Part shown: positions 1 to 64,000 of the stretch, piece by piece
Position numbering within the stretch: position 1 is the stretch's first letter
Layout: every line of letters begins with the position of its first letter
Source: Natranaerobius thermophilus JW/NM-WN-LF
GTDB lineage: Bacteria > Bacillota > Natranaerobiia > Natranaerobiales > Natranaerobiaceae
Direction: 5' to 3'
Assembly (NCBI RefSeq): GCF_000020005.1
Contig: NC_010718.1
Span: forward strand, 2,066,001-2,130,000
Length of the DNA: 64,000 nt
The notes under the pieces: model-generated
Databases searched by the model: none
Seen by the model: only the letters and a program-made list of their open reading frames with translations
Told to the model about the DNA's origin: nothing
Program-made: the position numbers and the translations under genes

Positions 1-241
1 AATCTGTCACTGTACTACAGGCTAAAAATAATCGATCACTTAATTCACCAATTGTAAGGTCCCCTTCTTTTGTGAGGGATTGAAGGGCTATAAATTGGGG
101 AGGAGTTATATTAAAATCTTGAAGTATTTCTCGGCCTCTGCGCTTTATAACAGAATTCACATTTCTAATTAAAAGTTCAATGTCCTGTATGAATTCATCG
201 TAATCCTTGTCATGAATTGATTGACTGTAATTATTCTTCAT
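1..241 (-). CDS. MarR-family transcriptional regulator (N-terminal part)
   Basis: The gene runs off the left edge of the window; about 80 N-terminal residues are visible. They read MKNNYSQSIHDKDYDEF, then a helix and the stretch NITPPQFIALQSL followed by GDLTIGELSDRL and CSTVTD. This is the usual MarR layout of a dimerisation helix followed by the start of the winged helix-turn-helix. The ATG at 241-239 is preceded by AGGAGG about nine bases upstream. MarR proteins are dimeric repressors that often respond to small ligands. It could control the neighbouring genes, but nothing in the sequence shows that. Confidence 0.8.
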   Translation of the reverse strand, partial: MKNNYSQSIHDKDYDEFIQDIELLIRNVNSVIKRRGREILQDFNITPPQFIALQSLTKEGDLTIGELSDRLFLACSTVTD

Positions 242-355
242 GGGAGTAATCCTCCTAATATCATTTTACTTAAAATAAGTGTACCGTTAACAAGTTTCAC
301 TGTCAAGGATTACAAATTTTAATTGTAGGTTATTTTCAAAATTGATTATAAATTT

Positions 356-805
356 TCAGAGATTCAAAGATTTGATAAGGACTGCAGCTAACCCTGCAGC
401 TACTAAAGGACCAGCTGGAACCCCTTTCAAGAAAGATGCCCCTATAATTGAACCAACTATTAAACCTACCATAACCTCCGGGCGCGATCTCAATAATTCC
501 ACCCCATGACCAGTCAAATAAGATGCCACAATGCCAGAAAAAACAGCAATTAACCCTGCCGGTGATTTTAAAGTTGATAATAAATCCCTAGGCATAATAT
601 CTCCTGCAGCAAAAGGGGTGAGTACACTTAATGTTAATAGTAAGATACCTAGTTCAATTCCCCTTTCCGTTAAAAAAGGGAATACATTACTTAATGGGGA
701 AAATTTCATAACAAAGAGCAATGCTCCAGCCGTTGCCACCAAATCATTCTTCCCAATTAAAGCTATAAGAAATATAAATAATAACACAACTATTTCATGA
801 AACAA
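356..805 (-). CDS. DUF441 / UPF0756 family membrane protein
   Basis: A 149-residue hydrophobic protein with about four membrane segments and glycine-rich loops (GLIVGSIIGASFLKGVPAGP near residues 113-132). Length and pattern match the DUF441 (UPF0756, YeaL/YtwI) family, whose function is unknown. It lies downstream of the tctABC genes on the same strand. Its ribosome site GGAGGGGG sits seven bases before the ATG and lies inside an inverted repeat (812-843), so its expression may be attenuated or translationally gated. Confidence 0.85.
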   Translation of the reverse strand: MFHEIVVLLFIFLIALIGKNDLVATAGALLFVMKFSPLSNVFPFLTERGIELGILLLTLSVLTPFAAGDIMPRDLLSTLKSPAGLIAVFSGIVASYLTGHGVELLRSRPEVMVGLIVGSIIGASFLKGVPAGPLVAAGLAAVLIKSLNL

Positions 806-811
806 AAACTC

Positions 812-843
812 ACCCCCTCCTGTTTAAATTTTATGGAGGGGGT
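812..843 (-). promoter_or_regulatory. Hairpin overlapping the ribosome site of the DUF441 gene
   Basis: A perfect 9-bp inverted repeat, ACCCCCTCC at 812-820 and GGAGGGGGT at 835-843. Read on the minus strand, the downstream arm is itself the Shine-Dalgarno sequence of the DUF441 gene and is followed by GAGTTTTTG. It could act as a terminator after tctC, as a translation-blocking hairpin, or both. Confidence 0.5.
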
Positions 844-924
844 CGTAAATTAATGTCAAATATCACATCTTATGATTCTTGCATTAAATTACTTTTCAAC
901 AGACTCTCAGGGGAAAACCAAAAG

Positions 925-1893
925 TTATTCCAAGTGACCAAATTTGTCAAGTAAGTCAATTAAAATCTCTTCTCGTTCTTCAAATTCCTCTTTTACTTCG
1001 TCTCGTTTTAAAAACAGGGTGTCCGCACCTGCTTCATCCATTTCTTCCTGATAATCGGGATTTTCAGCTACATTATAAAAAGCTTCTGTCAATACTTCTA
1101 TGATTTCTGGAGGAGTACCTTCAGGGGCTGCAATCCCTCTATCAGTACTCATTATAGCTGTGTCATATCCCAACTCTTTAAATGTAGGAACATCTGGAGC
1201 AAAAGGATGACGTTCTTCAGTAGCCACAGCTAAAATCCGAACTTCGTCACCTTGACGATACATATCACTTAAATTACCTGAAACCACATCTATATGACCG
1301 CCCAGTAGATTAGCCAGAGCATCGGCTGCTCCGGGATATGGCATTTGATTAAATTCTACCCCTGTTTCATCTTTCATTTGCAAAATCAAAAAGTGATGCC
1401 CAATATATAGGCCAGCTTTTCCTATAGAAATTTCACCAGGATTTTCTTGGGCATCTTCTATCAAATCGTCCAAAGTTTCATAAGGGCTATCTTCTCTCAC
1501 AGCAAACACTGTTGGATCAAATCCCCAATTCATGATGGGTTCAAAAGTTTCTTTGGTGTATTCAGTATCATGAACTTGAGGTTGAGCTAAAATATGGGGG
1601 AGATTGTATGCAGCCAAAGTGTAACCGTCCGGGTCGGCATCAGCAAACTCATTCCATCCCACCTGGCCACCTGAACCTTCAATGTTTTGAACAACTACTG
1701 GCTGGCCTAATTCATCTTCGGCGTAATCCGCTAAAATTCTAGCTTGGGTGTCTGTTGCCGCTCCTGCTGAATAAGCAACGATTAATTCAATGGGTCTTTC
1801 CGGATAATTTGCGTGATCATCTTCTGAACATCCTGCAAAAATCACGAGACTTCCGATCAACACCCCGATCGTAATAATTTTGAGTTTTTCCAT
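925..1893 (-). CDS. tctC: Tripartite tricarboxylate transporter substrate-binding lipoprotein (TctC family)
   Basis: A 322-residue extracytoplasmic solute receptor of the TTT (Bug/TctC) family. The N-terminus is a lipoprotein signal with lipobox FAGC at Cys22, so the protein should be tethered to the outer face of the membrane. The PERPIELIVAYSAGAATDT stretch near residue 31 is the ligand-loop pattern of the family. It would deliver a carboxylate such as citrate or a related acid to TctAB. It follows tctB by 20 bp, and an AGGAGG lies upstream of the ATG. The substrate cannot be told from sequence. Confidence 0.9.
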   Translation of the reverse strand: MEKLKIITIGVLIGSLVIFAGCSEDDHANYPERPIELIVAYSAGAATDTQARILADYAEDELGQPVVVQNIEGSGGQVGWNEFADADPDGYTLAAYNLPHILAQPQVHDTEYTKETFEPIMNWGFDPTVFAVREDSPYETLDDLIEDAQENPGEISIGKAGLYIGHHFLILQMKDETGVEFNQMPYPGAADALANLLGGHIDVVSGNLSDMYRQGDEVRILAVATEERHPFAPDVPTFKELGYDTAIMSTDRGIAAPEGTPPEIIEVLTEAFYNVAENPDYQEEMDEAGADTLFLKRDEVKEEFEEREEILIDLLDKFGHLE

Positions 1894-1913
1894 TAATTAT
1901 CAGCCTCCTAATT

Positions 1914-2384
1914 TTATATAAATAATCCTCTAGGTAATGGTACCCTGAGGAAAAGACTAAACAGTAAATACATAGCGACTGTCAAACTGGTACCGAGGGC
2001 TAGATTAACGTAAATTGGAGATTTTTGGAACAATATTAATAGAAAATTCAAAAAAATCCAGGTCATCACAAAGAACCCAATACGAGGAATGAGAAATAAG
2101 TAAGCTAAAAAAACTACTATAATAATTAACATTTTAATTAAAGGAATTTCTTCCATGGGGCTCTGTAAATCATGTTCTTCAAATTTATTTTTTAATACCT
2201 TCCAGGTAACTATAGCTCCCTGCCCGATGGATGCAACAATGCCAATACTTAAGACCGCCACGGGAAATATATAAGCTTCAACTGGATACTTTAAGGCTTC
2301 CATGATCAATAAACCGGCAATCACTAGTGCCAGACCACAGAGCAGTAATTCCAATTTATAATATTGAATTCCTCTGGATCTCAT
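1914..2384 (-). CDS. tctB: Tripartite tricarboxylate transporter small membrane subunit (TctB family)
   Basis: A 156-residue protein with four predicted membrane segments, the size and topology of the small TTT subunit that partners TctA. The start overlaps the end of tctA by 4 bp, a common sign of translational coupling. TctB is poorly conserved, so this call rests mainly on its position between tctA and tctC. Confidence 0.85.
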   Translation of the reverse strand: MRSRGIQYYKLELLLCGLALVIAGLLIMEALKYPVEAYIFPVAVLSIGIVASIGQGAIVTWKVLKNKFEEHDLQSPMEEIPLIKMLIIIVVFLAYLFLIPRIGFFVMTWIFLNFLLILFQKSPIYVNLALGTSLTVAMYLLFSLFLRVPLPRGLFI

Positions 2385-3910
2385 TTTTGCTCAACCTCCT
2401 TCAACTTCTTTTGTTTTTTACTGATTTCTAATACTGCAGTAGTTATAATTGAGATTGCTGTCAATAGCATTAAAACAATAACTATGGGGCTGTCTAGAAA
2501 ATGCAGCATTAATGATCCTTCACTGACACTAGCCCGATTTGCTAATAAAAATCCTCTTTCGGCATATTCACCCAGGATAAATCCTAAACCAACCGGTGCC
2601 GGGCTAAAACCAAATTTCATACCAAAATACATCAAAACACCAACTATTAACATAAACCACACATCACTAAAATTGTTTCTTTCTGCAAATGAACCTAAAA
2701 CGCAAAACACTAAAATTAAAGGAGCCATAATCCCAGGTGATACATACATCACTCTTTTGAAAAAACGTCCTCCAAAGCCCCCAATAAATAACATAAAAAA
2801 TTGGGCTGCTACCATTCCTAAAATAAAAGTATAGGTAATTGAAGCGTTTTCCTGAAACATTTCAGGTCCTGGCCAGAGACCATTCATGAGTAATCCGCCT
2901 AATAGAACTGCCGCCGTGGGGCTCCCTGGAATCCCCAGGGTCAAAAGGGGAACAAGAGAACAACCAACCATGGCGTTATTAGCACTTTCGGTAGTAATTA
3001 TTCCTCCTTCATGTCCTGTGCCGAACTTATCCTTTTCCGGGGAATAACGCTTCACTTCGTTGTAAGCAACTAAACCAGCAATTTGACCACCAGCTCCAGG
3101 CACTAATCCTACCAAGCCACCTATTATCGAACCCATAATCACATTCTTCTTGTACTTAATTATGTCTTTTATCCCTTTCAGGAAGGATCTGCTTTTATGA
3201 AACACATTTTCATTAAACTTTCGTGTTTCTTTACTTTGAAACAAGCGCTCTACAAAGACCAAAGCCTGGGGAAATGCAAATAAGCCAATTAACATAGAGA
3301 CTAAGCCAATGCCACCTGTCAAATGAGCCGACTCAAAGGTGAACCGAGCTGTACCCGTTATTTCACCAATGCCAATTGTGCTCAACCATAAACCCGCAGC
3401 GCCTCCCATAATTCCCTTCCAAATACTTCCTTTAGATAAGCCAGCTATCACTGTGATTCCAAAAACAGCTATCCAAAAATGCTCAGCAGGCCCAAAGTTT
3501 AGTGAGACCCTTGCCAAAGCAGGAGCAAAAAATAATAGTAATATCACACCAAATACGCCACCTATAAAAGAAGAAAGAGTGGCCAGATGAATGGCCTTTT
3601 CACCTTCACCTTTGTTTGCCATGGGATGACCATCCATTATTGTAGCTATTGAAGCTGGCGCTCCTGGAATATTTATTAAAATTGCTGTTATTGCCCCACC
3701 GTATACACTGCCTACATATACTGAACCCAACATTAATAAGCCCTGTTCTGCGGGCAGATAGAATGTAAAAGGAACTAGCAAAGCTACCCCCATAGTAGGA
3801 GTAAGTCCTGGAAGAGCACCTACCAAAATACCTCCAAACACACCAGCTGCCACAATTAACAAATATGAAGCATCCAAAATTGCAGGTACAGTGGCTAAAA
3901 TATCTGCCAA
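2381..3910 (-). CDS. tctA: Tripartite tricarboxylate transporter large membrane subunit (TctA family)
   Basis: A 509-residue polytopic permease. It has the glycine/proline-rich signature repeats of TctA: GILVGALPGLTPTMGVALL near residue 29, and the related GLVGLVPGAGGQIAG plus LTLGIPGSPTAAVLLGGLL in the second half. It carries out ion-coupled uptake of the substrate bound by TctC. The start is TTG at 3910, chosen because AGGAGGGAG lies just upstream and MADILATVPAIL opens the family alignment. It is the first gene of the tctABC set, with DUF441 downstream. Confidence 0.92.
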   Translation of the reverse strand: MADILATVPAILDASYLLIVAAGVFGGILVGALPGLTPTMGVALLVPFTFYLPAEQGLLMLGSVYVGSVYGGAITAILINIPGAPASIATIMDGHPMANKGEGEKAIHLATLSSFIGGVFGVILLLFFAPALARVSLNFGPAEHFWIAVFGITVIAGLSKGSIWKGIMGGAAGLWLSTIGIGEITGTARFTFESAHLTGGIGLVSMLIGLFAFPQALVFVERLFQSKETRKFNENVFHKSRSFLKGIKDIIKYKKNVIMGSIIGGLVGLVPGAGGQIAGLVAYNEVKRYSPEKDKFGTGHEGGIITTESANNAMVGCSLVPLLTLGIPGSPTAAVLLGGLLMNGLWPGPEMFQENASITYTFILGMVAAQFFMLFIGGFGGRFFKRVMYVSPGIMAPLILVFCVLGSFAERNNFSDVWFMLIVGVLMYFGMKFGFSPAPVGLGFILGEYAERGFLLANRASVSEGSLMLHFLDSPIVIVLMLLTAISIITTAVLEISKKQKKLKEVEQK

Positions 3911-3930
3911 AACTCTCCCTCCTTTCTGCA

Positions 3931-4001
3931 GTCACAAGTTTGATATCTCAACCAAATTTGAGGTCACCAATATAATATTTGAATCTTTTATTACTTGTGA
4001 C
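3931..4001. promoter_or_regulatory. Inverted repeat pair upstream of tctA
   Basis: GTCACAAGT at 3931-3939 and its exact complement ACTTGTGAC at 3993-4001 flank about 53 bases in the tctA upstream region. The spacing is too wide for a simple hairpin and could suit paired regulator half-sites. No regulator is identified. Confidence 0.3.
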
Positions 4002-4023
4002 AGTCCAAACAATTAAAAAACAT

Positions 4024-4048
4024 AAAAAAATCAGCCTCTAAGGGCTGA
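4024..4048 (-). terminator. Rho-independent terminator after the 4.05-4.37 kb gene
   Basis: Read on the minus strand: TCAGCC, six-base loop, GGCTGA, then seven T residues. It lies directly after the stop codon at 4050. Confidence 0.8.
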
Positions 4049-4049
4049 C

Positions 4050-4373
4050 CTATTGGATCTCTTGTAACTTTTCAACAAGTTTTCTAACTTGTGACTCTCT
4101 ATCGGTAGGAATTCTAAGAGTTTTTTGTCCCTGTTCAGTCACAATAACCAGCTTCGAATCTAAAATTTTAATTTGATGAATATTTTTCAATTTCCGTTTC
4201 CAAGTGGTTATAAACCAAAGCTTTTTATTTAGGATGTATATATATTGGTTAGTCACGACCAACCATGTTTTAGAATTAATATTAATTGAATACCTGGTTA
4301 TTTCAGTCATATTAACTTCTTTATTGAAATGTTTCTTAAACTTAGGCTCTAATTCTTCCAATAACTCAAACAA
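4050..4373 (-). CDS. Small PH-like domain protein of unknown function
   Basis: About 107 residues with no motif I recognise for certain. Alternating beta-type segments (SKTWLVVTNQYIYILNKK, then KLVIVTEQGQKTLRIPT) followed by a C-terminal helix resemble bacterial PH-like (YokE/SHOCT-associated) folds. I place the start at the TTG at 4373-4371 because AAAGGAG lies eight bases upstream. A longer frame would begin at another TTG (4409) inside thpR without a ribosome site. It lies 16 bp downstream of thpR and probably shares its transcript. Confidence 0.55.
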   Translation of the reverse strand: MFELLEELEPKFKKHFNKEVNMTEITRYSININSKTWLVVTNQYIYILNKKLWFITTWKRKLKNIHQIKILDSKLVIVTEQGQKTLRIPTDRESQVRKLVEKLQEIQ

Positions 4374-4389
4374 AACATCATCTCCTTTA

Positions 4390-4950
4390 CTAAGAGTTAT
4401 TGAACACAAAACGTTTTAGTTCTGTATATATAGGCCCTTTTGGTGTTAATTCGCTTTTAATCAATGAAATAGAATCTACAAGAATTTCTGGCCGCTCTAA
4501 TTCTTCTTTAGAAATTTGATCAATGGAAACACCTTTTGGAATATCTGGATTTCTTAACAAAGTGACATGAGGCCGAAATTTCTTTTTTTCTTGAGCTATC
4601 TTTAATTCTCTTTCAGTAAATTGTTCCACCTCCTGATGAATTTGTTGAAGATCCTTTATGTCATCCCCTGATAATCCCTGCCACAATACTCGTGGTCGCC
4701 CTTTACCGGGAAATACACCCAAATGGGATAAACGCAACTTTAAAGGCTCTATTTGTTCTAGTTCTTGATCTAAAAGTTGTAATTTATCCAAAGCATTTTG
4801 TTCAACATCACCTAAAAATTTGACTGTCAAATGTATATTATCAGGTTTTACGTATTTACCTTTAATCCCTTTTTCTCTACATAAGTTTTGATTTCTAGCA
4901 AGGCTTTCTACCACTTTTGAATTAAAAAAAATTGCTATAAAACTACGCAT
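4390..4950 (-). CDS. thpR: RNA 2',3'-cyclic phosphodiesterase (2'-5' RNA ligase family)
   Basis: A 186-residue 2H phosphoesterase with the two hallmark HxT motifs: HLTVKF in the first half and HVTLLRN in the second. The family (LigT/ThpR) hydrolyses 2',3'-cyclic phosphates on RNA ends and can ligate tRNA halves in vitro. The start at ATG 4950 (MRSFIAIFFN) follows GAGAGGTG; a GTG five codons earlier is less likely. Its physiological substrate here is unknown. Confidence 0.88.
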   Translation of the reverse strand: MRSFIAIFFNSKVVESLARNQNLCREKGIKGKYVKPDNIHLTVKFLGDVEQNALDKLQLLDQELEQIEPLKLRLSHLGVFPGKGRPRVLWQGLSGDDIKDLQQIHQEVEQFTERELKIAQEKKKFRPHVTLLRNPDIPKGVSIDQISKEELERPEILVDSISLIKSELTPKGPIYTELKRFVFNNS

Positions 4951-5020
4951 AATTTCACCTCTCACGATAAATACTATTCTTGGTCACATAAAGAACAAAA
5001 ATTGGTAAGGAGGTGGTGCC

Positions 5021-5239
5021 ATGTATCATAATCAACAACAATTAACTCAGAAGGAAAAACTATACCTTCAAGACCAGCTAAGTCAAGAACAAGTTTGTCT
5101 ATCAAAATGTAACAATTACATAAGTCAAGTCCAAGATCCACAAGTGAAGAATACTATCCAGCAAATTAAGAGAGATTGCGAAGAAAAAGTTAACTTTCTG
5201 CAAAGTTATCTACAGAGATCTGGAATCTCTCAAAGTTAA
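5021..5239 (+). CDS. Small CotF-like spore coat-associated protein
   Basis: A 72-residue helical protein rich in glutamine, with a strong AAGGAGGTGG ribosome site. It resembles the first half of the ferritin-like CotF/DUF spore coat proteins (QKEKLYLQDQLSQEQVCLSKC, then a second amphipathic helix ending FLQSYLQRSG). It lies just upstream of a clearer coat protein gene on the same strand, which supports a sporulation role. The function is inferred from composition and neighbourhood. Confidence 0.6.
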   Translation: MYHNQQQLTQKEKLYLQDQLSQEQVCLSKCNNYISQVQDPQVKNTIQQIKRDCEEKVNFLQSYLQRSGISQS

Positions 5240-5255
5240 TGTTCCTTAAAACTAT

Positions 5256-5283
5256 TAATTAATTTTACTTGTAAAATTAATTA
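5256..5283. repeat. Perfect 13-bp inverted repeat between the two coat-protein genes
   Basis: TAATTAATTTTAC, two-base centre TT, GTAAAATTAATTA. It is fully symmetrical and AT-rich and has no T-run in either direction that would make it a clear terminator. It may be an operator or an mRNA stem between the two small genes. Confidence 0.5.
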
Positions 5284-5319
5284 GCTCTTACAAAAACTAT
5301 ACCTTAAGGAGGGATAACG

Positions 5320-5613
5320 TTGCAACCCCAAAATCAACGCAATATCTCTGATAAAGATATGCTTAATGATCTATTGTCCACTACAAAACATGTTTCTTCT
5401 GTTTATCACCAGGGTGTTTTAGAAGCTAATAGCCAGGATACTAGACAGGCGTTTTTTGACCTTCACGATCATACTTTAGAGCAACATTTAAATATGCTGG
5501 AAACTATGAAAAGCAAAGGGTGGTATCAACCTGAAATGGCTACAGGACAAAATCAATCAAGTCAGTTTCAGGGACAGGGCCAACAACAACAATATTTCAC
5601 TCGAAGAAGCTAA
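5320..5613 (+). CDS. Spore coat protein, CotF family
   Basis: A 97-residue protein beginning at TTG, five bases after AAGGAGGG. The segment DKDMLNDLLSTTKHVSSVYH and the following DLHDHTLEQHLNMLETMKSKGWY are typical of CotF-like coat proteins, which form a short ferritin-like helical bundle. The C-terminus is glutamine-rich. It sits 80 bp after the preceding small coat-like gene, and the pair ends at a strong terminator. Presence of these genes suggests an endospore former. Confidence 0.78.
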   Translation: MQPQNQRNISDKDMLNDLLSTTKHVSSVYHQGVLEANSQDTRQAFFDLHDHTLEQHLNMLETMKSKGWYQPEMATGQNQSSQFQGQGQQQQYFTRRS

Positions 5614-5630
5614 TACATGTAGTAACAATA

Positions 5631-5662
5631 AAGTATAGCCGGGAACTGACCCGGCTATACTT
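5631..5662. terminator. Bidirectional rho-independent terminator
   Basis: A perfect 13-bp stem, AAGTATAGCCGGG / CCCGGCTATACTT, with a six-base loop. It lies between the convergent genes ending at 5613 and 5676 and probably serves both. Confidence 0.85.
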
Positions 5663-5675
5663 ATTTAATAGAATT

Positions 5676-6359
5676 TTAGTTTTTTTGAGCAAAATAAACA
5701 GAATCTTTATGTTTCCTACCTTTATCATCATAGGACAAATATTCTCTGATAAAAACTTGCGAGTAACATGCCAATAAAGAATTTTCTAAGCTACTTTTTT
5801 CTTCCATTGACCAAATTGCAACATAACCACCTTGATTTAATGACTTACTTACTAATTCCATTCCCTGTTTTTGATATAATCGTTTATTATCTTCTCTTAC
5901 AAGCCAGTCCGGACCATTGTCAACATCCAAAATGATCAAATCGTAGTAATCATGGCCCAACTCTGCGTTATTTTTAAGATAGTTATAAATATCATCCTGG
6001 ATCACTGTTACCTTTTCATTTTCCAAGCAATTTTCATTATATTTTGAGAAGTATTTTTTATTCCAATCTATGATCTCTTGTTCCATCTCAACTACATCTA
6101 ACTTGGAAACCCTGTCGTCTTTTACCGCCGGAATTAATGAATAACCCACACCAAGTCCTGCAATTAAGACTTTTATATCCTTCAACTTAAATTGACTCAC
6201 ATAAAATAAACCATCTTCAACCATTTCCCGCTCACTGTTTCCTCCATAAGTAGCCATTAAAAAAATGCCATTAGAGATAATCTCATAATGTTGACCCCTT
6301 TTTATTAATTTAAGTTCTTTTTCATCATTTTTAACAGCTGTTATAGTTTCGGATACCAC
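5676..6359 (-). CDS. Spermidine synthase-like class I methyltransferase-fold protein
   Basis: A 227-residue protein with a Rossmann SAM-type fold: glycine motif VLIAGLGVGYSLIPAV (about residues 64-79), acidic VVEMEQEI at the end of the second strand, and DYYDLIILDVDNGPDWLV. The last resembles the spermine/spermidine synthase acceptor region. Length is close to short SpeE homologues that lack the N-terminal domain. Whether it makes a polyamine or methylates something else cannot be decided. It starts at GTG after GGAGGAG. Confidence 0.7.
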   Translation of the reverse strand: MVSETITAVKNDEKELKLIKRGQHYEIISNGIFLMATYGGNSEREMVEDGLFYVSQFKLKDIKVLIAGLGVGYSLIPAVKDDRVSKLDVVEMEQEIIDWNKKYFSKYNENCLENEKVTVIQDDIYNYLKNNAELGHDYYDLIILDVDNGPDWLVREDNKRLYQKQGMELVSKSLNQGGYVAIWSMEEKSSLENSLLACYSQVFIREYLSYDDKGRKHKDSVYFAQKN

Positions 6360-6456
6360 GTTTTCTCCTCCTTTCCCGGCAATACGATATTGGCAAGGAT
6401 AAATTATCAGAGAATATTAGAGCTGTCAATGACTAAACAACAAAATTTTTTGAAAA

Positions 6457-8127
6457 CTAGTATTGATCTATCAAACTATCAATTTCTTCTACATTTATAG
6501 AATCTCCAAGTAAATTCTGTAATTCATTCCCGTTCTCAATAGGTTTATTTAAAAACAAATGTGTTGCTCTCTTTTTACCGATACCAGGTAATGCCCTTAA
6601 CTCCTCTTTTTGAGCTTTATTAATATTAAATGGATACTTCAATCCAGTTATTGACCGATACCCATGATCTATAACTTTTACATCTACAAATTTATCTAGA
6701 GGATGTTCTCCTGGAATTCCCACTAAGATTGGATAACTACCTAATTGTCGCCCATAAGTTACGTATCCTTCCCGTTTTTCTGTTCTTACATTTTTTAGAA
6801 TACTTTTTTTAGGAAACACTTTTTTAAGCATGGGGAAGTTTATCTCCTGATTAACCATTTCTTTATGTTGTTTAAATCTCTTTTCATTCACTTTTTTAGC
6901 TGCATATCCTGCAATTTCTCGAACCTGTCTTAGATTAATCCGCCGCAATAATAAACCTCTGTCGAGTACTTCTTTCAAAAAATTAAAATTTAAGTCAAAT
7001 GTATCTGAAGTCTCACCTTGTAAACCGTATAAAAGATTAATTCCAGGTAGGAGCTTATAAACACCATTTTCTGTTATTCCTCCAACCTGGTTCATTAGTT
7101 CAATAGCAGCCATAGTTTCTTGAGGATCGGTCCCAATATCATTTTGCTTCAAAACTTCCGGGTCACAGGATTCTAAACCAAAAGCTGCTGTATCTCCAGG
7201 AGTATTATATGTAACTATGGTTTTCATAATTTCTCGGGCTGCCTGGGGATACCTGGCAATGGTAGAAGGATTGGCATTATCCATATGCAAAGTTTCCAGC
7301 TGAGGAGCTGCTTTTCTGATTCCACTATATAATTCTTGAATTACAGCCGGATTTGGGGTTAGACCTAAATCAGTCTCAGTAGCACCGTACATAAATAGAT
7401 CTGTTTGTGCACCCAATCTAAAATGTCTTGCACCATGACTGTATAAAGCTGAAACTTCCTTAGATATGTCCTGTGGGGTTCTTGTATAAAGGATTTTCTT
7501 TAAAGATTCACTGCAAAAATTACAATTACCCTGGCGTAAACACCCTCTATAAGTTTCTAGTTCACAAACTACAAAGGGAAATTCAGGATGTTTTGTAAGG
7601 ACTTGTGCTCCACTTTGAGCGAATCGTTCCAAAAGTTCCAATCTGCCTGAGCGATTATGGATCAGTGATTTCGTTGATTTTAGTGATTTATCAAAACTTG
7701 AACAACTCATCAATTCGTATAAAGTAAAAGCTCCTGTTTCATCTAAGTAGTAATCGAGTCCTGGAATCTCAAAGCCACATAAAACTATAGGGCCTCCTAG
7801 ATATATTTTGCCTCTACAATTTTCAGAAACTCGGGAGATTTCTTTAAGTGAAATGGGACGACCTCCCAAATATCTCCCAGGCACTGTGGTTCCTGCTATT
7901 ATTACAATCGATTCCCGATTTGTTTGTAGTTCTTCCAATTTTTCTGTATCATCTCTTAATTGATCAATGGTTAAGTATTCAATTTGTCCTTCTCTGAAAC
8001 CGGATTCCAGGAGAGCACCAAAAGTATATCTGACATAAGGAGAAATATAAGGCGGTACCCCCAAACAAGAAGGTTCATCCACATATCCATCTATCAGTGT
8101 AATTTTTTTAGCATTCGATTGTTCCAT
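6457..8127 (-). CDS. Radical SAM protein with C-terminal helix-hairpin-helix (COG1031-like)
   Basis: A 556-residue protein. The first ~190 residues resemble a B12-binding-like/UPF0313 N-domain. The radical SAM cluster region is YRGCLRQGNCNFCSESL, with cysteines spaced C-x6-C-x2-C rather than the usual CxxxCxxC. The C-terminus (about residues 500-556) carries a helix-hairpin-helix, ELRALPGIGKKRATHLFLNK. This architecture matches COG1031, uncharacterised Fe-S oxidoreductases best known from archaea. The HhH suggests nucleic acid binding, possibly RNA modification. The reaction is unknown. Confidence 0.75.
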   Translation of the reverse strand: MEQSNAKKITLIDGYVDEPSCLGVPPYISPYVRYTFGALLESGFREGQIEYLTIDQLRDDTEKLEELQTNRESIVIIAGTTVPGRYLGGRPISLKEISRVSENCRGKIYLGGPIVLCGFEIPGLDYYLDETGAFTLYELMSCSSFDKSLKSTKSLIHNRSGRLELLERFAQSGAQVLTKHPEFPFVVCELETYRGCLRQGNCNFCSESLKKILYTRTPQDISKEVSALYSHGARHFRLGAQTDLFMYGATETDLGLTPNPAVIQELYSGIRKAAPQLETLHMDNANPSTIARYPQAAREIMKTIVTYNTPGDTAAFGLESCDPEVLKQNDIGTDPQETMAAIELMNQVGGITENGVYKLLPGINLLYGLQGETSDTFDLNFNFLKEVLDRGLLLRRINLRQVREIAGYAAKKVNEKRFKQHKEMVNQEINFPMLKKVFPKKSILKNVRTEKREGYVTYGRQLGSYPILVGIPGEHPLDKFVDVKVIDHGYRSITGLKYPFNINKAQKEELRALPGIGKKRATHLFLNKPIENGNELQNLLGDSINVEEIDSLIDQY

Positions 8128-8243
8128 ATCATTTCTCTCCCTACTTCATATTTTTGATTTTGCCTGTTAGTTGTCATTGTGGACTGTTCGGGAGTTAACT
8201 CAGACATACTTAAATAAGGAATATACTTAATAAAGAACGTATT

Positions 8244-10256
8244 TTAAAGAACTTTTAATAAAAAGCTTAACCAGTCAGCATCTTCTTCAATTCTTTTTCC
8301 TATAGGTTTCCCTAATCCATGACCAGCTTTTTTCTCCATTCTTAGGAAAATATCCTGATTATTCTTTGCATTATCCTTAAGTGCCCGAACAAATTTTAAA
8401 GCATGAGCTGGGACAACTCTATCATCAGTATCAGCAGTTAAAACAAGGGTATGTGGATAAACTTCACCCTTAGATATATTATGGAGAGGTGAATAACTAT
8501 ATAAATTTTCAAAAGCCTGAGGATCATTATCAGGATCACCGTATTCAGGGATCCAGTAGCGTCCAATGGTAAACTTATGGAATCGCAGCATATCAATAAC
8601 TGGTACCCCACAAACTACTGCACCGTATAAATCTGGTCGTTGGGTCATACATGCAGCTACTAATAAGCCACCATTACTGCGACCTGTAATAGCTAGTTTG
8701 TCTTTGCGGGTATAATTATTGTCAATCAACCATTCCCCAGCAGCTATAAAGTCGTCAAATACATTTTGTTTATTCAATAGCATTCCCTGTCTGTGCCAGT
8801 CTTCTCCATATTCATTTCCACCCCTAATACAAGCTATAGCAAATATTCCACCCTCTTCGATCCATTTTATATTAGCGGGCGAAAATCTAGGGTTCATGCT
8901 TATCTTAAAACCACCGTAGCCAAATATCAAGGCCGGATTATTACCATTCAATTCCAATCCTTTTTTATATATCAAAAACATTGGAACTTGAGTTCCATCT
9001 TTCGACTCATAAAATATTTGCTTACTTTCAAAATCCCTTAGCTCATAGGAGATTTCTGGAGTTTTATAAATTTCCGATTCACCATCAAAAGTATATCTCA
9101 AAATAGTCGTAGGACGCAATAATGTATTATATGCGATAAACATTTCCGGGTCATTAGGCTGCCCCGACAACCCAGAAATTGAAGCATAATCAGCTAATGT
9201 TATCTGATCAACTTTAACTCCGTCTAAATTGAAAATATTTACGAGATGGCTTCCATGATCCTGATAAACTAAAACTAGATGATTGTTAATTACAGCCGCA
9301 TCGGAGATTATTTTATCTGTTTCTGCGATTACAGTTTTCTGGGTTTGGTTGTTTAAATCAACAGCTATAATCTTTCCTTTAGGTGCTTGTTTATCACTTA
9401 AAAAATAAAAAGTGTTCCCAATTATCCCCATAGGCTTATACATTGCTTCACCTTGAGGGAATAACTTTGTAAAGTTATCTTCAGAATCAGCTTTTTTTAT
9501 ATAAAAACCATTTCGAGGATCTGTTCCTTTGCGGACGAACAAGCATATATATTCGCCGTCATGAGTGAGAAAAGGATTAAATACCAGTTCTTTGTCATGA
9601 TTGTCTTCATAAATTAACTCATCATTAGACTGGTCTCTGCCAATTTTATGGTAATAGACTTTGTTGTATTTATTTTGATCTTCTTCTGCAACCCCTTCAG
9701 GGTTTGGAAATCTACTATAATAAAAACCCAGATTATCTTTGGACCATGCTACATTAGTGAATCTGCAATATTGGATAGTTTCAGGATATTTTTCTCCAGT
9801 TTCTACATTTATTATATATATTTCCTGCCAGTCACTTCCTTTTCGTGATAGAGAATAAGCTAGTAATTTACCGTCATCACTAGGGAAAAAAACTGTTATA
9901 GCTGTAGTACCGTCATCACTAAATTTATTGGGGTCTACCAATAGCTTTTCTTTATCCTCATTTGCTTCTCTAAAATACAAGACCGGCTGATTTTGCAAGC
10001 CATCATGATATTGATAAAAATAGCGCTGTCCTTTTTTTACAGGAATATATAGTTGTGGAAAACTGTACAGTTTTTCTAACCGTTGTTTAACTTTAGTTTT
10101 TAAATCACCTTCTAAAAAATTTTTGGTCTGTTCCTGTTCTCTTTCCCTCCACTCTTTAACCTCAGGGGCTTTCTCATCCTCTAGCCACCTGTAGGGATCA
10201 TATACCTTAGTACCATGAAAATCTTCCACTACAATCCGAGAATTTTTAGAAGACAT
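8244..10256 (-). CDS. Prolyl oligopeptidase family serine peptidase
   Basis: A 670-residue cytoplasmic S9A peptidase; no signal peptide is seen. An N-terminal seven-bladed beta-propeller region (from VEDFHGTKVYDPYRWLEDEK) gates a C-terminal alpha/beta-hydrolase. The triad is visible: serine in GRSNGGLL, aspartate in TADTDDRV, histidine in KKAGHGLGKP. It cleaves short peptides after proline. Length is slightly below the ~700 of characterised prolyl endopeptidases. It is a single gene with its own upstream region, divergent from the encapsulin operon. Confidence 0.92.
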   Translation of the reverse strand: MSSKNSRIVVEDFHGTKVYDPYRWLEDEKAPEVKEWREREQEQTKNFLEGDLKTKVKQRLEKLYSFPQLYIPVKKGQRYFYQYHDGLQNQPVLYFREANEDKEKLLVDPNKFSDDGTTAITVFFPSDDGKLLAYSLSRKGSDWQEIYIINVETGEKYPETIQYCRFTNVAWSKDNLGFYYSRFPNPEGVAEEDQNKYNKVYYHKIGRDQSNDELIYEDNHDKELVFNPFLTHDGEYICLFVRKGTDPRNGFYIKKADSEDNFTKLFPQGEAMYKPMGIIGNTFYFLSDKQAPKGKIIAVDLNNQTQKTVIAETDKIISDAAVINNHLVLVYQDHGSHLVNIFNLDGVKVDQITLADYASISGLSGQPNDPEMFIAYNTLLRPTTILRYTFDGESEIYKTPEISYELRDFESKQIFYESKDGTQVPMFLIYKKGLELNGNNPALIFGYGGFKISMNPRFSPANIKWIEEGGIFAIACIRGGNEYGEDWHRQGMLLNKQNVFDDFIAAGEWLIDNNYTRKDKLAITGRSNGGLLVAACMTQRPDLYGAVVCGVPVIDMLRFHKFTIGRYWIPEYGDPDNDPQAFENLYSYSPLHNISKGEVYPHTLVLTADTDDRVVPAHALKFVRALKDNAKNNQDIFLRMEKKAGHGLGKPIGKRIEEDADWLSFLLKVL

Positions 10257-10449
10257 TGAGTCAACTCCCCTTTTTAAAAATTTCCATTTCTAACAACTTT
10301 AGATATCTCCTGAATTTTTCCTGCTATAAATTTTTAACTAACTTATATTTTCTGTTTTATTAGGAAAAATAATACTGTATTTACTATTTCATGAATTTGT
10401 CACAATTCTAAAACTTATTTTAAGTCTCGAAAAGGGAGGTGTATTAAAA

Positions 10450-10806
10450 TTGAATAATTATCATGAACCTATGAACTTGCTTGATGAAAACACCAGAAAT
10501 ATCACCAGGGCAATTAATAGCTTAAAGGAAGAGGTAGAAGCTGTTGACTGGTATAATCAGAGAATAGCAGCTACTAACGATGCGGCACTTAAGGAAATTT
10601 TGATCCACAACAGAGATGAAGAAATTGAACACGCTTGCATGACTATTGAATGGTTAAGACGTAATATGGATAAATGGGATGAAGAATTAAGAAATCACTT
10701 ATTTACTGATATACCCATAGCGGAAGCTGAAAAACGAGGTAATTTAGACCATGGAACCGATAAAAATGATCATCCTAATGGTCTAACAATCGGAGATATG
10801 AAGTAA
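10450..10806 (+). CDS. Encapsulated ferritin-like protein (encapsulin cargo)
   Basis: A 118-residue short ferritin-like protein. The helix-1 motif EEVEAVDWYNQR and helix-2 motif HNRDEEIEHACM supply the Glu/His iron ligands of the EncFtn family, and the following WLRRNMDKWDEELRNHLFT is also typical. The C-terminus ends NGLTIGDMK after a flexible stretch, resembling the targeting peptide that docks cargo to the inner wall of encapsulin shells. It ends immediately before the shell gene. It starts at TTG after GGGAGGTG. Likely role: ferroxidase that oxidises Fe(II) for storage in the compartment. Confidence 0.9.
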   Translation: MNNYHEPMNLLDENTRNITRAINSLKEEVEAVDWYNQRIAATNDAALKEILIHNRDEEIEHACMTIEWLRRNMDKWDEELRNHLFTDIPIAEAEKRGNLDHGTDKNDHPNGLTIGDMK

Positions 10807-10826
10807 TGGAAGGAGGTTTTGAAAAA

Positions 10827-11627
10827 ATGAATTTATTTAAAGAACAACTAGCGCCATTAACCAACGCCGCCTGGAATGAAATTAATGACCGAGCTGCTCA
10901 AGTAATTAAATCCAATTTATCCACCAGAAAAGTGTTTAAAATTAATGGTCCTAAAGGTTTAGATTACCCAGCTGTTTCTGAAGGAAGGTTAAGTGAAATT
11001 TTTCATGGACATCAACAAGGTGAGGTCAAAGCTGGACTACATCAAGTCAAACCCCTTATGGAAACAAGAATCACTTTTAAACTCGATCGGTGGGAACTTG
11101 ACAATATTGAAAGAGGTGCACAAGATATTGACCTAGAACCTCTAGAAGATGCAGCGAGAAAGATCGCCCTTTTTGAAGAAAACGCCATCTACAATGGGCA
11201 TAACGATGGTCAAATTCCAGGTCTAAAAACTGTCTTAACTCAGGATTTGATTCCTCTTGGTAACACAGGTAGTGAAATCATGGAGTCCATTACTAGAGGG
11301 ATAATAACCTTGAGAAAAGCTTACATCTCTCAAAACATGACATTGATAGTTGGAGAGGAAGCCTGGAGAAAAATTAATAAAGAAATGTCAGGAGAGCCAT
11401 TAATAGAAAGAATTCATGAATTAACGGGCTCTAAAGTAGTTATCAGTCCAATTGTTGACGGTGCATACCTTGTACCTTATGACCATGATGATCTGGAACT
11501 GACAATTGGCCTGGACTTCTCTATTGGATATGAACATCATGATGAACACCATGTTCAGCTATTTATTACTGAGTCCTTTACATTCAGAGTCCTTGATCCA
11601 GATACAATCGTAAAATTTACATTATAA
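10827..11627 (+). CDS. Encapsulin shell protein (family 1, HK97 fold)
   Basis: A 266-residue protein from the ATG at 10827, which has AAGGAGG upstream; an earlier ATG overlapping the cargo stop would add seven residues. The N-terminus FKEQLAPLTNAAWNEINDRA and the later PLEDAARKIALFEENAIYNG and QLFITESFTFRVLDPD stretches match linocin/encapsulin family 1. The length is near that of the 60-subunit T=1 shells. It assembles around the ferritin-like cargo encoded just upstream to form an iron-storage nanocompartment. A hairpin follows the stop. Confidence 0.95.
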   Translation: MNLFKEQLAPLTNAAWNEINDRAAQVIKSNLSTRKVFKINGPKGLDYPAVSEGRLSEIFHGHQQGEVKAGLHQVKPLMETRITFKLDRWELDNIERGAQDIDLEPLEDAARKIALFEENAIYNGHNDGQIPGLKTVLTQDLIPLGNTGSEIMESITRGIITLRKAYISQNMTLIVGEEAWRKINKEMSGEPLIERIHELTGSKVVISPIVDGAYLVPYDHDDLELTIGLDFSIGYEHHDEHHVQLFITESFTFRVLDPDTIVKFTL

Positions 11628-11647
11628 GGGAAAGCTCAAACTAATTG

Positions 11648-11676
11648 CAGGAGGCGGTTTGAAAATCCGTCTCCTG
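11648..11676 (+). terminator. Probable terminator of the encapsulin operon
   Basis: Stem CAGGAGGCGG / CCGTCTCCTG with one G-T pair and a nine-base loop, starting 20 bp after the encapsulin stop. The T-run downstream is weak, so efficiency is uncertain. Confidence 0.6.
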
Positions 11677-11699
11677 TAAAGCTTTATCTTTTCTCTAGA

Positions 11700-11727
11700 T
11701 TACATTTTTGTTTATAGATGATATAAT
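11700..11727 (+). promoter_or_regulatory. Possible sigma-A promoter of dut
   Basis: TTACAT at 11700-11705 and TATAAT at 11722-11727 with a 16-base spacer, about 70 bp before the dut start. Confidence 0.4.
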
Positions 11728-11798
11728 TAGGAATTAGATGAATCATCAACCGAATTGCAAAGAAGACTAAGTAGATTCAATAGTTAAGGAGGTATTCG

Positions 11799-12221
11799 AT
11801 GAAAATTAAAATATCTGCCAAGGATGAACACATGCCGAAATATCAAAATCCTGGTGATGTAGGAGCAGATCTCAAAAGCGCAGAAGAAGAAACCATTATA
11901 ATTCCAGCGGGAGAAAATAAACTTATTAAAACTGGAGTCAAAATAGAGTTACCACAAGATATCATGGCTACAGTTCATCCCCGAAGCGGACTAGCTAAAA
12001 AAGGTATTATAGCCATAACGGGAATTATAGATATAGGTTTTAGAGGGGAAATAAAAGTAAACTTGGCTAACTTAAGTACCAATCATGTAGAAATCAATCC
12101 AGGAGATCGAATAGCTCAAATGGTATTCAATCCAGTTGTAAAACCAGAGTTTGTTCAAGTGGACAAGCTATCTGAAACAAAGCGGGGAGAAGAAGGTTTT
12201 GGAAGTACTGGCCTGAGTTAA
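11799..12221 (+). CDS. dut: Deoxyuridine 5'-triphosphate nucleotidohydrolase (dUTPase)
   Basis: A 140-residue trimeric dUTPase with all five motifs in order: PGDVGADLKS, HPRSGLAKKG, GIIDIGFRGEI (Phe in place of the common Tyr), GDRIAQMVF, and the C-terminal RGEEGFGSTG that closes the active site. It converts dUTP to dUMP and pyrophosphate, keeping uracil out of DNA and feeding thymidylate synthesis. The start is well supported by AAGGAGG. The gene stands between the encapsulin operon and yggT. Confidence 0.96.
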   Translation: MKIKISAKDEHMPKYQNPGDVGADLKSAEEETIIIPAGENKLIKTGVKIELPQDIMATVHPRSGLAKKGIIAITGIIDIGFRGEIKVNLANLSTNHVEINPGDRIAQMVFNPVVKPEFVQVDKLSETKRGEEGFGSTGLS

Positions 12222-12295
12222 ATTTATTTTGCTGTGATATTTTGTGCTAATATGAACAATTTTTCTATAAATCCTAAGCTAAGAGGTGGATTCAT

Positions 12296-12550
12296 ATGTT
12301 ATTATTTGTTGCTTTTAGAATATTGTATTTCTTATTTCTGTTTAGAATTATTTTTTCTTTTATTGGAGGAAATTTTTCACCGGATTCCACAGTTTATCAA
12401 ATAGGAGAAGCAATTTATCAAATTACAGAGCCAATTTTAGCACCAATTCGTAGTATTGTACCTCCTATTGGCGGGACAATGGATATATCTCCCTTAATTG
12501 CACTATTCATTATACGAATTATCCAAGGTCTATTGATCGGAACACTTTAA
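12296..12550 (+). CDS. YggT family membrane protein
   Basis: An 84-residue integral membrane protein with two hydrophobic spans. The linker contains the family hallmark TEPILAPIRSIVPPIGG, and the second span includes DISPLIALFIIRIIQ. YggT proteins occur near cell-division or pyrroline-5-carboxylate reductase genes in many bacteria, and a role in membrane or osmotic physiology has been suggested. The context here gives no further clue. AAGAGGTGG precedes the ATG. Confidence 0.85.
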   Translation: MLLFVAFRILYFLFLFRIIFSFIGGNFSPDSTVYQIGEAIYQITEPILAPIRSIVPPIGGTMDISPLIALFIIRIIQGLLIGTL

Positions 12551-12637
12551 ATTGCATATTTTACAAAAAATGGCCTCATACTAATAACACGTCAAAGTAA
12601 GTATACCCAGTATCTAATATTCCTTGGAGGGATAGAA

Positions 12638-12862
12638 TTGCCGTATTGGATAGCAAGAGTCAGAAGAGATGAACAGGGGAATGTTAAAAAAGTCATGTTA
12701 AATGACGGACGAATCATAGATACAGATAGTGCGATAGAAATGGCAGAACTAGGTCAAATCGCAGATGTTAACACTGGTAAAACTAAAGACGGTAAAAAGA
12801 CTCTTCGGTCAGACCCTGATGGGACTACCGAGAATAATTTAGATAATTTACCTGAGTTTTAA
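12638..12862 (+). CDS. DUF3892 domain small protein
   Basis: A 74-residue protein that begins at TTG after TTGGAGGG. Its body matches the short DUF3892 domain pattern: IARVRRDEQGNVKKVMLNDG, then a helix with AIEMAELGQIADVNTG, and KTLRSDPDGTTENNLDNLP. Its function is unknown. It is followed by a clear terminator. Confidence 0.75.
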   Translation: MPYWIARVRRDEQGNVKKVMLNDGRIIDTDSAIEMAELGQIADVNTGKTKDGKKTLRSDPDGTTENNLDNLPEF

Positions 12863-12888
12863 ATTTGATTTTTGTCATGAATTCAAAG

Positions 12889-12920
12889 GACAGGGATATT
12901 ATATAACCCTGTCTTTTTTT
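12889..12920 (+). terminator. Rho-independent terminator
   Basis: GACAGGG, 11-base loop, CCCTGTC, then seven T residues. It ends the plus-strand run and faces the convergent symporter gene. Confidence 0.88.
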
Positions 12921-12973
12921 ATTGTATTGCTCCCATCGGTTATATCTATAATTGTTTTATCACTTCTTCCTCA

Positions 12974-14350
12974 TTATCTCTCAATCCCTTTTAGATATTT
13001 ATTTTTTTGTCGTTGAACAACTTTTGCTAAAGCATTTAATGCAATCAAGTTGGGTAGTGCCATTAACCCATTCATAGTATCTGCAAAAATCCAAACATCC
13101 TCTAGAGTCCCTATGGCGCCAAATACAATTAAAACTATAAAAATGAGTCGATAAGGTACCTTGATTCTACTCCCAAATAAGTATTCCCAACTCTTCTCAC
13201 CATAGAAAGACCAAGTAATCATTGTAGTACAGGCAAACACCATTATAGCAATAGTTATAAAATATCCTCCGGGCCCAGGTAAACCTTTATCAAAGGCAGT
13301 AGCTGTTAAGACCACTCCAGTTTTACCAGTCTCTAAAGCTCCGGAAACTAAAATTACCAGGGCTGTCATTGTACCAACTATCATGGTATCCACAAAAACT
13401 TCCCATACTCCCCACATTCCTTGCCTGGTGGGAGTATTACTGGCTTGTGCATGAACTATGGAACCTGCCCCCAAACCTGCTTCATTTAAAAATATTCCTC
13501 GAGCAACCCCAAATTTAATTGTTTGAATTACACCAAGCCCAGCGAAACCGCTTACAGCAGAGTAGGGATTAAAGGCATAATAGAATATATCATATAAAGC
13601 TCCTGGGATTTCTGTGTAATTAAGATACAGAATGATTAAAGCCCCTAAAATATAGATAACAGTCATCAAAGGTACTAAAATAGCTGCAACTTGAGCAATT
13701 CTTTTTATGCCTCCCAGGATAACCATCCCTAAAACCACTGCAGACACAACTCCTGTTACCAGTTTTGGTATGCCAAAATCTTCTAATAAAGCATGGGCAA
13801 CCGTATTTGATTGAACCATATTCCCTGTACCCAAAGTAGCAATTCCAGCAAACAGGGCATATAGTGCAGCAAGCCAAAGCCATCGTCGCCCTAGACCCTT
13901 TTGGATATAATACATAACTCCCCCAAAAATTTCTTGACCTACTTTTTGTCGGTATTTAACGCTTAAGGTGGCTTCTCCAAATTTAGTAGCCATTCCCACA
14001 AAGGCGGTTACCCACATCCAAAAAATAGCCCCTGGTCCTCCAAGGTGTAAAGCTGTGGCCACACCTGCTATATTACCTATGCCTAGAGTGGCTGCCATGG
14101 CAGAACTTATAGCTTGAAAACCTGAAATGTTACCAGTGGTTTTGCGGTCACCTCTACCAAGAAATTCTCTTAGTATTGTTTCCTTCCAAGAAGTCATAAA
14201 ATGAGTGAACTGGAAGAAATTTAATTTTACCGTCAAGTAAAGCCCTGTCCCAACAAATACTATGATAAATGGAAGTCCCCAAACTATTTCATTTAAAATT
14301 AAATTGAAAGTATGAATATCGATATTTTTTAATTCAAATAGTCCATACAT
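12974..14350 (-). CDS. Sodium:alanine symporter (AGCS family)
   Basis: A 458-residue permease with about eleven membrane segments. The family signature GGPGAIFWMWVTAFVGMATKF is present in the middle, together with GTGNMVQSNTVA and NEAGLGAGSIVHAQA. It imports alanine or glycine with Na+. The start is the ATG at 14350 because GGGAGGGGA lies seven bases upstream; a longer frame from 14455 has no ribosome site and adds a non-hydrophobic leader. Coupling to Na+ suits a sodium-based anaerobe. Confidence 0.9.
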   Translation of the reverse strand: MYGLFELKNIDIHTFNLILNEIVWGLPFIIVFVGTGLYLTVKLNFFQFTHFMTSWKETILREFLGRGDRKTTGNISGFQAISSAMAATLGIGNIAGVATALHLGGPGAIFWMWVTAFVGMATKFGEATLSVKYRQKVGQEIFGGVMYYIQKGLGRRWLWLAALYALFAGIATLGTGNMVQSNTVAHALLEDFGIPKLVTGVVSAVVLGMVILGGIKRIAQVAAILVPLMTVIYILGALIILYLNYTEIPGALYDIFYYAFNPYSAVSGFAGLGVIQTIKFGVARGIFLNEAGLGAGSIVHAQASNTPTRQGMWGVWEVFVDTMIVGTMTALVILVSGALETGKTGVVLTATAFDKGLPGPGGYFITIAIMVFACTTMITWSFYGEKSWEYLFGSRIKVPYRLIFIVLIVFGAIGTLEDVWIFADTMNGLMALPNLIALNALAKVVQRQKNKYLKGIER

Positions 14351-14459
14351 GACAAAATCCCCTCCCATAACATTAAAATTATGAGAGAGGATTTGAAATA
14401 ATGCACTTCTGCTACTGTTAGGCATTAGCCCAAGTATTGTCGTAATGTTGGTCACTTGC

Positions 14460-14634
14460 TCATTTTCTAATACGGGGACCCAGGGTAGTTAACCAAGTCT
14501 TTTTGCCGGTAGGCAGCTCTAAATCCTCTTCATAAAATATCACTTTTCTTTATCTACACATTCTCGATATTTACTTTCTACATGAGTACCAATTTCTTGG
14601 ACGATTCTATTGGAGTCTTCCCTTTTACTACTCA
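14460..14634 (-). pseudogene. Decayed PAS-domain fragment
   Basis: No intact frame exists here, but two adjacent minus-strand frames give peptides REDSNRIVQEIGTHVESKYR and then IFYEEDLELPTGKKTWLTTL, separated by one frame shift and a stop near 14545. The second piece resembles the back half of a PAS sensor domain (ELPTGKKTWLTTL before the final strand). Upstream and downstream parts are missing. It is probably the remains of a signalling gene; homology is by eye only. Confidence 0.4.
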
Positions 14635-14685
14635 GTTTTTAGACCGGAGGTTCGCTCACTATAAAAAACTAAAGCTATAGCTTTG

Positions 14686-15708
14686 TTAAGGTTGCATAAG
14701 GGCTATTGTATTTCTCCCATTATCTTTGGCTTTATATAAAGCTTCATCCGCATGTTCAATCAGGATTTTAATTTCATCATCAGTTGCTTGATCACGTCCA
14801 CCTTGGCAATTTTTTAAATCCGCAGATGCCACACCTAGACTAACTGTCACATATTGTGCTACTTTTGAATCACAGTGAGGTATCTTTAACTCTTCTATCC
14901 CTTGCCTGATTTTTTCGGCAACACTGTGAGCCCCCCTTAAATCAGTTTCTGGAAGAATTACAGCAAATTCCTCACCACCATATCTAGCTGCAAAATCACC
15001 AGGACGCATCATTAAAAATTTTAATTTTTTTGCAATAGCTTTTAAACACTCGTCTCCCGCTTGATGCCCATAAGCATCATTAAAATTCTTAAAGTAATCA
15101 ATATCCAGCAGAATTATAGAAAGATTATAACCATTTCTGTTAGCCCTTCGCCATTCACCTCGCATGGTTTCGTCAAATAATCTTCTATTGGCTAATTGAG
15201 TGAGTTCGTCTATGGTTGCCAGTTTTTCAAATTTTTTATTAGTTTCTTCTAATAACTTCAATGTTTTTTCTAATTCTTGTTCCCTTACAATACGCATCCG
15301 TTTCTCCTTGCTTAGTTTGATCGCAGAACCTACTCTAGCTAAAAGTTCTAGGCGTTTAACAGGTTTTGTGATAAAGTCTATAGCACCAGCTTGAAATGCC
15401 CTTTCCAAAAAACCCGAATCATTTAGTGCAGTCACTATGATTACAGGAATATCTGAAACATGAGATGAATCATTAATTCTTTTACACACTTCAATACCAT
15501 CAATATCAGGCATCATGATATCTAGTAGAATTAAATCAAGATCGGTATATTTGATTTGAGCTTGTCCATCATACTTGTCAATCCCAAGTTTCTTGAAAGT
15601 TTCATTAGCTGAATTCGCGAAATGCAGATCAGTATATCCGGCTTTATTTAATAATCTTTCTAGCATATATTGGCTATCATTATTATTGTCAACTATTAAA
15701 ATTCCCAT
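14686..15708 (-). CDS. Response regulator with diguanylate cyclase (REC-GGDEF) domain
   Basis: A 340-residue PleD/WspR-like protein. Residues 1-125 form a receiver domain with phospho-acceptor Asp in LLDIMMPDIDGIEV and Lys in ITKPVKRLELL. A coiled linker (about 130-165) leads to a GGDEF domain with FDETMR, DYFKNFNDAYGHQAGDECL and the active-site RYGGEEF. It would make cyclic di-GMP when phosphorylated. The partner kinase is not in the window. An RxxD inhibitory site five residues before GGEEF is not obvious. Confidence 0.92.
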   Translation of the reverse strand: MGILIVDNNNDSQYMLERLLNKAGYTDLHFANSANETFKKLGIDKYDGQAQIKYTDLDLILLDIMMPDIDGIEVCKRINDSSHVSDIPVIIVTALNDSGFLERAFQAGAIDFITKPVKRLELLARVGSAIKLSKEKRMRIVREQELEKTLKLLEETNKKFEKLATIDELTQLANRRLFDETMRGEWRRANRNGYNLSIILLDIDYFKNFNDAYGHQAGDECLKAIAKKLKFLMMRPGDFAARYGGEEFAVILPETDLRGAHSVAEKIRQGIEELKIPHCDSKVAQYVTVSLGVASADLKNCQGGRDQATDDEIKILIEHADEALYKAKDNGRNTIALMQP

Positions 15709-15831
15709 AATATCACCACCGATTGCTATAGATGTGTATATATACTTTGCTTGCTATTTTGTATAATTACATTTCTATTTTGGGAATTAAAATCCTTTAT
15801 TAATTATAAATATCATTCTAAAAAATGGAGG

Positions 15832-15873
15832 TTAGCATTTAATAGAATTTTGATTTAATATCGTAAATGCTAA
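15832..15873. promoter_or_regulatory. Inverted repeat upstream of gshA
   Basis: TTAGCATTTA at 15832-15841 and TAAATGCTAA at 15864-15873 form a perfect 10-bp inverted repeat with a 22-base gap, upstream of the likely gshA start. It might be an operator or an mRNA stem. Confidence 0.35.
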
Positions 15874-15944
15874 GAATAGGGAATAACCAAACTTCAAAAA
15901 TTAAAAAACAAGAAAACAAATATACTAAAGCTAGGATGTTTTAT

Positions 15945-17255
15945 ATGAACATAAAAAACAATGAAGTATTAACATTGATCCGGAAGTCAGATATAAACCC
16001 TCTGAGTTTTGAAGGAAATTTCGGATTAGAAAAGGAGAATTTAAGAGTTGATGAACAAGGCAACCTGGCATTATCTCCTCATCCCAAGGAATTTGGTGAT
16101 AAATTACGCAATCCTTATATAAAAACCGATTTTTCAGAAAGCCAGATAGAGCTTATCACTCCAGTTTGTAAAAGTATAGAAGAAGCATACGAGTTTCTAG
16201 GTGAACTTCAGGACTTTGTTTCGGTGAGATTAACCGGAGAATATTTATGGCCTCAAAGCAATCTGCCTAAATTGCCAGAAGAAGAACAAATACCTATCGC
16301 AAGATATGGCAAGGAAGGTTATAAAGAAAGAAAATATAGAGAAAGATTAGCCAAAAAATACGGTAAAAAACTGCAATTACTATCCGGAGTTCACTTTAAT
16401 TTCTCCCTTAAAGAAGAATTTTTAAATAAGTTGTATGCTAGGTTAGAACACAATAAATCTTATCAGGAATTCAAAAATGATATTTATCTAAAAATCACAA
16501 AGTATTTATTGAAATACAGATGGCTGTTGATCTATCTAACAGGAGCCAGTCCAACTCTTAAAACTGCTGATAATTTAGGTTGCTATTGCAAAGATTTTCG
16601 TTCTCTGAGAAATAGTAGCTGCGGTTATAGTAATAATGAGGAACTTTATATCAGTTATGAAACGATCGAAGATTACGTTGCTAGCCTGCAGGCTTCCATT
16701 GATCAAGGTAAAATTCAAAACATTAATGAATTCTATTCACCAGTCAGGATTAAAGGAAGAGGGAAAGGAACATTAGAAGAGCTGTTGAAGCAAGGAATTC
16801 AATATCTGGAATTGAGGCTCTTTGATTTGAATCCTTTCGACAAAAACGGAATTTCAAAAGAAGACCTTTATTTTACAAGACTATTGATTACCTATCTGCT
16901 TGTAAAAGCAGATTTCACCTTTGGAACCATGGAACAGAAAATGGCTAATACAAATCATGAACAAGCAACTTTAGCTGAAAGACCTGAAAATATTGGCGTT
17001 TTTGATGAGTTAGGTCAGTGGGAAAATTTGCAGGAAGAAGCCACAAAAATTATAAATGAACTTGAAGAATTAATTGAAGTGCTTGGGGGTGAAACTGAGT
17101 ATTTTTCTTATGTAATCAATACGGCTAGAGAAAAAGTGCTAAAACCAGAAAAAACCTATGCCCTTAGGATTATTGAAGGAGTTAAACAAAGCTCCTATGT
17201 GCAGTTTCATATTGACCTGGCAAAAAAGCATCTTGAAGAGAGCAAGAAAAAGTAA
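15945..17255 (+). CDS. gshA: Glutamate-cysteine ligase (GshA, class I type)
   Basis: A protein of about 436 residues that makes gamma-glutamylcysteine from glutamate and cysteine with ATP. FEGNFGLEKENLRV near the N-terminus and TDFSESQIELITP are the glutamate/metal-binding signatures of the E. coli GshA type, also found in the N-terminal half of GshF. SGVHFNFSL and YLELRLFDLNPF follow. It lacks the ATP-grasp GshB half, so it is not a GshAB fusion. The start is uncertain: ATG 15945 has AGGA eight bases upstream, while the open frame extends to 15867. Its original terminator was split by the transposon. Confidence 0.88.
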   Translation: MNIKNNEVLTLIRKSDINPLSFEGNFGLEKENLRVDEQGNLALSPHPKEFGDKLRNPYIKTDFSESQIELITPVCKSIEEAYEFLGELQDFVSVRLTGEYLWPQSNLPKLPEEEQIPIARYGKEGYKERKYRERLAKKYGKKLQLLSGVHFNFSLKEEFLNKLYARLEHNKSYQEFKNDIYLKITKYLLKYRWLLIYLTGASPTLKTADNLGCYCKDFRSLRNSSCGYSNNEELYISYETIEDYVASLQASIDQGKIQNINEFYSPVRIKGRGKGTLEELLKQGIQYLELRLFDLNPFDKNGISKEDLYFTRLLITYLLVKADFTFGTMEQKMANTNHEQATLAERPENIGVFDELGQWENLQEEATKIINELEELIEVLGGETEYFSYVINTAREKVLKPEKTYALRIIEGVKQSSYVQFHIDLAKKHLEESKKK

Positions 17256-17282
17256 ATAAGATGGGATAATCTCGTACTAATA

Positions 17283-17295
17283 AAAAAGTTTGCCG
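17283..17295. terminator. Left half of the ssrA/gshA terminator, split by transposon insertion
   Basis: AAAAAGTTTGCCG is the exact complement of CGGCAAACTTTTT at 37567-37579. Deleting the transposon and one GTAGC copy brings them together as a 13-bp hairpin with loop TTGTAG and A/T runs on both sides. That is a bidirectional rho-independent terminator between gshA (plus) and ssrA (minus). Confidence 0.82.
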
Positions 17296-17297
17296 TT

Positions 17298-17302
17298 GTA
17301 GC
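17298..17302. repeat. Target-site duplication GTAGC (left copy)
   Basis: The five bases just outside the left transposon end equal those just outside the right end (37563-37567). A 5-bp duplication is the hallmark of Tn7-family transposition. Confidence 0.9.
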
Positions 17303-17306
17303 TGTG

Positions 17307-17444
17307 ACTTGAACCGTATCTTTGCCATTTTTTGAATCATAAGTTTGCCAAAAAACTTAATTTAACCCTTTAAATATTGATTATATTCATTTGATTAAGA
17401 AACATATAATTGCCAAAAATTCAAATTGGAAGCATAAAGTTGCC
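17307..17444 (+). repeat. Left-end array of four 20-bp putative TnsB binding sites
   Basis: Sites at 17307-17326, 17330-17349, 17395-17414 and 17425-17444 are all in the same orientation. The second reads TTTTGAATCATAAGTTTGCC. Consensus is roughly nnTTGAAnCATAAGTTTGCC, with GAA and TTGCC best kept. The first site begins inside the terminal repeat. Number and layout resemble the three or four spaced TnsB sites of a Tn7 left end. Confidence 0.8.
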
Positions 17445-17743
17445 AAAAATACAGAGATATTAGCCTGCAATTATCTCTTGAATTTAACTATACCAAACTT
17501 TTGTTCGGTTAACAACCTTATTGATTACAGAAATTATTCAAATTAATTTTTTTGAAAAAGAAGGAATTATTATAATTTTTGTCTAATAAATATTGTTAAG
17601 CATGGTAAATTTTACAAAACAATTGCTTGTTTGATCTCAAAATAATTATAACATTACTAATAACTACTACTACTTGATTTAAACAGAAATTATCCAAAAA
17701 TTAAATAAATTTATTCAGCACAAATTATATTTAACAGGATCCT
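17445..17743. other. AT-rich spacer inside the left end
   Basis: About 300 bases without a credible coding frame, terminator or repeat. It is strongly AT-rich. It lies between the binding-site array and the first cargo frames. Confidence 0.5.
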
Positions 17744-17746
17744 TAC

Positions 17747-17917
17747 ATGGAAATGATCATAAGTAATACGGGGCCCAATATAAAATGGACGGGGAAAAAA
17801 ACATTATCAAAATTACGGTTAAAATGCGGAGATACAATAAAAAATAATTTTTCAATCAATGGACAAGCCATCTCAATAAGAGGTGGCTTGTGGTGTATAC
17901 GAGGCGTTCGACAATAA
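17747..17917 (+). CDS. Possible small protein upstream of the DUF2321 gene
   Basis: A 56-codon frame from ATG 17747 to TAA 17917, starting MEMIISNTGPNIKWTGKK and ending WCIRGVRQ. It has only a weak CAGGA upstream and no recognisable domain. It ends 26 bp before the next gene and contains a stable hairpin. It may be a small cargo protein or chance. Confidence 0.3.
   Translation: MEMIISNTGPNIKWTGKKTLSKLRLKCGDTIKNNFSINGQAISIRGGLWCIRGVRQ
17864..17890 (+). other. Hairpin upstream of the DUF2321 gene
   Basis: CAAGCCATCTC, loop AATAA, GAGGTGGCTTG: 11 pairs with one G-T. No T-run follows, so it is more likely an mRNA stem than a terminator. Confidence 0.4.
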
Positions 17918-17943
17918 ATGCCATTTTTCGAGGAGGTCTGGAA

Positions 17944-18435
17944 GTGTTTAGAAGCTGGTACGATGTAGCTGAAATATGTATGAATGGCCATGTCACAAAT
18001 TCAAGCGTAAATAAGAACTCTCAACATTGTCAGGATTACTGTGAAAAATGTGGAGAAAAAACAATTAGAGAATGCCAGGATTGTTCTACACCTATAAGAG
18101 GAAAACTTCATGTCGAAGGAGGATTTGGATCTACTCACTATTATGCCCCAAGTTATTGTCACAAATGTGGAAATCCATTTCCTTGGACTGAAGCAACTCT
18201 AAAAGCCGCAAAAGAATTGGCTCAAGAAGTAGAAGAATTTAGTCAAGAAGATATTGATATTTTTACTGCTAGCTTAGATGATCTCATAGTAGATAATCCT
18301 CATACAAAGGTAGCGGCAGTTAAATTTAAAAAGATCCTGTCTAAAGCTCAACAGCCAATGAAAGATGCTATTTACCAGTTACTTATTGACACTGTAAGCG
18401 AAACAGCGAGAAAAATTGTCTGGCCAGATATATAG
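17944..18435 (+). CDS. DUF2321 zinc-ribbon protein
   Basis: A 163-residue protein starting at GTG 17944, seven bases after GAGGAGG. Two CxxC pairs (YCEKCGEKT and ECQDCSTP) and a third, YCHKCGNPFPWTE, suggest zinc ribbons in the first half. The opening SWYDVAEICMNGHVTNSS matches the conserved start of DUF2321 (COG4306), a family of unknown function. It is the first clear cargo gene at the left end of the transposon. Its role in the element is unknown. Confidence 0.8.
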   Translation: MFRSWYDVAEICMNGHVTNSSVNKNSQHCQDYCEKCGEKTIRECQDCSTPIRGKLHVEGGFGSTHYYAPSYCHKCGNPFPWTEATLKAAKELAQEVEEFSQEDIDIFTASLDDLIVDNPHTKVAAVKFKKILSKAQQPMKDAIYQLLIDTVSETARKIVWPDI

Positions 18436-18539
18436 CAACAGTTATAATTCCTTGGCAACGCAGGAGTCGGCAAGATTTGATAAAATAATTAAGAAAAGAG
18501 GTGGTTACATGTCTGATGACAAAATAAGATGTTTTGAAT

Positions 18540-18543
18540 ATAG
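18540..18543. repeat. 4-bp target duplication ATAG of IS copy 1
   Basis: ATAG precedes the IS at 18540-18543 and follows it at 19801-19804, within the 3-5 bp range of IS3-family insertions. Confidence 0.75.
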
Positions 18544-18583
18544 TGGACTTAGGTCAAAATTTTGGACACCAAAAAGTTAAGTA

Positions 18584-19462
18584 TTAAGCAGATTGCTTTG
18601 CTAGATCCTCAACATGTTGAGGAGTTAAAAACTCCAAACTTCCATGGATTCTTGTTCTGTTGTACCAGCTCTCAATGAACCTAAATAGAGCAATTTCAGC
18701 CGATTTGAAGTCTAAGTACTTAACATGGTTAACTTCTTCCTTTTTCAAAGTAGCATGAAATGATTCGATATGTGCATTGTCATAAGGGCAGCCTTTTCTG
18801 CTAAATGATTGCTTGATCCCTTTGTACCTTAAAAAACGCTTAAAGTCATCGCTAGTGTACTGGGTACCTAGATCACTATGTAGAATAAGTCCATTGCCAG
18901 GTTTCTGTGTATCATAAGCATTTTTAACAGCTTTAATAACTAAATCTGTTGTCATGGTCTTGCTAAAAGAGTATCCAACAATTTTATGGGTGTGTAAATC
19001 CATTACAGAGGCTAAGTAGCACCAGCCGTCTTTAACAGTATCAATGTATGTAATATCAGTAACCCACTTTTGATTGACAAATGTAGTTGAAAAGTCTTGT
19101 TTTAGGAGATTCTCTCGTTCGACTACTTTTTCTCTACTAGGATAAGGCCGATATTTTTTCCTGACAATTGATTTGATACCCTCTTTTCTCATTAATCGTT
19201 GGACTCTTTTTAAGCTGACTTTGTATCCTTTATTGATTAGCACAGCGTGGATCTTTGGTGCACCATATCGCTTTTTACTGTTTTTATGAATTTGAGTTAT
19301 TTGATCTAATAGTTCTCTGTTTTCTTTGTCACGATTAGATTCAACTCGATTTATTGTTTCGTAATAAGTACTTCTCGGAAAGTCTAGAGCATCACAAATA
19401 GCTTTGATAGTATGCTCGTCCTTTTGTTCTTTTATAAATTCAGTAAGCTCTGTATTGTCTAC
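18584..19462 (-). CDS. IS3-family transposase OrfB (DDE integrase domain), copy 1
   Basis: A frame of about 292 residues entered by -1 frameshifting from orfA at an AAAAAG run, with no good start of its own. It has the HTH_21 region (KKRYGAPKIHAVLINKGYKV) and the rve catalytic core: Asp in WVTDITYID, Asp in ILHSDLGTQYTS, Glu in NAHIESFHATLKKE. The OrfAB fusion is the active transposase. The frame is intact, so the copy may be functional. Confidence 0.92.
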   Translation of the reverse strand, partial: VDNTELTEFIKEQKDEHTIKAICDALDFPRSTYYETINRVESNRDKENRELLDQITQIHKNSKKRYGAPKIHAVLINKGYKVSLKRVQRLMRKEGIKSIVRKKYRPYPSREKVVERENLLKQDFSTTFVNQKWVTDITYIDTVKDGWCYLASVMDLHTHKIVGYSFSKTMTTDLVIKAVKNAYDTQKPGNGLILHSDLGTQYTSDDFKRFLRYKGIKQSFSRKGCPYDNAHIESFHATLKKEEVNHVKYLDFKSAEIALFRFIESWYNRTRIHGSLEFLTPQHVEDLAKQSA

Positions 19463-19737
19463 TTTTTGGCGAATATGGTCATAGCCTTTTTTAAGATTTC
19501 ATTCTCCTCTTTCAAGCGAGCCATTTCTTTTTGCATTTCTTCCACATCTTTTGAAGTGGCTCCCTCACTGCCAGATTGTTGGTTTGGAGAGAAATCTTTG
19601 ATCCATTTATAAATAGTAACCTCTGTCACACCATATTCGCTAGACAAATCCTTCACAGAACTACCTGAATTATATAAATCTACAATTGTTCTTTTGAAGT
19701 CTTCATTATATCTCTTATTACTCATTACTGGACACAT
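19459..19737 (-). CDS. IS3-family transposase OrfA (HTH), copy 1
   Basis: 92 residues. An HTH (GSSVKDLSSEYGVTEVTIYK) is followed by a leucine-zipper-like helix, MARLKEENEILKKAMTIFAKK, as in all IS3 OrfA proteins. Translation may really start at the MSNKRYNEDF methionine four codons in. Its end overlaps the orfB frame. Confidence 0.9.
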   Translation of the reverse strand: MCPVMSNKRYNEDFKRTIVDLYNSGSSVKDLSSEYGVTEVTIYKWIKDFSPNQQSGSEGATSKDVEEMQKEMARLKEENEILKKAMTIFAKK

Positions 19738-20439
19738 CCTTTCGTTATTAATATTGTAAGTGACTTAACCATGATGTGTCCAAGAATTTATACTAACACC
19801 ATAGGTTTTACTTAAGTTTTAATAACCCTATGTTTTTAATAAAAGATCCTGTTAGTTTAAATAATTTTGTTAAAAAACTAGAAGCAATTGATGAAATTAA
19901 TGGGTTTAGCATTTCAAACGATAATGATCACATAATGCTTAGTTTAGATGAGTATGACTTTAATATGTCATTAAAGGAAGACAGAATAACCTTCCATGGG
20001 GAAATAATTGATTACGATGATTTTAGAAAGCTAATAGACCTTATTCTAAATGCCTGTTATGATGTTTTTGAATTATCTAGGATAAGTGAAGTAGCTATAG
20101 CATTAGATTGGGGTAAAGAATTTTCACATATAAAGCATGCAGTTAGTTCTTACGTGGATAACTTCACAAAAACAGTCGAAAGACTGGGGAATGTACTTTT
20201 TGGTTCATCTTATTTTACACTAAGAGAGAATGATTATGACATAGACATCGGTATACGCCCAGCTTTTAAAAAGGAAATGGAATCAGGAATTACTGAAAAA
20301 AGGATTCATATTTTAGAGTTTGAAGTAGTTATTGTGAAGAAAGAACCTTCTAAAGGAGATGTAACTGATTTAATTGATAAAGCACATGATATATCATTTG
20401 ATAAAATAAGAAGCATCTTCAAATTGGTAGGAAGTGATT

Positions 20440-20985
20440 ATGATGAAGAGTAAAAGAAAAAATCAGGATTTGTATACAAAAAGAGATTATCCCATGGTTG
20501 CCGGTGATGAAATAACACTAGATTATAGAAGAAGGCAAGATAATTTTGAAGGGAAAACCGTTCCATACAGAGAAGTTCATAACATTGAAACTATAATCAA
20601 AGACAGAGAAATCAATGAAATCCACAAAGAACTAAAAGAAAAGTCAATACATGAAATAAGAAGGTATAAGAATATGTTAAATCAGGGAACATATACTAGT
20701 AAAGAAGAGTATGATGCAATTAAAGAAGCAATAAAAGAAGCTTTATTAACGTCCTTCTCTATAAAGAAGGGGGAAAATGAAATGAATAAAATTAAAAAAA
20801 TAAAAATTTTATATACTATATCATCCTCAATATTTGCAGTTTCCACTGGAGTTTTTGGGACACTGTTGTTTATGGAGTTAATTCCTACATCAGCAGCTGT
20901 AACTGGGGTTATATTAGGGTTGTTTAATACTATATTGTTCTCTTTAAGCTTAATTAATAATAGTCAAAGGATGGTCAAAAATTGA
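20440..20985 (+). CDS. Unknown cargo protein with C-terminal membrane anchor
   Basis: About 181 residues. The N-terminal two thirds is charged and helical (EINEIHKELKEKSIHEIRRY). The C-terminus has two hydrophobic spans (ILYTISSSIFAVSTGVFGTL and AAVTGVILGLFNTILFSLSL). Its start overlaps the previous gene by 14 bp and its stop overlaps the next gene, so the three are translationally coupled. I recognise no family. The soluble helical domain on a two-span anchor would suit a membrane effector or sensor. Confidence 0.7.
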   Translation: MMKSKRKNQDLYTKRDYPMVAGDEITLDYRRRQDNFEGKTVPYREVHNIETIIKDREINEIHKELKEKSIHEIRRYKNMLNQGTYTSKEEYDAIKEAIKEALLTSFSIKKGENEMNKIKKIKILYTISSSIFAVSTGVFGTLLFMELIPTSAAVTGVILGLFNTILFSLSLINNSQRMVKN

Positions 20986-21206
20986 TGGTTACAACTTTTC
21001 CTCTAGATGGAATTAAAATAGACCTTAAAGGTTTCTTGGAAAATATTCCTAGTGATATTAAGACAGGACTAGCTTTTTTTACGCTTGTATTAATTGCTTT
21101 AATATTTGGGAATTTTCCTTTATGGACTTGGATGGTTTATGGTGGTAATCTATTTGTATTTGCTAATATTTTCATTATAAGATATTTTATAATGAAAAAA
21201 AAATAA
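20985..21206 (+). CDS. Small two-span membrane protein (unknown cargo)
   Basis: 73 residues from the ATG that overlaps the upstream stop (TGATG). Two hydrophobic stretches, TGLAFFTLVLIALIFGNFPL and MVYGGNLFVFANIFIIRYFI, end in a lysine-rich tail MKKK. No known family is recognised. It is the third gene of the unknown operon and is followed directly by a terminator. Confidence 0.65.
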   Translation: MVTTFPLDGIKIDLKGFLENIPSDIKTGLAFFTLVLIALIFGNFPLWTWMVYGGNLFVFANIFIIRYFIMKKK

Positions 21207-21230
21207 AGCCCTATTAGGGCTTTATTTTTT
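21204..21230 (+). terminator. Rho-independent terminator of the unknown cargo operon
   Basis: TAAAGCCC, loop TATTA, GGGCTTTA, then six T residues, overlapping the stop of the last gene. Confidence 0.88.
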
Positions 21231-21240
21231 AACATTATAT

Positions 21241-21407
21241 CGAACTAATGTTCCGAAAAGGAGTTTACAGTGATGAAAACAAACAACAATCACTTATAGT
21301 CGACCTCAGTTCTTGGAAATGATCAAGGAAAATGCTCCAGATGAATTTGATTTAGAACTGGTACATAAGTTTGAACGATTTTTAGAAACAGACATGATAG
21401 TGAAGTC
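21241..21407 (+). pseudogene. Remnant of a large serine recombinase catalytic domain
   Basis: Shifting between plus frames gives RKGVYSDE, then SRPQFLEMIKENAPDEFDL, ELVHKFERF and RNRHDSEV. This is the order seen in the N-terminal resolvase domain of large serine recombinases (SRPxFxxM, VxKxDRFxRNRxDS). At least two frameshifts are present and the rest is missing. It is cut off at 21407 by an IS-like end. Confidence 0.6.
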
Positions 21408-21433
21408 GAGGGTGTCCTGAATTTTGTGTAAAT
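21408..21433. repeat. Possible solo end of an IS256-type element
   Basis: GAGGGTGTCCTGAATTTTGT followed by GTAAA resembles terminal repeats of IS256-family elements. No transposase accompanies it. It abuts the recombinase remnant and lies 20 bp before the end of tnsC. Confidence 0.35.
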
Positions 21434-21452
21434 GGAATCTCTTCTAATATTT

Positions 21453-22601
21453 TTATAAATCAAAGTTATCTCTTCCAACCGTATCACGACCTGGTGACCT
21501 TTCCCCTGGTTTTTTATTACCTTTTACATTTTGGTTTTGTTGACTTTCCTGTTCATTTTCCGATTCCACTTTCTCAATATTTAGCCCTAACATTTCTTCT
21601 AATTTCCCACTATCATTATTATATTGTATTATTTGTTTTTCACCTTCAATTATTTCGGCTGCAATTTGCTCACATTGTGCTATTGTAAGAGCAGTCTTTT
21701 CTAAAATTTCTGCAGTTATTGTATTATCATTGTTATTAATGGCTTTAATTAACGCCCTGGTTAACCAGTTTTTTAAAACTCCTATACACCCAAGACTGTA
21801 CTTATACAATAATTCAAATTTGTCCTCTAGATTTGGAGTTCTTTCTAGAGGTAGTTTGTTTTGAAAAGATTTAATTGCCTTTATGAATAAATACTTCTGG
21901 TTTTCATCATAAGCTAAATATCTATGAAAATGAATAATTTGACTTCGCCTACTAAGTTGTCCATTTAAGTTTAGAAAATGTAAAAGTTCATAAGTACCAA
22001 TTAAAACAGGTAATGCATGCGTTTTATTAGCTAAAGACTTAATTGTATCTAACTGATCTATTAACTTCCTACCACTACCGAGTTTTGTAAGGTGTTGTGC
22101 TTCATCAATGATAAGCACTTTGACTTGACGATAATGGAGCGCCTTTTCAAATGCTCTCCTATACGTTGCCTTGTTTGATTTACTATTCAAATTAGTATTT
22201 AATTTTTTAGATTCTTTTCCATGAGTAACATCTGTTTTATAATCAACAAGTGGCTCCTCTAATTCTACTAATCCTCTATAATAAAAGTCCTTCCAATCAA
22301 ACCCACCTTGGTCTGATGCTATTGCTTCAACTCCTAAAATTGGTATAATGCCTGGGTCATTTTCCATATTTGAAGATTCTTCCTTTAGTATTTCACCTTC
22401 AATTTTGTGGCGCAGTGTTGTTTTACCTACTCCTGTTGGGCCTATCATGAAAACTAATGGAATATTTGATGGGTAATTAATTGTCAGTTCTAATTTTTGA
22501 TAAACATCAATTAGTGTGGCATGTGAAGTGGTATAGTCTTCAAAATACTTTATTCTTTTCTCAATAGGAGCATTTAGTATCGTTTCGGAAGTTTTAGACA
22601 T
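21453..22601 (-). CDS. tnsC: TnsC-like AAA+ ATPase (transposition regulator)
   Basis: A 382-residue AAA+ protein. Walker A is GPTGVGKTT (residues 54-62) and Walker B is VLIIDEAQHL (about 162-171), followed by the sensor region PVLIGTYELLHFLNLNGQLS. TnsC polymerises on target DNA, receives the signal from the TniQ/TnsD selector and activates the transposase. It follows tnsAB by 2 bp, as the last gene of the minus-strand operon. The C-terminus (about 340-382) is low-complexity and hydrophilic. TniB/TnsC subfamily assignment needs a profile search. Confidence 0.88.
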   Translation of the reverse strand: MSKTSETILNAPIEKRIKYFEDYTTSHATLIDVYQKLELTINYPSNIPLVFMIGPTGVGKTTLRHKIEGEILKEESSNMENDPGIIPILGVEAIASDQGGFDWKDFYYRGLVELEEPLVDYKTDVTHGKESKKLNTNLNSKSNKATYRRAFEKALHYRQVKVLIIDEAQHLTKLGSGRKLIDQLDTIKSLANKTHALPVLIGTYELLHFLNLNGQLSRRSQIIHFHRYLAYDENQKYLFIKAIKSFQNKLPLERTPNLEDKFELLYKYSLGCIGVLKNWLTRALIKAINNNDNTITAEILEKTALTIAQCEQIAAEIIEGEKQIIQYNNDSGKLEEMLGLNIEKVESENEQESQQNQNVKGNKKPGERSPGRDTVGRDNFDL

Positions 22602-22603
22602 GT

Positions 22604-25264
22604 CTAAAACTCCTCATAAGTATCTGAATTTTCGTTAGGATCTATCAAATCATCATTAAACACAGGGGGTTCATGTGTAACATTCACTTCATCCACATTT
22701 GGATTGCCAGTAATTTTGTCAATAACATTTTGGTTTTCCATTGCACGTTCTTTTTTCTGCTTTAAAAGTTTACTCTCCTTTTCCTCAATTTGAATCAGGA
22801 AGTTAGCTAGTTTTTTTGCTGATATTGCAGATTTTGAAGGACTTTGTTTTTGTCTTAATTCTTCACTTGCCCTTTTTAATTCCTTTTCAGTGCGATTTTT
22901 GAATACAGAATAGTATTCGGAAATACATTTAACCCAATGTTTATTTACAAAAACATACGCAATACCCATATTGAAGGGGTCATATCTAACCGGAACTTGT
23001 GTATATTCTATTTCAGGGTTTTTAAATTGGTCGTGCCAAAAATACCGTTTATCAATTTTCACACCCCTCCCCGGTTGTACTTTTGCCGTACCTTTTTGTG
23101 TAGAGGGAAGAGTATCAATCTTAAACTGGTCATCATACCTGATTAATCGGGAATACCTTTTTCCTGAATATACCATCCCATCATTGAAAGCGTCTCTTGG
23201 TGTTTGACTCAAAGCAGGATGGGGTGTTGTATCATATAACTCATACCCCCATTCACAAAGAACTGTATAAAGTTCCTCTAATGTCCATATAGCTTTATTT
23301 TTCGGATTTGTTCCTTTAGTTATTTGTCTAACTTTTTTAGTAGCTTGGGTATTCCCCTGGAGATTATATATAAGTTGAGAATGAGTTGTTCCAAACAAAC
23401 GCTCAATTACATTTCCAAAACGAGATTTTGAAGGTGGTCTGGTTTTTTTAATACATTCATAGCGCGCCAGGAAACTATCAAAATATATACTATGAAACTC
23501 TTTTCCACCATCAATAACAAAGTTTTGAGGTAGTCTATTAAATCTTCTGACGCACTCACGAACGACCATCATTATAGACCTATATGACGGTTCATCAAAG
23601 GTTAAATAAATTCCTAATAACCTCCTAGAAAATGCATCAGTCATGAATGTCACCCATGGTTTACCCATGTTTTCTCGTGTAATTGAATTTACCAACTCAA
23701 TATCCATTTGAGTATGATCAATATGGCATATCTCAAATGGTCTGTTTCCATGTTTTGGGGTATTCTGGTCTAATCTTAGCGGTGGTTCATACGGATAACT
23801 AGCTTTCGAACCTTCTCTCTTTTTGACTTTCTCATAGTTGGGGCGTTTATTTATTTCATTTATGAAAGTTTTGTAACTGGATGGTTCCAATCCTTGCTTC
23901 TCACATTCAATTCTAAATTTCTGATAAACAGAATTCTTATTTTTTTGTTTAGTGTTTTCGTAGTCAGTTTCTATTATTTCTTCCATAAGTTCTCTAGTCC
24001 TCTGGTGGATTTGGGGCATTTTATTTCCCTTGTCTTTATGTCTGGGCAATAACCCAACATATCCATTTCCAAAGACTTTTTCAGCTTCTCTGTAGTTTGA
24101 GACCCAATTTCGCAATGTTCTTGGAGGAGTATCCGTATTAGGGTTTTTGCCATTTAAAATAGGTACTATTTCTTCATATCTTTTAGTTGCTATTTCCATT
24201 GCCTCAGGGCTGGCCTTTGATAAAATTTCATTAATTTTTTCATTATCTTTATTTGTGTTTTCACCAATCTTATCTAACTTAACCTTCCCATTTTGTAACA
24301 ATTCTTCAAAACTGTTGTGTGGGAGGTCTATCTGCTGGTTGTCGTCTTGAGATATTAAAGTTATGGTAGTTTCTCCAATGTTAGCTATAGTAAATGAGCG
24401 CCCATCCCAATTTATTTTGTTTCCAATTTTAATATCAATAATTTCTGGTCTTTGTTCCTGAGTTTTTGATATCGAATAATTAAATGCTTTTGCTGTTAAT
24501 TCATCGGGATAAATAGGTGGAGGAAACATTCTACTTCCTAACATTTCATTTTTTAAGTCTACAAATAATTCATTACTTACTATTAGGTGGTATATCGAAT
24601 CAACATATTCCTCTCCTAAACTTTTTATTAACTTATCCAGTTTAATTCCAGGCTCCAAAGTAACTGTCGATATGATTGTATTAACAGTTATATCATCTAC
24701 TTCGATATTATATCTTAAGTAATCTTCTAAGAAAATCGTATTATTATATAAGTTTTCATCTATTTCTGAAGAAGATCTAACTCTAAAGAACAAGCCATAT
24801 TTTTTTGCATACTCTTCTCCAGGCGGACACCGCCATTGACCGTTAGTGTCTTTATAATATCTATTTGGGTTTTTCTCTTCTAATCTAATCAAATCTTCTT
24901 CAGTTTTCCATTCTTCCCATCCAGCCTTATCATCTTCAATTACAAAAAAATCTGGAGTATAGCGCATCCCTTTTGATTGTCCATTTTTTTTGTATTTAAT
25001 AGGTATTGATGGAGGTTGATCATAGAATTCTTTTATTTCGTTGTTATACTCCTTTAAATAAATAGCTGCCAGTTCAACCGTATGGCTCTCGAATTGTATA
25101 GTACACCCCATTTTCTTTGATGGGTAATTACCCCTTACATTTTTGGGGCCACTTTGAACATTTCTAGATGGAGGACTTTCTCTTATGTTTTCAATATATT
25201 TTTTTGTTTGTTCTGGAATTTTGTTCTTTAAACACCAATAATCAAAATCAAAATTTTTTGACAC
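22604..25264 (-). CDS. tnsAB: TnsA-TnsB fusion transposase
   Basis: 886 residues. The N-terminus holds a TnsA-like restriction-endonuclease fold: FES at 58-60 with Glu64, YTPDFFV with Asp105, and EWK at 118-120 (the D...ExK-type centre that cuts the 5' ends). A middle region has TnsB-type HTH segments. The rve/DDE core follows: Asp516 in CHIDHTQMD, Asp585 in FVIDGGKEF, Glu621 in NVIERLFG, with exact D-35-E spacing. A single fused protein could make both cuts for cut-and-paste movement. Fusions like this are known in some type I CRISPR-associated transposons. It starts at GTG after AAAGGAGG. Confidence 0.9.
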   Translation of the reverse strand: MSKNFDFDYWCLKNKIPEQTKKYIENIRESPPSRNVQSGPKNVRGNYPSKKMGCTIQFESHTVELAAIYLKEYNNEIKEFYDQPPSIPIKYKKNGQSKGMRYTPDFFVIEDDKAGWEEWKTEEDLIRLEEKNPNRYYKDTNGQWRCPPGEEYAKKYGLFFRVRSSSEIDENLYNNTIFLEDYLRYNIEVDDITVNTIISTVTLEPGIKLDKLIKSLGEEYVDSIYHLIVSNELFVDLKNEMLGSRMFPPPIYPDELTAKAFNYSISKTQEQRPEIIDIKIGNKINWDGRSFTIANIGETTITLISQDDNQQIDLPHNSFEELLQNGKVKLDKIGENTNKDNEKINEILSKASPEAMEIATKRYEEIVPILNGKNPNTDTPPRTLRNWVSNYREAEKVFGNGYVGLLPRHKDKGNKMPQIHQRTRELMEEIIETDYENTKQKNKNSVYQKFRIECEKQGLEPSSYKTFINEINKRPNYEKVKKREGSKASYPYEPPLRLDQNTPKHGNRPFEICHIDHTQMDIELVNSITRENMGKPWVTFMTDAFSRRLLGIYLTFDEPSYRSIMMVVRECVRRFNRLPQNFVIDGGKEFHSIYFDSFLARYECIKKTRPPSKSRFGNVIERLFGTTHSQLIYNLQGNTQATKKVRQITKGTNPKNKAIWTLEELYTVLCEWGYELYDTTPHPALSQTPRDAFNDGMVYSGKRYSRLIRYDDQFKIDTLPSTQKGTAKVQPGRGVKIDKRYFWHDQFKNPEIEYTQVPVRYDPFNMGIAYVFVNKHWVKCISEYYSVFKNRTEKELKRASEELRQKQSPSKSAISAKKLANFLIQIEEKESKLLKQKKERAMENQNVIDKITGNPNVDEVNVTHEPPVFNDDLIDPNENSDTYEEF

Positions 25265-25823
25265 AACAATTTCCTCCTTTATAATATTAAATTAATCCTA
25301 ATTCCATTTTTGTTTCTAACCAGGTTTTTCTTGCCTTTTCGTTAGATTCAATTATCCTTTTACCAAAGACCTCTTGAACTTTGCGCCTACTAGGATATAT
25401 GTTCTGTTGATGTAATTTTTTGGTTATCTCAATAACTTTTCGGCATTCATTTTTAATCCTTTCTTCTTGCTCTAATCTAATGAATTGTTTTCTGCGATCA
25501 ACAATTTTTTTACTTAATTTAGGAAAATATTTATATAGACTTTTATCACTTATTCCTATTAACTTTACAATTTCTTTTAATGAAGGAGGTGAATCCTCAG
25601 TTAGTGCATTTTCTAAGAAGCTTTTAATTTTTTCTAGATCTAAAGATACGTTATGATTTCTCTTTTTACGAGGAGGAACGCTTCTAGTATTTTCAAAGTT
25701 TTTAAAACTATAACTTAATCTTTCATTAGTTAATATTTGATAAGGTGAAATTTTAAGTATGGTGTTAGTATAAATTCTTGGACACATCATGGTTAAGTCA
25801 CTTACAATATTAATAACGAAAGG

Positions 25824-26102
25824 ATGTGTCCAGTAATGAGTAATAAGAGATATAATGAAGACTTCAAAAGAACAATTGTAGATTTATATAATTCAGGTAG
25901 TTCTGTGAAGGATTTGTCTAGCGAATATGGTGTGACAGAGGTTACTATTTATAAATGGATCAAAGATTTCTCTCCAAACCAACAATCTGGCAGTGAGGGA
26001 GCCACTTCAAAAGATGTGGAAGAAATGCAAAAAGAAATGGCTCGCTTGAAAGAGGAGAATGAAATCTTAAAAAAGGCTATGACCATATTCGCCAAAAAGT
26101 AG
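25824..26102 (+). CDS. IS3-family transposase OrfA (HTH), copy 2
   Basis: Same 92-residue product as in copy 1: HTH plus C-terminal zipper helix. It ends FAKK-stop at the AAAAAG frameshift site shared with orfB. Confidence 0.9.
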   Translation: MCPVMSNKRYNEDFKRTIVDLYNSGSSVKDLSSEYGVTEVTIYKWIKDFSPNQQSGSEGATSKDVEEMQKEMARLKEENEILKKAMTIFAKK

Positions 26103-26977
26103 ACAATACAGAGCTTACTGAATTTATAAAAGAACAAAAGGACGAGCATACTATCAAAGCTATTTGTGATGCTCTAGACTTTCCGAGAAGTACTTATTAC
26201 GAAACAATAAATCGAGTTGAATCTAATCGTGACAAAGAAAACAGAGAACTATTAGATCAAATAACTCAAATTCATAAAAACAGTAAAAAGCGATATGGTG
26301 CACCAAAGATCCACGCTGTGCTAATCAATAAAGGATACAAAGTCAGCTTAAAAAGAGTCCAACGATTAATGAGAAAAGAGGGTATCAAATCAATTGTCAG
26401 GAAAAAATATCGGCCTTATCCTAGTAGAGAAAAAGTAGTCGAACGAGAGAATCTCCTAAAACAAGACTTTTCAACTACATTTGTCAATCAAAAGTGGGTT
26501 ACTGATATTACATACATTGATACTGTTAAAGACGGCTGGTGCTACTTAGCCTCTGTAATGGATTTACACACCCATAAAATTGTTGGATACTCTTTTAGCA
26601 AGACCATGACAACAGATTTAGTTATTAAAGCTGTTAAAAATGCTTATGATACACAGAAACCTGGCAATGGACTTATTCTACATAGTGATCTAGGTACCCA
26701 GTACACTAGCGATGACTTTAAGCGTTTTTTAAGGTACAAAGGGATCAAGCAATCATTTAGCAGAAAAGGCTGCCCTTATGACAATGCACATATCGAATCA
26801 TTTCATGCTACTTTGAAAAAGGAAGAAGTTAACCATGTTAAGTACTTAGACTTCAAATCGGCTGAAATTGCTCTATTTAGGTTCATTGAGAGCTGGTACA
26901 ACAGAACAAGAATCCATGGAAGTTTGGAGTTTTTAACTCCTCAACATGTTGAGGATCTAGCAAAGCAATCTGCTTAA
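26099..26977 (+). CDS. IS3-family transposase OrfB (DDE integrase domain), copy 2
   Basis: Frame of about 292 residues, reached from orfA by a -1 shift (orfA TAG at 26100-26102; orfB codons run from GTA 26099). It has the same DDE residues as copy 1 (WVTDITY, HSDLGTQY, HIESFHA). The frame is intact. Confidence 0.92.
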   Translation, partial: VDNTELTEFIKEQKDEHTIKAICDALDFPRSTYYETINRVESNRDKENRELLDQITQIHKNSKKRYGAPKIHAVLINKGYKVSLKRVQRLMRKEGIKSIVRKKYRPYPSREKVVERENLLKQDFSTTFVNQKWVTDITYIDTVKDGWCYLASVMDLHTHKIVGYSFSKTMTTDLVIKAVKNAYDTQKPGNGLILHSDLGTQYTSDDFKRFLRYKGIKQSFSRKGCPYDNAHIESFHATLKKEEVNHVKYLDFKSAEIALFRFIESWYNRTRIHGSLEFLTPQHVEDLAKQSA

Positions 26978-27942
26978 TACTTAACTTTTTGGTGTCCAAA
27001 ATTTTGACCTAAGTCCATATATAACACAACTTCAATATTGAATTAAATGAAGGAAAATTATTTTTATTAACCCAAGTCCCTACAGTATTTTTGGGAATTT
27101 CTATATAATTAGCTAGTAAATTAATACTTCCCGCTTGTTTTACAATTTTCTTTAAATTATTTATGAAAATATCTTGTTTTGGTAAATTCTCTACATTAGA
27201 ACTTTGTCTAACAAATTCACTTAAACTCTCACTAATGAAGTACTGCCAACCCAAATCATCAACACACCTTGCAACATGTTCCCTCCCCAACCAGTTTCCA
27301 CAAATCGAACAAAATCCAGGTTTGAATTTATTTGTAAAGGCAAACATTTTATTGAAGCAGTAAGGACAAGTATCTTCTAAGTAATTGTCATGTACTTTAC
27401 AAATATTCAAATCATTGAAATGCCATAATAAAGGATTATATATTTCTTTATTTTTTGATACAGCCATTTCCTCATAACAATAGGGACACCATCTAAACTT
27501 ACTACTAAGTAATTTATAATTTACTATTACTTCTGAATATTTAAGCATTGTTAAGAAACTCAAATCACACCTCAAAGTAAAATCCTGCATAATAGTTACG
27601 TATTCTTCTGCTGTAATAGTTAATCCATTAATATTATAAAAATTGCTGTCATAGGAAGTATTATTAAAACTATTCTTGAATTGAAATCCACCACTAAATT
27701 GAGATAACTGTTTCTCTTTATTCATATGAGGTAACAATAACAAAGCAACAAGTTTTCCAGTATATAAGCTATGAGACTCTGCAACTCTAGCAATATAGCT
27801 AGTTAAACTTTCCACCTTTTCTGTTCCAACGCCTATTGGTTGCAAATTATTCAAATAACTTCTTTTTGGTATTTTGATTTCCTCATCTTCCATAATTGGA
27901 AAAATCTCCTTCAATAGTTCTACCCCTCTCGCCGTTTTTATT

Positions 27943-27961
27943 GTTTACGTATTCTGTAAAC
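27943..27961. promoter_or_regulatory. Operator-like inverted repeat upstream of tniQ
   Basis: GTTTAC, seven-base spacer, GTAAAC, about 30 bp before the tniQ start in the region shared with the divergent regulator. GTAAA cores also occur in the larger palindrome at 27998-28023. Confidence 0.45.
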
Positions 27962-27997
27962 ATTATAACAAAAAACTTTGAAGCTGACTAGCCTAAA

Positions 27998-28023
27998 TTT
28001 GTAAAACCATATGGTTTTACAAA
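27998..28023. promoter_or_regulatory. Perfect 26-bp palindrome over the regulator promoter
   Basis: TTTGTAAAACCAT and its complement ATGGTTTTACAAA meet with no spacer. It overlaps the -35 box of the regulator gene, so it is a likely operator for autoregulation and perhaps for the divergent tniQ-tnsAB-tnsC operon. Confidence 0.65.
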
Positions 28024-28043
28024 AATATTTTTCATGTTATACT
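28016..28043 (+). promoter_or_regulatory. Promoter of the HTH regulator gene
   Basis: TTTACA at 28016-28021 and TATACT at 28038-28043, 16-base spacer, about 64 bp before the ATG at 28107. Confidence 0.6.
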
Positions 28044-28106
28044 GAAACTGTATTATGGTTTTCAGTTTTAATACAATTTACGTATACACATGTTAGGGGG
28101 ATAACA

Positions 28107-28865
28107 ATGTATTTGAGATTTGGAACTGTACTTAAATTGTTTCAAGACTACTTTGACGAATCTATAAGAGAATTTTCCAAAAGAATTAATATGGCACCTG
28201 CTACTGTAAATGCGTACATAAAAGGACATCGCTTCCCAAGTAAAGAAATATCGCAAAGTCAACCAGATATACAGTATACCCTTAATTCTTTCTTATACAA
28301 CTCACTAAAAGAACTTGAAATGAAACCATCTCAATATAATGTAAAATATTATGTTATGAACATTTTAACTTTAGAAAAAAAGTTCAGAACTTTAACTAAA
28401 TCTTCTAAAAAGAGCATAAATAAAGCTAGCACTAATTTACTGCTAGCTTATCTAAAAGAGTTCTATCAAAACAATCCTGATTGCAGTCCAGAAACTGTCA
28501 AAGTTGATAAATTAGATTGTATAAAATCTCTTTTTCAAGAAAAAAACATATCAAAAGACGCCATAGCACTTTATTTAACTGGTGAAAAGTATCAAAACTT
28601 ATTCTTTGAATTAGAAGATAATGAAGATCTACTATTTTGGCCAGAATTTAGAAATATTGAAGAAATATATAATTTTTGCAAAAGAAACGGAGCCTTAGTA
28701 AGTTGGGAGACTAGCATAGATGTTTTAATGAGTTTACCAGATAAAATACTATTAAATATAGATAACTCAAATGATTATGAATTAAGTGTTGAATTAATTG
28801 ATAAAAATATACAATCGACACCATTTTGCAATTCAAGTGAATTTATACTAGATAATAATAGATAA
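28107..28865 (+). CDS. HTH regulator divergent from tniQ
   Basis: 252 residues from the ATG at 28107, which follows TAGGGGG. Residues 5-45 look like an XRE-type HTH: LKLFQDYFDESIREFSKRIN, then MAPATVNAYIKGHRFPSKE. The rest is helical with no known domain (FLYNSLKELEMKPSQYNVKY, LDCIKSLFQEKNISKDAIAL). It is transcribed away from the transposition operon across a region with two inverted repeats. That layout suggests it represses transposition and itself. It could also sense a stress; the C-terminal domain is unrecognised. Confidence 0.65.
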   Translation: MYLRFGTVLKLFQDYFDESIREFSKRINMAPATVNAYIKGHRFPSKEISQSQPDIQYTLNSFLYNSLKELEMKPSQYNVKYYVMNILTLEKKFRTLTKSSKKSINKASTNLLLAYLKEFYQNNPDCSPETVKVDKLDCIKSLFQEKNISKDAIALYLTGEKYQNLFFELEDNEDLLFWPEFRNIEEIYNFCKRNGALVSWETSIDVLMSLPDKILLNIDNSNDYELSVELIDKNIQSTPFCNSSEFILDNNR

Positions 28866-28914
28866 AAATATAAAGCACTATAAACCTACGCATCATTAGA
28901 AAAAGATGGTTATG

Positions 28915-29608
28915 TTAACAGTTTAGATACTTTGCTTTCCCTCTCACCCAACCAAAATAAATCTCTATATTTTTTATTTTAGTAGGTCCTACAATAGCGT
29001 TTTTTTCGCCTATCAGATCAGATAATCGAAGAAAAGAAACATAGTCATCGAACCACTCATCTGATTGACTAAATGAATGAACTAACATAAGTGTTTTTGA
29101 TGCATTAAATTCTTCCGCCTTTAAAAGCGCTGAAGCCGTTCTATGCAAAAGTTGATATCTAATTGTATTAATATTTAATTTATTATTTATCCTAGCTTAC
29201 TTTTTAGGTAATTTAGCCTAGTTGCTTTGCTCGAACCATCTTCTTTTGAATTCTTCATCCATTCACCGACTGTAATTCCAAATGATTCCGAAGCTTTCCC
29301 TTCAACAGCAATAGACACTAGCTCATCGCCACTTTTTGCTATCACAAAAATATCATTTTGTGAGAAACGTTACCACCTGGTAATGGGACTTTATACTCAG
29401 GAAAAGCAAAAATCATTCTCATCTCTCTAAATAGTTTAATATTGGAATTTATAAATGCCTTTTTAACAGATTCAGGGAAACCATTGGCTTCCTGCCAAGA
29501 ATATGCTAGAGCTTTTGCAGAACATCCACTCTTCCAATGCTTATCTGGTTTGGCTAGTAGCATTTTCCAATCTTCAGGTTTATCAATTGGCATAAAAAAC
29601 TTACTCAC
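28915..29608 (-). pseudogene. Frameshifted DUF6946-like protein gene
   Basis: Three minus-strand frames together give one protein of about 230 residues. The N-part has HWKSGCSAKALAYSWQEANG and PEYKVPLPGGNVSH; the middle (28-nt overlap region near 29350) reads DIFVIAKSGDELVSIAVEGK; the C-part has TIRYQLLHRTASALLKAEEF and LVHSFSQSDEWFDDY. These conserved blocks fit a family I recall as DUF6946, of unknown function. One extra A near 29356 and a shift near 29185 break the frame. It is unlikely to be functional. Confidence 0.65.
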
Positions 29609-29645
29609 CGAAATTGCCCTTATTGGTAACTAGAAGTTTAACAAT

Positions 29646-30704
29646 TTAAGTCTTTAATAACCCTGCATAGTTAAGGACTTCTTTTAAACTATCTAAGTGT
29701 TCAAGAGCTTTTTCTAATTCATCGACTTCCAAATAACCAATTGCATCTCTAAACTCTTCTCCTAATGAGGCTATTTCATTTTTAAAGATTTCAATTTCTT
29801 TTTTTGTTGATACTACGATAACTTTTTGAATTGAAGAGTCTTGTTTAATTACTCTCTGTAAATTCAAAATGGCAGAATCTCTACTTCCTCTTCTATGTAC
29901 TTCAAATGCATAAGATATAATTCCAAGGTTTGCAATACGGCTTCTCCATAAGGCATCAATTCTACAGCCTGGAGCAACATAAAACTCTGTTTCTACTTCA
30001 AATCCTAGTCCATCACCTAACTGAGCAACTTGCTGTATTGCATAATCATGATTAAAGTCTTCAATAAACTCTTCTTCATCATTTTGCTCCACAATAGATG
30101 TATCTAAATTAGAAAGAAAAAATAATAAAGAATTTAAATCTAGAAAATTCTGAATTTCCTGATCAAAGCTTTTGATTTCATCTAATACCTTTTTTGCTAA
30201 AAAACAAAAGTCTTCGTATTGTTTACCACTAATTTGTGTTGAACTAGGAAGCTTATTTTTAGGAACCCCTAAATTGATCAATCCTTCCCGGGCTCTTCTA
30301 TTCCAAATTGCACAATCCTCATCAAAATGTGTTAATACTTCTGAAATAGCAGCTGCTCCCATCATTCGAATATTTCTCTTAACATAATCAAATCGATGTG
30401 CTATAGGCTTTTCACTATAGATAAGAAATTCCAATGCGTCACGAATATTTCCAAGCCCAGACTTAAGCATTTCTTCAACTAAATAGTCCTTATTAGTCCA
30501 ACCCTGAAAGCTCCATAAAAGTTGTACTAGCTCCCTTACAGTTCCTTCATTAAAATTGCTTAATTGATCTTTCATTAAATTATTATTAATAAAATCTACT
30601 TTTGCTTTTCTTTCTTGTTTTTCGACATCAATATTTTTAGACTCTTTAAAATTTTGGAAAACCAATTCAAGTTTTCGTTTATCTGTAAGTTCATTATGGG
30701 ACAT
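29646..30704 (-). CDS. Nuclease-like protein of the R-M operon
   Basis: 352 residues, no certain family. The N-terminal ~200 residues are helical. The C-terminal part has a PD-(D/E)XK-like pattern: VAPGCRIDALWRSR (Asp250), then ISYAFEVHRRGS (Glu268, with His rather than Lys at +2) and a helix with ILNLQRVIKQ, followed by VIVVSTKKEIEIF. This fits a restriction-type nuclease or an inactive relative. It is the last gene of the minus-strand hsdR-hsdM-hsdS-EVE run, with AAGGAGG before its ATG. It may be an accessory defence effector. Confidence 0.6.
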   Translation of the reverse strand: MSHNELTDKRKLELVFQNFKESKNIDVEKQERKAKVDFINNNLMKDQLSNFNEGTVRELVQLLWSFQGWTNKDYLVEEMLKSGLGNIRDALEFLIYSEKPIAHRFDYVKRNIRMMGAAAISEVLTHFDEDCAIWNRRAREGLINLGVPKNKLPSSTQISGKQYEDFCFLAKKVLDEIKSFDQEIQNFLDLNSLLFFLSNLDTSIVEQNDEEEFIEDFNHDYAIQQVAQLGDGLGFEVETEFYVAPGCRIDALWRSRIANLGIISYAFEVHRRGSRDSAILNLQRVIKQDSSIQKVIVVSTKKEIEIFKNEIASLGEEFRDAIGYLEVDELEKALEHLDSLKEVLNYAGLLKT

Positions 30705-30736
30705 AATTATCCTCCTTAGAAGGCTTAAAAACTGCT

Positions 30737-31189
30737 TTAGTTTTGATTATTCCCTTGCTCAATGATCTTATGGTAATCTTCTTTATTAATAATTTTCGTG
30801 GATTGCCTAAAAAACAGTCCATAATTCTTCTTATCAGTAATAAAATTTAGTTTTTCTTTAATATCATGTATATAGACGGGTTTTGACCAAATATTAATAA
30901 CTTGTATTGGACATGACAAATAAAACATATCTAAAAATTTATCATCAATATCCATGTTCAAGCTATATTCTTTTATTTGGTCTTCAACTATAATATTAGC
31001 ATAAAAAAATCGATTCCCTTTTCCAGCGATATATATTATAGCTTCATCCTTAGGTTTTATTTTTTTTAAGTTAGGAGTACCACTATGAAATAACCATATA
31101 TTATTATTAAGTAATTTATCTACTATTTCTTTGCCAGGTATTACTTGATCCCCCAACATATAATCATTCACGATAAATATATAATACAA
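30737..31189 (-). CDS. EVE/PUA-like domain protein
   Basis: 150 residues starting at TTG after AGGAGTGG. NNIWLFHSGTPNLKKIKPKD followed by EAIIYIAGKGNRFFYANIIV resembles the EVE (YTH/PUA-like) fold that reads modified bases, and FRQSTKIINKEDYHKII resembles its C-terminal helix. EVE domains are often linked to restriction and other modification-dependent defence systems, which suits its place right after hsdS. No nuclease is fused. The call is by pattern and needs structure prediction. Confidence 0.6.
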   Translation of the reverse strand: MYYIFIVNDYMLGDQVIPGKEIVDKLLNNNIWLFHSGTPNLKKIKPKDEAIIYIAGKGNRFFYANIIVEDQIKEYSLNMDIDDKFLDMFYLSCPIQVINIWSKPVYIHDIKEKLNFITDKKNYGLFFRQSTKIINKEDYHKIIEQGNNQN

Positions 31190-31232
31190 ATTACCACTCC
31201 TTGCTTATTGAACGAACTTGTGCAGTTAAAAC

Positions 31233-32705
31233 CTATTTATCTTTTAAAACTTCTTTTAATAATTCAATTGCACTTTCATCTTTAGGATCATTAGTATTTA
31301 ACTCTCCACGAAAGGCTTTAGAAAGAATAGATTGTTCTAGTTCAGCAACATAGGTTCCCAAATTTAATAAGTTTTGTATTCTATTCTCCTTTGCACTTAC
31401 TTTCTTCATGATTCTATTAATTTCCTTAATTTCTTCTTCAGGAGGTAGTGGTACTGGTAATGATGATAGTTTCTTTGAATTGATATTAGCCTGTCCTACT
31501 TGTTGTTTAACTGTAGATAGTAGATATTTTCGTCCAATATGACTATTAATATAATAACAAATATATGGTGCTAAAATCTTTTTGTAAAATAGCGAGATCT
31601 TTATCAAATATGAAGCATACGTAAATTTTCCAGCATGTTCTGGCTCAACAATTGCCGATTTTCCAACTAGCTCATAACTATTTGTTCTGTTAAACAATAA
31701 ATCATATTCTTCTAGTTTATATTTTTCTACATCTTTGTGATCAAAAGGAAGGTATTTTAGATCATTTAAATCAATACTTCCAGTTAATTTAATATTACCC
31801 ATCCTAAGAACAGGTAAACCATTTATATCTTTATAAGCCTTTGCAGATGTTCCATACGAAGAATGACAAATTAGTTCCCCTAAATCAATCCAACACCAAT
31901 TATCCGGAAGTTCATATAAACCATTGGGGCTTTTTTTAATATCAGTTTTCTTCTCAGAATTTATTTTAGCTAGCAAAGTATCTACTGACTCAACTCTCGG
32001 ATTTTCCTCACGCCACGTCAATTCCCCTTTAAAAGCCTTATCTAATATAGCTGCACGACGTAGTTCAAAAGTTTCTTTAGCTTCTCCTATTAATTCTTTT
32101 GCTTTATTAATTTTACTTAAAAGGCGATCAACTTTATAAACTATTCTTCTTTGTTCATTTTTCGGTGCTATTGGTATACTTATTTGCTTCAAATTTTTTT
32201 GATTTAAGCTAACTTGATTGACTGCCATTTTAATTCTTTTCAATACAGCTTTTCTAAAATTATAGGACCTCGTGTATAATTGGAGAAACTGAGGCAGAAT
32301 CATATTATTATTTACTCTAATTCTTAATAAATTCATTCCATGTATTAAAGGTAGATAATCTTCCTTAATCAAAGCAGTTTTACCTACATGTTCAATGCTA
32401 TTTATATGGCTTAAAACAATATCTCCAATTTTATAATAATCATTATTTTTGATTTTATCTAAATCCCTTATATATCTAACTCTATCCAGTTGTATTTCGT
32501 TGTTTTGAATTGATTCTATCCTCGTGACAGGTATCCCAGGTTTGGTCTTGCTTTGTTTTATTGTAGTTCCATTTTTAATTTCTTCTGCTAGTATGTCTAA
32601 TGCAACCCAAGCCCAGTTATTAGGCAGTTCATAAGGTTCTTCGTCTTCATGAACAATAGTTTCTTCTAATAATTCTTCTATTCTTTTGCTCTTCTTATCA
32701 GTCAT
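31233..32705 (-). CDS. hsdS: Type I restriction-modification specificity subunit
   Basis: 490 residues with the duplicated S-subunit plan. The first target recognition domain begins at ELPNNWAWVALDILAEEIKN. It is followed by a conserved helical repeat (IAPKNEQRRIVYKVDRLLSK, then RRAAILDKAFKGELTWREEN). The second recognition domain begins at LPDNWCWIDLGELI and is followed by LPPEEEIKEINRIMKKV and AELEQSILSKAFRGELN. It determines the split DNA target of the complex. It overlaps hsdM by 8 bp. The target sequence cannot be deduced. Confidence 0.94.
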   Translation of the reverse strand: MTDKKSKRIEELLEETIVHEDEEPYELPNNWAWVALDILAEEIKNGTTIKQSKTKPGIPVTRIESIQNNEIQLDRVRYIRDLDKIKNNDYYKIGDIVLSHINSIEHVGKTALIKEDYLPLIHGMNLLRIRVNNNMILPQFLQLYTRSYNFRKAVLKRIKMAVNQVSLNQKNLKQISIPIAPKNEQRRIVYKVDRLLSKINKAKELIGEAKETFELRRAAILDKAFKGELTWREENPRVESVDTLLAKINSEKKTDIKKSPNGLYELPDNWCWIDLGELICHSSYGTSAKAYKDINGLPVLRMGNIKLTGSIDLNDLKYLPFDHKDVEKYKLEEYDLLFNRTNSYELVGKSAIVEPEHAGKFTYASYLIKISLFYKKILAPYICYYINSHIGRKYLLSTVKQQVGQANINSKKLSSLPVPLPPEEEIKEINRIMKKVSAKENRIQNLLNLGTYVAELEQSILSKAFRGELNTNDPKDESAIELLKEVLKDK

Positions 32706-34137
32706 TTTTATCCTCTCCTGATTCAGAAATTCCTGTTTCCTTTAATTCATCAATAACCTCATTAAGTAAAGATGCAGCTTCTTGAAGTTTACATACTGTT
32801 TTTTCCGCTGATTCAATTGGATCTGGTAAATTTTCATATATTGATAGCGATTCATCCTGAATCAGACCTAAATCTAAACTGTCATTTTTCTTACGAATAT
32901 CCTCTCTTGTAAAGCAATTAAACCTCTCATTTTTTATTTTAGTTCTATCTACGGCTTTATAGGCTTTAATAAAGTCATCAAAGTGATCTTTTCTCAATGG
33001 ATTGGTTTTCCCTAAACTCTCCATGTTAGTTCTTAAATCATATACCCATACTTCTTTGGTATTGTCTTTATCCGTTTGCCCTCTAGTAAAGAATAACACA
33101 TTAGTTTTAACACCTTGAGCATAAAAGATACCTGTTGGTAAGCGCAGTATGGTATGAAGGTTACACTTCTCCATTAAATCATTTCTAATCTTTGCTCCCG
33201 TATTATCCTCAAATAACACATTATCTGGTAATACTACAGCAGCACGTGCCTTCCCGTTTGGTTTTAATGATCTATATATGTGTTGAAGGAAGTTTAACTG
33301 TTTATTAGTTGTAGTATAAGTTAAATCGTCCCTAGTCGGTCTTTCTCCACTTTTCTTAGTGCCAAAAGGTGGATTAGTTAGAACTACATCATAGTTTTTT
33401 AAGTTCTTTCCAGCTTCAGATAATGTATCACCTAAAATAATTTCACCTTCCAATTCATGTAGCATCGCATTCATTAAACCCAGCCTGTGAACATCTTTAA
33501 CTAGCTCACAACCTGTAAAAGCTTCTTTTACTTGAAATTCAGCTTCTTTTTGACTTAAAGAGAAGTAGTCATCTGTTTTCTTTCTTACATGTCTGTCTGC
33601 AGCAATCATGAAACCAAAAGTACCTGCAGCTGGGTCATTACATCTTTCTCCTGGTTCAGGATCAGTTAGCTCAACTATAGTATCAATAAGAGGACGCGGT
33701 GTGAAATACTGACCCGCGCCTGTCTTAGTTTCATTTGCGTTTTTCTCTAACAAACCTTCATAAAGGGCTCCAAGCCCTTCTTCTCTAGCACTATACCAGT
33801 CTAACCTGTCTATTGACTGTATAATCTTTTCGAGATTTTTAGGTTCATCTATATTGGTTGTAGCATTCATATATATCTGACTTAATAATTTATTTTTGGA
33901 TTGACCAATGTCAAGTAATAATTGTCTATAATGGTTGTATAGTTCCATACCGTGTTTTGTAGTTAAAGAATCCCAACGATATTCTTTAGGAATCACTTCT
34001 TCTGTTTCCTTTTCTTTCATCATTTTTAGAAATAAAATATAAGTTAGCTCTGTTACATATTGGTGATAAGTAACCCCATCATCTCTAAGTACATCACATA
34101 AACTCCAAAGTTTTTGAATAATTTCTTGATTTGTCAT
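32698..34137 (-). CDS. hsdM: Type I restriction-modification DNA methyltransferase subunit
   Basis: 479 residues. The SAM-binding region is NDPAAGTFGFMIAAD, and the catalytic motif NPPFG sits in NYDVVLTNPPFGTKKSG, typical of N6-adenine methylases. GAGQYFTPRPLIDTIVEL precedes it, as in all HsdM. The N-terminal helical domain starts MTNQEIIQKLWSLCDVLRDD. It forms M2S1 with HsdS for host methylation and R2M2S1 with HsdR for cleavage. It overlaps hsdR by 1 bp. Confidence 0.96.
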   Translation of the reverse strand: MTNQEIIQKLWSLCDVLRDDGVTYHQYVTELTYILFLKMMKEKETEEVIPKEYRWDSLTTKHGMELYNHYRQLLLDIGQSKNKLLSQIYMNATTNIDEPKNLEKIIQSIDRLDWYSAREEGLGALYEGLLEKNANETKTGAGQYFTPRPLIDTIVELTDPEPGERCNDPAAGTFGFMIAADRHVRKKTDDYFSLSQKEAEFQVKEAFTGCELVKDVHRLGLMNAMLHELEGEIILGDTLSEAGKNLKNYDVVLTNPPFGTKKSGERPTRDDLTYTTTNKQLNFLQHIYRSLKPNGKARAAVVLPDNVLFEDNTGAKIRNDLMEKCNLHTILRLPTGIFYAQGVKTNVLFFTRGQTDKDNTKEVWVYDLRTNMESLGKTNPLRKDHFDDFIKAYKAVDRTKIKNERFNCFTREDIRKKNDSLDLGLIQDESLSIYENLPDPIESAEKTVCKLQEAASLLNEVIDELKETGISESGEDKND

Positions 34138-37100
34138 TAGACGTGATCCCTTCCTTCCTGGTTAAATAGTTCCTCATTAATTTTTTCAACAATCATATCT
34201 ATTTGTCCATCAAAAATCTTATTTAATTGCTTATAACCTCCATGTCTTTTAAATGGTTGGACTTCGAAAGCTTCTTCTGGATCCGGGCCTAGTACCTTTT
34301 CTTCTAAAAGTTGCTTTTCTATTCTTTCAAGCCATTTTTTTTGTACAGGTGGCCATGCTTTCATTCTATAGATTCTTTTCATTGCATTTTTGACTCTCTC
34401 TTCATGACTAACTAATGCATCACCCACTGTTAACTGTCTAATAAAGCTTATAATATCAGCTGCTATATCTTCATTTTTAGCATCTCTCCAAGCAGCTTGC
34501 AAGTTCTTTTCGTTATAACCTTGTTGATCAAGTTCTATTTTAAGTTTTCTTAAATCCTCTCTAGTAAGCTCCTTAGGTCTCTGACAAACTACTTTTAATG
34601 CAGGGATGTGATTTATATTTTCTTCAATAAACTGTTTAAACCCTTCTAAATAATCTTCAGGCTTTTCTGCGTTCCCATAACCCCTAGTTGTAGATAAGTG
34701 TTCATCCTTATGGTTTGAGATATACTGATATTGAGGTCTTTCACGGTTTTCATCAATGTAATTAACTATACTTTCACTTTTTTGCAACTCATTTACAATT
34801 TCTTCTGTTTCTGAGTTTTTCATCCAATCAATATATTCATCAACAGTTTTTCCGCCAGTCAATGCTTTAAAATTTTCTTTTTCTTCTTCGGTCCAATGTT
34901 TACTTTTACGTTGAATTTTTGCTTTAATTTGATCTATATGATTTTTTTGCTTATCAGTTGAGTTTATCTGTTCTAGTTCATTTACCAACTGTTTCACTGG
35001 TACATTTGGTTTTTTTACAACGGGTTTCATATCAGTATAAGGCTTTAAAGCTTCGTAAATTTCTACTGCATCAAATATATTAAAGTGATCCTTATCAATC
35101 TCATCACATCTTCTAGTTGCCCTACCTAGCATTTGTTCATATAAGATTCGTGACCGTACCCTTCGCATAAACACAAGACTACAAATAGGTGGCACATCAA
35201 CGCCTGTAGTAAGTAAATCAACAGTCACAACAATATTAGGTAAACGTTCGTTTTGAAATAATTTTATTGCTTGGAGTGGATTTTTTAGGGACCCAGTTAT
35301 TTTCATAACTGCATTGTCTTCAATTGGACCATATTTATTTTCTAATTCTTCCTTTAATATTCTTACAATTGTGTCAGCATGATCATCATTAGCAGCAAAT
35401 ATTAAAGTTTTTCCCTCTAGCTCCGGATGAATATAGTTCACGAGTTCTTTAATGACAGTTCTGTTAAAACTTTCAGTTATTACTTGTTTGTTAAATTGGG
35501 AGACATCTATTTCTACCTCATCTTCCATAACTTCTTTCTTTATATCTCCACTTTTGGCATCATAAACATCTACTTCTTCTCCAACTTGCCAATTAATCCC
35601 TTCTTTCTTTAATTTAGTATTAATTTGATATGGGGGCTCATGGTCAATTAAATAACCATCTACCACTGCTTCACGATAGGAATAGGTATATATTGGGCTC
35701 CCAAAAATTTCCACAGTATGAAGAGCTGGTGTTGCAGTAAGCCCAATTCTAACAGCATCAAAGTAATCAAGTACCTGACGATATTTACTAACATAGTCAT
35801 TATGATCTCTAAAGTATAGTTCTAGCTCTTCCATTTCGCTGTCTAAAGTATAGCCTCGATGTGCTTCATCTACCACTATACAATCATATTGATCAACTGT
35901 AGGTTTGTCCTTTTCAGGATCATTATAATATATTCTTCGCATCATTCCTTGCACAGTAGAAATATGGACTTTAGTTTCTGGATTTGGGTTAGGTGCTTTA
36001 AGAGACTGTAGCTCAAATATTTCAGTAAACGAGTTAAAACTTTCTAGCTTTGAATCTTTAAAGGCATTCTCAGCTTGCTTTCCAAGAGCGTTTCTGTCAA
36101 CTAGAAATAAAACTCTCTTAAATCTTCTGGACTTAACCAAACGGTATATTAACCCAATTGCCATTCTCGTTTTACCTGTTCCTGTTGCCATAGCTATAAG
36201 AAGACTTTGTCTTCCTTCTTCTAATCCCTTTTCAATAGCTTTTATAGCTTCTTCTTGATAGTAGCGTAATCCAAGATAATCTAACGGTTCTTCTTTCAGT
36301 TCTTTAGTTGCTTCTTCTATATTTTTCTTTGATAAATCTGTTAGTCCTTCTGGAGAGTACCAATCCTTCAGAGGCCGAGGATGATTAGTTTTCTTTCTTG
36401 CATCTAAAAACCAAATACCAGATTTGTGTTCTAGTTGCTTTAAATAAGGACGACCATTAGTAGCAAATAGAAAAGGTACTTTGTATCCGTTCCATGGACC
36501 TGATATTTCTTCATTTTCCACCTGATAGATTCGTTTGGAGTATTGCTTAGCCTGCTCTATATCAGATTGTATGTTCTTACTTTTTCGCTTAGCTTCTATA
36601 ATCCCTATAAATTGCATTCCTACAAACAAGGCATAGTCAACAGAGCCATTTTTGACAGGCCATTCAGCAATAGCAAGGTTTCGTCCCTTTTCTGGACGTA
36701 TACCCTTACTATATCGGATAGTTTCTGTATCAGCTTCCCAACCAACAGCTCTTAATTTATCATCTATAATAGTACGTGTTTCAGCTTCAGTTAATTCCAA
36801 GCCTGTGCCTAGTTGCCTGGCTTTTGTTTTTCGCTCTTTTTTCTCATCATCCCGACTAGCTTTACTTCTTAAACTATTTAATTCATTTTCTAGTTTTTTA
36901 ACCTTCTTCTCATAAGAAGATGCAATTTTCTCTAATCTTTCTCTTTCTTTTTCAAGCGATTCAAAATCTATTTTTTCAGGTTCAACATATGCAGGTGGTT
37001 CAAAATCCCATCTGCCATAAACTTGCATAAACCAAACTGATATACGAAAAGCCATCCTCAGAAGAGTTTTTGCATCATCAATATTCCCATACCCAGCATG

Positions 37101-37385
37101 AGCGGCCTTGTTTCCTATTTTTCTGATTGTATGAAATAAATCTAGCAAGTCATCTGTAAGTAAATCTTCTTTTTTCAATATGGCTAATCGAGATACTTGT
37201 TTCTGATCTTCAGGTTCTTCAAGATTTTCTACAGCAAAAATAAACTTCACTAATGTTTCTGCAAACATGCGAAGTTTAATTATTGTCGTATTGGGGTCAG
37301 TATGTAGGTTTTTTTCGGCTATCTCTCCTAATTCTGAAAGAATAGACCAGTCACCTGTTAAGAAATCAAAGTTGCTCTTTTGCAT
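34137..37385 (-). CDS. hsdR: Type I restriction endonuclease subunit R (EcoEI/EcoR124-like)
   Basis: 1082 residues. The N-terminus (1-130) is a DUF4145-type domain, followed by a coiled coil (about 140-180). The nuclease domain has SVDYALFVGMQFIGIIEAKR, the D...EAK site. Helicase motifs follow: ATGTGKTRMA (Walker A), CIVVDEAHRG, GLTATP and MLGRATRRCD. It translocates DNA and cuts far from the site when unmethylated. The C-terminus contains a QLNKIFDGQIDMIVEKINEE tail as in the EcoEI_R_C family. It starts at ATG 37385 after AGGGGGT and is the first gene of the operon. Confidence 0.95.
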   Translation of the reverse strand: MQKSNFDFLTGDWSILSELGEIAEKNLHTDPNTTIIKLRMFAETLVKFIFAVENLEEPEDQKQVSRLAILKKEDLLTDDLLDLFHTIRKIGNKAAHAGYGNIDDAKTLLRMAFRISVWFMQVYGRWDFEPPAYVEPEKIDFESLEKERERLEKIASSYEKKVKKLENELNSLRSKASRDDEKKERKTKARQLGTGLELTEAETRTIIDDKLRAVGWEADTETIRYSKGIRPEKGRNLAIAEWPVKNGSVDYALFVGMQFIGIIEAKRKSKNIQSDIEQAKQYSKRIYQVENEEISGPWNGYKVPFLFATNGRPYLKQLEHKSGIWFLDARKKTNHPRPLKDWYSPEGLTDLSKKNIEEATKELKEEPLDYLGLRYYQEEAIKAIEKGLEEGRQSLLIAMATGTGKTRMAIGLIYRLVKSRRFKRVLFLVDRNALGKQAENAFKDSKLESFNSFTEIFELQSLKAPNPNPETKVHISTVQGMMRRIYYNDPEKDKPTVDQYDCIVVDEAHRGYTLDSEMEELELYFRDHNDYVSKYRQVLDYFDAVRIGLTATPALHTVEIFGSPIYTYSYREAVVDGYLIDHEPPYQINTKLKKEGINWQVGEEVDVYDAKSGDIKKEVMEDEVEIDVSQFNKQVITESFNRTVIKELVNYIHPELEGKTLIFAANDDHADTIVRILKEELENKYGPIEDNAVMKITGSLKNPLQAIKLFQNERLPNIVVTVDLLTTGVDVPPICSLVFMRRVRSRILYEQMLGRATRRCDEIDKDHFNIFDAVEIYEALKPYTDMKPVVKKPNVPVKQLVNELEQINSTDKQKNHIDQIKAKIQRKSKHWTEEEKENFKALTGGKTVDEYIDWMKNSETEEIVNELQKSESIVNYIDENRERPQYQYISNHKDEHLSTTRGYGNAEKPEDYLEGFKQFIEENINHIPALKVVCQRPKELTREDLRKLKIELDQQGYNEKNLQAAWRDAKNEDIAADIISFIRQLTVGDALVSHEERVKNAMKRIYRMKAWPPVQKKWLERIEKQLLEEKVLGPDPEEAFEVQPFKRHGGYKQLNKIFDGQIDMIVEKINEELFNQEGRDHV

Positions 37386-37420
37386 GAAATACCCCCTACA
37401 AGGGTTATATGTATATAAAT

Positions 37421-37450
37421 ATTATAACATATATTTACAAATAATAACAA
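37421..37450 (-). promoter_or_regulatory. Promoter of the hsd operon
   Basis: Minus strand TTGTTA (37450-37445) and TATAAT (37426-37421), 18-base spacer, about 35 bp before the hsdR ATG. It lies just inside the right-end binding sites and an insulating terminator. Confidence 0.65.
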
Positions 37451-37455
37451 TTAAT

Positions 37456-37490
37456 AAAAAAACCCATGGAAGTAATTACCATGAGTTTTT
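37456..37490 (-). terminator. Rho-independent terminator inside the right end
   Basis: Minus-strand hairpin AAAAACTCATGG / CCATGGGTTTTT with one mismatch, followed by seven T residues. It stops transcription coming from ssrA before it reaches the hsd promoter. Confidence 0.8.
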
Positions 37491-37558
37491 GAAGTAAAAG
37501 TTTGCCACCTCTATTTTGAAGTAAAAGTTTGCCGCTGCGGCAAACTTATGGTTCAAGT
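37487..37558. repeat. Right-end array of three 20-bp putative TnsB binding sites
   Basis: Two exact copies of TTTTGAAGTAAAAGTTTGCC lie at 37487-37506 and 37514-37533 (period 27) on the plus strand. A third site, ACTTGAACCATAAGTTTGCC, is on the minus strand at 37558-37539 and starts in the terminal repeat. The outer site matches the left-end orientation (inverted), while the inner two face it. This differs from classical Tn7, whose right-end sites are all tandem. Confidence 0.78.
37525..37547 (-). terminator. Right-end hairpin that may replace the ssrA terminator
   Basis: Back-to-back binding sites create AAGTTTGCCGC / GCGGCAAACTT, followed on the minus strand by TTTT. The retained ssrA terminator arm (minus AAAAAGTTTGCCG) could also pair with the same CGGCAAACTTTT strand. 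Either fold would give a terminator downstream of ssrA. Confidence 0.5.
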
Positions 37559-37562
37559 CACA

Positions 37563-37567
37563 GTAGC
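37563..37567. repeat. Target-site duplication GTAGC (right copy)
   Basis: Identical to 17298-17302 and directly abutting the right terminal ACA. Confidence 0.9.
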
Positions 37568-37579
37568 GGCAAACTTTTT
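37567..37579. terminator. Right half of the ssrA terminator, split by transposon insertion
   Basis: CGGCAAACTTTTT, exact complement of 17283-17295; it lies 12 bp beyond the tmRNA 3' end. Its partner is now 20 kb away. Confidence 0.8.
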
Positions 37580-37591
37580 AGCTATTTTGTC

Positions 37592-37950
37592 TGGTGGAGG
37601 CGGGGGGAATTGAACCCCCGTCCGGAGATGCCCAAGCAAGAGGCTCTACGAGCGTAGCCTCTAATTTTTGATTTCGCTTTACAAGGCTCCTAGAGGCGGG
37701 ATCCTTGTAAAGCTAGCCTCAATTGGTTTCCCGGAACGAGCGAGGCAACTCACACCGGTATCCTGCTAGGGTTGGCGCCCGGTCTCGTTCCCGCAGGAAA
37801 GGAACGAGTGGACGTGCTACGTTAATTTACGCAGCAGCTAAAGCGTAATCTTCGTCGGCATTTAAATTTACGATCCATGTTTTATCCAGGCCATGGTCCT
37901 GGGCTCGCTCCTCTTACTCCAACATCCCCGTCGAATCCAAGCTCGCCCCC
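37592..37950 (-). ncRNA. ssrA: Transfer-messenger RNA (tmRNA)
   Basis: A 359-nt gene. The 5' end GGGGGCGAGCTTGGATTCGA and the 3' end GGTTCAATTCCCCCCGCCTC followed by CACCA fold into the tRNA-like domain, with acceptor GGGGGCG pairing to CGCCTCC. The CCA is encoded. The tag reading frame ends NLNADEDYALAAA before TAA (codons around 37870-37830). The RNA rescues stalled ribosomes with SmpB, whose gene lies directly upstream. Its 3' region is the likely target recognised by the transposon. Confidence 0.97.
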
Positions 37951-38003
37951 ATGTTTTAGTTGTTTAAATGCCTTCATGCCGGGTTCATCCCCAGCATCAA
38001 TAA

Positions 38004-38032
38004 TATATAACAAATTACAACTTTAATGTCAA
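38004..38032 (-). promoter_or_regulatory. ssrA promoter
   Basis: Minus strand TTGACA (38032-38027), 17-base spacer, TATATA (38009-38004). The -35 box overlaps the smpB stop codon. A leader of about 45 nt would be removed by 5' processing. Confidence 0.78.
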
Positions 38033-38493
38033 TATTTTTGCTTTTCTTTTAGAGCCTTTTCCATCTCTCTTTCCATGGTCTTTCGCTTGATGCTTTCTCG
38101 TTTATCGTGTTTTTGTTTACCCTTGGCAAGAGCCAATTCAACCTTTATTATTCCATCCTTCACGTAAAAAGTCAGGGGAATTAAAGTGTATCTTCGCTGT
38201 TGAGTGAGACCGAGTAATCGTTTGATCTCTCGTTTGTGAAGGAGAAGTTTTCTCGTTCTGGTGGGCTCGTGATTGAATTGATTCCCTTCATTGTAGTGAC
38301 TTATATGAACATTATACAGGAAAATCTCGCCCTTTTCAATCTTAGCAAAACCGTCCTTCAAATTTACACTGCGATTTTTACAGGATTTCACTTCTGTCCC
38401 TTTAAGTTCAATACCAGCTTCATAGCGTTCTTCAATGAAAAACTCGTGTTCTGCCTTTCTATTGCGTGCTAAGACCATTACATCTTCTGCCAT
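38029..38493 (-). CDS. smpB: SsrA-binding protein
   Basis: 154 residues from ATG 38493 (AGGAGG seven bases upstream; an ATG six codons earlier overlaps the ribosome site). Conserved stretches include ARNRKAEHEFFIEERYEAGI, ELKGTEVKSCKNRSVNLKDG, YNVHISHYNEGNQFNHEPTR and the basic C-terminal tail KGKQKHDKRESIKRK. It binds the tRNA-like domain of tmRNA and brings it to stalled ribosomes. The adjacent smpB-ssrA pair is the usual arrangement. Confidence 0.97.
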   Translation of the reverse strand: MAEDVMVLARNRKAEHEFFIEERYEAGIELKGTEVKSCKNRSVNLKDGFAKIEKGEIFLYNVHISHYNEGNQFNHEPTRTRKLLLHKREIKRLLGLTQQRRYTLIPLTFYVKDGIIKVELALAKGKQKHDKRESIKRKTMEREMEKALKEKQKY

Positions 38494-38604
38494 ACTATCG
38501 CCTCCTGGCATACTCTGAATTGTTTCCGAAATTATATTATATTAATTAAGAACGAATTAGTCAAAATTCCTAGTTCTTAGCCCAAGCAAATTATAAAATG
38601 ACTT

Positions 38605-39420
38605 TTATAGTGGCACTTCATAGGCCTGTCTGTTTTTAAAGCCGACAACAGTGTTAACACCCATTTCTTTTAAATACCCAACTATTTCTGAATTACTGTA
38701 GCCAACTTCGTCGGGGTGATGAGCATCAGAACCAATGGTTAAGGGTACATTATGAGAAATTAGTTTGTTTAAAAAGTCCTCTGCGGGGTATATTTCTTCA
38801 ACTGGAGCTCTTAAACCGCCAGTATTTATTTCCACAACCTGCTGTTTTTGAGCGAACAACCTGGCTAATTCTAAATAAAACTCCTGTAGTTCTTTAACTG
38901 AATTTTCACCTTCAGGAACGTAACCATGTTTTTTAATCACGTCTACATGACCTATAATATCGAATTCCTCACTATTTGTCATGGTTTTGATTTCATCAAA
39001 ATATTTACAGTAAATGTCTATTAAAGAGTTTTTTTGGTAGAATGTTAGGTTTTTGGGATGAGATACGTCCTTTCCTTCTAAAAAGTGAATAGAGCCTATC
39101 ACATAGTCCCAGTCGTATTCTTCTAAAATGCGGTTATAACCTAATTTTAAATCCCTAAAATAATCCATTTCGGTACCTAACCTAACTGTAATTTGGGATT
39201 CATAGCGCCGAGCTACCTCTTTTACTTCATTGACATACGTTTGCAAATCCTGATACAGCATAGAAGATATGTCTTCCGAAGGTACATTTAATACATCCAT
39301 GGGATAATGGTCACTGATCCCGATCTCGGTCAATCCTCTTTCAATGGCCTTTAAAACATAATCTTCAATATTCCCTTCTGCATGACCACATCTCCAAGTA
39401 TGAGTATGATAGTCTATCAA
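38605..39420 (-). CDS. hisJ: PHP-family histidinol-phosphatase
   Basis: 271 residues. Metal-binding motifs of the PHP fold are visible: DYHTHTWRCGHA at the N-terminus, ISDHYPMD, GTEMDYF, DIIGHVDVIKKHGY and GSDAHHPDEVGY. It dephosphorylates histidinol phosphate, the eighth step of histidine synthesis. I prefer TTG 39420 (AAGGGGTGAG upstream), which opens MIDYHTHTW. An ATG at 39480 overlaps hisIE and lacks a ribosome site. It is the last gene of the his operon. Confidence 0.88.
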   Translation of the reverse strand: MIDYHTHTWRCGHAEGNIEDYVLKAIERGLTEIGISDHYPMDVLNVPSEDISSMLYQDLQTYVNEVKEVARRYESQITVRLGTEMDYFRDLKLGYNRILEEYDWDYVIGSIHFLEGKDVSHPKNLTFYQKNSLIDIYCKYFDEIKTMTNSEEFDIIGHVDVIKKHGYVPEGENSVKELQEFYLELARLFAQKQQVVEINTGGLRAPVEEIYPAEDFLNKLISHNVPLTIGSDAHHPDEVGYSNSEIVGYLKEMGVNTVVGFKNRQAYEVPL

Positions 39421-39466
39421 AAACTCACCCCTTGTTTTAAATATTAGAGCACCGGTTTTCTTTTCG

Positions 39467-40102
39467 TTATCTGTCGGCATGTCTATTGTGGAGTTCTTGT
39501 AAAACTTCCGATAAATCCACTTGAAAATACTTTAATGCTAGTAATGTATGAAAAATCAAATCCGCAGATTCGTGGATGATTTCTTTTTTATCTTCGTCTT
39601 TACAGGCAGTTACCAACTCGGTGGCTTCTTCTCCAACTTTTTTTAGGACCTGATTCTCTCCTTTATTAGTAAGTTTAATTATATAAGAATTATCCGGTTG
39701 CTCTTCTAAACGCTGTTCAATTAGTTGGTTAAGAGTATTCAAAATGCCATTACTACTTCTATCATCAAATCTGTAATTCCTGCTATCATCTGTTCTTGTA
39801 ACTTCATTGAAAAAACAACTGGTCTCACCTGTGTGACATGCAGGTCCTTGAGGTTCAACCAAGGCAAGTAAAGTATCTTTGTCACAATCGAGTTTCAAAG
39901 AAGTGACTATGAGTGTGTTTCCTGAACTTTCCCCCTTCTGCCACAATCTTTGTTTACTCCGACTCCAAAACCATAAAGAGCCTGATTCCCTGGTCTTTTC
40001 AAAGGCTTCTTGACTCATGTATGCAAGCATTAATACTTCTCCAGTATTGGCATCCTGGGCAATACAAGGTATCAATCCATCTTGAGAAAAATTTACATTC
40101 AT
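39467..40102 (-). CDS. hisIE: Bifunctional phosphoribosyl-AMP cyclohydrolase / phosphoribosyl-ATP pyrophosphatase
   Basis: 211 residues. The HisI half (1-115) has [35 protein letters not shown], the metal site LDCDKDTLL and [13 protein letters not shown]. The HisE half (from about 118) has [20 protein letters not shown] and [13 protein letters not shown]. It catalyses steps 2 and 3 of histidine synthesis. Its start overlaps hisF by 4 bp. Confidence 0.95.
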
Positions 40103-40854
40103 AATCGAACCTCAACTCCCTTCTCACTAAGATAGTTCTTCAACTCTTTGACAGATATTTCTTCAAAGTGAAAAACTGAGGCTGCTAGGGCTCCACTAGC
40201 CTGTCCCTTATGGAACACATTGTAAAAGTCTTCTATAGTACCGGCACCTCCTGAAGCTATTACAGGAATATTACTTACCCGAGCGACCTGATTGATGATA
40301 TCATTATCATAACCATTTTTCCCTCCATCATGATCGATACTGGTCAACAAGATTTCTCCTGCACCTCTATATTTCACCTCTTTTACCCAATCCATTAATG
40401 GTATGCCGGTATTTTTCGTACCACCATTGATAAATACCTGATAACCTTCCTCGGTCTTTTTGGTATCAATGGCAACTACAATACACTGGCTTCCAAAACG
40501 ATCACTACCCTGACTGATTAATTCCGGGTTTTTGACAGCTGCAGAATTAATAGACACTTTGTCAGCACCTGCTTGCAATAATCTTCTCATATCGTCTACC
40601 GTTTTAATTCCTCCACCTACAGTAAAGGGAATAAAAACATTTTTGGCAGTTTTCTCAACTACTTCTAACATGGTCCCCCTATCTTCAATAGATGCTGTAA
40701 TATCTAAAAAAACCAGCTCATCGGCACCTTCCCGGTCGTACTTTTGAGCAAGTTCTACCGGGTCACCGGCTAATTTTAATTCATTAAATTTTACACCCTT
40801 GACTACTTGTCCATCTTTGACATCAAGACAAGGTATTATTCTTTTAGCTAGCAA
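40099..40854 (-). CDS. hisF: Imidazole glycerol phosphate synthase cyclase subunit
   Basis: 251 residues, (beta/alpha)8 barrel. It begins [20 protein letters not shown] and has catalytic Asp in CLDVKDG and in [15 protein letters not shown]; phosphate loops are GGGIKTVDD and [10 protein letters not shown]. With HisH it makes IGP and AICAR. The start is TTG 40854 because GAGGTG lies six bases upstream, and it gives the classic [12 protein letters not shown] beginning. Confidence 0.96.
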
Positions 40855-40864
40855 TAAAATCACC

Positions 40865-41605
40865 TCATTTTCTAATGGTTTCCAGTGCCCCTTGTAAATC
40901 TATTTTCCCTTCATATAAAGCTTTTCCCAGGATCACTCCTGCTAAGTTGTGTGCAATTTCATTTTGTAGCTTTTGGATTCGATTTATATCTTCTAAAGAA
41001 GACATCCCTCCGGATAAAACTAAATCCAGTTCAGTAAAAATCGCTAGTTCTTTAAATAACTCCAGGTTCGGCCCTTGAAGTTTTCCATCTTTAGAGATAT
41101 CCGTTAAAATAACTCGTGGTACACCCAGTTCGGTCAATTCACTTAAATAATCGTAAGTTTTTGTGTCCGAAACATTGACCCAACCTTCTGTAGCCACTTT
41201 ACCACCTTTAATATCCACTCCAACTATTATATTTTTATGAAATAACTCTAAAGCTGATTGTAAAAAGTCCCTGTCATTGTAAGCTTTAGTACCAAGTATA
41301 ACTTGGTCAACGCCCATATTAACCAGTCTTTCTATAGCTTCAATTGATCTAATTCCTCCACCTACTTGGACTGGAATCGATACTTTATTTGCTATTTTTT
41401 CGATAATAGTGGAATTTTTAACACTTCCTTGAAAGGCTCCTTCTAAGTCTACCAGGTGCAATCTAGAGGCGCCTTGTTCTTGAAAATGTCTGGCCATGTC
41501 TGAAGGGTTATCACTATACACTTTTTTCGAGCCCAATTCCCCTTCAGTTAACCTGACACATTCTCCTTCGTATAAATCAATTGCAGGTATCAATTCTAAA
41601 CTCAA
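40865..41605 (-). CDS. hisA: ProFAR isomerase
   Basis: 246 residues, barrel related to His[21 protein letters not shown] opens it with the catalytic Asp. [14 protein letters not shown] and the second catalytic Asp in [15 protein letters not shown] are present. It isomerises 5'-ProFAR to PRFAR. It overlaps hisH by 4 bp and precedes hisF by 10 bp. Confidence 0.96.
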
Positions 41606-42222
41606 CCCATCATCCCTCCAAACACTTTCAAGATAGATAACCCGGCATGACTGCTTTTTTCCGGGTGAAACTGTACACCCAATATATTATCTTGGCCCAC
41701 AATACTGGGAAAAGATTCATAGTAACTCGTCTGTCCAATCAGCACATCTTCTGATAGCTGATCTAATTCGGCTCTATAAGAATGTACAAAATAAAAATAT
41801 TCTCCATCAATATGATCAAAAACGGGATGGGAATTAGAAATATTAACTTGATTCCAGCCAACATGTGGAACCATCACGTCCTGGGGGAATTTAGTTATCC
41901 GACCATCAATCAAAGCCAGTCCAGGGGTCGCATTTCTCTCTGCATCCCCTTCTTCACCTTCTGTGAACAATAACTGCATCCCCAGGCATATCCCCAGCAA
42001 GGGGACACCAGCCTTAACCCGTTCCCTGATAATATCTTGAAAGCCTTGCTCTTTCAGCATGCTCATACCTTCTTTGAAGGAACCTACTCCAGGTAATATC
42101 AGGGCGGAATAGTTAGTTAATTTCTCAGGTGAATCAGTGATTTCACTGTTTATTTCCAAATAATCCAAAGCATTTTTTACACTAAATAAATTCCCGACAC
42201 CGTAATCAATAATTCCAATCAT
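41602..42222 (-). CDS. hisH: Imidazole glycerol phosphate synthase glutaminase subunit
   Basis: 206 residues, class I glutamine amidotransferase. The nucleophile Cys is in LLGICLGMQLLF, and the His-x-Glu pair is in GVQFHPEKSS near the C-terminus. IDYGVGNLFSVKNAL opens the protein. It supplies ammonia to HisF through the barrel. It is placed between hisB and hisA. Confidence 0.96.
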   Translation of the reverse strand: MIGIIDYGVGNLFSVKNALDYLEINSEITDSPEKLTNYSALILPGVGSFKEGMSMLKEQGFQDIIRERVKAGVPLLGICLGMQLLFTEGEEGDAERNATPGLALIDGRITKFPQDVMVPHVGWNQVNISNSHPVFDHIDGEYFYFVHSYRAELDQLSEDVLIGQTSYYESFPSIVGQDNILGVQFHPEKSSHAGLSILKVFGGMMG

Positions 42223-42252
42223 TGTACCACCCCATTTACATTTGCGTCCGGT

Positions 42253-42843
42253 TTATAATTTGCCCTTTGACGAGGGAATTTTAGCTGTATCTCCGGATAT
42301 GCGAACTGCTTCTCGAAGGCTGCGTGCTAGTCCTTTAAAAGTCGCCTCGGCTATATGGTGAGGATCAGTTCCAGATAATTGTCTTAAATGAAGAGTTATT
42401 TTACTTTCATTTACAAAAGACTTAAAAAACTCTCGGAATAATGCAGTTTCAAATTGACCCACCCTCTCATTTTGAAATTCCAAACCATAACTTAAATGAG
42501 GCCTTCCGGAAATATCTACAACTACTAAAATTAAAGTTTCATCCATAGGAAGGTGTATATTGGCATATCTATTAATACCACCTTTATCTCCTATCGCCTT
42601 TCTAAAAGCTTCTCCCAATACCAAGGCAATATCTTCCACTATATGATGATTATCAATTTCCGTATCCCCGGAAGCTTCAATTTCCAAATCAAAACCTGAA
42701 TGGTAACTGAAGAGTTCGAGCATATGATTTAGAAAATAAACCGGAGTGTCAATGCTAAAATTGGCTTGCCCATCCAAGTTGACGGAAAGTTGAATTTCCG
42801 TTTCTGAAGTTTTTCTTTCTACTGTGGCAACCCTTCTTTCCAT
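42253..42843 (-). CDS. hisB: Imidazoleglycerol-phosphate dehydratase
   Basis: 196 residues, monofunctional HisB without the phosphatase half. The paired metal motifs are FLNHMLELFSYHSGFD with DNHHIVEDIALVLGEA, and later SGTDPHHIAEATFKGLARSL. It dehydrates IGP to imidazole acetol phosphate. I use ATG 42843 (GAGAGGTG upstream), which gives MERRVATVERKTSETEI; a GTG three codons earlier lies in the ribosome site. Confidence 0.96.
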   Translation of the reverse strand: MERRVATVERKTSETEIQLSVNLDGQANFSIDTPVYFLNHMLELFSYHSGFDLEIEASGDTEIDNHHIVEDIALVLGEAFRKAIGDKGGINRYANIHLPMDETLILVVVDISGRPHLSYGLEFQNERVGQFETALFREFFKSFVNESKITLHLRQLSGTDPHHIAEATFKGLARSLREAVRISGDTAKIPSSKGKL

Positions 42844-42879
42844 TGATAACACCTCTCTTATACTATTTAATTATCCTAA

Positions 42880-43515
42880 TTAAACTAAATCTTTTAAATT
42901 TTCCACTAGTTGGCCAATGCGATTCTGTTTCAATTGATAGCTCCCTTTATTGGCAATCAAGCGGGTTGTAATATCCATAATCGAAGATACTTCTTCTAAA
43001 TTATTTTCCTTTAAGGTTTTGCCTGTTGAAACCAAGTCTGCTATAGTATCAGACAAGCCGATAAGGGGGGCTAGTTCCACTGACCCATTTAATTTAATTA
43101 TTTTTACCTGTCGGCCAAACTCCTGGAAGTATTCTTGGGTTATTTGAGGATATTTAGTAGCTACAGCATTTACAGAGTTTATATCAAATGTTTCATTAGA
43201 TTTTTCTCGAGCTAGTACCATTTTACAGTAACCCATCTTCATATCAAGTAACTCGTAATATTCACCTTTAACCTCTTCAATCACATCTTTGCCAACAATT
43301 CCTATATCAGCTGCACCGTGTTCAACATAAGTTGGTACATCCATAGGTTTTCCTAATATAAAAGACAAAGACTGCTCTTGATCGGTAAAAATTAACTTTC
43401 TACCATTTTCATTAACCTGATCACAGGCTATACCTGCTTGTTCCAGTAGTTTAACACTTTCATCAAGAATCCTACCCTTTGGTAAAGCAATTGTCAGTTG
43501 TTCTCCCGTTCTCAT
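42880..43515 (-). CDS. hisG: ATP phosphoribosyltransferase, short form catalytic subunit
   Basis: 211 residues, the short HisG that needs HisZ. TIALPKGRILDESVKLLEQA opens it; HGAADIGIVGKDVI and the PRPP-loop-like IADLVSTGKTLKENNL are present. It lacks the C-terminal regulatory domain of long HisG, consistent with hisZ upstream. ATG 43515 starts right after the hisZ stop and follows AAAGGA. It catalyses the first committed step. Confidence 0.95.
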   Translation of the reverse strand: MRTGEQLTIALPKGRILDESVKLLEQAGIACDQVNENGRKLIFTDQEQSLSFILGKPMDVPTYVEHGAADIGIVGKDVIEEVKGEYYELLDMKMGYCKMVLAREKSNETFDINSVNAVATKYPQITQEYFQEFGRQVKIIKLNGSVELAPLIGLSDTIADLVSTGKTLKENNLEEVSSIMDITTRLIANKGSYQLKQNRIGQLVENLKDLV

Positions 43516-43516
43516 C

Positions 43517-44746
43517 CTAGACATCCTTTCTTTCCGAATTAGTGCTGATATTTTCCTTAACCATTCCATGATTACCTATATAATAAAATTGGTCAGCTCC
43601 CTGTTCTTTCGCTTTGCGTCGAGATACTTCCAATTCCTGGCTATTTAACTCCAAACTCACTCTATATCCTCGCTGACGATAATCTTTTACATGTTCTAAG
43701 GCTTGGTCACGCTTACCCTGGGTATATCCAAAATGAAGTTTTGACAACGCATCACCTTTAACTTTCACTAAATCTATTAAACTATCAAAAGAAAAGGCGA
43801 AACCCGTAGCCGGTAAGCTCATACCGTATTTATCCATCAGCTTATCATATCGGCCACCTCCACAAAGTGGAAAGCCAACTTTTTCGGCATAACCTTCCAT
43901 AATAAAACCGGTATAATAATCTAATTTTCGTACTAGAGACAGATCAAATGTCACCTTATCTTGCAAGCCGTAACTTTCAAGAGTTTTAAAGATATTTTCG
44001 AGTTCATCTAAAATATTCATAACTGGCTTAAACCCAGCTACTTCCCTAACATAGTTAAGATTTTCTTTATTACCCCTGAATTTTGGTAACTTTTTAAGAA
44101 TATCCTTACTGTCTGATTCCAATTCCAGACTATCAATTATCCCCTGATATTGGACTAAATTATTTTCATTTAAAGCTTCAATTAACATACTTTGAGAGGA
44201 TTGATCAACTTTAAGACAATCTAATAAATTATTGATAAACTTAAGATTGCCAATACAGATAACAAAATTCTTTATCTCCATTTTTTGAAATGTCTCTGCT
44301 GCCATAGCTACTAATTCGGCATCTCCACCCGGTGCTTCACCACCTATCAATTCAACTCCCACTTGAGTTTGTTCTTTTTCATTAATTGAATTGCCATTAT
44401 TTGCTCGAAAGATTTTACCAGAATAACATAATCTCAATGGCAGGGGATGATTTTTATAGTAAGTTGCAACTAATCTAGCAATTGAAGGTGTAAAATCAGG
44501 TCTAAGTACAACCAAACGTCCAGTTTCATCATTGAACTGGAACATTTGTTGTTCCAGCAAGTTTTCTTTATTTACTGAGAATATATTGGAATATTCGATA
44601 TAAGGCACAGAAACCTCATCATACCCCCATAGTTTAAAGGTTTCTAAAATTTTATTTTCTAATAATCGAAACTTTTCTACTCTATTAGGTAAGTTATCGT
44701 TGACTCCTGATGGTTTTTGTAACAGCTGAATCTCTCTTGGGACCAA
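43517..44746 (-). CDS. hisZ: ATP phosphoribosyltransferase regulatory subunit
   Basis: 409 residues, a paralogue of histidyl-tRNA synthetase without the anticodon function. It has class II motif 2 RPDFTPSIARLVATYYKN, then RLCYSGKIFRAN and KLDYYTGFIMEGYAEKVGFP, and GGGRYDKLMDKYG as in HisS-like folds. It activates short HisG and binds histidine. It is the first gene of the his operon, with GGAGGTTCC before the ATG. hisD and hisC do not follow in this cluster. Confidence 0.93.
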   Translation of the reverse strand: MVPREIQLLQKPSGVNDNLPNRVEKFRLLENKILETFKLWGYDEVSVPYIEYSNIFSVNKENLLEQQMFQFNDETGRLVVLRPDFTPSIARLVATYYKNHPLPLRLCYSGKIFRANNGNSINEKEQTQVGVELIGGEAPGGDAELVAMAAETFQKMEIKNFVICIGNLKFINNLLDCLKVDQSSQSMLIEALNENNLVQYQGIIDSLELESDSKDILKKLPKFRGNKENLNYVREVAGFKPVMNILDELENIFKTLESYGLQDKVTFDLSLVRKLDYYTGFIMEGYAEKVGFPLCGGGRYDKLMDKYGMSLPATGFAFSFDSLIDLVKVKGDALSKLHFGYTQGKRDQALEHVKDYRQRGYRVSLELNSQELEVSRRKAKEQGADQFYYIGNHGMVKENISTNSERKDV

Positions 44747-44803
44747 TTAAGGAACCTCCTTTATTTCGTTAACTCGTTAAAGTGTTAATTAATCATTGGT
44801 AAT

Positions 44804-44832
44804 ATCTTATCACGCCTATTTTATTCCGTCAA
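44804..44832 (-). promoter_or_regulatory. Promoter of the his operon
   Basis: Minus strand TTGACG (44832-44827), 17-base spacer, TAAGAT (44809-44804), about 58 bp before hisZ. No T-box signature was found in the leader. Confidence 0.7.
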
Positions 44833-44876
44833 TAAAATGGGTCTCTGTAAGATAATTAAGGGATTACGTTTTGAAG

Positions 44877-44896
44877 TTGTAATTTTAAAATTACAA
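44877..44896. repeat. Perfect 20-bp palindrome upstream of the his promoter
   Basis: TTGTAATTTTAAAATTACAA, fully symmetrical, about 45 bp upstream of the his -35 box. It may be a regulator site. Confidence 0.45.
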
Positions 44897-44909
44897 GCAA
44901 ATTTACACC

Positions 44910-44969
44910 AAAAATCACACCCATATTCACATCAGAAAGATTTATTTATACGTGTGAATACAGGTGTGA
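44910..44969 (-). terminator. Terminator after pgi
   Basis: Minus strand TCACACC...ATTCACA pairs with TGTGAAT...GGTGTGA (two 7-bp blocks separated by a 3-base mismatch) and is followed by five T residues. Confidence 0.65.
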
Positions 44970-44996
44970 AAATCATGTAATTTAAGTCACCTAGTA

Positions 44997-46337
44997 TCAA
45001 ATTTGTTCTAGTCTAGACAAAACATTTTGTTTATAAGCTTCTACACCTGGTTGATTAAAGGGATTAACTCCTAATAAATAACCACTGGCCGCACAGGATT
45101 TCATGAAGAAATAAAATAAGAGTCCCAAATAATAAGAATTGATTTCTGGGAGTGAAATTACAATATTAGGAACACCTCCCCAGTTATGCGCCTGAACAGT
45201 ACCCAAAAATGCCTGACGGTTTATTTCATGAAAACTTTTTCCTTGTAAATAAGTTAAACCGTCATCATTTTCATGGTTAGATTTGTTGTCACCTTCTTCT
45301 CCTCGGCTATAATTTAAACCTGGAAGTACTAAGTCATCCTCAGTCTCCCACCATACGGTTGTGGCAAATAAGTGCCTACTACCCTCTTGTATATACTGAC
45401 CTAGTGAATGTAGATCTGTAGTAAAATCTGCCCTGGTCGGGAATATACCTTTACCATCTTTACCTTCACTTTCGCCAAACAATTGTTTCCACCACTCACC
45501 TAAATAACCTGCAAAGGGATCGTAGGTTACAAGTATTTCAGTTTGTTTACCTTTTTGGAGTAGAATATGCCTTAATGCGGCATAAATATAGGCAGGGTTT
45601 TTATCTAAATCGGGTATACTTGTTATCTCATAAGCTTTCTGTGCACCATTTAACATGTCTTTAATATTCACTCCGGAAACAGCAATGGGAAGAAGCCCGA
45701 CTGGTGTCAATACTGAATACCGTCCACCGATGCCATCAGGTATAACAAGTGTTTCATAGCCCTCTTTGTCAGCCAAGGCTTTAAGCTTTCCTTTCTCACC
45801 ATCGGTAGTTGCAATAATCCTCCGCCTGGCTTCATCTTTACCAAATCTCTCTTCCATAAAAGATCGAATAGTGCGAAAGGCAAGAGAAGGCTCCAAAGTT
45901 CCCCCGGATTTGGATATAACATTGACAAATACCTGACGTCCCTCCAGAGAAGCTAGCACTTCATTGATATAGCGTGGTGAAAGATGATGACCCAAGTATA
46001 AAATCTCAGGAGAATTATTATCAGGTCGTAAAAATTCAATGGCTGCCCTGGCTCCAATATAAGAACCTCCAACGCCGATTACTAAAAACACGTCAGCTTT
46101 AGACCTGATATTTTCTGCCAGTTCCTTAATTTTTGTCACTGGAATAGACTGTTCATAATTTAGAGGTAATTCAAGCCAATCAAGGGCATCATTACCCAGG
46201 CCCGTTTTTTCATGAATCTGTTCGTGAATTTGATGAATTTTCGCTTGATAAGCGTCTAATTCGTGATTTTTTATAAAATCACTGCAATAGTTCCAATTCA
46301 CCTCAATTCTTTCAACTGCTAATTGATACTCTTTCAT
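44997..46337 (-). CDS. pgi: Glucose-6-phosphate isomerase
   Basis: 446 residues, the compact bacterial form. VIGVGGSYIGARAAIEFL, INVISKSGGTLEPSLAFR-like VFVNVISKSGGTLEPS, and GGRYSVLTPVGLLPIAVSG are the PGI signatures, and QLFGESEGKDGKGIFP carries the catalytic Glu. It interconverts glucose-6-P and fructose-6-P. ATG 46337 is used (GAGGTG upstream). It is followed on the operon side by its own terminator, and pfkA lies 50 bp upstream. Confidence 0.96.
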   Translation of the reverse strand: MKEYQLAVERIEVNWNYCSDFIKNHELDAYQAKIHQIHEQIHEKTGLGNDALDWLELPLNYEQSIPVTKIKELAENIRSKADVFLVIGVGGSYIGARAAIEFLRPDNNSPEILYLGHHLSPRYINEVLASLEGRQVFVNVISKSGGTLEPSLAFRTIRSFMEERFGKDEARRRIIATTDGEKGKLKALADKEGYETLVIPDGIGGRYSVLTPVGLLPIAVSGVNIKDMLNGAQKAYEITSIPDLDKNPAYIYAALRHILLQKGKQTEILVTYDPFAGYLGEWWKQLFGESEGKDGKGIFPTRADFTTDLHSLGQYIQEGSRHLFATTVWWETEDDLVLPGLNYSRGEEGDNKSNHENDDGLTYLQGKSFHEINRQAFLGTVQAHNWGGVPNIVISLPEINSYYLGLLFYFFMKSCAASGYLLGVNPFNQPGVEAYKQNVLSRLEQI

Positions 46338-46387
46338 AGAGATCACCTCTAATATAGGTTTTGTACAATTTGAATGATCAATTATAT

Positions 46388-47371
<984 letters not shown>

Positions 47372-47417
47372 CTAATTAATTTTGATTTTACTTCCAGGCC
47401 ATTTTATACTATGAATT

Positions 47418-48335
47418 TTAGTTTATCTTTTCATATATTAAATAATACAATCCATGTAGAGCAACTTTATTCCCGAGTTTAGAGACTAACACCTTTTCTG
47501 TGGGAAATTCAGGACAGTCCCCCATAAAATCCTCTAAATAAGCTCTGACTGGCTGTAATAATAAATTCCCTCCTCTGGAAATTCCACCACCTAATACAAC
47601 AACTTCAAACTCCAATACATGTAAAGCATGGGATATCCCCCAGGCTAAGTAATACGATGCTTCTTGAATTACTCTTTTTGCAGTTTCGTCTCCATTATCG
47701 GCCCTGTTAAAGACTTCCCGTGCTGTCAACTGATGCTCATCATATAGAGCTTTAGCTTTACTTTCAATAGCAACACCTGAACATTCTGTTTCTAAACAGC
47801 CAACTTTTCCACAGTTACAAAGCTTTCCATCTATAGGTCTCACCAATATATGTCCTATCTCCCCAGTCAAACCTAAGTTTCCACGATGAATTGCCTCGTT
47901 TACAATTACGCCACTACCTACTCCTGTACCTAAAGTTATTAATAGATTGTCCCGGGTTCCTTGTGAAGCCCCGGCTTTATGTTCTCCCCATGCAGCAGCA
48001 TTTGCATCATTCTCTACAAGAACATGTGCATTAAATTTTTGCTCTAATTTGAATTTCAAGGGAACATTTTCTAAACCCATGTTAACTAATTGCGGTATCC
48101 TATCTCCTTTTAATGGAACAAATCCGGGCACTCCTATCCCTAAACCTATAACATTGTTTTTGTCTTGGTTTTGACATTCTAACATTTCCTGGGCTAAATC
48201 TTCTATTATATCAACTAATTCATCGACACTATTTACATTTCGTGAAGATCGGTTTGCCTCGAATATTAAATTACTTGAAGTATTAAATAATCCACCTTTT
48301 AATGTAGTAGCTCCTAAGTCGAAAGTCAGATAAAT
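47418..48335 (-). CDS. glk: ROK-family glucokinase, probable ATT start
   Basis: 305 residues if translation starts at ATT 48335, six bases after GGAGGG. That start restores the N-terminal phosphate loop YLTFDLGATTLKGGLF, required in ROK kinases. The first ATG (48185) would remove 50 residues including this motif. Other signatures: ENDANAAAWGEHKAGA, LITLGTGVGSGVIVN, GEIGHILV and the zinc cysteines NCGKVGCLETECSG. It phosphorylates glucose. ATG, GTG or TTG are not available in frame upstream of the loop, so ATT initiation or a sequence error must be considered. Confidence 0.85.
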   Translation of the reverse strand: MYLTFDLGATTLKGGLFNTSSNLIFEANRSSRNVNSVDELVDIIEDLAQEMLECQNQDKNNVIGLGIGVPGFVPLKGDRIPQLVNMGLENVPLKFKLEQKFNAHVLVENDANAAAWGEHKAGASQGTRDNLLITLGTGVGSGVIVNEAIHRGNLGLTGEIGHILVRPIDGKLCNCGKVGCLETECSGVAIESKAKALYDEHQLTAREVFNRADNGDETAKRVIQEASYYLAWGISHALHVLEFEVVVLGGGISRGGNLLLQPVRAYLEDFMGDCPEFPTEKVLVSKLGNKVALHGLYYLIYEKIN

Positions 48336-48349
48336 TACAATCCCTCCTC

Positions 48350-48643
48350 AGCGGGATTATTTTTAGCCCGCAGGGTTAATAGATTATATTACTTTTCGAT
48401 AATGTTTTTTGAAATTCCTTCTCTTTTTGTTATTTTTCCAGTTATTTTCCAAAAATAAAATAGGGAGATTTTTCCTGTTATCCCCCAATAAATATGACTT
48501 ACTTTTTTATAAGTTTGGCTAAGTTTTCTTGGATTTTAATTTCTACGTATTTACTAAAAATCCTTGAAAAAACAATCACTTTGATTATCGCTTTTACTAC
48601 AATAATAGTAACTTATTACAGCATAAAATTCACCAACTAATCC
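48350..48643. other. Intergenic region upstream of glk
   Basis: About 290 AT-rich bases between the glk start and the terminator of the next gene. It presumably holds the glk promoter, but no clear -35/-10 pair or operator stands out. I see no coding frame. Confidence 0.5.
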
Positions 48644-48678
48644 AAAAAAAAAAGCCTTCTAATCCGAGACTAGAAGGC
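48644..48678 (-). terminator. Rho-independent terminator of the flavin-lipoprotein gene
   Basis: Minus strand GCCTTCTA / TAGAAGGC with a nine-base loop, followed by ten T residues. Confidence 0.9.
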
Positions 48679-48716
48679 CTTTCGTTTACAAGCAAATTCT
48701 ATGCGTCCAGCTTTAT

Positions 48717-50171
48717 TTAGTTAATATCTGCTTTTTCCATAGCATCTTTAACTGCTTCTTTCCATCTGTCAACACTTCCTGTAGCTCCTGTTATATTGTC
48801 TACTTCAGTTGGCTCTTCGGCTTCAATAAACATTTCTGGCAAATCTTCTTTAGCTTCATGAAATTCATCCCAATCATAATCTTCGTCTTTCATTTCATAG
48901 TCACCATCATCTGTTTTTTGTATTTCTTCTAGCTCTACTTCTGTTATTTCACTGTTTTCAAAAGTGACAAAAGCAATGTTCCAACCACCACGTTCATTGA
49001 CCGATGAAAGCCCCATAAATGTTCCATCAAAAGCTCCCTCTGTTAACGCTTTTTCAACGGCATCTTGAGCCTTTTCGGAAGTTGAAGTTGCACCTGTAAT
49101 AGTGTCAATTTCTGCCGAGTTAGCATCCATAAATCTTGCTATCAAATCATCGTGCATTTCCTGTAAACTTTCATATTCTTCGGGATAATCATCACGATTG
49201 TCTGCCCAGTTCTCTACATCGTATTGATAATCTATTTCTTTTCTTCTACCTTGATCATCGTATTCAACTAAGCTAACATCTACAAATTCTTCTCCATCTA
49301 GAACGATATCTGCTTTTACAAAACCTCTTGAGTATTCGGAGTATCCAGTTACTCTTTCATATCTTTCCGCATTTGCCAGAGCTCTAGCTACAGCCTGTTT
49401 CCAACCTTCTGAACTGCCAGTAGCCCCGGTAATAATATCTACATCAGGTGAGTTCGCCTCTATAAAAGCCTCGGGTAGTTCTTCTTTAGCTTCATGAAAT
49501 TCATCCCAATCGTAATCTTCATCTTTTAATTCGGCTTTTTTGGCAGGTTCATAAGCATCTGGTTTCCCCGCCTCCTCAAGTCTCACATCAACAATTTCAT
49601 TATCTTCTAAAGTCACCCAGGCAATACCCCAACTACGGGAACCTTCATCGGATACTCCCATAAAAGTACCGTCATAAGGACCTGTTTCTCCTTTAGCCTT
49701 ACCTAAAGCTCTTTCCACAGCATCCATAGCGCTTTCAGTACTTCCAGTGGCTCCAGAAATTATATCTACTTCGTAAGAATTAGCTTCCACAAATTTTTGT
49801 TCTAGTTCATCAGTGACATCAGTGAAATACTCAAATTCTTCAGGTAAATCTTCGGATTGTTCGGCCCACCGTTCCATATTATACGCAAAGTCTACACCTT
49901 TTTTAAGCCCTCTATTATCGAATTCATAAAGCTTAACATCGGTAATTTCTCCATCATCCACTGTTACTGTTGCTTCGGTATAAGAACGCTCTCCTGCTTC
50001 CGAAGAAGCCGTGTAAACACCATCTTGCAGGTCCGTACTTTCAGCTTGTCCATTTTCTTCACCTTCTCCATTTTCCCCGTTATCTGCTTCTTCTCCACAT
50101 CCTGCGAAAATTAATGCTCCAGAAATTATAATGATAACCGATAAAATACCTAACTTTTTAGCTAACTTCAT
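48717..50171 (-). CDS. Exported lipoprotein with four FMN-binding domains
   Basis: 484 residues, very acidic. The lipobox is FAGC with Cys25. Four FMN-binding repeats each end in a flavinylation-type motif: DIISGATGSTE (about 136-146), DIITGATGSSE (246-255), DTITGATSTSE (357-366) and DNITGATGSVD (458-468). Domains 1 and 3 match each other, as do 2 and 4 (DEDYDWDEFHEAKE appears twice), so a two-domain unit was duplicated. ApbE-type transferases attach FMN to the Thr of such motifs. It is likely a surface electron carrier. No apbE is in the window. Confidence 0.85.
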   Translation of the reverse strand: MKLAKKLGILSVIIIISGALIFAGCGEEADNGENGEGEENGQAESTDLQDGVYTASSEAGERSYTEATVTVDDGEITDVKLYEFDNRGLKKGVDFAYNMERWAEQSEDLPEEFEYFTDVTDELEQKFVEANSYEVDIISGATGSTESAMDAVERALGKAKGETGPYDGTFMGVSDEGSRSWGIAWVTLEDNEIVDVRLEEAGKPDAYEPAKKAELKDEDYDWDEFHEAKEELPEAFIEANSPDVDIITGATGSSEGWKQAVARALANAERYERVTGYSEYSRGFVKADIVLDGEEFVDVSLVEYDDQGRRKEIDYQYDVENWADNRDDYPEEYESLQEMHDDLIARFMDANSAEIDTITGATSTSEKAQDAVEKALTEGAFDGTFMGLSSVNERGGWNIAFVTFENSEITEVELEEIQKTDDGDYEMKDEDYDWDEFHEAKEDLPEMFIEAEEPTEVDNITGATGSVDRWKEAVKDAMEKADIN

Positions 50172-50561
50172 TTCCTAACCCCCTCTTATATCTTAATAAT
50201 ATTATGTTTAGCTTTGCTCGAACCATTAAGCCTCTAACTTGACCTTAATAGTTTCCTGATTCTTCACCTCCTTCTAAATAATTTAAAATCTAGTGAGGCT
50301 AATATCTGCGAAATTAAAACTATAGTAATTTAACGAGTTTTGATATTGGTTTCACTAACATAGCCAAAATTAAAGAAAACCCAAATACCCATATAGATAA
50401 GCTATGTAACCATAATATAATCTTATATTACCACATTCTACAATTTTCTACAACTAAAATTTTACTGTTAATTTGCACCAATTTAAATTTAAGCAAATTA
50501 AGACATACCTCTACTGCTTAAGGTATGTTAAATTAATTTAATACACAAAAAACTAACCTTG
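50172..50561. other. AT-rich intergenic region
   Basis: About 390 bases with no convincing gene. It contains a hairpin, ACATACCT / AGGTATGT, at 50503-50528. A short frame after GAAGGAGGTG (50267 to 50226, 13 codons) was judged chance. It presumably includes the promoter of the flavin lipoprotein. Confidence 0.45.
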
Positions 50562-50626
50562 ATGTATTGGTGGAGGTAGTGGGACTTGAACCCACGCCGT
50601 CTTAATGCCATTCAAGTGCTCTCCCC
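50562..50626 (-). repeat. Partial copy of tRNA-Ala 3' half (attachment-site relic)
   Basis: From ATGTATTGG through GGTGGAGGTAGTGGGACTTG to GCTCTCCC, this stretch parallels 51554-51618 of the intact tRNA-Ala with a handful of changes. It stops matching in the D-arm. It overlaps the C-terminal codons of the recombinase remnant. A duplicated tRNA 3' end is typical of an integrated element boundary. Confidence 0.7.
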
Positions 50627-51470
50627 ATTATCATCTTCACCCGCCCCCAAACCACTCATAAAACCATTAATTGAAAGTTTAACATCAATAGAAATTTCAT
50701 ATCTCCGTACAGTTATTCGGTCAATTATCAATCTCAATAACATTTTCTTTCTATCAATTGAAGCTTTTCCAAACTCTTCTTGCCATACAGGTATTAGTTT
50801 TTGAAGCTCTTTAGTTTCATAAACCTCTTTTTGCTCCCTAGACAAATCAGCTTCAATTTTTTTTAACTTTTCACCAACTTCTTGGATCTCATTTTCCTTT
50901 ATTTTGTATCAATTCATTTAATAGCTTTGGATCAAACCTACTTTCACCTGTGATGCTATTTGCAACCTCTCCTTTTAAGACAGTCAATTCCTTATAGTTT
51001 TTCTCATTTTCTCTTTGAAGTCTTTTAATATCCATTTTCTTCTTATCAAGCTTACTTGACTCATTTTTTTTAATATGTGAAGTTAAGTCTACCTGTTCTA
51101 GTATTTTCAAATATTGATTCACTTCAGTTAAAACAGAATCCTCAATATATTTTTGGCATAAGCAGTCTGCCCATCACAATCTCTAGCTTTATACGCTTTC
51201 CCAGTGCATCTGTATTTATATAAATATCTAATATTTTCTGCACCATCTTTGCGAACATACTTTTTCTGCTGACTTGTTGTGGCTAATTTAGAACCACAAT
51301 GCCCATAATAAGTCATACCGGTAAGCAACAGTGGTTCTGATTTACTTACATCTTCCTTGCTCTAGTTGGAGAATAATTCGCTCTATTCTTTCTCTTTTCT
51401 TGAACTGAATCCCAGATTTGCTCTTCAATAATAATTTCAAAAAGTGCTTTAAGAATAATGTTAATATTTA
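50612..51470 (-). pseudogene. Decayed large serine recombinase, C-terminal part
   Basis: Pieces in several minus-strand frames give the usual order of a large serine recombinase C-terminal half: EEQIWDSVQEKRKNR, LLLTGMTYYGHCGSKLATTS (zinc ribbon), KYRCTGKAYKARDCDGQTAY, a coiled coil with LQRENEKNYKELTVLKGEVA, and FGKASIDRKKMLLRLIIDRI ending GAGEDDNGEST. Frameshifts and stops separate them and the catalytic N-terminus is missing. The last codons lie within the partial tRNA copy. It was probably the integrase of an element that used tRNA-Ala. Confidence 0.75.
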
Positions 51471-51516
51471 ACAAAAAAATTTATATTTCTTTTATAAATA
51501 TCATTTTAAATTTTAT

Positions 51517-51544
51517 CAAAAAAAACCTGCCATTAAGGCAGGTT
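51517..51544 (-). terminator. Terminator after tRNA-Ala
   Basis: AACCTGCC, loop ATTAA, GGCAGGTT; on the minus strand it is followed by T residues, directly downstream of the tRNA. Confidence 0.82.
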
Positions 51545-51559
51545 AGTTTTTTAATGTAT

Positions 51560-51635
51560 TGGTGGAGGTAGTGGGACTTGAACCCACGGCCTCCTGAATG
51601 CCATTCAGGCGCTCTCCCAACTGAGCTATACCCCC
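51560..51635 (-). tRNA. tRNA-Ala (GGC)
   Basis: 76 nt including an encoded CCA. Acceptor GGGGGTA pairs with TACCTCC. The anticodon stem CCTGA/TCAGG encloses loop ATGGCAT with anticodon GGC. The T-arm has GTTCAAGTC. Its 3' half is duplicated at 50562-50626. Confidence 0.95.
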
Positions 51636-51727
51636 ACTACAGTTTATACAATTTATCGCGACCAATATATAGTGTAGCATATCTAGATTAATTTGACAAG
51701 ATTTTAATAAAAGTTAATTAATAATCT

Positions 51728-52090
51728 TTATTCTGCTGCTTCAAGTGCTTCTTCTACAGCCTCAAAAATAGCTTCACTAGTTTCAGTAGCATCTGTAATA
51801 GCGTCTACACCTTCAGTACCCTGATTTTCAATAATTTCACCAGGAAGTTCGTCGTATACTGGCTGTGCGATATCTTCTGTCTCATCTTCTTCCACGATTT
51901 CAATGTTAGTCATTTCGCCGTCTTCAATGGTAACTTCTACGGTTATTGGGCCAGCATAACCTTCAGCAGTACCTTCATAAGTACCGTCAGCCCAACCTTC
52001 AGCATCTCCTGCAGCATCTTCGCCATTGCCACATCCGGCGAAAACTAACATTACACCTAGTGCCATAACTAGTAGTAACTTTTTGGTCAT
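51728..52090 (-). CDS. Small FMN-binding lipoprotein
   Basis: 120 residues, acidic. Lipobox FAGC with Cys20. One FMN-binding domain: WADGTYEGTAEGYAGPITVE, then VTIEDGEMTNIEIVEEDETE, and a flavinylation-like motif DAITDATETSEA near the C-terminus (Asp replaces the common Gly/Ser before Ala-Thr). It is a single-domain relative of the four-domain lipoprotein at 48717-50171. The two were probably neighbours before the recombinase element and tRNA region separated them. Surface electron transfer is a reasonable guess. Confidence 0.78.
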   Translation of the reverse strand: MTKKLLLVMALGVMLVFAGCGNGEDAAGDAEGWADGTYEGTAEGYAGPITVEVTIEDGEMTNIEIVEEDETEDIAQPVYDELPGEIIENQGTEGVDAITDATETSEAIFEAVEEALEAAE

Positions 52091-52238
52091 TTGTCTCCCC
52101 TCCCTAAATCATAATTATTTTGTTTATCCTAATAAAATATAACATTAACCCTAAATTGAGTCAACTGCTAGTAAATAAACTTTTTTTAAACTTTTGATCC
52201 CCACAAATTGACCTTTGATCCCTACAATCGTTATTTAT

Positions 52239-54371
52239 CTAATCTTCAACTAGTTCAAAGTCAACTTGACAATCTTCCTTTGAGGTTTTAACCACTTTAA
52301 CTTTAACTTCATCCCCGATTCGATAAGTTTTTCTTGTCTGTTCACCAATTAAAGCAAATTTTTCTTCGTCAAAGTAATAGTAATCATCAGTCATAGAACT
52401 TACATGCACAAGACCTTCAACTAAATTTGGTAACTCTATGAATATACCAAAGGAAGTTACAGAACTTACTATTCCTGGAAAATCATCCCCTACAAATTGT
52501 TCCATATACTCGGCCATTTTATAATCAACTGATTCTCTCTCTGCTTCTGTAGCTTCTTGTTCCCTCAAAGAAGATTGATAGGCTATTTCTTCTAATTTAC
52601 TTTGTAATTTCTTTTGTCTGGCCTCTTTTAAGTCTTTCTTGGTAATAATTTCTCTCATAATCCTATGAACTACTAAGTCGGGATATCTTCTAATAGGTGA
52701 AGTAAAGTGAGTATAATATTGAAAAGATAGCCCAAAGTGGCCCAGGCTTTCAGCTGCATATCTAGCCTGTTTCATTGACCTGAGCATCATAGTGCTAATA
52801 GCACGTTCCTCTCTAGTATCCTTTGCTTCTTCTAAAACTTTTTGAAATTCGATGGGATATATTTCTTCCCCTTCCGGTTTAGGCAAATAATACCCAAACT
52901 TTGACGCAAACTCCCTGAAAGTTGAAACTTTTTCATCATCAGGCTGTTCGTGGACTCTGTAAATAAAAGGCATATCAAGGTTATAATGGTGTTCGGCTAC
53001 AACTCTATTAGCTAGTAGCATAAATTCTTCTATCAACTTTTCTGCGGATCCTCTTGCTCGTTTTTCAACACTTTCTGGTTTCCCTTGATCATCTAATACC
53101 ACAACTGGTTCATCAAATTCAAAGTCTATAGCCCCTTCATCAAATCTTCGTTCCCTAAGTTTTTCAGAGATTGTTTTCATTTCAAATAACATCCAGGCTA
53201 CATCTGGATATTTTTCTTCTATCTCTTTACTACCATCAAATAACTCATTGACCTCTTCATAGGTTAAGCGGTAGTTACTCTTGATTACACTAGGAGTCAA
53301 TCTATAATTTGCAATGTCTCCTTCTTCTGTTAGTTCTACAAAAGCGCTCATAGTCAAGCGTTCTACTCCTGGGTTTAGACTACAAATATTATTTGATAAC
53401 TTTGGTGGTAACATAGGTAAAACACGATCCACCAAATAAACACTAGTACCCCTTTGACGAGCTTCTTTATCTAGTGGAGTTCCTTCTCTGACATAGTAAC
53501 TGACATCAGCTATATGTACACCTAGTTCCATATTTCCATTATCGAGTTTCTCTAAAGAGACTGCATCATCCAAGTCCTTAGCATCGCTACCATCAATGGT
53601 TACAGTTGGTAACCCTTGAATCAACTCTCTTCCTTCGTAATCTTTCGGGCTAATCTCATTAGGAACTTCCTCTAATTGTTCTTTGACTTTTGGCGGATAA
53701 TCTTCTGACAGACCGTATTTATTTATAATAGTCTCAATATCCACACCAGGATCACTAGGATTTCCAATTACTTTAATGATCTCACCTTCAGGGTTTTTGG
53801 CCGGAGTATCGGGCCAACCTGTGATTTGAGCAACAACCTTTTGGCCATTTTTAGCACCATTGGCATCTGCTTTATTTATAAACACATCTCTGAAGAATCT
53901 ATCATCATCTGGAACCACAAAACCAAATCGATCACTTTTATCAAATGTACCAACTACTTCGGACATTCCCCGGGAAATAATTCGTACTACTTCTCCTTCA
54001 GGTTTTTGGTTCAGCATCTCCTCTTTATGTATTCTTACTAATACTTTGTCATTGTGTAGGGCTCCATTTAGACTTTTAGGGCTTAAAAACACATCAGGAC
54101 TACCAGGCTTATCTGGTAAAAGAAAAGCATATCCTTTAGGATGACCCTGGATTGTTCCTATTTGCAAATTCATACGCTCCGGTAAACCATAATAGCCATA
54201 TCTAGTTTTCACAATCTGTCCATCTCGAGTCATCTTTTTCAATATCTTTTTAAACCGTTTGACCTGTCTAGGTTTGTTAATTTTAAATTCATCTTTTAAC
54301 TCTTCAAAGGTCATAGGTTTATAAGCATCTGCTTTCATGAAGTTGATAATTTTGTCTCTAAGTATCATCAC
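52239..54371 (-). CDS. rnr: Ribonuclease R
   Basis: 710 residues. An N-terminal winged helix (MTFEELKDEFKINKPRQVKR) is followed by cold-shock domains, then the RNB catalytic core with TIDGSDAKDLDDAVSLEKLD (the metal-binding aspartates) and HIADVSYYVREGTPLDKEA. A C-terminal S1 domain (GIVSSVTSFGIFIELPNLVE) ends the protein. It is a 3'-5' exoribonuclease that degrades structured RNA and, with tmRNA, non-stop mRNAs. GAGGTGG precedes the start. Confidence 0.96.
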   Translation of the reverse strand: MMILRDKIINFMKADAYKPMTFEELKDEFKINKPRQVKRFKKILKKMTRDGQIVKTRYGYYGLPERMNLQIGTIQGHPKGYAFLLPDKPGSPDVFLSPKSLNGALHNDKVLVRIHKEEMLNQKPEGEVVRIISRGMSEVVGTFDKSDRFGFVVPDDDRFFRDVFINKADANGAKNGQKVVAQITGWPDTPAKNPEGEIIKVIGNPSDPGVDIETIINKYGLSEDYPPKVKEQLEEVPNEISPKDYEGRELIQGLPTVTIDGSDAKDLDDAVSLEKLDNGNMELGVHIADVSYYVREGTPLDKEARQRGTSVYLVDRVLPMLPPKLSNNICSLNPGVERLTMSAFVELTEEGDIANYRLTPSVIKSNYRLTYEEVNELFDGSKEIEEKYPDVAWMLFEMKTISEKLRERRFDEGAIDFEFDEPVVVLDDQGKPESVEKRARGSAEKLIEEFMLLANRVVAEHHYNLDMPFIYRVHEQPDDEKVSTFREFASKFGYYLPKPEGEEIYPIEFQKVLEEAKDTREERAISTMMLRSMKQARYAAESLGHFGLSFQYYTHFTSPIRRYPDLVVHRIMREIITKKDLKEARQKKLQSKLEEIAYQSSLREQEATEAERESVDYKMAEYMEQFVGDDFPGIVSSVTSFGIFIELPNLVEGLVHVSSMTDDYYYFDEEKFALIGEQTRKTYRIGDEVKVKVVKTSKEDCQVDFELVED

Positions 54372-54433
54372 ACCACCTCGATAACTAATACTTTTGTCTT
54401 ATTAATTTTCCCGCTTTTTGTTTATAATATCAA

Positions 54434-54460
54434 CAAAAACCTGGGGTTACAACCCCAGGT
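54434..54460 (-). terminator. Terminator overlapping the end of the HD-domain gene
   Basis: Perfect 10-bp stem ACCTGGGGTT / AACCCCAGGT with a 2-base centre, followed on the minus strand by TTTTTG. The stop codon of the upstream gene lies in the hairpin. Confidence 0.82.
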
Positions 54461-54998
54461 CATCAGATATATCTTGCATAGCACCTAATGCAAGTCCAAT
54501 AAATTCTTCCAATTCAAAACCTAATTCATGACACATGGCAATCTGGGATCTTTTTGCTCCTCGTGCAAAAGAAGGTTCTTCATAACGATTCATAATAAAT
54601 TCCTCATCTATAGACTTCAAACTTTTATCTGGATGTATTAAAGCCGATGCTACTATCAATCCTGTGACTGGGTCCGCACAGTAAAGTGCTTTGTCCATAT
54701 TAGACTCTCTAGCAAGCCCATGAGCATCATTATGTCTTTTTACAGCTTCGCAAAATTCCTGGTCAAAACCTTTTTCTTTTAGCATCTCAGCTCCCTTAAG
54801 ACTGTGATTTTCGGGGTTATCCTTTGTTTCTTCATAATCAATGTCATGAAGTAAACCAACGAGTTCCCACTTGTCCTTATCTTCATCTAATTTTTCAGCC
54901 ATTCGTTCCATCACCTTTGAAACTGCCAAAGAGTGTTTCACCAAGTTATCAGTTTTTACTTTGTCTTTTAAAAGATTACACGCTTCCTCCCGATTCAT
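54447..54998 (-). CDS. HD-domain hydrolase
   Basis: 183 residues. HD-type metal motifs: HSLAVSKVMERMAEKL, then GLLHDIDYEETKDNPENHSL and AVKRHNDAHGL. The second half includes ALYCADPVTGLIVASALIHP, as in the HDIG-related YedJ/predicted hydrolase group. The substrate is unknown, perhaps a nucleotide phosphate. It starts at ATG after GGAGGGAG. It lies upstream of rnr but has its own terminator. Confidence 0.8.
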   Translation of the reverse strand: MNREEACNLLKDKVKTDNLVKHSLAVSKVMERMAEKLDEDKDKWELVGLLHDIDYEETKDNPENHSLKGAEMLKEKGFDQEFCEAVKRHNDAHGLARESNMDKALYCADPVTGLIVASALIHPDKSLKSIDEEFIMNRYEEPSFARGAKRSQIAMCHELGFELEEFIGLALGAMQDISDDLGL

Positions 54999-55154
54999 GC
55001 GATCCTCTCCCTCCTATTAATCAATTGTAATAATTACAAAATAACTAACAACTGACTTGACTGAGTTTGTACTCACTTAACCATTCCTAAAATCCCATAT
55101 TAAAAAATCAATCTATACTTCATAGATTACCCAATTTCCCTTAGTTATACTCTA

Positions 55155-55898
55155 TTATAACAAATCTGTTAAAAAATTATCTATCGTACTAAAGGCTTCT
55201 TTCCGTTCAATATCTAGAGTTACAATGTGTCGTGTGTTTTCTAACTCTAATAGACTGGCTGATTCACTCCCAATATGATTATAAATGTATCGACCACTTT
55301 CACTCCTTACAGTATTATCTTTCATACCTTGAATTATTAAAGTAGGAACAGATATTTCTTTTAAAGATACTAAAAACTCATGTCTTAATTTTAATAATTC
55401 TGAAATTCCCGATACTGGGGTTCTGTCATAACTTGTGGGTGTGACAGGATAGTCATTATTGTTGATTTTTTTTATGTATGGTTTAATATATTTTAAAACA
55501 GGAGCCAAATAGGCTTTCCTATCTCCTAAGAAAACCGGAGTTCCCATTAACACAAGCCCTTCAATCTCAGTTTTAAGGGAAATCAGGCCGGAAATTAAGC
55601 CACCCATTGATAAACCTATAACAACAACTTTTTGACAGTGTTTCAACCTTTCTAATCCTCTGAAAGCTGAGTCAAAGATTTGATCTTTCGTAGTAACAGC
55701 CAAATCTTCAGGAGTGGTTCCATGACCACTTAATAGTGGTGCATATACAGTATAACCACAATTATTCAGATAGTTTCCCAGTGGCTCCATTTCCCCTGGA
55801 GTCCCGGTAAACCCATGAACCAACAAACATCCTAACTGACTTTCACCTTCCAAATAAAATTCTTTGTCTACCCGAGGTTTAATCTTTATTATCCTCAC
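55155..55898 (-). CDS. Carboxylesterase (Est30-like alpha/beta hydrolase)
   Basis: 247 residues. The oxyanion region is CLLVHGFTGTPGEMEPLGNY; the nucleophile elbow is VVIGLSMGGLISG. The catalytic Asp is in QGMKDNTVRSES and the His in ENTRHIVTLDIERKE. This arrangement fits the monoacylglycerol lipase/Est30 carboxylesterases of Gram-positives. No signal peptide is seen. It hydrolyses short- to medium-chain esters. Confidence 0.88.
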   Translation of the reverse strand: MRIIKIKPRVDKEFYLEGESQLGCLLVHGFTGTPGEMEPLGNYLNNCGYTVYAPLLSGHGTTPEDLAVTTKDQIFDSAFRGLERLKHCQKVVVIGLSMGGLISGLISLKTEIEGLVLMGTPVFLGDRKAYLAPVLKYIKPYIKKINNNDYPVTPTSYDRTPVSGISELLKLRHEFLVSLKEISVPTLIIQGMKDNTVRSESGRYIYNHIGSESASLLELENTRHIVTLDIERKEAFSTIDNFLTDLL

Positions 55899-55955
55899 CC
55901 CCTCTAGTTAATTTCTTCTAACAAGGGCTTAATTCCTTCCCTAAATTCATATATA

Positions 55956-55990
55956 AATAACCGGCCCAAGCAAAAGCCGGACCGGTTATT
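55956..55990 (-). terminator. Terminator after hppA
   Basis: AATAACCGG / CCGGTTATT with an inner partial stem, followed by an AT-rich stretch. It lies about 50 bp after the hppA stop. Confidence 0.6.
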
Positions 55991-56041
55991 GACATAACCA
56001 CTTCTAGTGGTCTGAATATCGTTATTCTTTCGTATATTTAT

Positions 56042-58003
56042 TTAGAAAAACAGGGGAGCAAAAACTAAGGAAACAATTGTCATTAGCTTAATTAAAATAT
56101 TGATACTGGGGCCTGAAGTGTCTTTAAAGGGATCCCCAACTGTATCTCCTACTACTGAAGCTGCATGAGTCTCAGTACCTTTTCCACCATGATTTCCAGC
56201 TTCAATGTACTTTTTAGCATTATCCCAAGCTCCACCAGAGTTTGCCATAAAGATAGCCATCATAACACCAGAAGCCAAGGCTCCAGCTAGGAGACCTCCT
56301 AGGGCTTCTTTACCTAATCCTGGCAATAATCCAACCAATAATGGTACTACAACTGCAAGTAAGCCTGGTAATACCATTTGCTTAAGAGCTGCTGCAGTAC
56401 TAATATCAACACAAGTTGCATAGTCTGGTTTTTCTTTTTCATCCATTATGCCCGGCTTTTCTTTAATTTGTCTTCTAACCTCGTCTATCATCTGGTTAGC
56501 AGCTTGGCCAACGGCATTCATAGTTAGAGCAGAGAAAAGGAATGGTAACATTCCGCCTAGCAATAGACCAATAATTACTGGTGCACTTGTCAAGTCAATA
56601 TTATCAATATCTGCTGCTTGAGTATATGCACTAAATAATGCTAGAGCTGTTAGGGCTGCTGATCCGATGGCAAATCCTTTTCCAATTGCTGCAGTAGTGT
56701 TCCCTACTGCATCCAGCTCGTCAGTGATTTCTCGTACTTCAGGATCTAAATCAGCCATTTCTGCAATACCACCTGCGTTATCAGCTACAGGACCGTAAGC
56801 ATCAACAGCAATTGTCATACCAACTGTTGCTAGCATTCCAACAGCAGCTATAGCAATTCCGTATAAGCCCGCAACTTGATGTGCTATAAATATAGCTACT
56901 GTTATAACGATAATGGGTAAGAAAGTACTTTTCATTCCAACAGCTATACCACTGATAATGTTAGTAGCTGCTCCTGTTCTTGAAGAATCTGCAATTCCCT
57001 TTACTGGTGCATAATGTTCTGAGGTGTAATATTCAGTAATTCTACCAATTAAAATTCCAGCAAGTAAGCCAGCTAAAATGGCGTAAAAAGGTCCTAACTC
57101 TCCCAATAGATTGTTAGTTAAAATAAAGGCAGCAATCACTACTATAATAGCACTAACTATGGTCCCTCTTTCTAAGGCAGAGGCTAGTTTCTGTCCTTCT
57201 CGGACTCTAACAAAGAAATAGCCGATAATTGAAGCAATTACTCCAACTGATCCTAGTAGTATGGGTAATAGAACCCCTTCAACACCATATTGGACAAGGC
57301 CAATGGTCATAGCTGCTATAATAGATCCTACAAAGGATTCAAATAGATCTGCACCCATTCCTGCAACGTCCCCTACATTATCACCAACATTGTCGGCAAT
57401 TGCCGCAGGGTTCCTGGGATCATCTTCGGGAATGCCAGCTTCTACCTTACCAACAAGGTCAGCTCCAACATCGGCGGCTTTAGTATATATACCTCCGCCC
57501 ACACGCGCGAATAATGCAATGGAACTAGCACCTAAGGCAAAACCATTAACAATTTCAGGATCTTCAAAAACCAAATACAAGATTCCTACACCCAAAATAC
57601 CTAAGCCTACAACAGACATACCCATGACAGACCCGCCTGAAAAGGCTGTCCTTAGGGCTTGGGCAATCCCTTCATTCTGTGCGTCATTTGCTGTTCTCAC
57701 ATTAGCTCGAGTAGCCACAGTCATACCGATAAAACCAGCTGTACCTGAAAACAGGGCACCTACTAAGAAGGAAATGGCAGTTTGTATATCAATAGCAATT
57801 GTTATCACAACAAACAATACTATCACAAAAACTGCCAAACTCCGGTATTCCCTACGCAGGAATGCACTGGCACCCTCTTGAATGGCTGCAGCTAGTTCCT
57901 GCATCCTTTCAGAGCCTTCTTCACGCTTGTTCACTTGATTGATCAAATAAAAAGCAAATACTAACCCTATAATTCCTGCAATTGGTGCTGCTACTGCGCT
58001 CAT
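56042..58003 (-). CDS. hppA: Membrane-bound ion-translocating pyrophosphatase, K+-dependent type
   Basis: 653 residues with about 16 membrane spans. The active-site motifs are [20 protein letters not shown] and [20 protein letters not shown], plus [17 protein letters not shown] near the C-terminus. [20 protein letters not shown] carries Ala where K+-independent enzymes have Lys, which indicates the K+-dependent subfamily. Such enzymes pump Na+ or H+ using PPi. Which ion is pumped cannot be settled by eye. The gene lies downstream of the glycolytic operon, separated by a terminator. Confidence 0.94.
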
Positions 58004-58040
58004 GGCTTATCCCCCTTCAAATATGTATTTTAGTAGTACT

Positions 58041-58069
58041 AAAAACTACCTCAACCTATTGGTTGAGGT
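58041..58069 (-). terminator. Terminator of the glycolysis-secG operon
   Basis: ACCTCAACC, loop TATT, GGTTGAGGT: a perfect 9-bp stem, followed within a few bases on the minus strand by five T residues. Confidence 0.82.
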
Positions 58070-58138
58070 ATTCAAGCGACAATACCGCTTATTTCGTAGA
58101 AGTTAGGTAATATCAGACCTGCATTATTATCCATAATC

Positions 58139-58372
58139 CTACAGACCTGATAGAGCTGCCAATAAAATTGAGTTTACAATAAACAAAATGGCAGTCACTG
58201 TGGTAACTTTACTTAGCAAGGCGTCAATACCCTTTTTCTTTCCAAAAACCGTTTCTGCACCCCCGGAAATTGCTCCTGACAGACCGGCGCTTTTCCCGGA
58301 TTGTAGAAGAACTGTAGCAATCAAAACTAATGTTATGATAACGTGTAAACCTACTAAAACTGAATACAACAT
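58139..58372 (-). CDS. secG: Preprotein translocase subunit SecG
   Basis: 77 residues, two membrane spans around the conserved VLLQSGKSAGLSGAISGGAE and TVFGKKKGIDALLSKVT. It assists SecYE in protein export. Its place after eno and close to rnr/smpB is common in Firmicutes. Confidence 0.95.
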   Translation of the reverse strand: MLYSVLVGLHVIITLVLIATVLLQSGKSAGLSGAISGGAETVFGKKKGIDALLSKVTTVTAILFIVNSILLAALSGL

Positions 58373-58442
58373 GATTTTAATTACACCCCCTTATCCCGTG
58401 TTATTTTATCATAGGGGGAATAAAAAAAGCAACAGTGAAAGA

Positions 58443-59753
<1,311 letters not shown>

Positions 59754-61304
59754 TTAATGATCTATTAATGATTTACCCGACATTTCTTGGGGCAATGGTA
59801 GTCCCATTAACTCTAATACTGTTGGTGCCACATCGGCTAGCTTTCCTCCCGATCTCAGAGGATACCTATTATCGTTATCTACTATGACAAAGGGGATTAC
59901 ATGACTAGTATGTGCAGTATGGGGAGAATTTTCCTCTGTATCAACCATTTTTTCAGCATTACCGTGGTCGGAAGTGATTACAGCAATTCCGCCCTGTTCA
60001 AGTATTTTAGGCACTAGTTCTCCTAAACAACGGTCCAGTGTAGCTACTGCTTTTACAGCGGCATCTAAATCCCCAGTATGACCAACCATATCAGGATTAG
60101 CGTAATTTAATAAAATAAAATCATAATCCTTTTTCTTCAATTCGGAATCCATGCGGTGAGTTACTTCAGCGGCACTCATTTCAGGCTGCTGATCATAAGT
60201 ACTTACTTTCGGAGAAGGAATCAAAATGCGTTCTTCATTTTGATTGGCTTCTTCTATTCCTCCATTAAAGAAAAACGTGACATGAGCATACTTTTCCGTC
60301 TCAGCTATTCTCAACTGTTCTTTACCATGATTAGCCAGGTATTCACCCAGGGTATTCTTAGGGGCATGGGGTGGATATGCAATAGGTAGTGATAATTCAG
60401 CGTCATACTGAGTCATACAAACATAACTCACGTCAACAGGAGTACGATCAAATTCCTCAAACTCTGGTAAAATAAAAGCCCATGTCAGTTGGCGTGCTCT
60501 ATCCGGTCTGAAATTAAAACATAGTACCCCATCACCATCTTTAACCAAGGAATCAGGGTCTTGATTTGGATCAATTATTCTAGTTGGGGTAATAAATTCA
60601 TCGGTTTCTTTGCGTTCATAAGCTTGCTCAACTGCATCCTCAGCTGTAGTTTCCTGATGCCCTTTACCATGGACAAGGCAATTATAAGCTTTTTCTGTTC
60701 TATCATATCTCTTATCCCTATCCATGGCATAATATCTACCCATCACAGTGGCAATTTGTCCCACACCTAATTGTTTCATTTCATCTTCAATTTCGGATAT
60801 GTATTTTTTCGCCACTTTTGGAGGAACATCTCTTCCATCGGTAACTGCATGCAAATAAACCTTTGTAACTCCCTTCTCTTTGGCCAGCCTTAAGAGAGCT
60901 TTTATGTGTTCTATATGGCTATGCACTCCACCATCGGATAGCAAGCCCCATAAGTGTAAAGAAGAATCACGAGCCTTTACTTTATCACCTAATGCATTTA
61001 ATACTTCATTACTGGCAATTTGACCGGTTTCAATGTCTTTGTTAATACGAGTTAGCTCTTGATACACTACCCGGCCTGCACCCAAGTTCAGATGTCCAAC
61101 TTCACTGTTTCCCATCTGGCCTTCTGGAAGTCCTACATGTAAACCATCTGCTCTTAAAGTTGTCATACCGTGTTTTTTAAATATATTATCTAAAAAAGGT
61201 GTGTCAGCTTGATAATAAGCGTTTCCCTCATGTTCTCCACTAATACCTAGTCCATCCATTATTATTAACACTAATGGACGTTTTACACTCTTATCCTTCA
61301 TCAC
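59754..61304 (-). CDS. gpmI: 2,3-bisphosphoglycerate-independent phosphoglycerate mutase
   Basis: 516 residues, alkaline-phosphatase-like metalloenzyme. LVLIIMDGLGISGEHEGNAY has the first metal Asp, GQMGNSEVGHLNLGAGRVVY the catalytic Ser, and AVTDGRDVPPK, GRYYAMDRDKRYDRTEKAY and ITSDHGNAEKMVD follow. It interconverts 3- and 2-phosphoglycerate. It overlaps tpiA by 14 bp. Confidence 0.98.
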   Translation of the reverse strand: MMKDKSVKRPLVLIIMDGLGISGEHEGNAYYQADTPFLDNIFKKHGMTTLRADGLHVGLPEGQMGNSEVGHLNLGAGRVVYQELTRINKDIETGQIASNEVLNALGDKVKARDSSLHLWGLLSDGGVHSHIEHIKALLRLAKEKGVTKVYLHAVTDGRDVPPKVAKKYISEIEDEMKQLGVGQIATVMGRYYAMDRDKRYDRTEKAYNCLVHGKGHQETTAEDAVEQAYERKETDEFITPTRIIDPNQDPDSLVKDGDGVLCFNFRPDRARQLTWAFILPEFEEFDRTPVDVSYVCMTQYDAELSLPIAYPPHAPKNTLGEYLANHGKEQLRIAETEKYAHVTFFFNGGIEEANQNEERILIPSPKVSTYDQQPEMSAAEVTHRMDSELKKKDYDFILLNYANPDMVGHTGDLDAAVKAVATLDRCLGELVPKILEQGGIAVITSDHGNAEKMVDTEENSPHTAHTSHVIPFVIVDNDNRYPLRSGGKLADVAPTVLELMGLPLPQEMSGKSLIDH

Positions 61305-62061
61305 CTGGGAACCTCCTAGCTACCTCCAGTAATTGACAGTAGGTTTCTGCTACTAAGCTTTTCCCTCCTACAAGGGCCCCATTAATATTGTCCTGGTCCA
61401 TAAATTCTTCTAAATTCTCTGGTTTTACACTACCCCCGTATAACACAGGTATATCATCTGCCACGCTTGAGTTAAGTTCACTTATCACTGATCTAATATG
61501 CTTACAAACTTGCTCGGCATCCTCGCCTGTAGCTGCTTTACCTGATCCTATTGCCCATACTGGTTCATAGGCAAATACTACATTTTGCAAGGTATCAGAA
61601 ACTACTTCTGACAGAGCTGATTTAACTTGATTTTCCACTACTTCTAAGGTTTTACCTTCATTTCTCTGAGCATCGCTTTCTCCAACACAAATAATTGGTT
61701 TAATACCATATTTTAGCGCAATCCTAACTTTTTTATTCACTTCCTCATCAGACTCTGCAAAGATATTTCTTCTCTCTGAATGCCCAATGATTACATATTC
61801 TACTCCCAATTCTGCCAACATTTTTGGAGAAACTTCTCCTGTAAAAGCACCACTCTCTTCGAAATAAACATTTTGAGCTCCGGTTTTAAGCCATTCAGGG
61901 CTCTCATTTACCAGATCAGATATTGATACAAAAGGAGGGCAAATCACGGTTTCTACTGCCGGTGGGGTTTGGTATTTTTCTTTCATACCAGCCACAAACT
62001 CCCTGGTTTCTCTAGGACCATGGTTCATCTTCCAGTTCCCTGCAATAATAGTCCTGGCCAC
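61291..62061 (-). CDS. tpiA: Triosephosphate isomerase
   Basis: 256 residues. AGNWKMNHGPRETREF holds the catalytic Lys; VIIGHSERRNIFAESDEEV the His; VFAYEPVWAIGSGKAATGED the Glu and the mobile loop. GALVGGKSLVAETY completes the phosphate site. It interconverts DHAP and glyceraldehyde-3-P. Confidence 0.98.
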   Translation of the reverse strand: MARTIIAGNWKMNHGPRETREFVAGMKEKYQTPPAVETVICPPFVSISDLVNESPEWLKTGAQNVYFEESGAFTGEVSPKMLAELGVEYVIIGHSERRNIFAESDEEVNKKVRIALKYGIKPIICVGESDAQRNEGKTLEVVENQVKSALSEVVSDTLQNVVFAYEPVWAIGSGKAATGEDAEQVCKHIRSVISELNSSVADDIPVLYGGSVKPENLEEFMDQDNINGALVGGKSLVAETYCQLLEVARRFPGDEG

Positions 62062-62115
62062 TTAATCTCACCTCCACTAGAATTATATATTGCAATCATA
62101 ATTCAATATTTACCT

Positions 62116-63300
62116 TTACCTATCTTGGAGAACCTGAACTCCAGGTAATGGCTTGCCTTCCAAATATTTTAAAGAAGCTCCGCCACCTGTAGATATATGG
62201 GTAATTTTATCTTCTAGGCCTGCTTTATTAATAGCTGAAACTGAATCTCCGCCTCCAACTATAGTTGTTCCCGAACTATTACCCATGGCTTTTGCAATTT
62301 CAACTGTTCCATGATCAAAGGGTTCTGTTTCAAAAACTCCCATGGGACCATTCATGATGACAGTCTTTCCATTCTTTATAACCTTAGAATATTCATTGAT
62401 AGTTTCTTCTCCGATGTCTAGAGCCATCATATTTTCAGGAATCTCTTCTACTTTAACAGTTTTATTTGCAACTTTTTCCTCAAGTTTCTCGGCAACTACT
62501 ACATCTTTTGGTAACATTAATTCTACACCTAAGTTGTCTGCTTTTTTCAATAGTTCTTTAGCTTTATCAATGGCATCCTCTTCAACCAATGATTTTCCCA
62601 ATTGATAACCTTTGGCTAGTAAAAATGTATTGGCCATGCCCCCTCCTATCACTACTTTATTAGCAGTTTCTATGAGCCTGTCAATCACACCGATTTTATC
62701 ACTAATCTTAGCTCCGCCAATTACAGCTACAAAGGGTCTTTCAGGATTATCAACACTTTCCCCTAAAAATTTAAGTTCTTGAGCCATTAATAAACCGGCC
62801 ACACATTCGCCAGAGATTTTTTGGGTAATACCATGAGTAGAGGCATGAGCTCTATGAGCCGCACCAAAGGCATCATTCACATAAATATCAACCAATGAAG
62901 CTAAAGCATTCGCAAATTCCTCATCATTTTCTTCTTCCCCTGGATGAAAACGCAGGTTCTCTAATAAAAGTACCTCACCATCTTCAAGGGAATTAACAGC
63001 GGCTTCAGCTTGACTAGGATCGTTTTCAGAACTCTTTTTGACTGATGTTTTTAATAGTTCTTCTAACTTTTCTTTAACTGGGACCATCCGAAACTCATCT
63101 TTTACTTGTCCCTTAGGTCGGCCTAAATGTGAAGCTAGTATGACCCGTGCCCCTTGTTCTCTCAAGTAATTAATTGTTGGAAGTGACTTTTGTACCCTTG
63201 TTTCATCAGTTATCTTCCCGTTATCTAAAGGAACATTAAAATCAACCCTAACAAATACTCGTTTACCTGTAACATCCACGTCTTTAACAGTTTTTTTCAT
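62116..63300 (-). CDS. pgk: Phosphoglycerate kinase
   Basis: 394 residues. RVFVRVDFNVPLDNGKITDE and VILASHLGRPKGQ are the N-domain signatures; ENLRFHPGEEENDEEF, GGAKISDKIGVIDRL and GGGDSVSAINKAGLEDKITH define the nucleotide site. It makes ATP from 1,3-bisphosphoglycerate. It follows cggR by 48 bp; no gap gene lies between. Confidence 0.98.
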   Translation of the reverse strand: MKKTVKDVDVTGKRVFVRVDFNVPLDNGKITDETRVQKSLPTINYLREQGARVILASHLGRPKGQVKDEFRMVPVKEKLEELLKTSVKKSSENDPSQAEAAVNSLEDGEVLLLENLRFHPGEEENDEEFANALASLVDIYVNDAFGAAHRAHASTHGITQKISGECVAGLLMAQELKFLGESVDNPERPFVAVIGGAKISDKIGVIDRLIETANKVVIGGGMANTFLLAKGYQLGKSLVEEDAIDKAKELLKKADNLGVELMLPKDVVVAEKLEEKVANKTVKVEEIPENMMALDIGEETINEYSKVIKNGKTVIMNGPMGVFETEPFDHGTVEIAKAMGNSSGTTIVGGGDSVSAINKAGLEDKITHISTGGGASLKYLEGKPLPGVQVLQDR

Positions 63301-63348
63301 TATAATTCCTCCTTACTCTGATTATCTAAATACTTTAACAACTCAGGT

Positions 63349-64000
63349 CTAAGTATTCATTATAGCTTGAATTTTTTCAGCCGCACCCTCGTCTGTAACT
63401 AAAATATCACAGAGTCCAGTTTCCAACATGGCTAAAATCGCTACTGCCTTTTTATTGCCTCCCGAAACGGCCATTACATTATCAATATTTTCTAAATCAT
63501 ATAAACTTATTCCTACAGTATTTACTTTTTCGACTAATCTGCCATATCTGTCAAGATAAAAGCCAAAAGCTTCACCAACTACCCCCTGATTTAGGAGGCG
63601 TTCAATCCTTTCACGAGATAATCCCCTTCTTTCGGCCATTTCCTCAGCTACTCCAATCCCATGTACAAGTATGTCTGCATTTTTGATTTTAGTTACGATT
63701 TCTTTGATTTTTGGTTCCTTTAATAGCATATCCAAGGAATCTTTTCCTACTTCGTCAGGAACGTGGAGCATGCGGTAATTACCATTAAATTTATCTGCAA
63801 GTTTAGCCGCCACTGTGTTTGCCTGAATTTCTACTCGTTCACCCAAGCCGCCACGAGCTGGTAAAATAGTAATATCTTGACTTTTAGATTTTTGAGGTGC
63901 CATTTTAGCCAGTTCAGCTAGAGTAGTGCCTCCAGCTACGGAAACTACATCGCCGGATGATAATAGTTTCCAAAGAGTCTTGGCAGCTACGGCTCCCATC
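63349..64000 (-). CDS. cggR: Central glycolytic genes regulator CggR (C-terminal part)
   Basis: About 216 residues of a SorC/DeoR-type sugar-binding domain are visible; the DNA-binding N-terminus lies beyond the window. VVSVAGGTTLAELAKM, LPARGGLGERVEIQANTVAA, HGIGVAEEMAERRGLSRERI and VMAVSGGNKKAVAILAMLET are typical CggR blocks, and the sugar phosphate ligand (fructose-1,6-bisphosphate in Bacillus) binds here. It heads the pgk-tpiA-gpmI-eno-secG operon and should repress it. Confidence 0.93.
   Translation of the reverse strand, partial: MGAVAAKTLWKLLSSGDVVSVAGGTTLAELAKMAPQKSKSQDITILPARGGLGERVEIQANTVAAKLADKFNGNYRMLHVPDEVGKDSLDMLLKEPKIKEIVTKIKNADILVHGIGVAEEMAERRGLSRERIERLLNQGVVGEAFGFYLDRYGRLVEKVNTVGISLYDLENIDNVMAVSGGNKKAVAILAMLETGLCDILVTDEGAAEKIQAIMNT

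What the first reader, a model, noticed from the sequence alone, without database searches (positions are those of the whole stretch)
37525..37579. Transposon right end may rebuild the ssrA terminator it destroys
The retained arm next to ssrA (minus AAAAAGTTTGCCG) can pair with CGGCAAACTTTT from the inner right-end site, and the back-to-back sites themselves form AAGTTTGCCGC/GCGGCAAACTT plus TTTT. A second strong terminator follows at 37456-37490. The element could thus insert at an essential RNA gene without run-through into its cargo. gshA on the other side gets no replacement.
Basis: inference. Interest (0 to 1): 0.8.

Follow-up and report, generated by a model that had tools for sequence, protein, structure and literature searches.

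The report
Transposon end insulated from ssrA transcription
A Tn7-like mobile element that lands just after the tmRNA gene (ssrA) has cut that gene's transcription stop signal in two.

Summary
The sequence facts hold. A Tn7-like element (17303-37562, TGT...ACA ends, 5-bp duplication GTAGC) split a bidirectional terminator between gshA and ssrA. Rejoined flanks score D=19 towards ssrA and D=10 towards gshA. Back-to-back sites form a hairpin at 37527-37545, and a second terminator hairpin lies at 37463-37485.

Twenty related elements all sit 25-33 nt past ssrA and share one right end: site 1, 5 bp, inverted site 2, 9 bp, inverted site 3. So the palindrome is primarily conserved end geometry (putative TnsB sites). 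In the window it scores just under threshold (D=-3.3), because its tail is only TTTTACTT. The retained arm paired with site 2 scores far worse (D=-45). The likely functional replacement is the second terminator (D=+11), followed by a promoter-like site and hsdR.

An inward terminator occurs within 300 nt of the right tip in 10 of 20 elements, against 14% upstream of ORFs, 3% of random windows and 0 of 5 left ends. In two relatives the site palindrome itself qualifies. Canonical Tn7's right end also has such a hairpin (D=+3.6). gshA gets no replacement. Five relatives apparently carry a spare ssrA just inside the right end. No transcript data were available.

The parts
37592..37950 (-). ssrA (tmRNA), the gene whose 3' side is the attachment site
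   Evidence: ARAGORN; Rfam RF00023 204.9 bits
37563..37579 (-). Retained ssrA-side arm of the split host terminator (AAAAAGTTTGCCGCTAC read from ssrA), including target duplication GTAGC 37563-37567
   Evidence: rejoined flanks score D=19 in the ssrA direction
37539..37562 (-). Right tip TGTGAC and site 1 (putative TnsB site) TTGAACCATAAGTTTGCC
   Evidence: conserved in 20 elements
37516..37533 (+). Site 2, inverted relative to site 1 with a 5-bp gap
37489..37506 (+). Site 3, same orientation as site 2, 9 bp further in
37527..37545 (-). Site 1/site 2 hairpin GTTTGCCGCAGCGGCAAAC followed by TTTTACTT: near-terminator, D=-3.3
37451..37490 (-). Inner intrinsic terminator (stem-loop 37463-37485, extended stem to about 37490, U-tract 37451-37462), D=+11
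37421..37450 (-). Promoter-like site TTGTTA-18-TATAAT between the inner terminator and hsdR
   Evidence: consensus match only, 10 of 12
31233..37385 (-). Type I restriction-modification cargo hsdR/hsdM/hsdS, transcribed in the same direction as ssrA
   Evidence: Pfam
21453..25264 (-). Fused TnsA-TnsB (22604-25264) and TnsC/TniB-type ATPase (21453-22601)
   Evidence: Pfam
25287..27914 (-). tniQ interrupted by an IS3-family element (25758-27017)
   Evidence: tblastn of a relative's TniQ finds both halves
17303..17445 (+). Left end: tip TGTGAC and direct sites at 17309, 17332 and 17427; no inward terminator
17284..17302 (+). Retained gshA-side arm of the split terminator, with duplication GTAGC 17298-17302

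Best explanation
This is a member of a group of Tn7-like transposons (fused TnsAB, TnsC, TniQ) that home to a fixed point 25-33 nt past the 3' end of ssrA, right end towards ssrA. The fixed distance often falls inside the native ssrA terminator, and here it split that terminator in its loop (shown by sequence). The element's right end consists of three putative TnsB sites, the inner two inverted, so sites 1 and 2 form a palindrome (shown). Transcription leaving ssrA would cross this palindrome, be slowed or partly stopped by it in this copy (inferred), and be stopped mainly by the dedicated intrinsic terminator at 37451-37490 (strong prediction). That would leave the restriction cargo under its own promoter (inferred). 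The gshA side is left without a terminator (shown by absence of a predicted one).
For: Element ends and duplication. Rejoined terminator D=19, site hairpin D=-3.3, inner terminator D=+11. Twenty elements with the same right-end layout and distance. Inward terminators in 10 of 20 right ends against 1 of 120 shuffles, 19 of 600 random windows, 42 of 293 stretches upstream of ORFs and 0 of 5 left ends; Fisher p=3e-4 against the upstream set. In 7 of 8 elements with a dedicated terminator the first ORF inside points away from ssrA, so no element gene needs that terminator. Native terminators are split or displaced in other copies too: G911, G1151, G564 and G418 by rejoined flanks, and G573 against the empty site of its congener G758. 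Tn7's own right end next to glmS carries a similar hairpin, D=+3.6.
Against: No transcript data. The D-score is my own implementation with a formula and cut-off recalled from memory. Four relatives that kept a native terminator also carry an inner one, so an association with terminator loss is not significant here. The elements are related, so the Fisher test overstates independence.
Confidence: 0.72

Rival explanations
1. One reading: the site 1/site 2 palindrome (or the retained arm paired with site 2) is itself the replacement terminator, kept by selection for termination.
For: Two substitutions relative to the family-consensus site 2 turn the tail TTATGCTT into TTTTACTT and raise D from -23 to -3.3. 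In G1056 and G1067 the same palindrome reaches D=12 and D=16 with a U-tract. Site-like palindromes after the spare ssrA in G564, G911 and G803 score D=22, 22 and 9.
Against: D is below threshold in the window and -45 for the arm-plus-site-2 form. The palindrome is present but without a U-tract in most relatives. A better terminator follows within 40 nt.
Confidence: 0.2
2. The palindrome and the inner hairpin have no insulating role: the first is only the transposase binding geometry, the second a chance or cargo-derived hairpin.
For: The palindrome is conserved in spacing in every element regardless of termination. Inner terminators share no sequence, and sister elements G636 and G1107 differ in having one.
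Against: Inward terminators are several-fold enriched at right ends, absent at five left ends, and mostly not attributable to a convergent cargo gene.
Confidence: 0.15
3. The split host terminator is itself the remnant of an older right end, which would explain its 14-nt identity with site 2.
For: Identity beyond shuffles. G395 has a right-end-like remnant just outside its left end (read by eye).
Against: The gap between the arms is 8 bp instead of 5, the outer half of the site motif is absent, and the implied tip would sit directly at the ssrA 3' end rather than about 29 nt away.
Confidence: 0.08

Closest known systems
Tn7 at attTn7 downstream of glmS
   Same: Right end nearest the target gene, insertion a short distance past the gene 3' end. 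The right end (E. coli NZ_CP033762) has a terminator-like hairpin between its end sequence and tnsA, D=+3.6. [quoted passage not shown] its text was not available.
   Different: Target is an RNA gene; TnsA and TnsB are fused; inner right-end sites are inverted; cargo, not the transposase operon, follows the right end.
Tn7-like elements and CASTs with fused TnsAB (types I-B and I-D; cyanobacterial TnsAB elements)
   Same: Fused TnsAB about 42-47% identical in cyanobacterial plasmids; insertion 30-33 nt past a tRNA in CAST I-D (PMC10293859) resembles the 25-33 nt past ssrA here.
   Different: No cas genes among the element ORFs scanned; ssrA as target. The terms tmRNA and ssrA do not occur in three main Tn7-like papers.
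Integrase-driven islands in tmRNA genes
   Same: ssrA as a preferred integration locus (general knowledge; Williams 2002 seen only as a reference).
   Different: Those use tyrosine recombinases inside the gene; this uses a DDE transposase past it and leaves ssrA untouched.

Membership tests
Tn7-like transposon | TnsA plus DDE transposase TnsB, TnsC-type ATPase | tested here: met
   Pfam
Tn7-like transposon | TniQ/TnsD target selector | tested here: inconclusive
   Present but interrupted by an IS3-family copy; relatives G386 and G395 each carry two, all above 430 aa
Tn7-like transposon | TGT...ACA ends, several TnsB-type sites at each end, 5-bp target duplication | tested here: met
   sites inferred from repeats, binding not tested
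Tn7-like transposon | Site-specific insertion at a fixed distance past a conserved gene | tested here: met
   25-33 nt past ssrA in 20 elements
CRISPR-associated transposon | Element-borne cas genes | tested here: not met
   No cas family in Pfam scans of the main element ORFs
Intrinsic terminator (hairpin 37527-37545) | Stable hairpin followed by a U-rich tract, D at or above 0 | tested here: not met
   D=-3.3; near threshold, so a weak role is not excluded
Intrinsic terminator (37451-37490) | Stable hairpin followed by a U-rich tract, D at or above 0 | tested here: met
   D=+11 and fold z=-5.7
Intrinsic terminator (37451-37490) | Stops transcription in vivo | not testable with these tools
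   No transcript data

The most novel reading that the evidence does not exclude
In ssrA-homing Tn7-like elements the inverted TnsB-site pair at the right end is a dual-use sequence: transposase binding site and, in several lineages independently, transcription terminator. This would compensate for the element's own destruction of the ssrA terminator; other lineages compensate by carrying a spare ssrA.
Probability: 0.3. Interest if true: 0.72.

Novelty: new variant of a known kind. Interest (0 to 1): 0.55.

Why it matters
Transposons that use important genes as safe sites must avoid harming them and avoid being transcribed through. This group shows a repeated solution (an inward terminator at the target-proximal end) together with a conserved, unusual end layout, and gives about 20 natural replicates in which to test whether end sites evolve into terminators. 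It also offers ssrA as a well-defined landing site for Tn7-like tools.

Tried and rejected
Scans of viral contigs for TnsAB relatives gave none, and a distant DNA search of plasmids gave only tmRNA-like fragments. No close relative with an empty site was found: the nearest genome, G001, has an unrelated ssrA terminator (D=34) and no gshA-ssrA junction like this one. Looking for the same right-end layout in cyanobacterial TnsAB elements and in G669 with the site model found nothing, which may only mean that their sites differ. A link between loss of the native terminator and presence of an inner one was considered; the numbers (6 of 11 lost, 4 of 9 retained at D at or above 0) do not show it. 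Retained arm paired with site 2 was rejected as the main terminator (D=-45). An E. coli Tn7 control was added after recalling the right-end sequence and was confirmed in real genomes. A first hairpin finder missed imperfect stems and was replaced by a folding-based one.

Full report
What is there. The window comes from a genome of 3.19 Mb in three contigs. ssrA lies on the minus strand at 37592-37950, with smpB behind it. gshA lies on the plus strand and ends at 17255. Between them is a Tn7-like element. Its ends TGTGACTTGAACC...GGTTCAAGTCACA run from 17303 to 37562, flanked by GTAGC on both sides. It encodes fused TnsAB and TnsC, a TniQ interrupted by one of two identical IS3-family copies, and a type I restriction-modification system next to the right end. 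These ends occur once in the genome.

The split terminator. Rejoining the flanks with one copy of GTAGC gives AAAAAGTTTGCCG-loop-CGGCAAACTTTTT, a terminator that can serve both gshA and ssrA. I scored hairpins with an intrinsic-terminator score D (stem stability plus U-tract; formula recalled from memory; rrnB T1 scores 29 and the trp attenuator 31). The rejoined site scores 19 in the ssrA direction and 10 in the gshA direction. In the occupied locus the site 1/site 2 hairpin scores -3.3 and the hairpin at 37463-37485 scores +11. The retained arm paired with site 2 scores -45. On the gshA side nothing is found up to 18700. A promoter-like TTGTTA-18-TATAAT lies between the inner terminator and hsdR.

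The palindrome is end architecture. Searching genomes with TnsAB profiles and locating tmRNA genes gave 20 elements, the window's included, whose right tip lies 25-33 nt past the ssrA 3' end. All share one right end: site 1, 5 bp, inverted site 2, 9 bp, inverted site 3 (in G418 and the G386 type the sites are more diverged). Mapped left ends of this site type have direct sites 23 bp apart. The palindrome therefore follows from the site layout and not from the loss of a terminator. That these are TnsB sites is inferred from repetition and position.

Are right ends enriched for inward terminators? Within 300 nt of the right tip, 10 of 20 elements have a hairpin with D at or above 0 in the direction of ssrA transcription; shuffles give 1 of 120. 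Controls: 19 of 600 random 300-nt windows, 42 of 293 stretches upstream of ORFs, and 0 of 5 left ends read inward. Fisher p is 3e-4 against the upstream set; the elements are related, so this is optimistic, although the terminators share no sequence. In seven of the eight elements with a dedicated terminator the first ORF inside points away from ssrA, so the terminator has no element gene to serve.

When end sites do become terminators. In G1056 and G1067, sister elements by the TnsAB tree, the site 1/site 2 palindrome is followed by a U-tract in the 9-bp spacer and scores 12 and 16. In the window, two substitutions relative to the consensus site raise the score from -23 to -3.3, and both occur identically in sites 2 and 3. 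Site 2 also shares 14 nt with the retained host arm, against a shuffle maximum of 8 and at most 9 in the other elements. Eleven of these are already shared by unmodified site 1. I cannot explain this identity; chance, gene conversion and an old remnant remain open.

Splitting is recurrent. Rejoined flanks show a split terminator in G911, G1151 and G564 and a displaced one in G418. G573 can be compared with a real empty site in its congener G758: the insertion lies in the loop of CCACCTGATGAAGGTGG. Nine of 20 elements keep the native terminator, apparently because the distance ruler and the terminator position vary independently.

A second way of coping. In G564, G911, G816, G803 and G1033 a further ssrA lies just inside the right end, complete in four and cut by the contig end in G1033. 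The inner copies of G564 and G911 are 98.6% identical while the outer host copies are 83.8% identical, so the inner copy appears to travel with the element. Whether it is functional, or a target gene captured by chance, is not known.

Relation to known systems. This is a Tn7-like element by protein content, ends and target duplication. Canonical Tn7 at glmS in E. coli also has a hairpin with a U-tract between its right-end sequence and tnsA (D=+3.6). Literature on Tn7-like target selection that I could read does not mention ssrA or tmRNA; Gay 1986 on Tn7 in the glmS terminator was not available. The general theme, a target-proximal end that stops incoming transcription, may therefore already be known for Tn7; the ssrA-homing group, the inverted inner sites and the occasional conversion of sites into terminators appear to be new variants, within the limits of that library.

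Noticed in passing
L101:1127-1977; also L146/L158 (G911), L144/L156 (G816), L143/L157 (G803), L147 (G1033): Five ssrA-homing Tn7-like elements carry a second ssrA just inside their right end; inner copies of G564 and G911 are 98.6% identical while the host copies are 83.8% identical, so the spare tmRNA gene appears to be mobile.
   Followed up: partly
L101 just after 1977; L158 and L157 after the second ssrA: The spare ssrA is followed by a site-like back-to-back palindrome scoring as a terminator (D=22, 22, 9), possibly an older right end reused as its terminator.
   Followed up: partly
window 25758-27017 and 18544-19803: Two 100% identical inverted IS3-family copies; one interrupts tniQ, so the element is probably no longer mobile on its own.
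   Followed up: partly
window 37525-37579: 14-nt identity (AAAAGTTTGCCGCT) between the retained host terminator arm and right-end site 2, beyond chance and unexplained.
   Followed up: partly
L054 about 1990-2290; L150-L154: tmRNA genes of several hosts carry an insertion near the 3' end that looks like a group I intron (judged by eye from a GATATAGTC-type motif); the element still inserts relative to the true 3' end.
   Followed up: no
L163/L164 (G1260): Two TnsAB genes about 15 kb apart downstream of one ssrA, suggesting tandem insertions at the same attachment site.
   Followed up: no
L050:1-214 (G395): Right-end-like sites just outside the left end of the element, suggesting the remnant of an earlier element at the same site.
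   Followed up: no

What the first reader, a model, noticed from the sequence alone, without database searches (positions are those of the whole stretch)
37567..37579. Target hairpin and transposase sites share the 9-mer AAGTTTGCC
The ssrA terminator stem (AAGTTTGCCG) and the core of the element's binding sites (AAGTTTGCC) are identical over nine bases. Either the ends evolved to mimic the terminator, or the target was already an old transposon end, or it is chance. This also makes the true border easy to misplace by 20 bp.
Basis: partly seen in the sequence, partly recalled or inferred. Interest (0 to 1): 0.55.

Follow-up and report, generated by a model that had tools for sequence, protein, structure and literature searches.

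The report
Transposon splits a tmRNA terminator
A Tn7-like jumping element has landed inside the stop signal (terminator) of the tmRNA gene, and the short sequence it shares with that signal may let the element's own end fold up as a replacement stop signal.

Summary
The shared sequence is real, and longer than reported. A Tn7-like element (TnsA-TnsB fusion, TnsC, TniQ; window 17303-37562, 5-bp duplication GTAGC) sits at the loop of the ssrA (tmRNA) terminator. Of six AAGTTTGCC copies, two (17286, 37568) are the split arms of the host hairpin; four are site cores in the element's ends. The arms still match over 13 nt across 20 kb, so the stem predates the insertion.

I found the element's transposase in 22 other genomes; in 21 a right end lies just past ssrA, starting 27-32 nt after the CCA (one exception: G723, no encoded CCA). 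So the target is ssrA at a nearly fixed distance, as Tn7 uses glmS, not the 9-mer. G823 and G524 also split a terminator but share no stem with it.

Terminator-like hairpins facing ssrA occur in 16 of 23 right ends (60 shuffle sets: mean 0.65, maximum 3). Here the host arm and inverted site R2 agree over 14 nt, so the transcript could rebuild the stem. A 9-mer match is near chance (p 0.02); 14 nt is not (4e-5). Cause unsettled: selection for a rebuilt terminator, chance, or an old-end relic, in that order.

The parts
17283..17295 (+). Left half of the split ssrA terminator stem (host DNA, AAAAAGTTTGCCG), holding the 9-mer copy at 17286
17298..17302 (.). Target-site duplication GTAGC, left copy
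17303..17326 (+). Left terminus TGTGACTTGAACC plus putative transposase site L1
17330..17349 (+). Putative site L2 (contains AAGTTTGCC)
17395..17414 (+). Putative site L3 (diverged)
17425..17444 (+). Putative site L4 (diverged)
18544..19803 (-). IS3-like insertion sequence (name by recall from its domains), copy 1; 100% identical inverted copy of 25758-27017
21453..22601 (-). TnsC/TniB-type AAA ATPase
   Evidence: AAA_22 4.2e-15, TniB 5.3e-15
22604..25264 (-). TnsA-TnsB fusion transposase
   Evidence: TnsA N-term 5.9e-10, rve 1.1e-7 (0.1 bit under its cut-off), Mu-transpos_C 1.3e-5; D516, D585, E621 invariant in the 3 aligned, the catalytic role inferred
25287..25790 (-). C-terminal part of a TnsD-like protein, cut off by the insertion sequence at 25758-27017
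   Evidence: one open frame with TniQ in G385 and G394
25758..27017 (+). IS3-like insertion sequence, copy 2, lying between the two TnsD-like parts
27009..27914 (-). TniQ part of the TnsD-like target selector
   Evidence: TniQ 7.1e-14
31233..37385 (-). Cargo: type I restriction-modification hsdS, hsdM, hsdR
37452..37490 (-). Terminator-like hairpin inside the right end, in ssrA sense
37487..37506 (+). Putative transposase site R3
37514..37533 (+). Putative transposase site R2, inverted relative to R1; 37523-37536 complements the host arm over 14 nt
37539..37562 (-). Right terminus and putative site R1 (TGTGACTTGAACCATAAGTTTGCC)
37563..37567 (.). Target-site duplication GTAGC, right copy
37567..37579 (-).
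37592..37950 (-). ssrA (tmRNA), the attachment gene

Best explanation
A Tn7-like element of a TnsAB-fusion family that homes to the 3' end of ssrA inserted 24 bp past the tmRNA CCA, with a 5-bp duplication. In this host that point is the loop of the ssrA terminator, so the hairpin was cut in two; its arms are the outer 9-mer copies (shown by sequence). The inner copies are cores of TnsB-type sites in the element's ends (inferred from the conserved layout; no binding data). The target is probably chosen from the tmRNA 3' end by the TnsD-like protein (inferred from the near-constant distance across hosts), not from the 9-mer. Right ends of the family usually carry a terminator-like hairpin facing ssrA, which would stop ssrA transcription at the border (inferred). 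Here the host 5' arm can pair with R2 over 14 bp and re-form the lost stem (predicted fold). The sharing beyond the usual site core is most likely kept by selection for that re-formed terminator (about 40%), with chance (about 35%) and a relic of an older end (about 15%) as rivals.
For: Termini, duplication and genes. Empty site folds as a 13-bp stem; filled site pairs the host arm with R2. Family: 23 genomes including this one, best TnsAB match 42-48% in the others. ssrA is on the same contig and strand, upstream of tnsAB, in 18 of 23 (tnsAB places from those calls, tmRNA places). In 4 more a right end adjoins ssrA on another contig. G559 is the one miss. The terminus starts 27-32 nt after CCA in 21 of 21 tabulated ends, G000 and G012 among them, and at 29 in G561. 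G723 has no encoded CCA; its terminus is 37 nt past the last acceptor base. Left ends with matching duplications were found in 10 of 15 others searched (the duplication was a search criterion, and G418's is an A-run). G823 and G524 also have the insertion at the terminator loop. Terminators in ssrA sense: 16 of 23 right ends, antisense 3 of 23, control stretch 2 and 1 of 23; 60 shuffle sets mean 0.65, maximum 3; left ends 0 of 11 inward, 2 of 11 outward. For selection on R2: its outer four bases are CATA in 20 of 21 elements, this element being the exception. The change yields the A-tract that pairs with the host arm and a short U-tract.
Against: R3 carries the same departure as R2 (20-nt identity), so homogenisation of R2 and R3 could explain it without selection; R3 lacks CATA in 5 of 21 elements. 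R1-R2 complementarity at variable columns is no better than R1-R3 (3.14 against 3.33 of 5), so hairpin pairing is not selected family-wide. The left host arm is still a perfect match, which suggests a recent insertion with little time to adapt in place. The U-tract after R2 is weak (TTTTAC), and a separate terminator-like hairpin lies at 37452-37490. G823 and G524 lost a terminator without any shared stem. Having a host terminator left upstream did not clearly matter: 6 of 11 such ends carry an element terminator against 10 of 12 without (my tally; no test run). The TnsD-ssrA link rests on position alone.
Confidence: 0.72

Rival explanations
1. Chance. The family's site core (CATA-NNNN-TTGCC) and a host terminator stem (A-tract, then GC-rich) happened to agree; nothing was selected.
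For: AAGTTTGCC is an ordinary variant of the family core: R1 of G821 and G012 has it too. A 9-mer match arises in 2.2% of shuffles. In mismatched host/end pairs shared stretches reach 12 nt (462 ordered pairs), and another element's own pair reaches 10 nt, T-rich (G821). The site palindrome and the host palindrome make both arms match once one does.
Against: 14 nt has p = 4e-5 against shuffles, and 0 of 462 mismatched pairs reach 13. Multiplied by 23 elements looked at, about 0.001 (my arithmetic).
Confidence: 0.35
2. Relic. The host terminator is itself the decayed R1-R2 palindrome of an older element at the same site, so target and ends are alike by descent.
For: Old right ends beside ssrA elements recur, read by eye: left flanks of G394, G429, G787 and G729 and second ends inside G705 and G798. 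G012 has a right-end-like palindrome as its apparent ssrA terminator, with no match to this element's TnsAB, TnsC or TniQ in the 40 kb read.
Against: A standard insertion places AAGTTTGCC of R1 at nt 45 after CCA (46 in G012); the host stem has it at nt 16, so a deletion of 29 nt is needed. Spacing between the TTTGCC cores is 8 nt, against 4-5 in the 21 ends. No R3 trace at the expected place in the left flank (read by eye). G001 and G002 have other stems.
Confidence: 0.15
3. The element is drawn to the hairpin because its transposase binds AAGTTTGCC in the target.
For: Insertion lies at the centre of a palindrome made of two site cores.
Against: Sisters insert at nearly the same distance from CCA in hosts whose flank has no such core. 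Tn7 needs no particular sequence at its insertion point (PMC2918618, passages).
Confidence: 0.04

Closest known systems
Tn7 at attTn7 (glmS)
   Same: Insertion at a fixed distance past a conserved gene, TnsA/B/C plus a TniQ-domain selector, 5-bp duplication (last point recalled). The title of Gay et al. 1986, seen as a reference in PMC2918618 and PMC10201428, says that Tn7 inserts into the glmS transcriptional terminator.
   Different: TnsA and TnsB are one protein here, the gene is ssrA (an RNA gene), and the ssrA-proximal end itself carries terminator-like hairpins. Whether glmS transcripts end inside Tn7 was not checked (paper not held).
TnsAB-fusion Tn7-like elements with tRNA attachment sites (I-B2 and I-D CAST branch)
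   Same: Fused TnsAB and a TnsD that targets the 3' side of a tRNA-type gene; CyCAST homing occurs around 30-33 nt downstream of the end of a tRNA-Leu gene (PMC10293859, passage). The review PMC11406308 (passages) says the fused branch uses different tRNA genes.
   Different: Target is tmRNA. No Cascade genes appeared among the element's ORFs scanned. tmRNA and ssrA have 0 occurrences in the main text of either paper. I built no tree with these elements.
Integrase-type elements in tRNA and tmRNA genes
   Same: ssrA is a well-used integration locus: PMC10121019 (passages) reports an E. coli hotspot within the tmRNA locus holding prophages, satellites, mobilizable elements and transposons (kind not stated in the passage). 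Williams 2002 and 2003 seen as references only.
   Different: Those are described there as integrase subfamilies; this is a DDE transposon that lands past the gene.

Membership tests
Tn7-like transposon | TnsA endonuclease and TnsB DDE transposase | tested here: met
   domains (rve 0.1 bit under its cut-off); D516, D585, E621 invariant in 3 of 3
Tn7-like transposon | TnsC-type AAA ATPase | tested here: met
Tn7-like transposon | TniQ/TnsD target selector | tested here: met
   TniQ domain present, but the gene is interrupted by an IS3-like element
Tn7-like transposon | TG...CA termini with several repeated sites at both ends and a 5-bp duplication | tested here: met
   sister elements
Tn7-like transposon | Insertion at fixed distance and orientation past an attachment gene | tested here: met
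   27-32 nt in 21 of 21 tabulated right ends; same strand in 18 of 18 same-contig cases
Tn7-like transposon | Binding of TnsB to the repeats and of TnsD to the ssrA 3' end | not testable with these tools
   needs purified proteins
CRISPR-associated transposon (CAST) | Cascade or Cas12k genes within the element | tested here: not met
   none in the Pfam and PADLOC scans of the element's ORFs given; only weak helicase-level hits of hsdR to Cas3 and type IV DinG models
Functional intrinsic terminator at the right end | Hairpin followed by a U-tract that ends ssrA transcripts | tested here: inconclusive
   hairpin and U-tract predicted; termination itself not tested

The most novel reading that the evidence does not exclude
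The element's right end is a terminator prosthesis fitted to its host: it lands in the terminator loop of an RNA gene, and its second transposase site has been rewritten at otherwise near-invariant positions so that the orphaned host arm pairs with it and the terminator is rebuilt. Transposase sites would then serve at once in transposition and in ssrA 3'-end formation.
Probability: 0.35. Interest if true: 0.65.

Novelty: new variant of a known kind. Interest (0 to 1): 0.42.

Why it matters
It shows a Tn7-like family, found here in at least three orders of the window's phylum, that uses the tmRNA gene as its attachment site and whose ends tend to carry a stop signal facing that gene. This offers a reason why landing in a terminator can be harmless, and a testable case in which transposase sites and a terminator may be the same sequence. 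It also fixes the element's borders, which the shared sequence makes easy to misplace.

Tried and rejected
Mimicry as a family rule: rejected. G823 and G524, which split terminators, share at most 7 and 6 nt between host flank and end, and AAGTTTGCC is in R2 of 1 of 21 ends only.

Selection on the R1-R2 hairpin across the family: not supported. Identity at variable columns is R1-R2 3.14, R1-R3 3.33, R2-R3 3.00 of 5; counting G-U pairs 3.86, 3.52 and 3.38. All three exceed permuted partners (p 0.0008, 0.0076, 0.0014), so an element's sites simply resemble each other. Site positions were picked by eye; the script checked only that they occur in order.

Element-free close relatives: none nearer than G001 and G002 among the 60 relatives drawn; their terminators are unrelated. 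In one search, 4 of 30 loci gave no parse (L010, L018, L026, L031), and 30 of the 61 genomes had loci fetched. G012 first looked like an empty relative; it has a right-end-like palindrome 30 nt past CCA and no Tns match in 40 kb, so I treat it as a remnant or a diverged element. It counts among the ends, not among the 23 TnsAB genomes.

Genome-contig scan: one weak relative (28%, Cellvibrio MAG), not used. G334 (27%, residues 424-773) was left out of the family counts. The searches were centred on genomes already known to carry the element, so their hit rates are not unbiased. Own-genome search for the full hairpin pattern found only R1-R2.

Left ends not found for G821, G840, G426, G475 and G723. 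G561 was left out (no clear R3), and G723 out; G723 was compared separately (7 nt). The terminator scan misses imperfect hairpins (G385 and G429 look positive by eye but count as negative). G561's flank shares 9 inverted nt with its own terminus, a length reached inverted by 19 of 462 mismatched pairs.

Literature: nine searches listed no paper that I could see to be on tmRNA or ssrA as a Tn7-like attachment site. I saw listings, and passages only, of PMC10293859, PMC11406308, PMC8649781, PMC2918618, PMC10201428, PMC12056078, PMC12452197, PMC6563490 and PMC10121019. The one ssrA in PMC12452197 is a qPCR reference gene. The cyanobacterial I-D paper, Gay 1986 and Williams 2003 are not held, so this is not proof of absence.

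Full report
What is there. The finding's coordinates, 37567-37579, hold CGGCAAACTTTTT, which read on the strand of ssrA is AAAAAGTTTGCCG, the first arm of the tmRNA gene's terminator. The tmRNA is at 37592-37950, minus strand, and SmpB follows at 38029-38511. AAGTTTGCC occurs six times in the window; the most in 100 shuffles is four.

Borders. The two termini read TGTGACTTGAACC, from 17303 rightward and from 37562 leftward, and each is flanked outside by GTAGC (17298-17302 and 37563-37567). Between them lie a TnsA-TnsB fusion (22604-25264), a TnsC/TniB ATPase (21453-22601), a TniQ protein (27009-27914) and a type I restriction-modification cargo. D516, D585 and E621, which I take as the catalytic triad, are invariant in the three fusion proteins aligned. 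Joining the flanks at GTAGC gives AAAAAGTTTGCCG-CTACAA-CGGCAAACTTTTT, a 13-bp stem with a U-tract; 75 nt around it fold at -19.4 kcal/mol. The copies at 17286 and 37568 are therefore the two halves of one host terminator, and the stem is older than the insertion. The other four copies lie in the element's ends.

How strong is the match. R2 (37514-37533, with the three bases after it) matches the host arm over 14 bases in inverted orientation, and the end matches it over 11 in direct orientation. A shared 9-mer appears in 2.2% of shuffles of the host flank, a shared 14-mer in 0.004%. The 12-mer AAAGTTTGCCGC is found at only those two places in the whole genome. The chromosome length of 3,165,557 matches my recollection of Natranaerobius thermophilus; no call names the organism.

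Relatives. The fusion protein was sought in 398 genomes of the phylum (4 hits at 1e-20: this genome, G394, G385 and the weak partial G334, left out), in 150 and then 397 genomes of G394's order (6 and 19 hits at 1e-60, the first set within the second) and in 73 of G385's order (3 hits). That gives 23 genomes including this one. tmRNA positions put ssrA on the same contig and strand, upstream of tnsAB, in 18 of 23. In four more (G418, G475, G705, G629) a right end adjoins ssrA on another contig. In G559 no end is seen at ssrA. With G012, which has an end but no Tns match in the 40 kb read, 23 right ends were examined.

Layout of the ends. In 21 of 21 tabulated right ends, G000 and G012 among them, the terminus starts 27-32 nt after the tmRNA CCA. 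R1 is followed by a 4-5 nt gap, R2 in inverted orientation, and R3 after 15 nt (16 in one). G561 has 29 nt. G723 encodes no CCA and has 37 nt from the last acceptor base. Left ends with the same 5-bp duplication were found for 10 of 15 others; the duplication was part of the search. The point of insertion varies in sequence but hardly in distance. I infer that the TnsD-like protein reads the tRNA-like 3' end of ssrA. Tn7's TnsD reads the end of glmS, with insertion about 25 bp beyond its binding site and no other sequence needed (PMC2918618, passages). CyCAST homes around 30-33 nt past a tRNA (PMC10293859, passage).

Terminators. Whether the host terminator is hit depends on its position. In 11 of 23 a host hairpin with a U-tract, made of CCACCA and its complement, is complete before the element. 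In G000, G823 and G524 the hairpin's loop lies at the insertion point and the hairpin is split. Within the first 300 nt of the element a terminator-like hairpin in ssrA sense is found in 16 of 23, against 3 antisense (each where a sense one lies), and 2 and 1 in a control stretch of the same loci. Sixty shuffle sets give a mean of 0.65 and a maximum of 3; left ends give 0 of 11 inward and 2 of 11 outward. In seven (G821, G840, G787, G418, G012, G723, G000) the R1-R2 palindrome itself is scored; from +72 onward there are 10. The window's element has both kinds: R1-R2 with a weak U-tract, and a better one at 37452-37490. In the predicted transcript the orphaned host arm pairs with R2 or, in the longest fold, with R3 around an R1-R2 hairpin.

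Why the bases agree. For selection: R2's outer four bases are CATA in 20 of 21 elements; here they are TAAA, which is what pairs with the host's A-tract. Against it: R3 has the same change, R1-R2 pairing is not favoured family-wide, the other two split cases show no match, and the untouched left arm suggests a recent event. If selection acted, it probably acted in earlier hosts with the same terminator. A relic is possible because old ends recur beside ssrA in this family (by eye), but here it would need an extra deletion of 29 nt. Chance remains serious because AAGTTTGCC is a normal core variant.

State of the element. An IS3-like element (25758-27017, identical inverted copy at 18544-19803) separates TniQ from a C-terminal part that is one reading frame in G385 and G394. 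Targeted movement of this copy is probably lost (inference).

Novelty. Landing in a terminator is known for Tn7 at glmS (title of Gay et al. 1986 in reference lists). The tmRNA locus is a known integration hotspot, explained in the passage seen by integrase subfamilies (PMC10121019, passages). Nine searches listed no report that I could see of ssrA as a Tn7-like attachment site. Neither tmRNA nor ssrA occurs in the main text of four Tn7 papers. Most subscription papers are not held, so an earlier report may exist.

Noticed in passing
window 25287-27914: The TnsD-like gene is interrupted by an IS3-like element; an identical inverted copy sits at 18544-19803 in the same element.
   Followed up: partly
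L037:1975-2608 (G394): The tmRNA gene has about 280 extra bases between the T-arm and the 3' end, like an intron; the tmRNA 3' ends of several relatives (L056, L058, L060, L084-L089) are displaced by a similar length.
   Followed up: no
L036:170-215 (G394), left flanks of G429, G787, G729; inside G705 and G798: Second, apparently older right ends lie directly beside the present element (by eye), so ssrA seems to have been hit repeatedly and remnants stay in tandem.
   Followed up: partly
L022:1852-1970 (G012): A right-end-like R1-R2-R3 array is the apparent ssrA terminator with no Tns match within 40 kb, a possible exapted transposon end.
   Followed up: partly
L038:11050-12620 (G385): A transposase-bearing insertion sequence (IS256-like, by recall) appears to split the stem of the displaced former ssrA terminator on the far side of the element.
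   Followed up: no
window 29342-31189: Cargo beside the type I restriction system includes an EVE-domain protein (30737-31189) and a DUF6946 fragment (29342-29608); the 352-aa protein between them has no Pfam or PADLOC match at 0.001.
   Followed up: no
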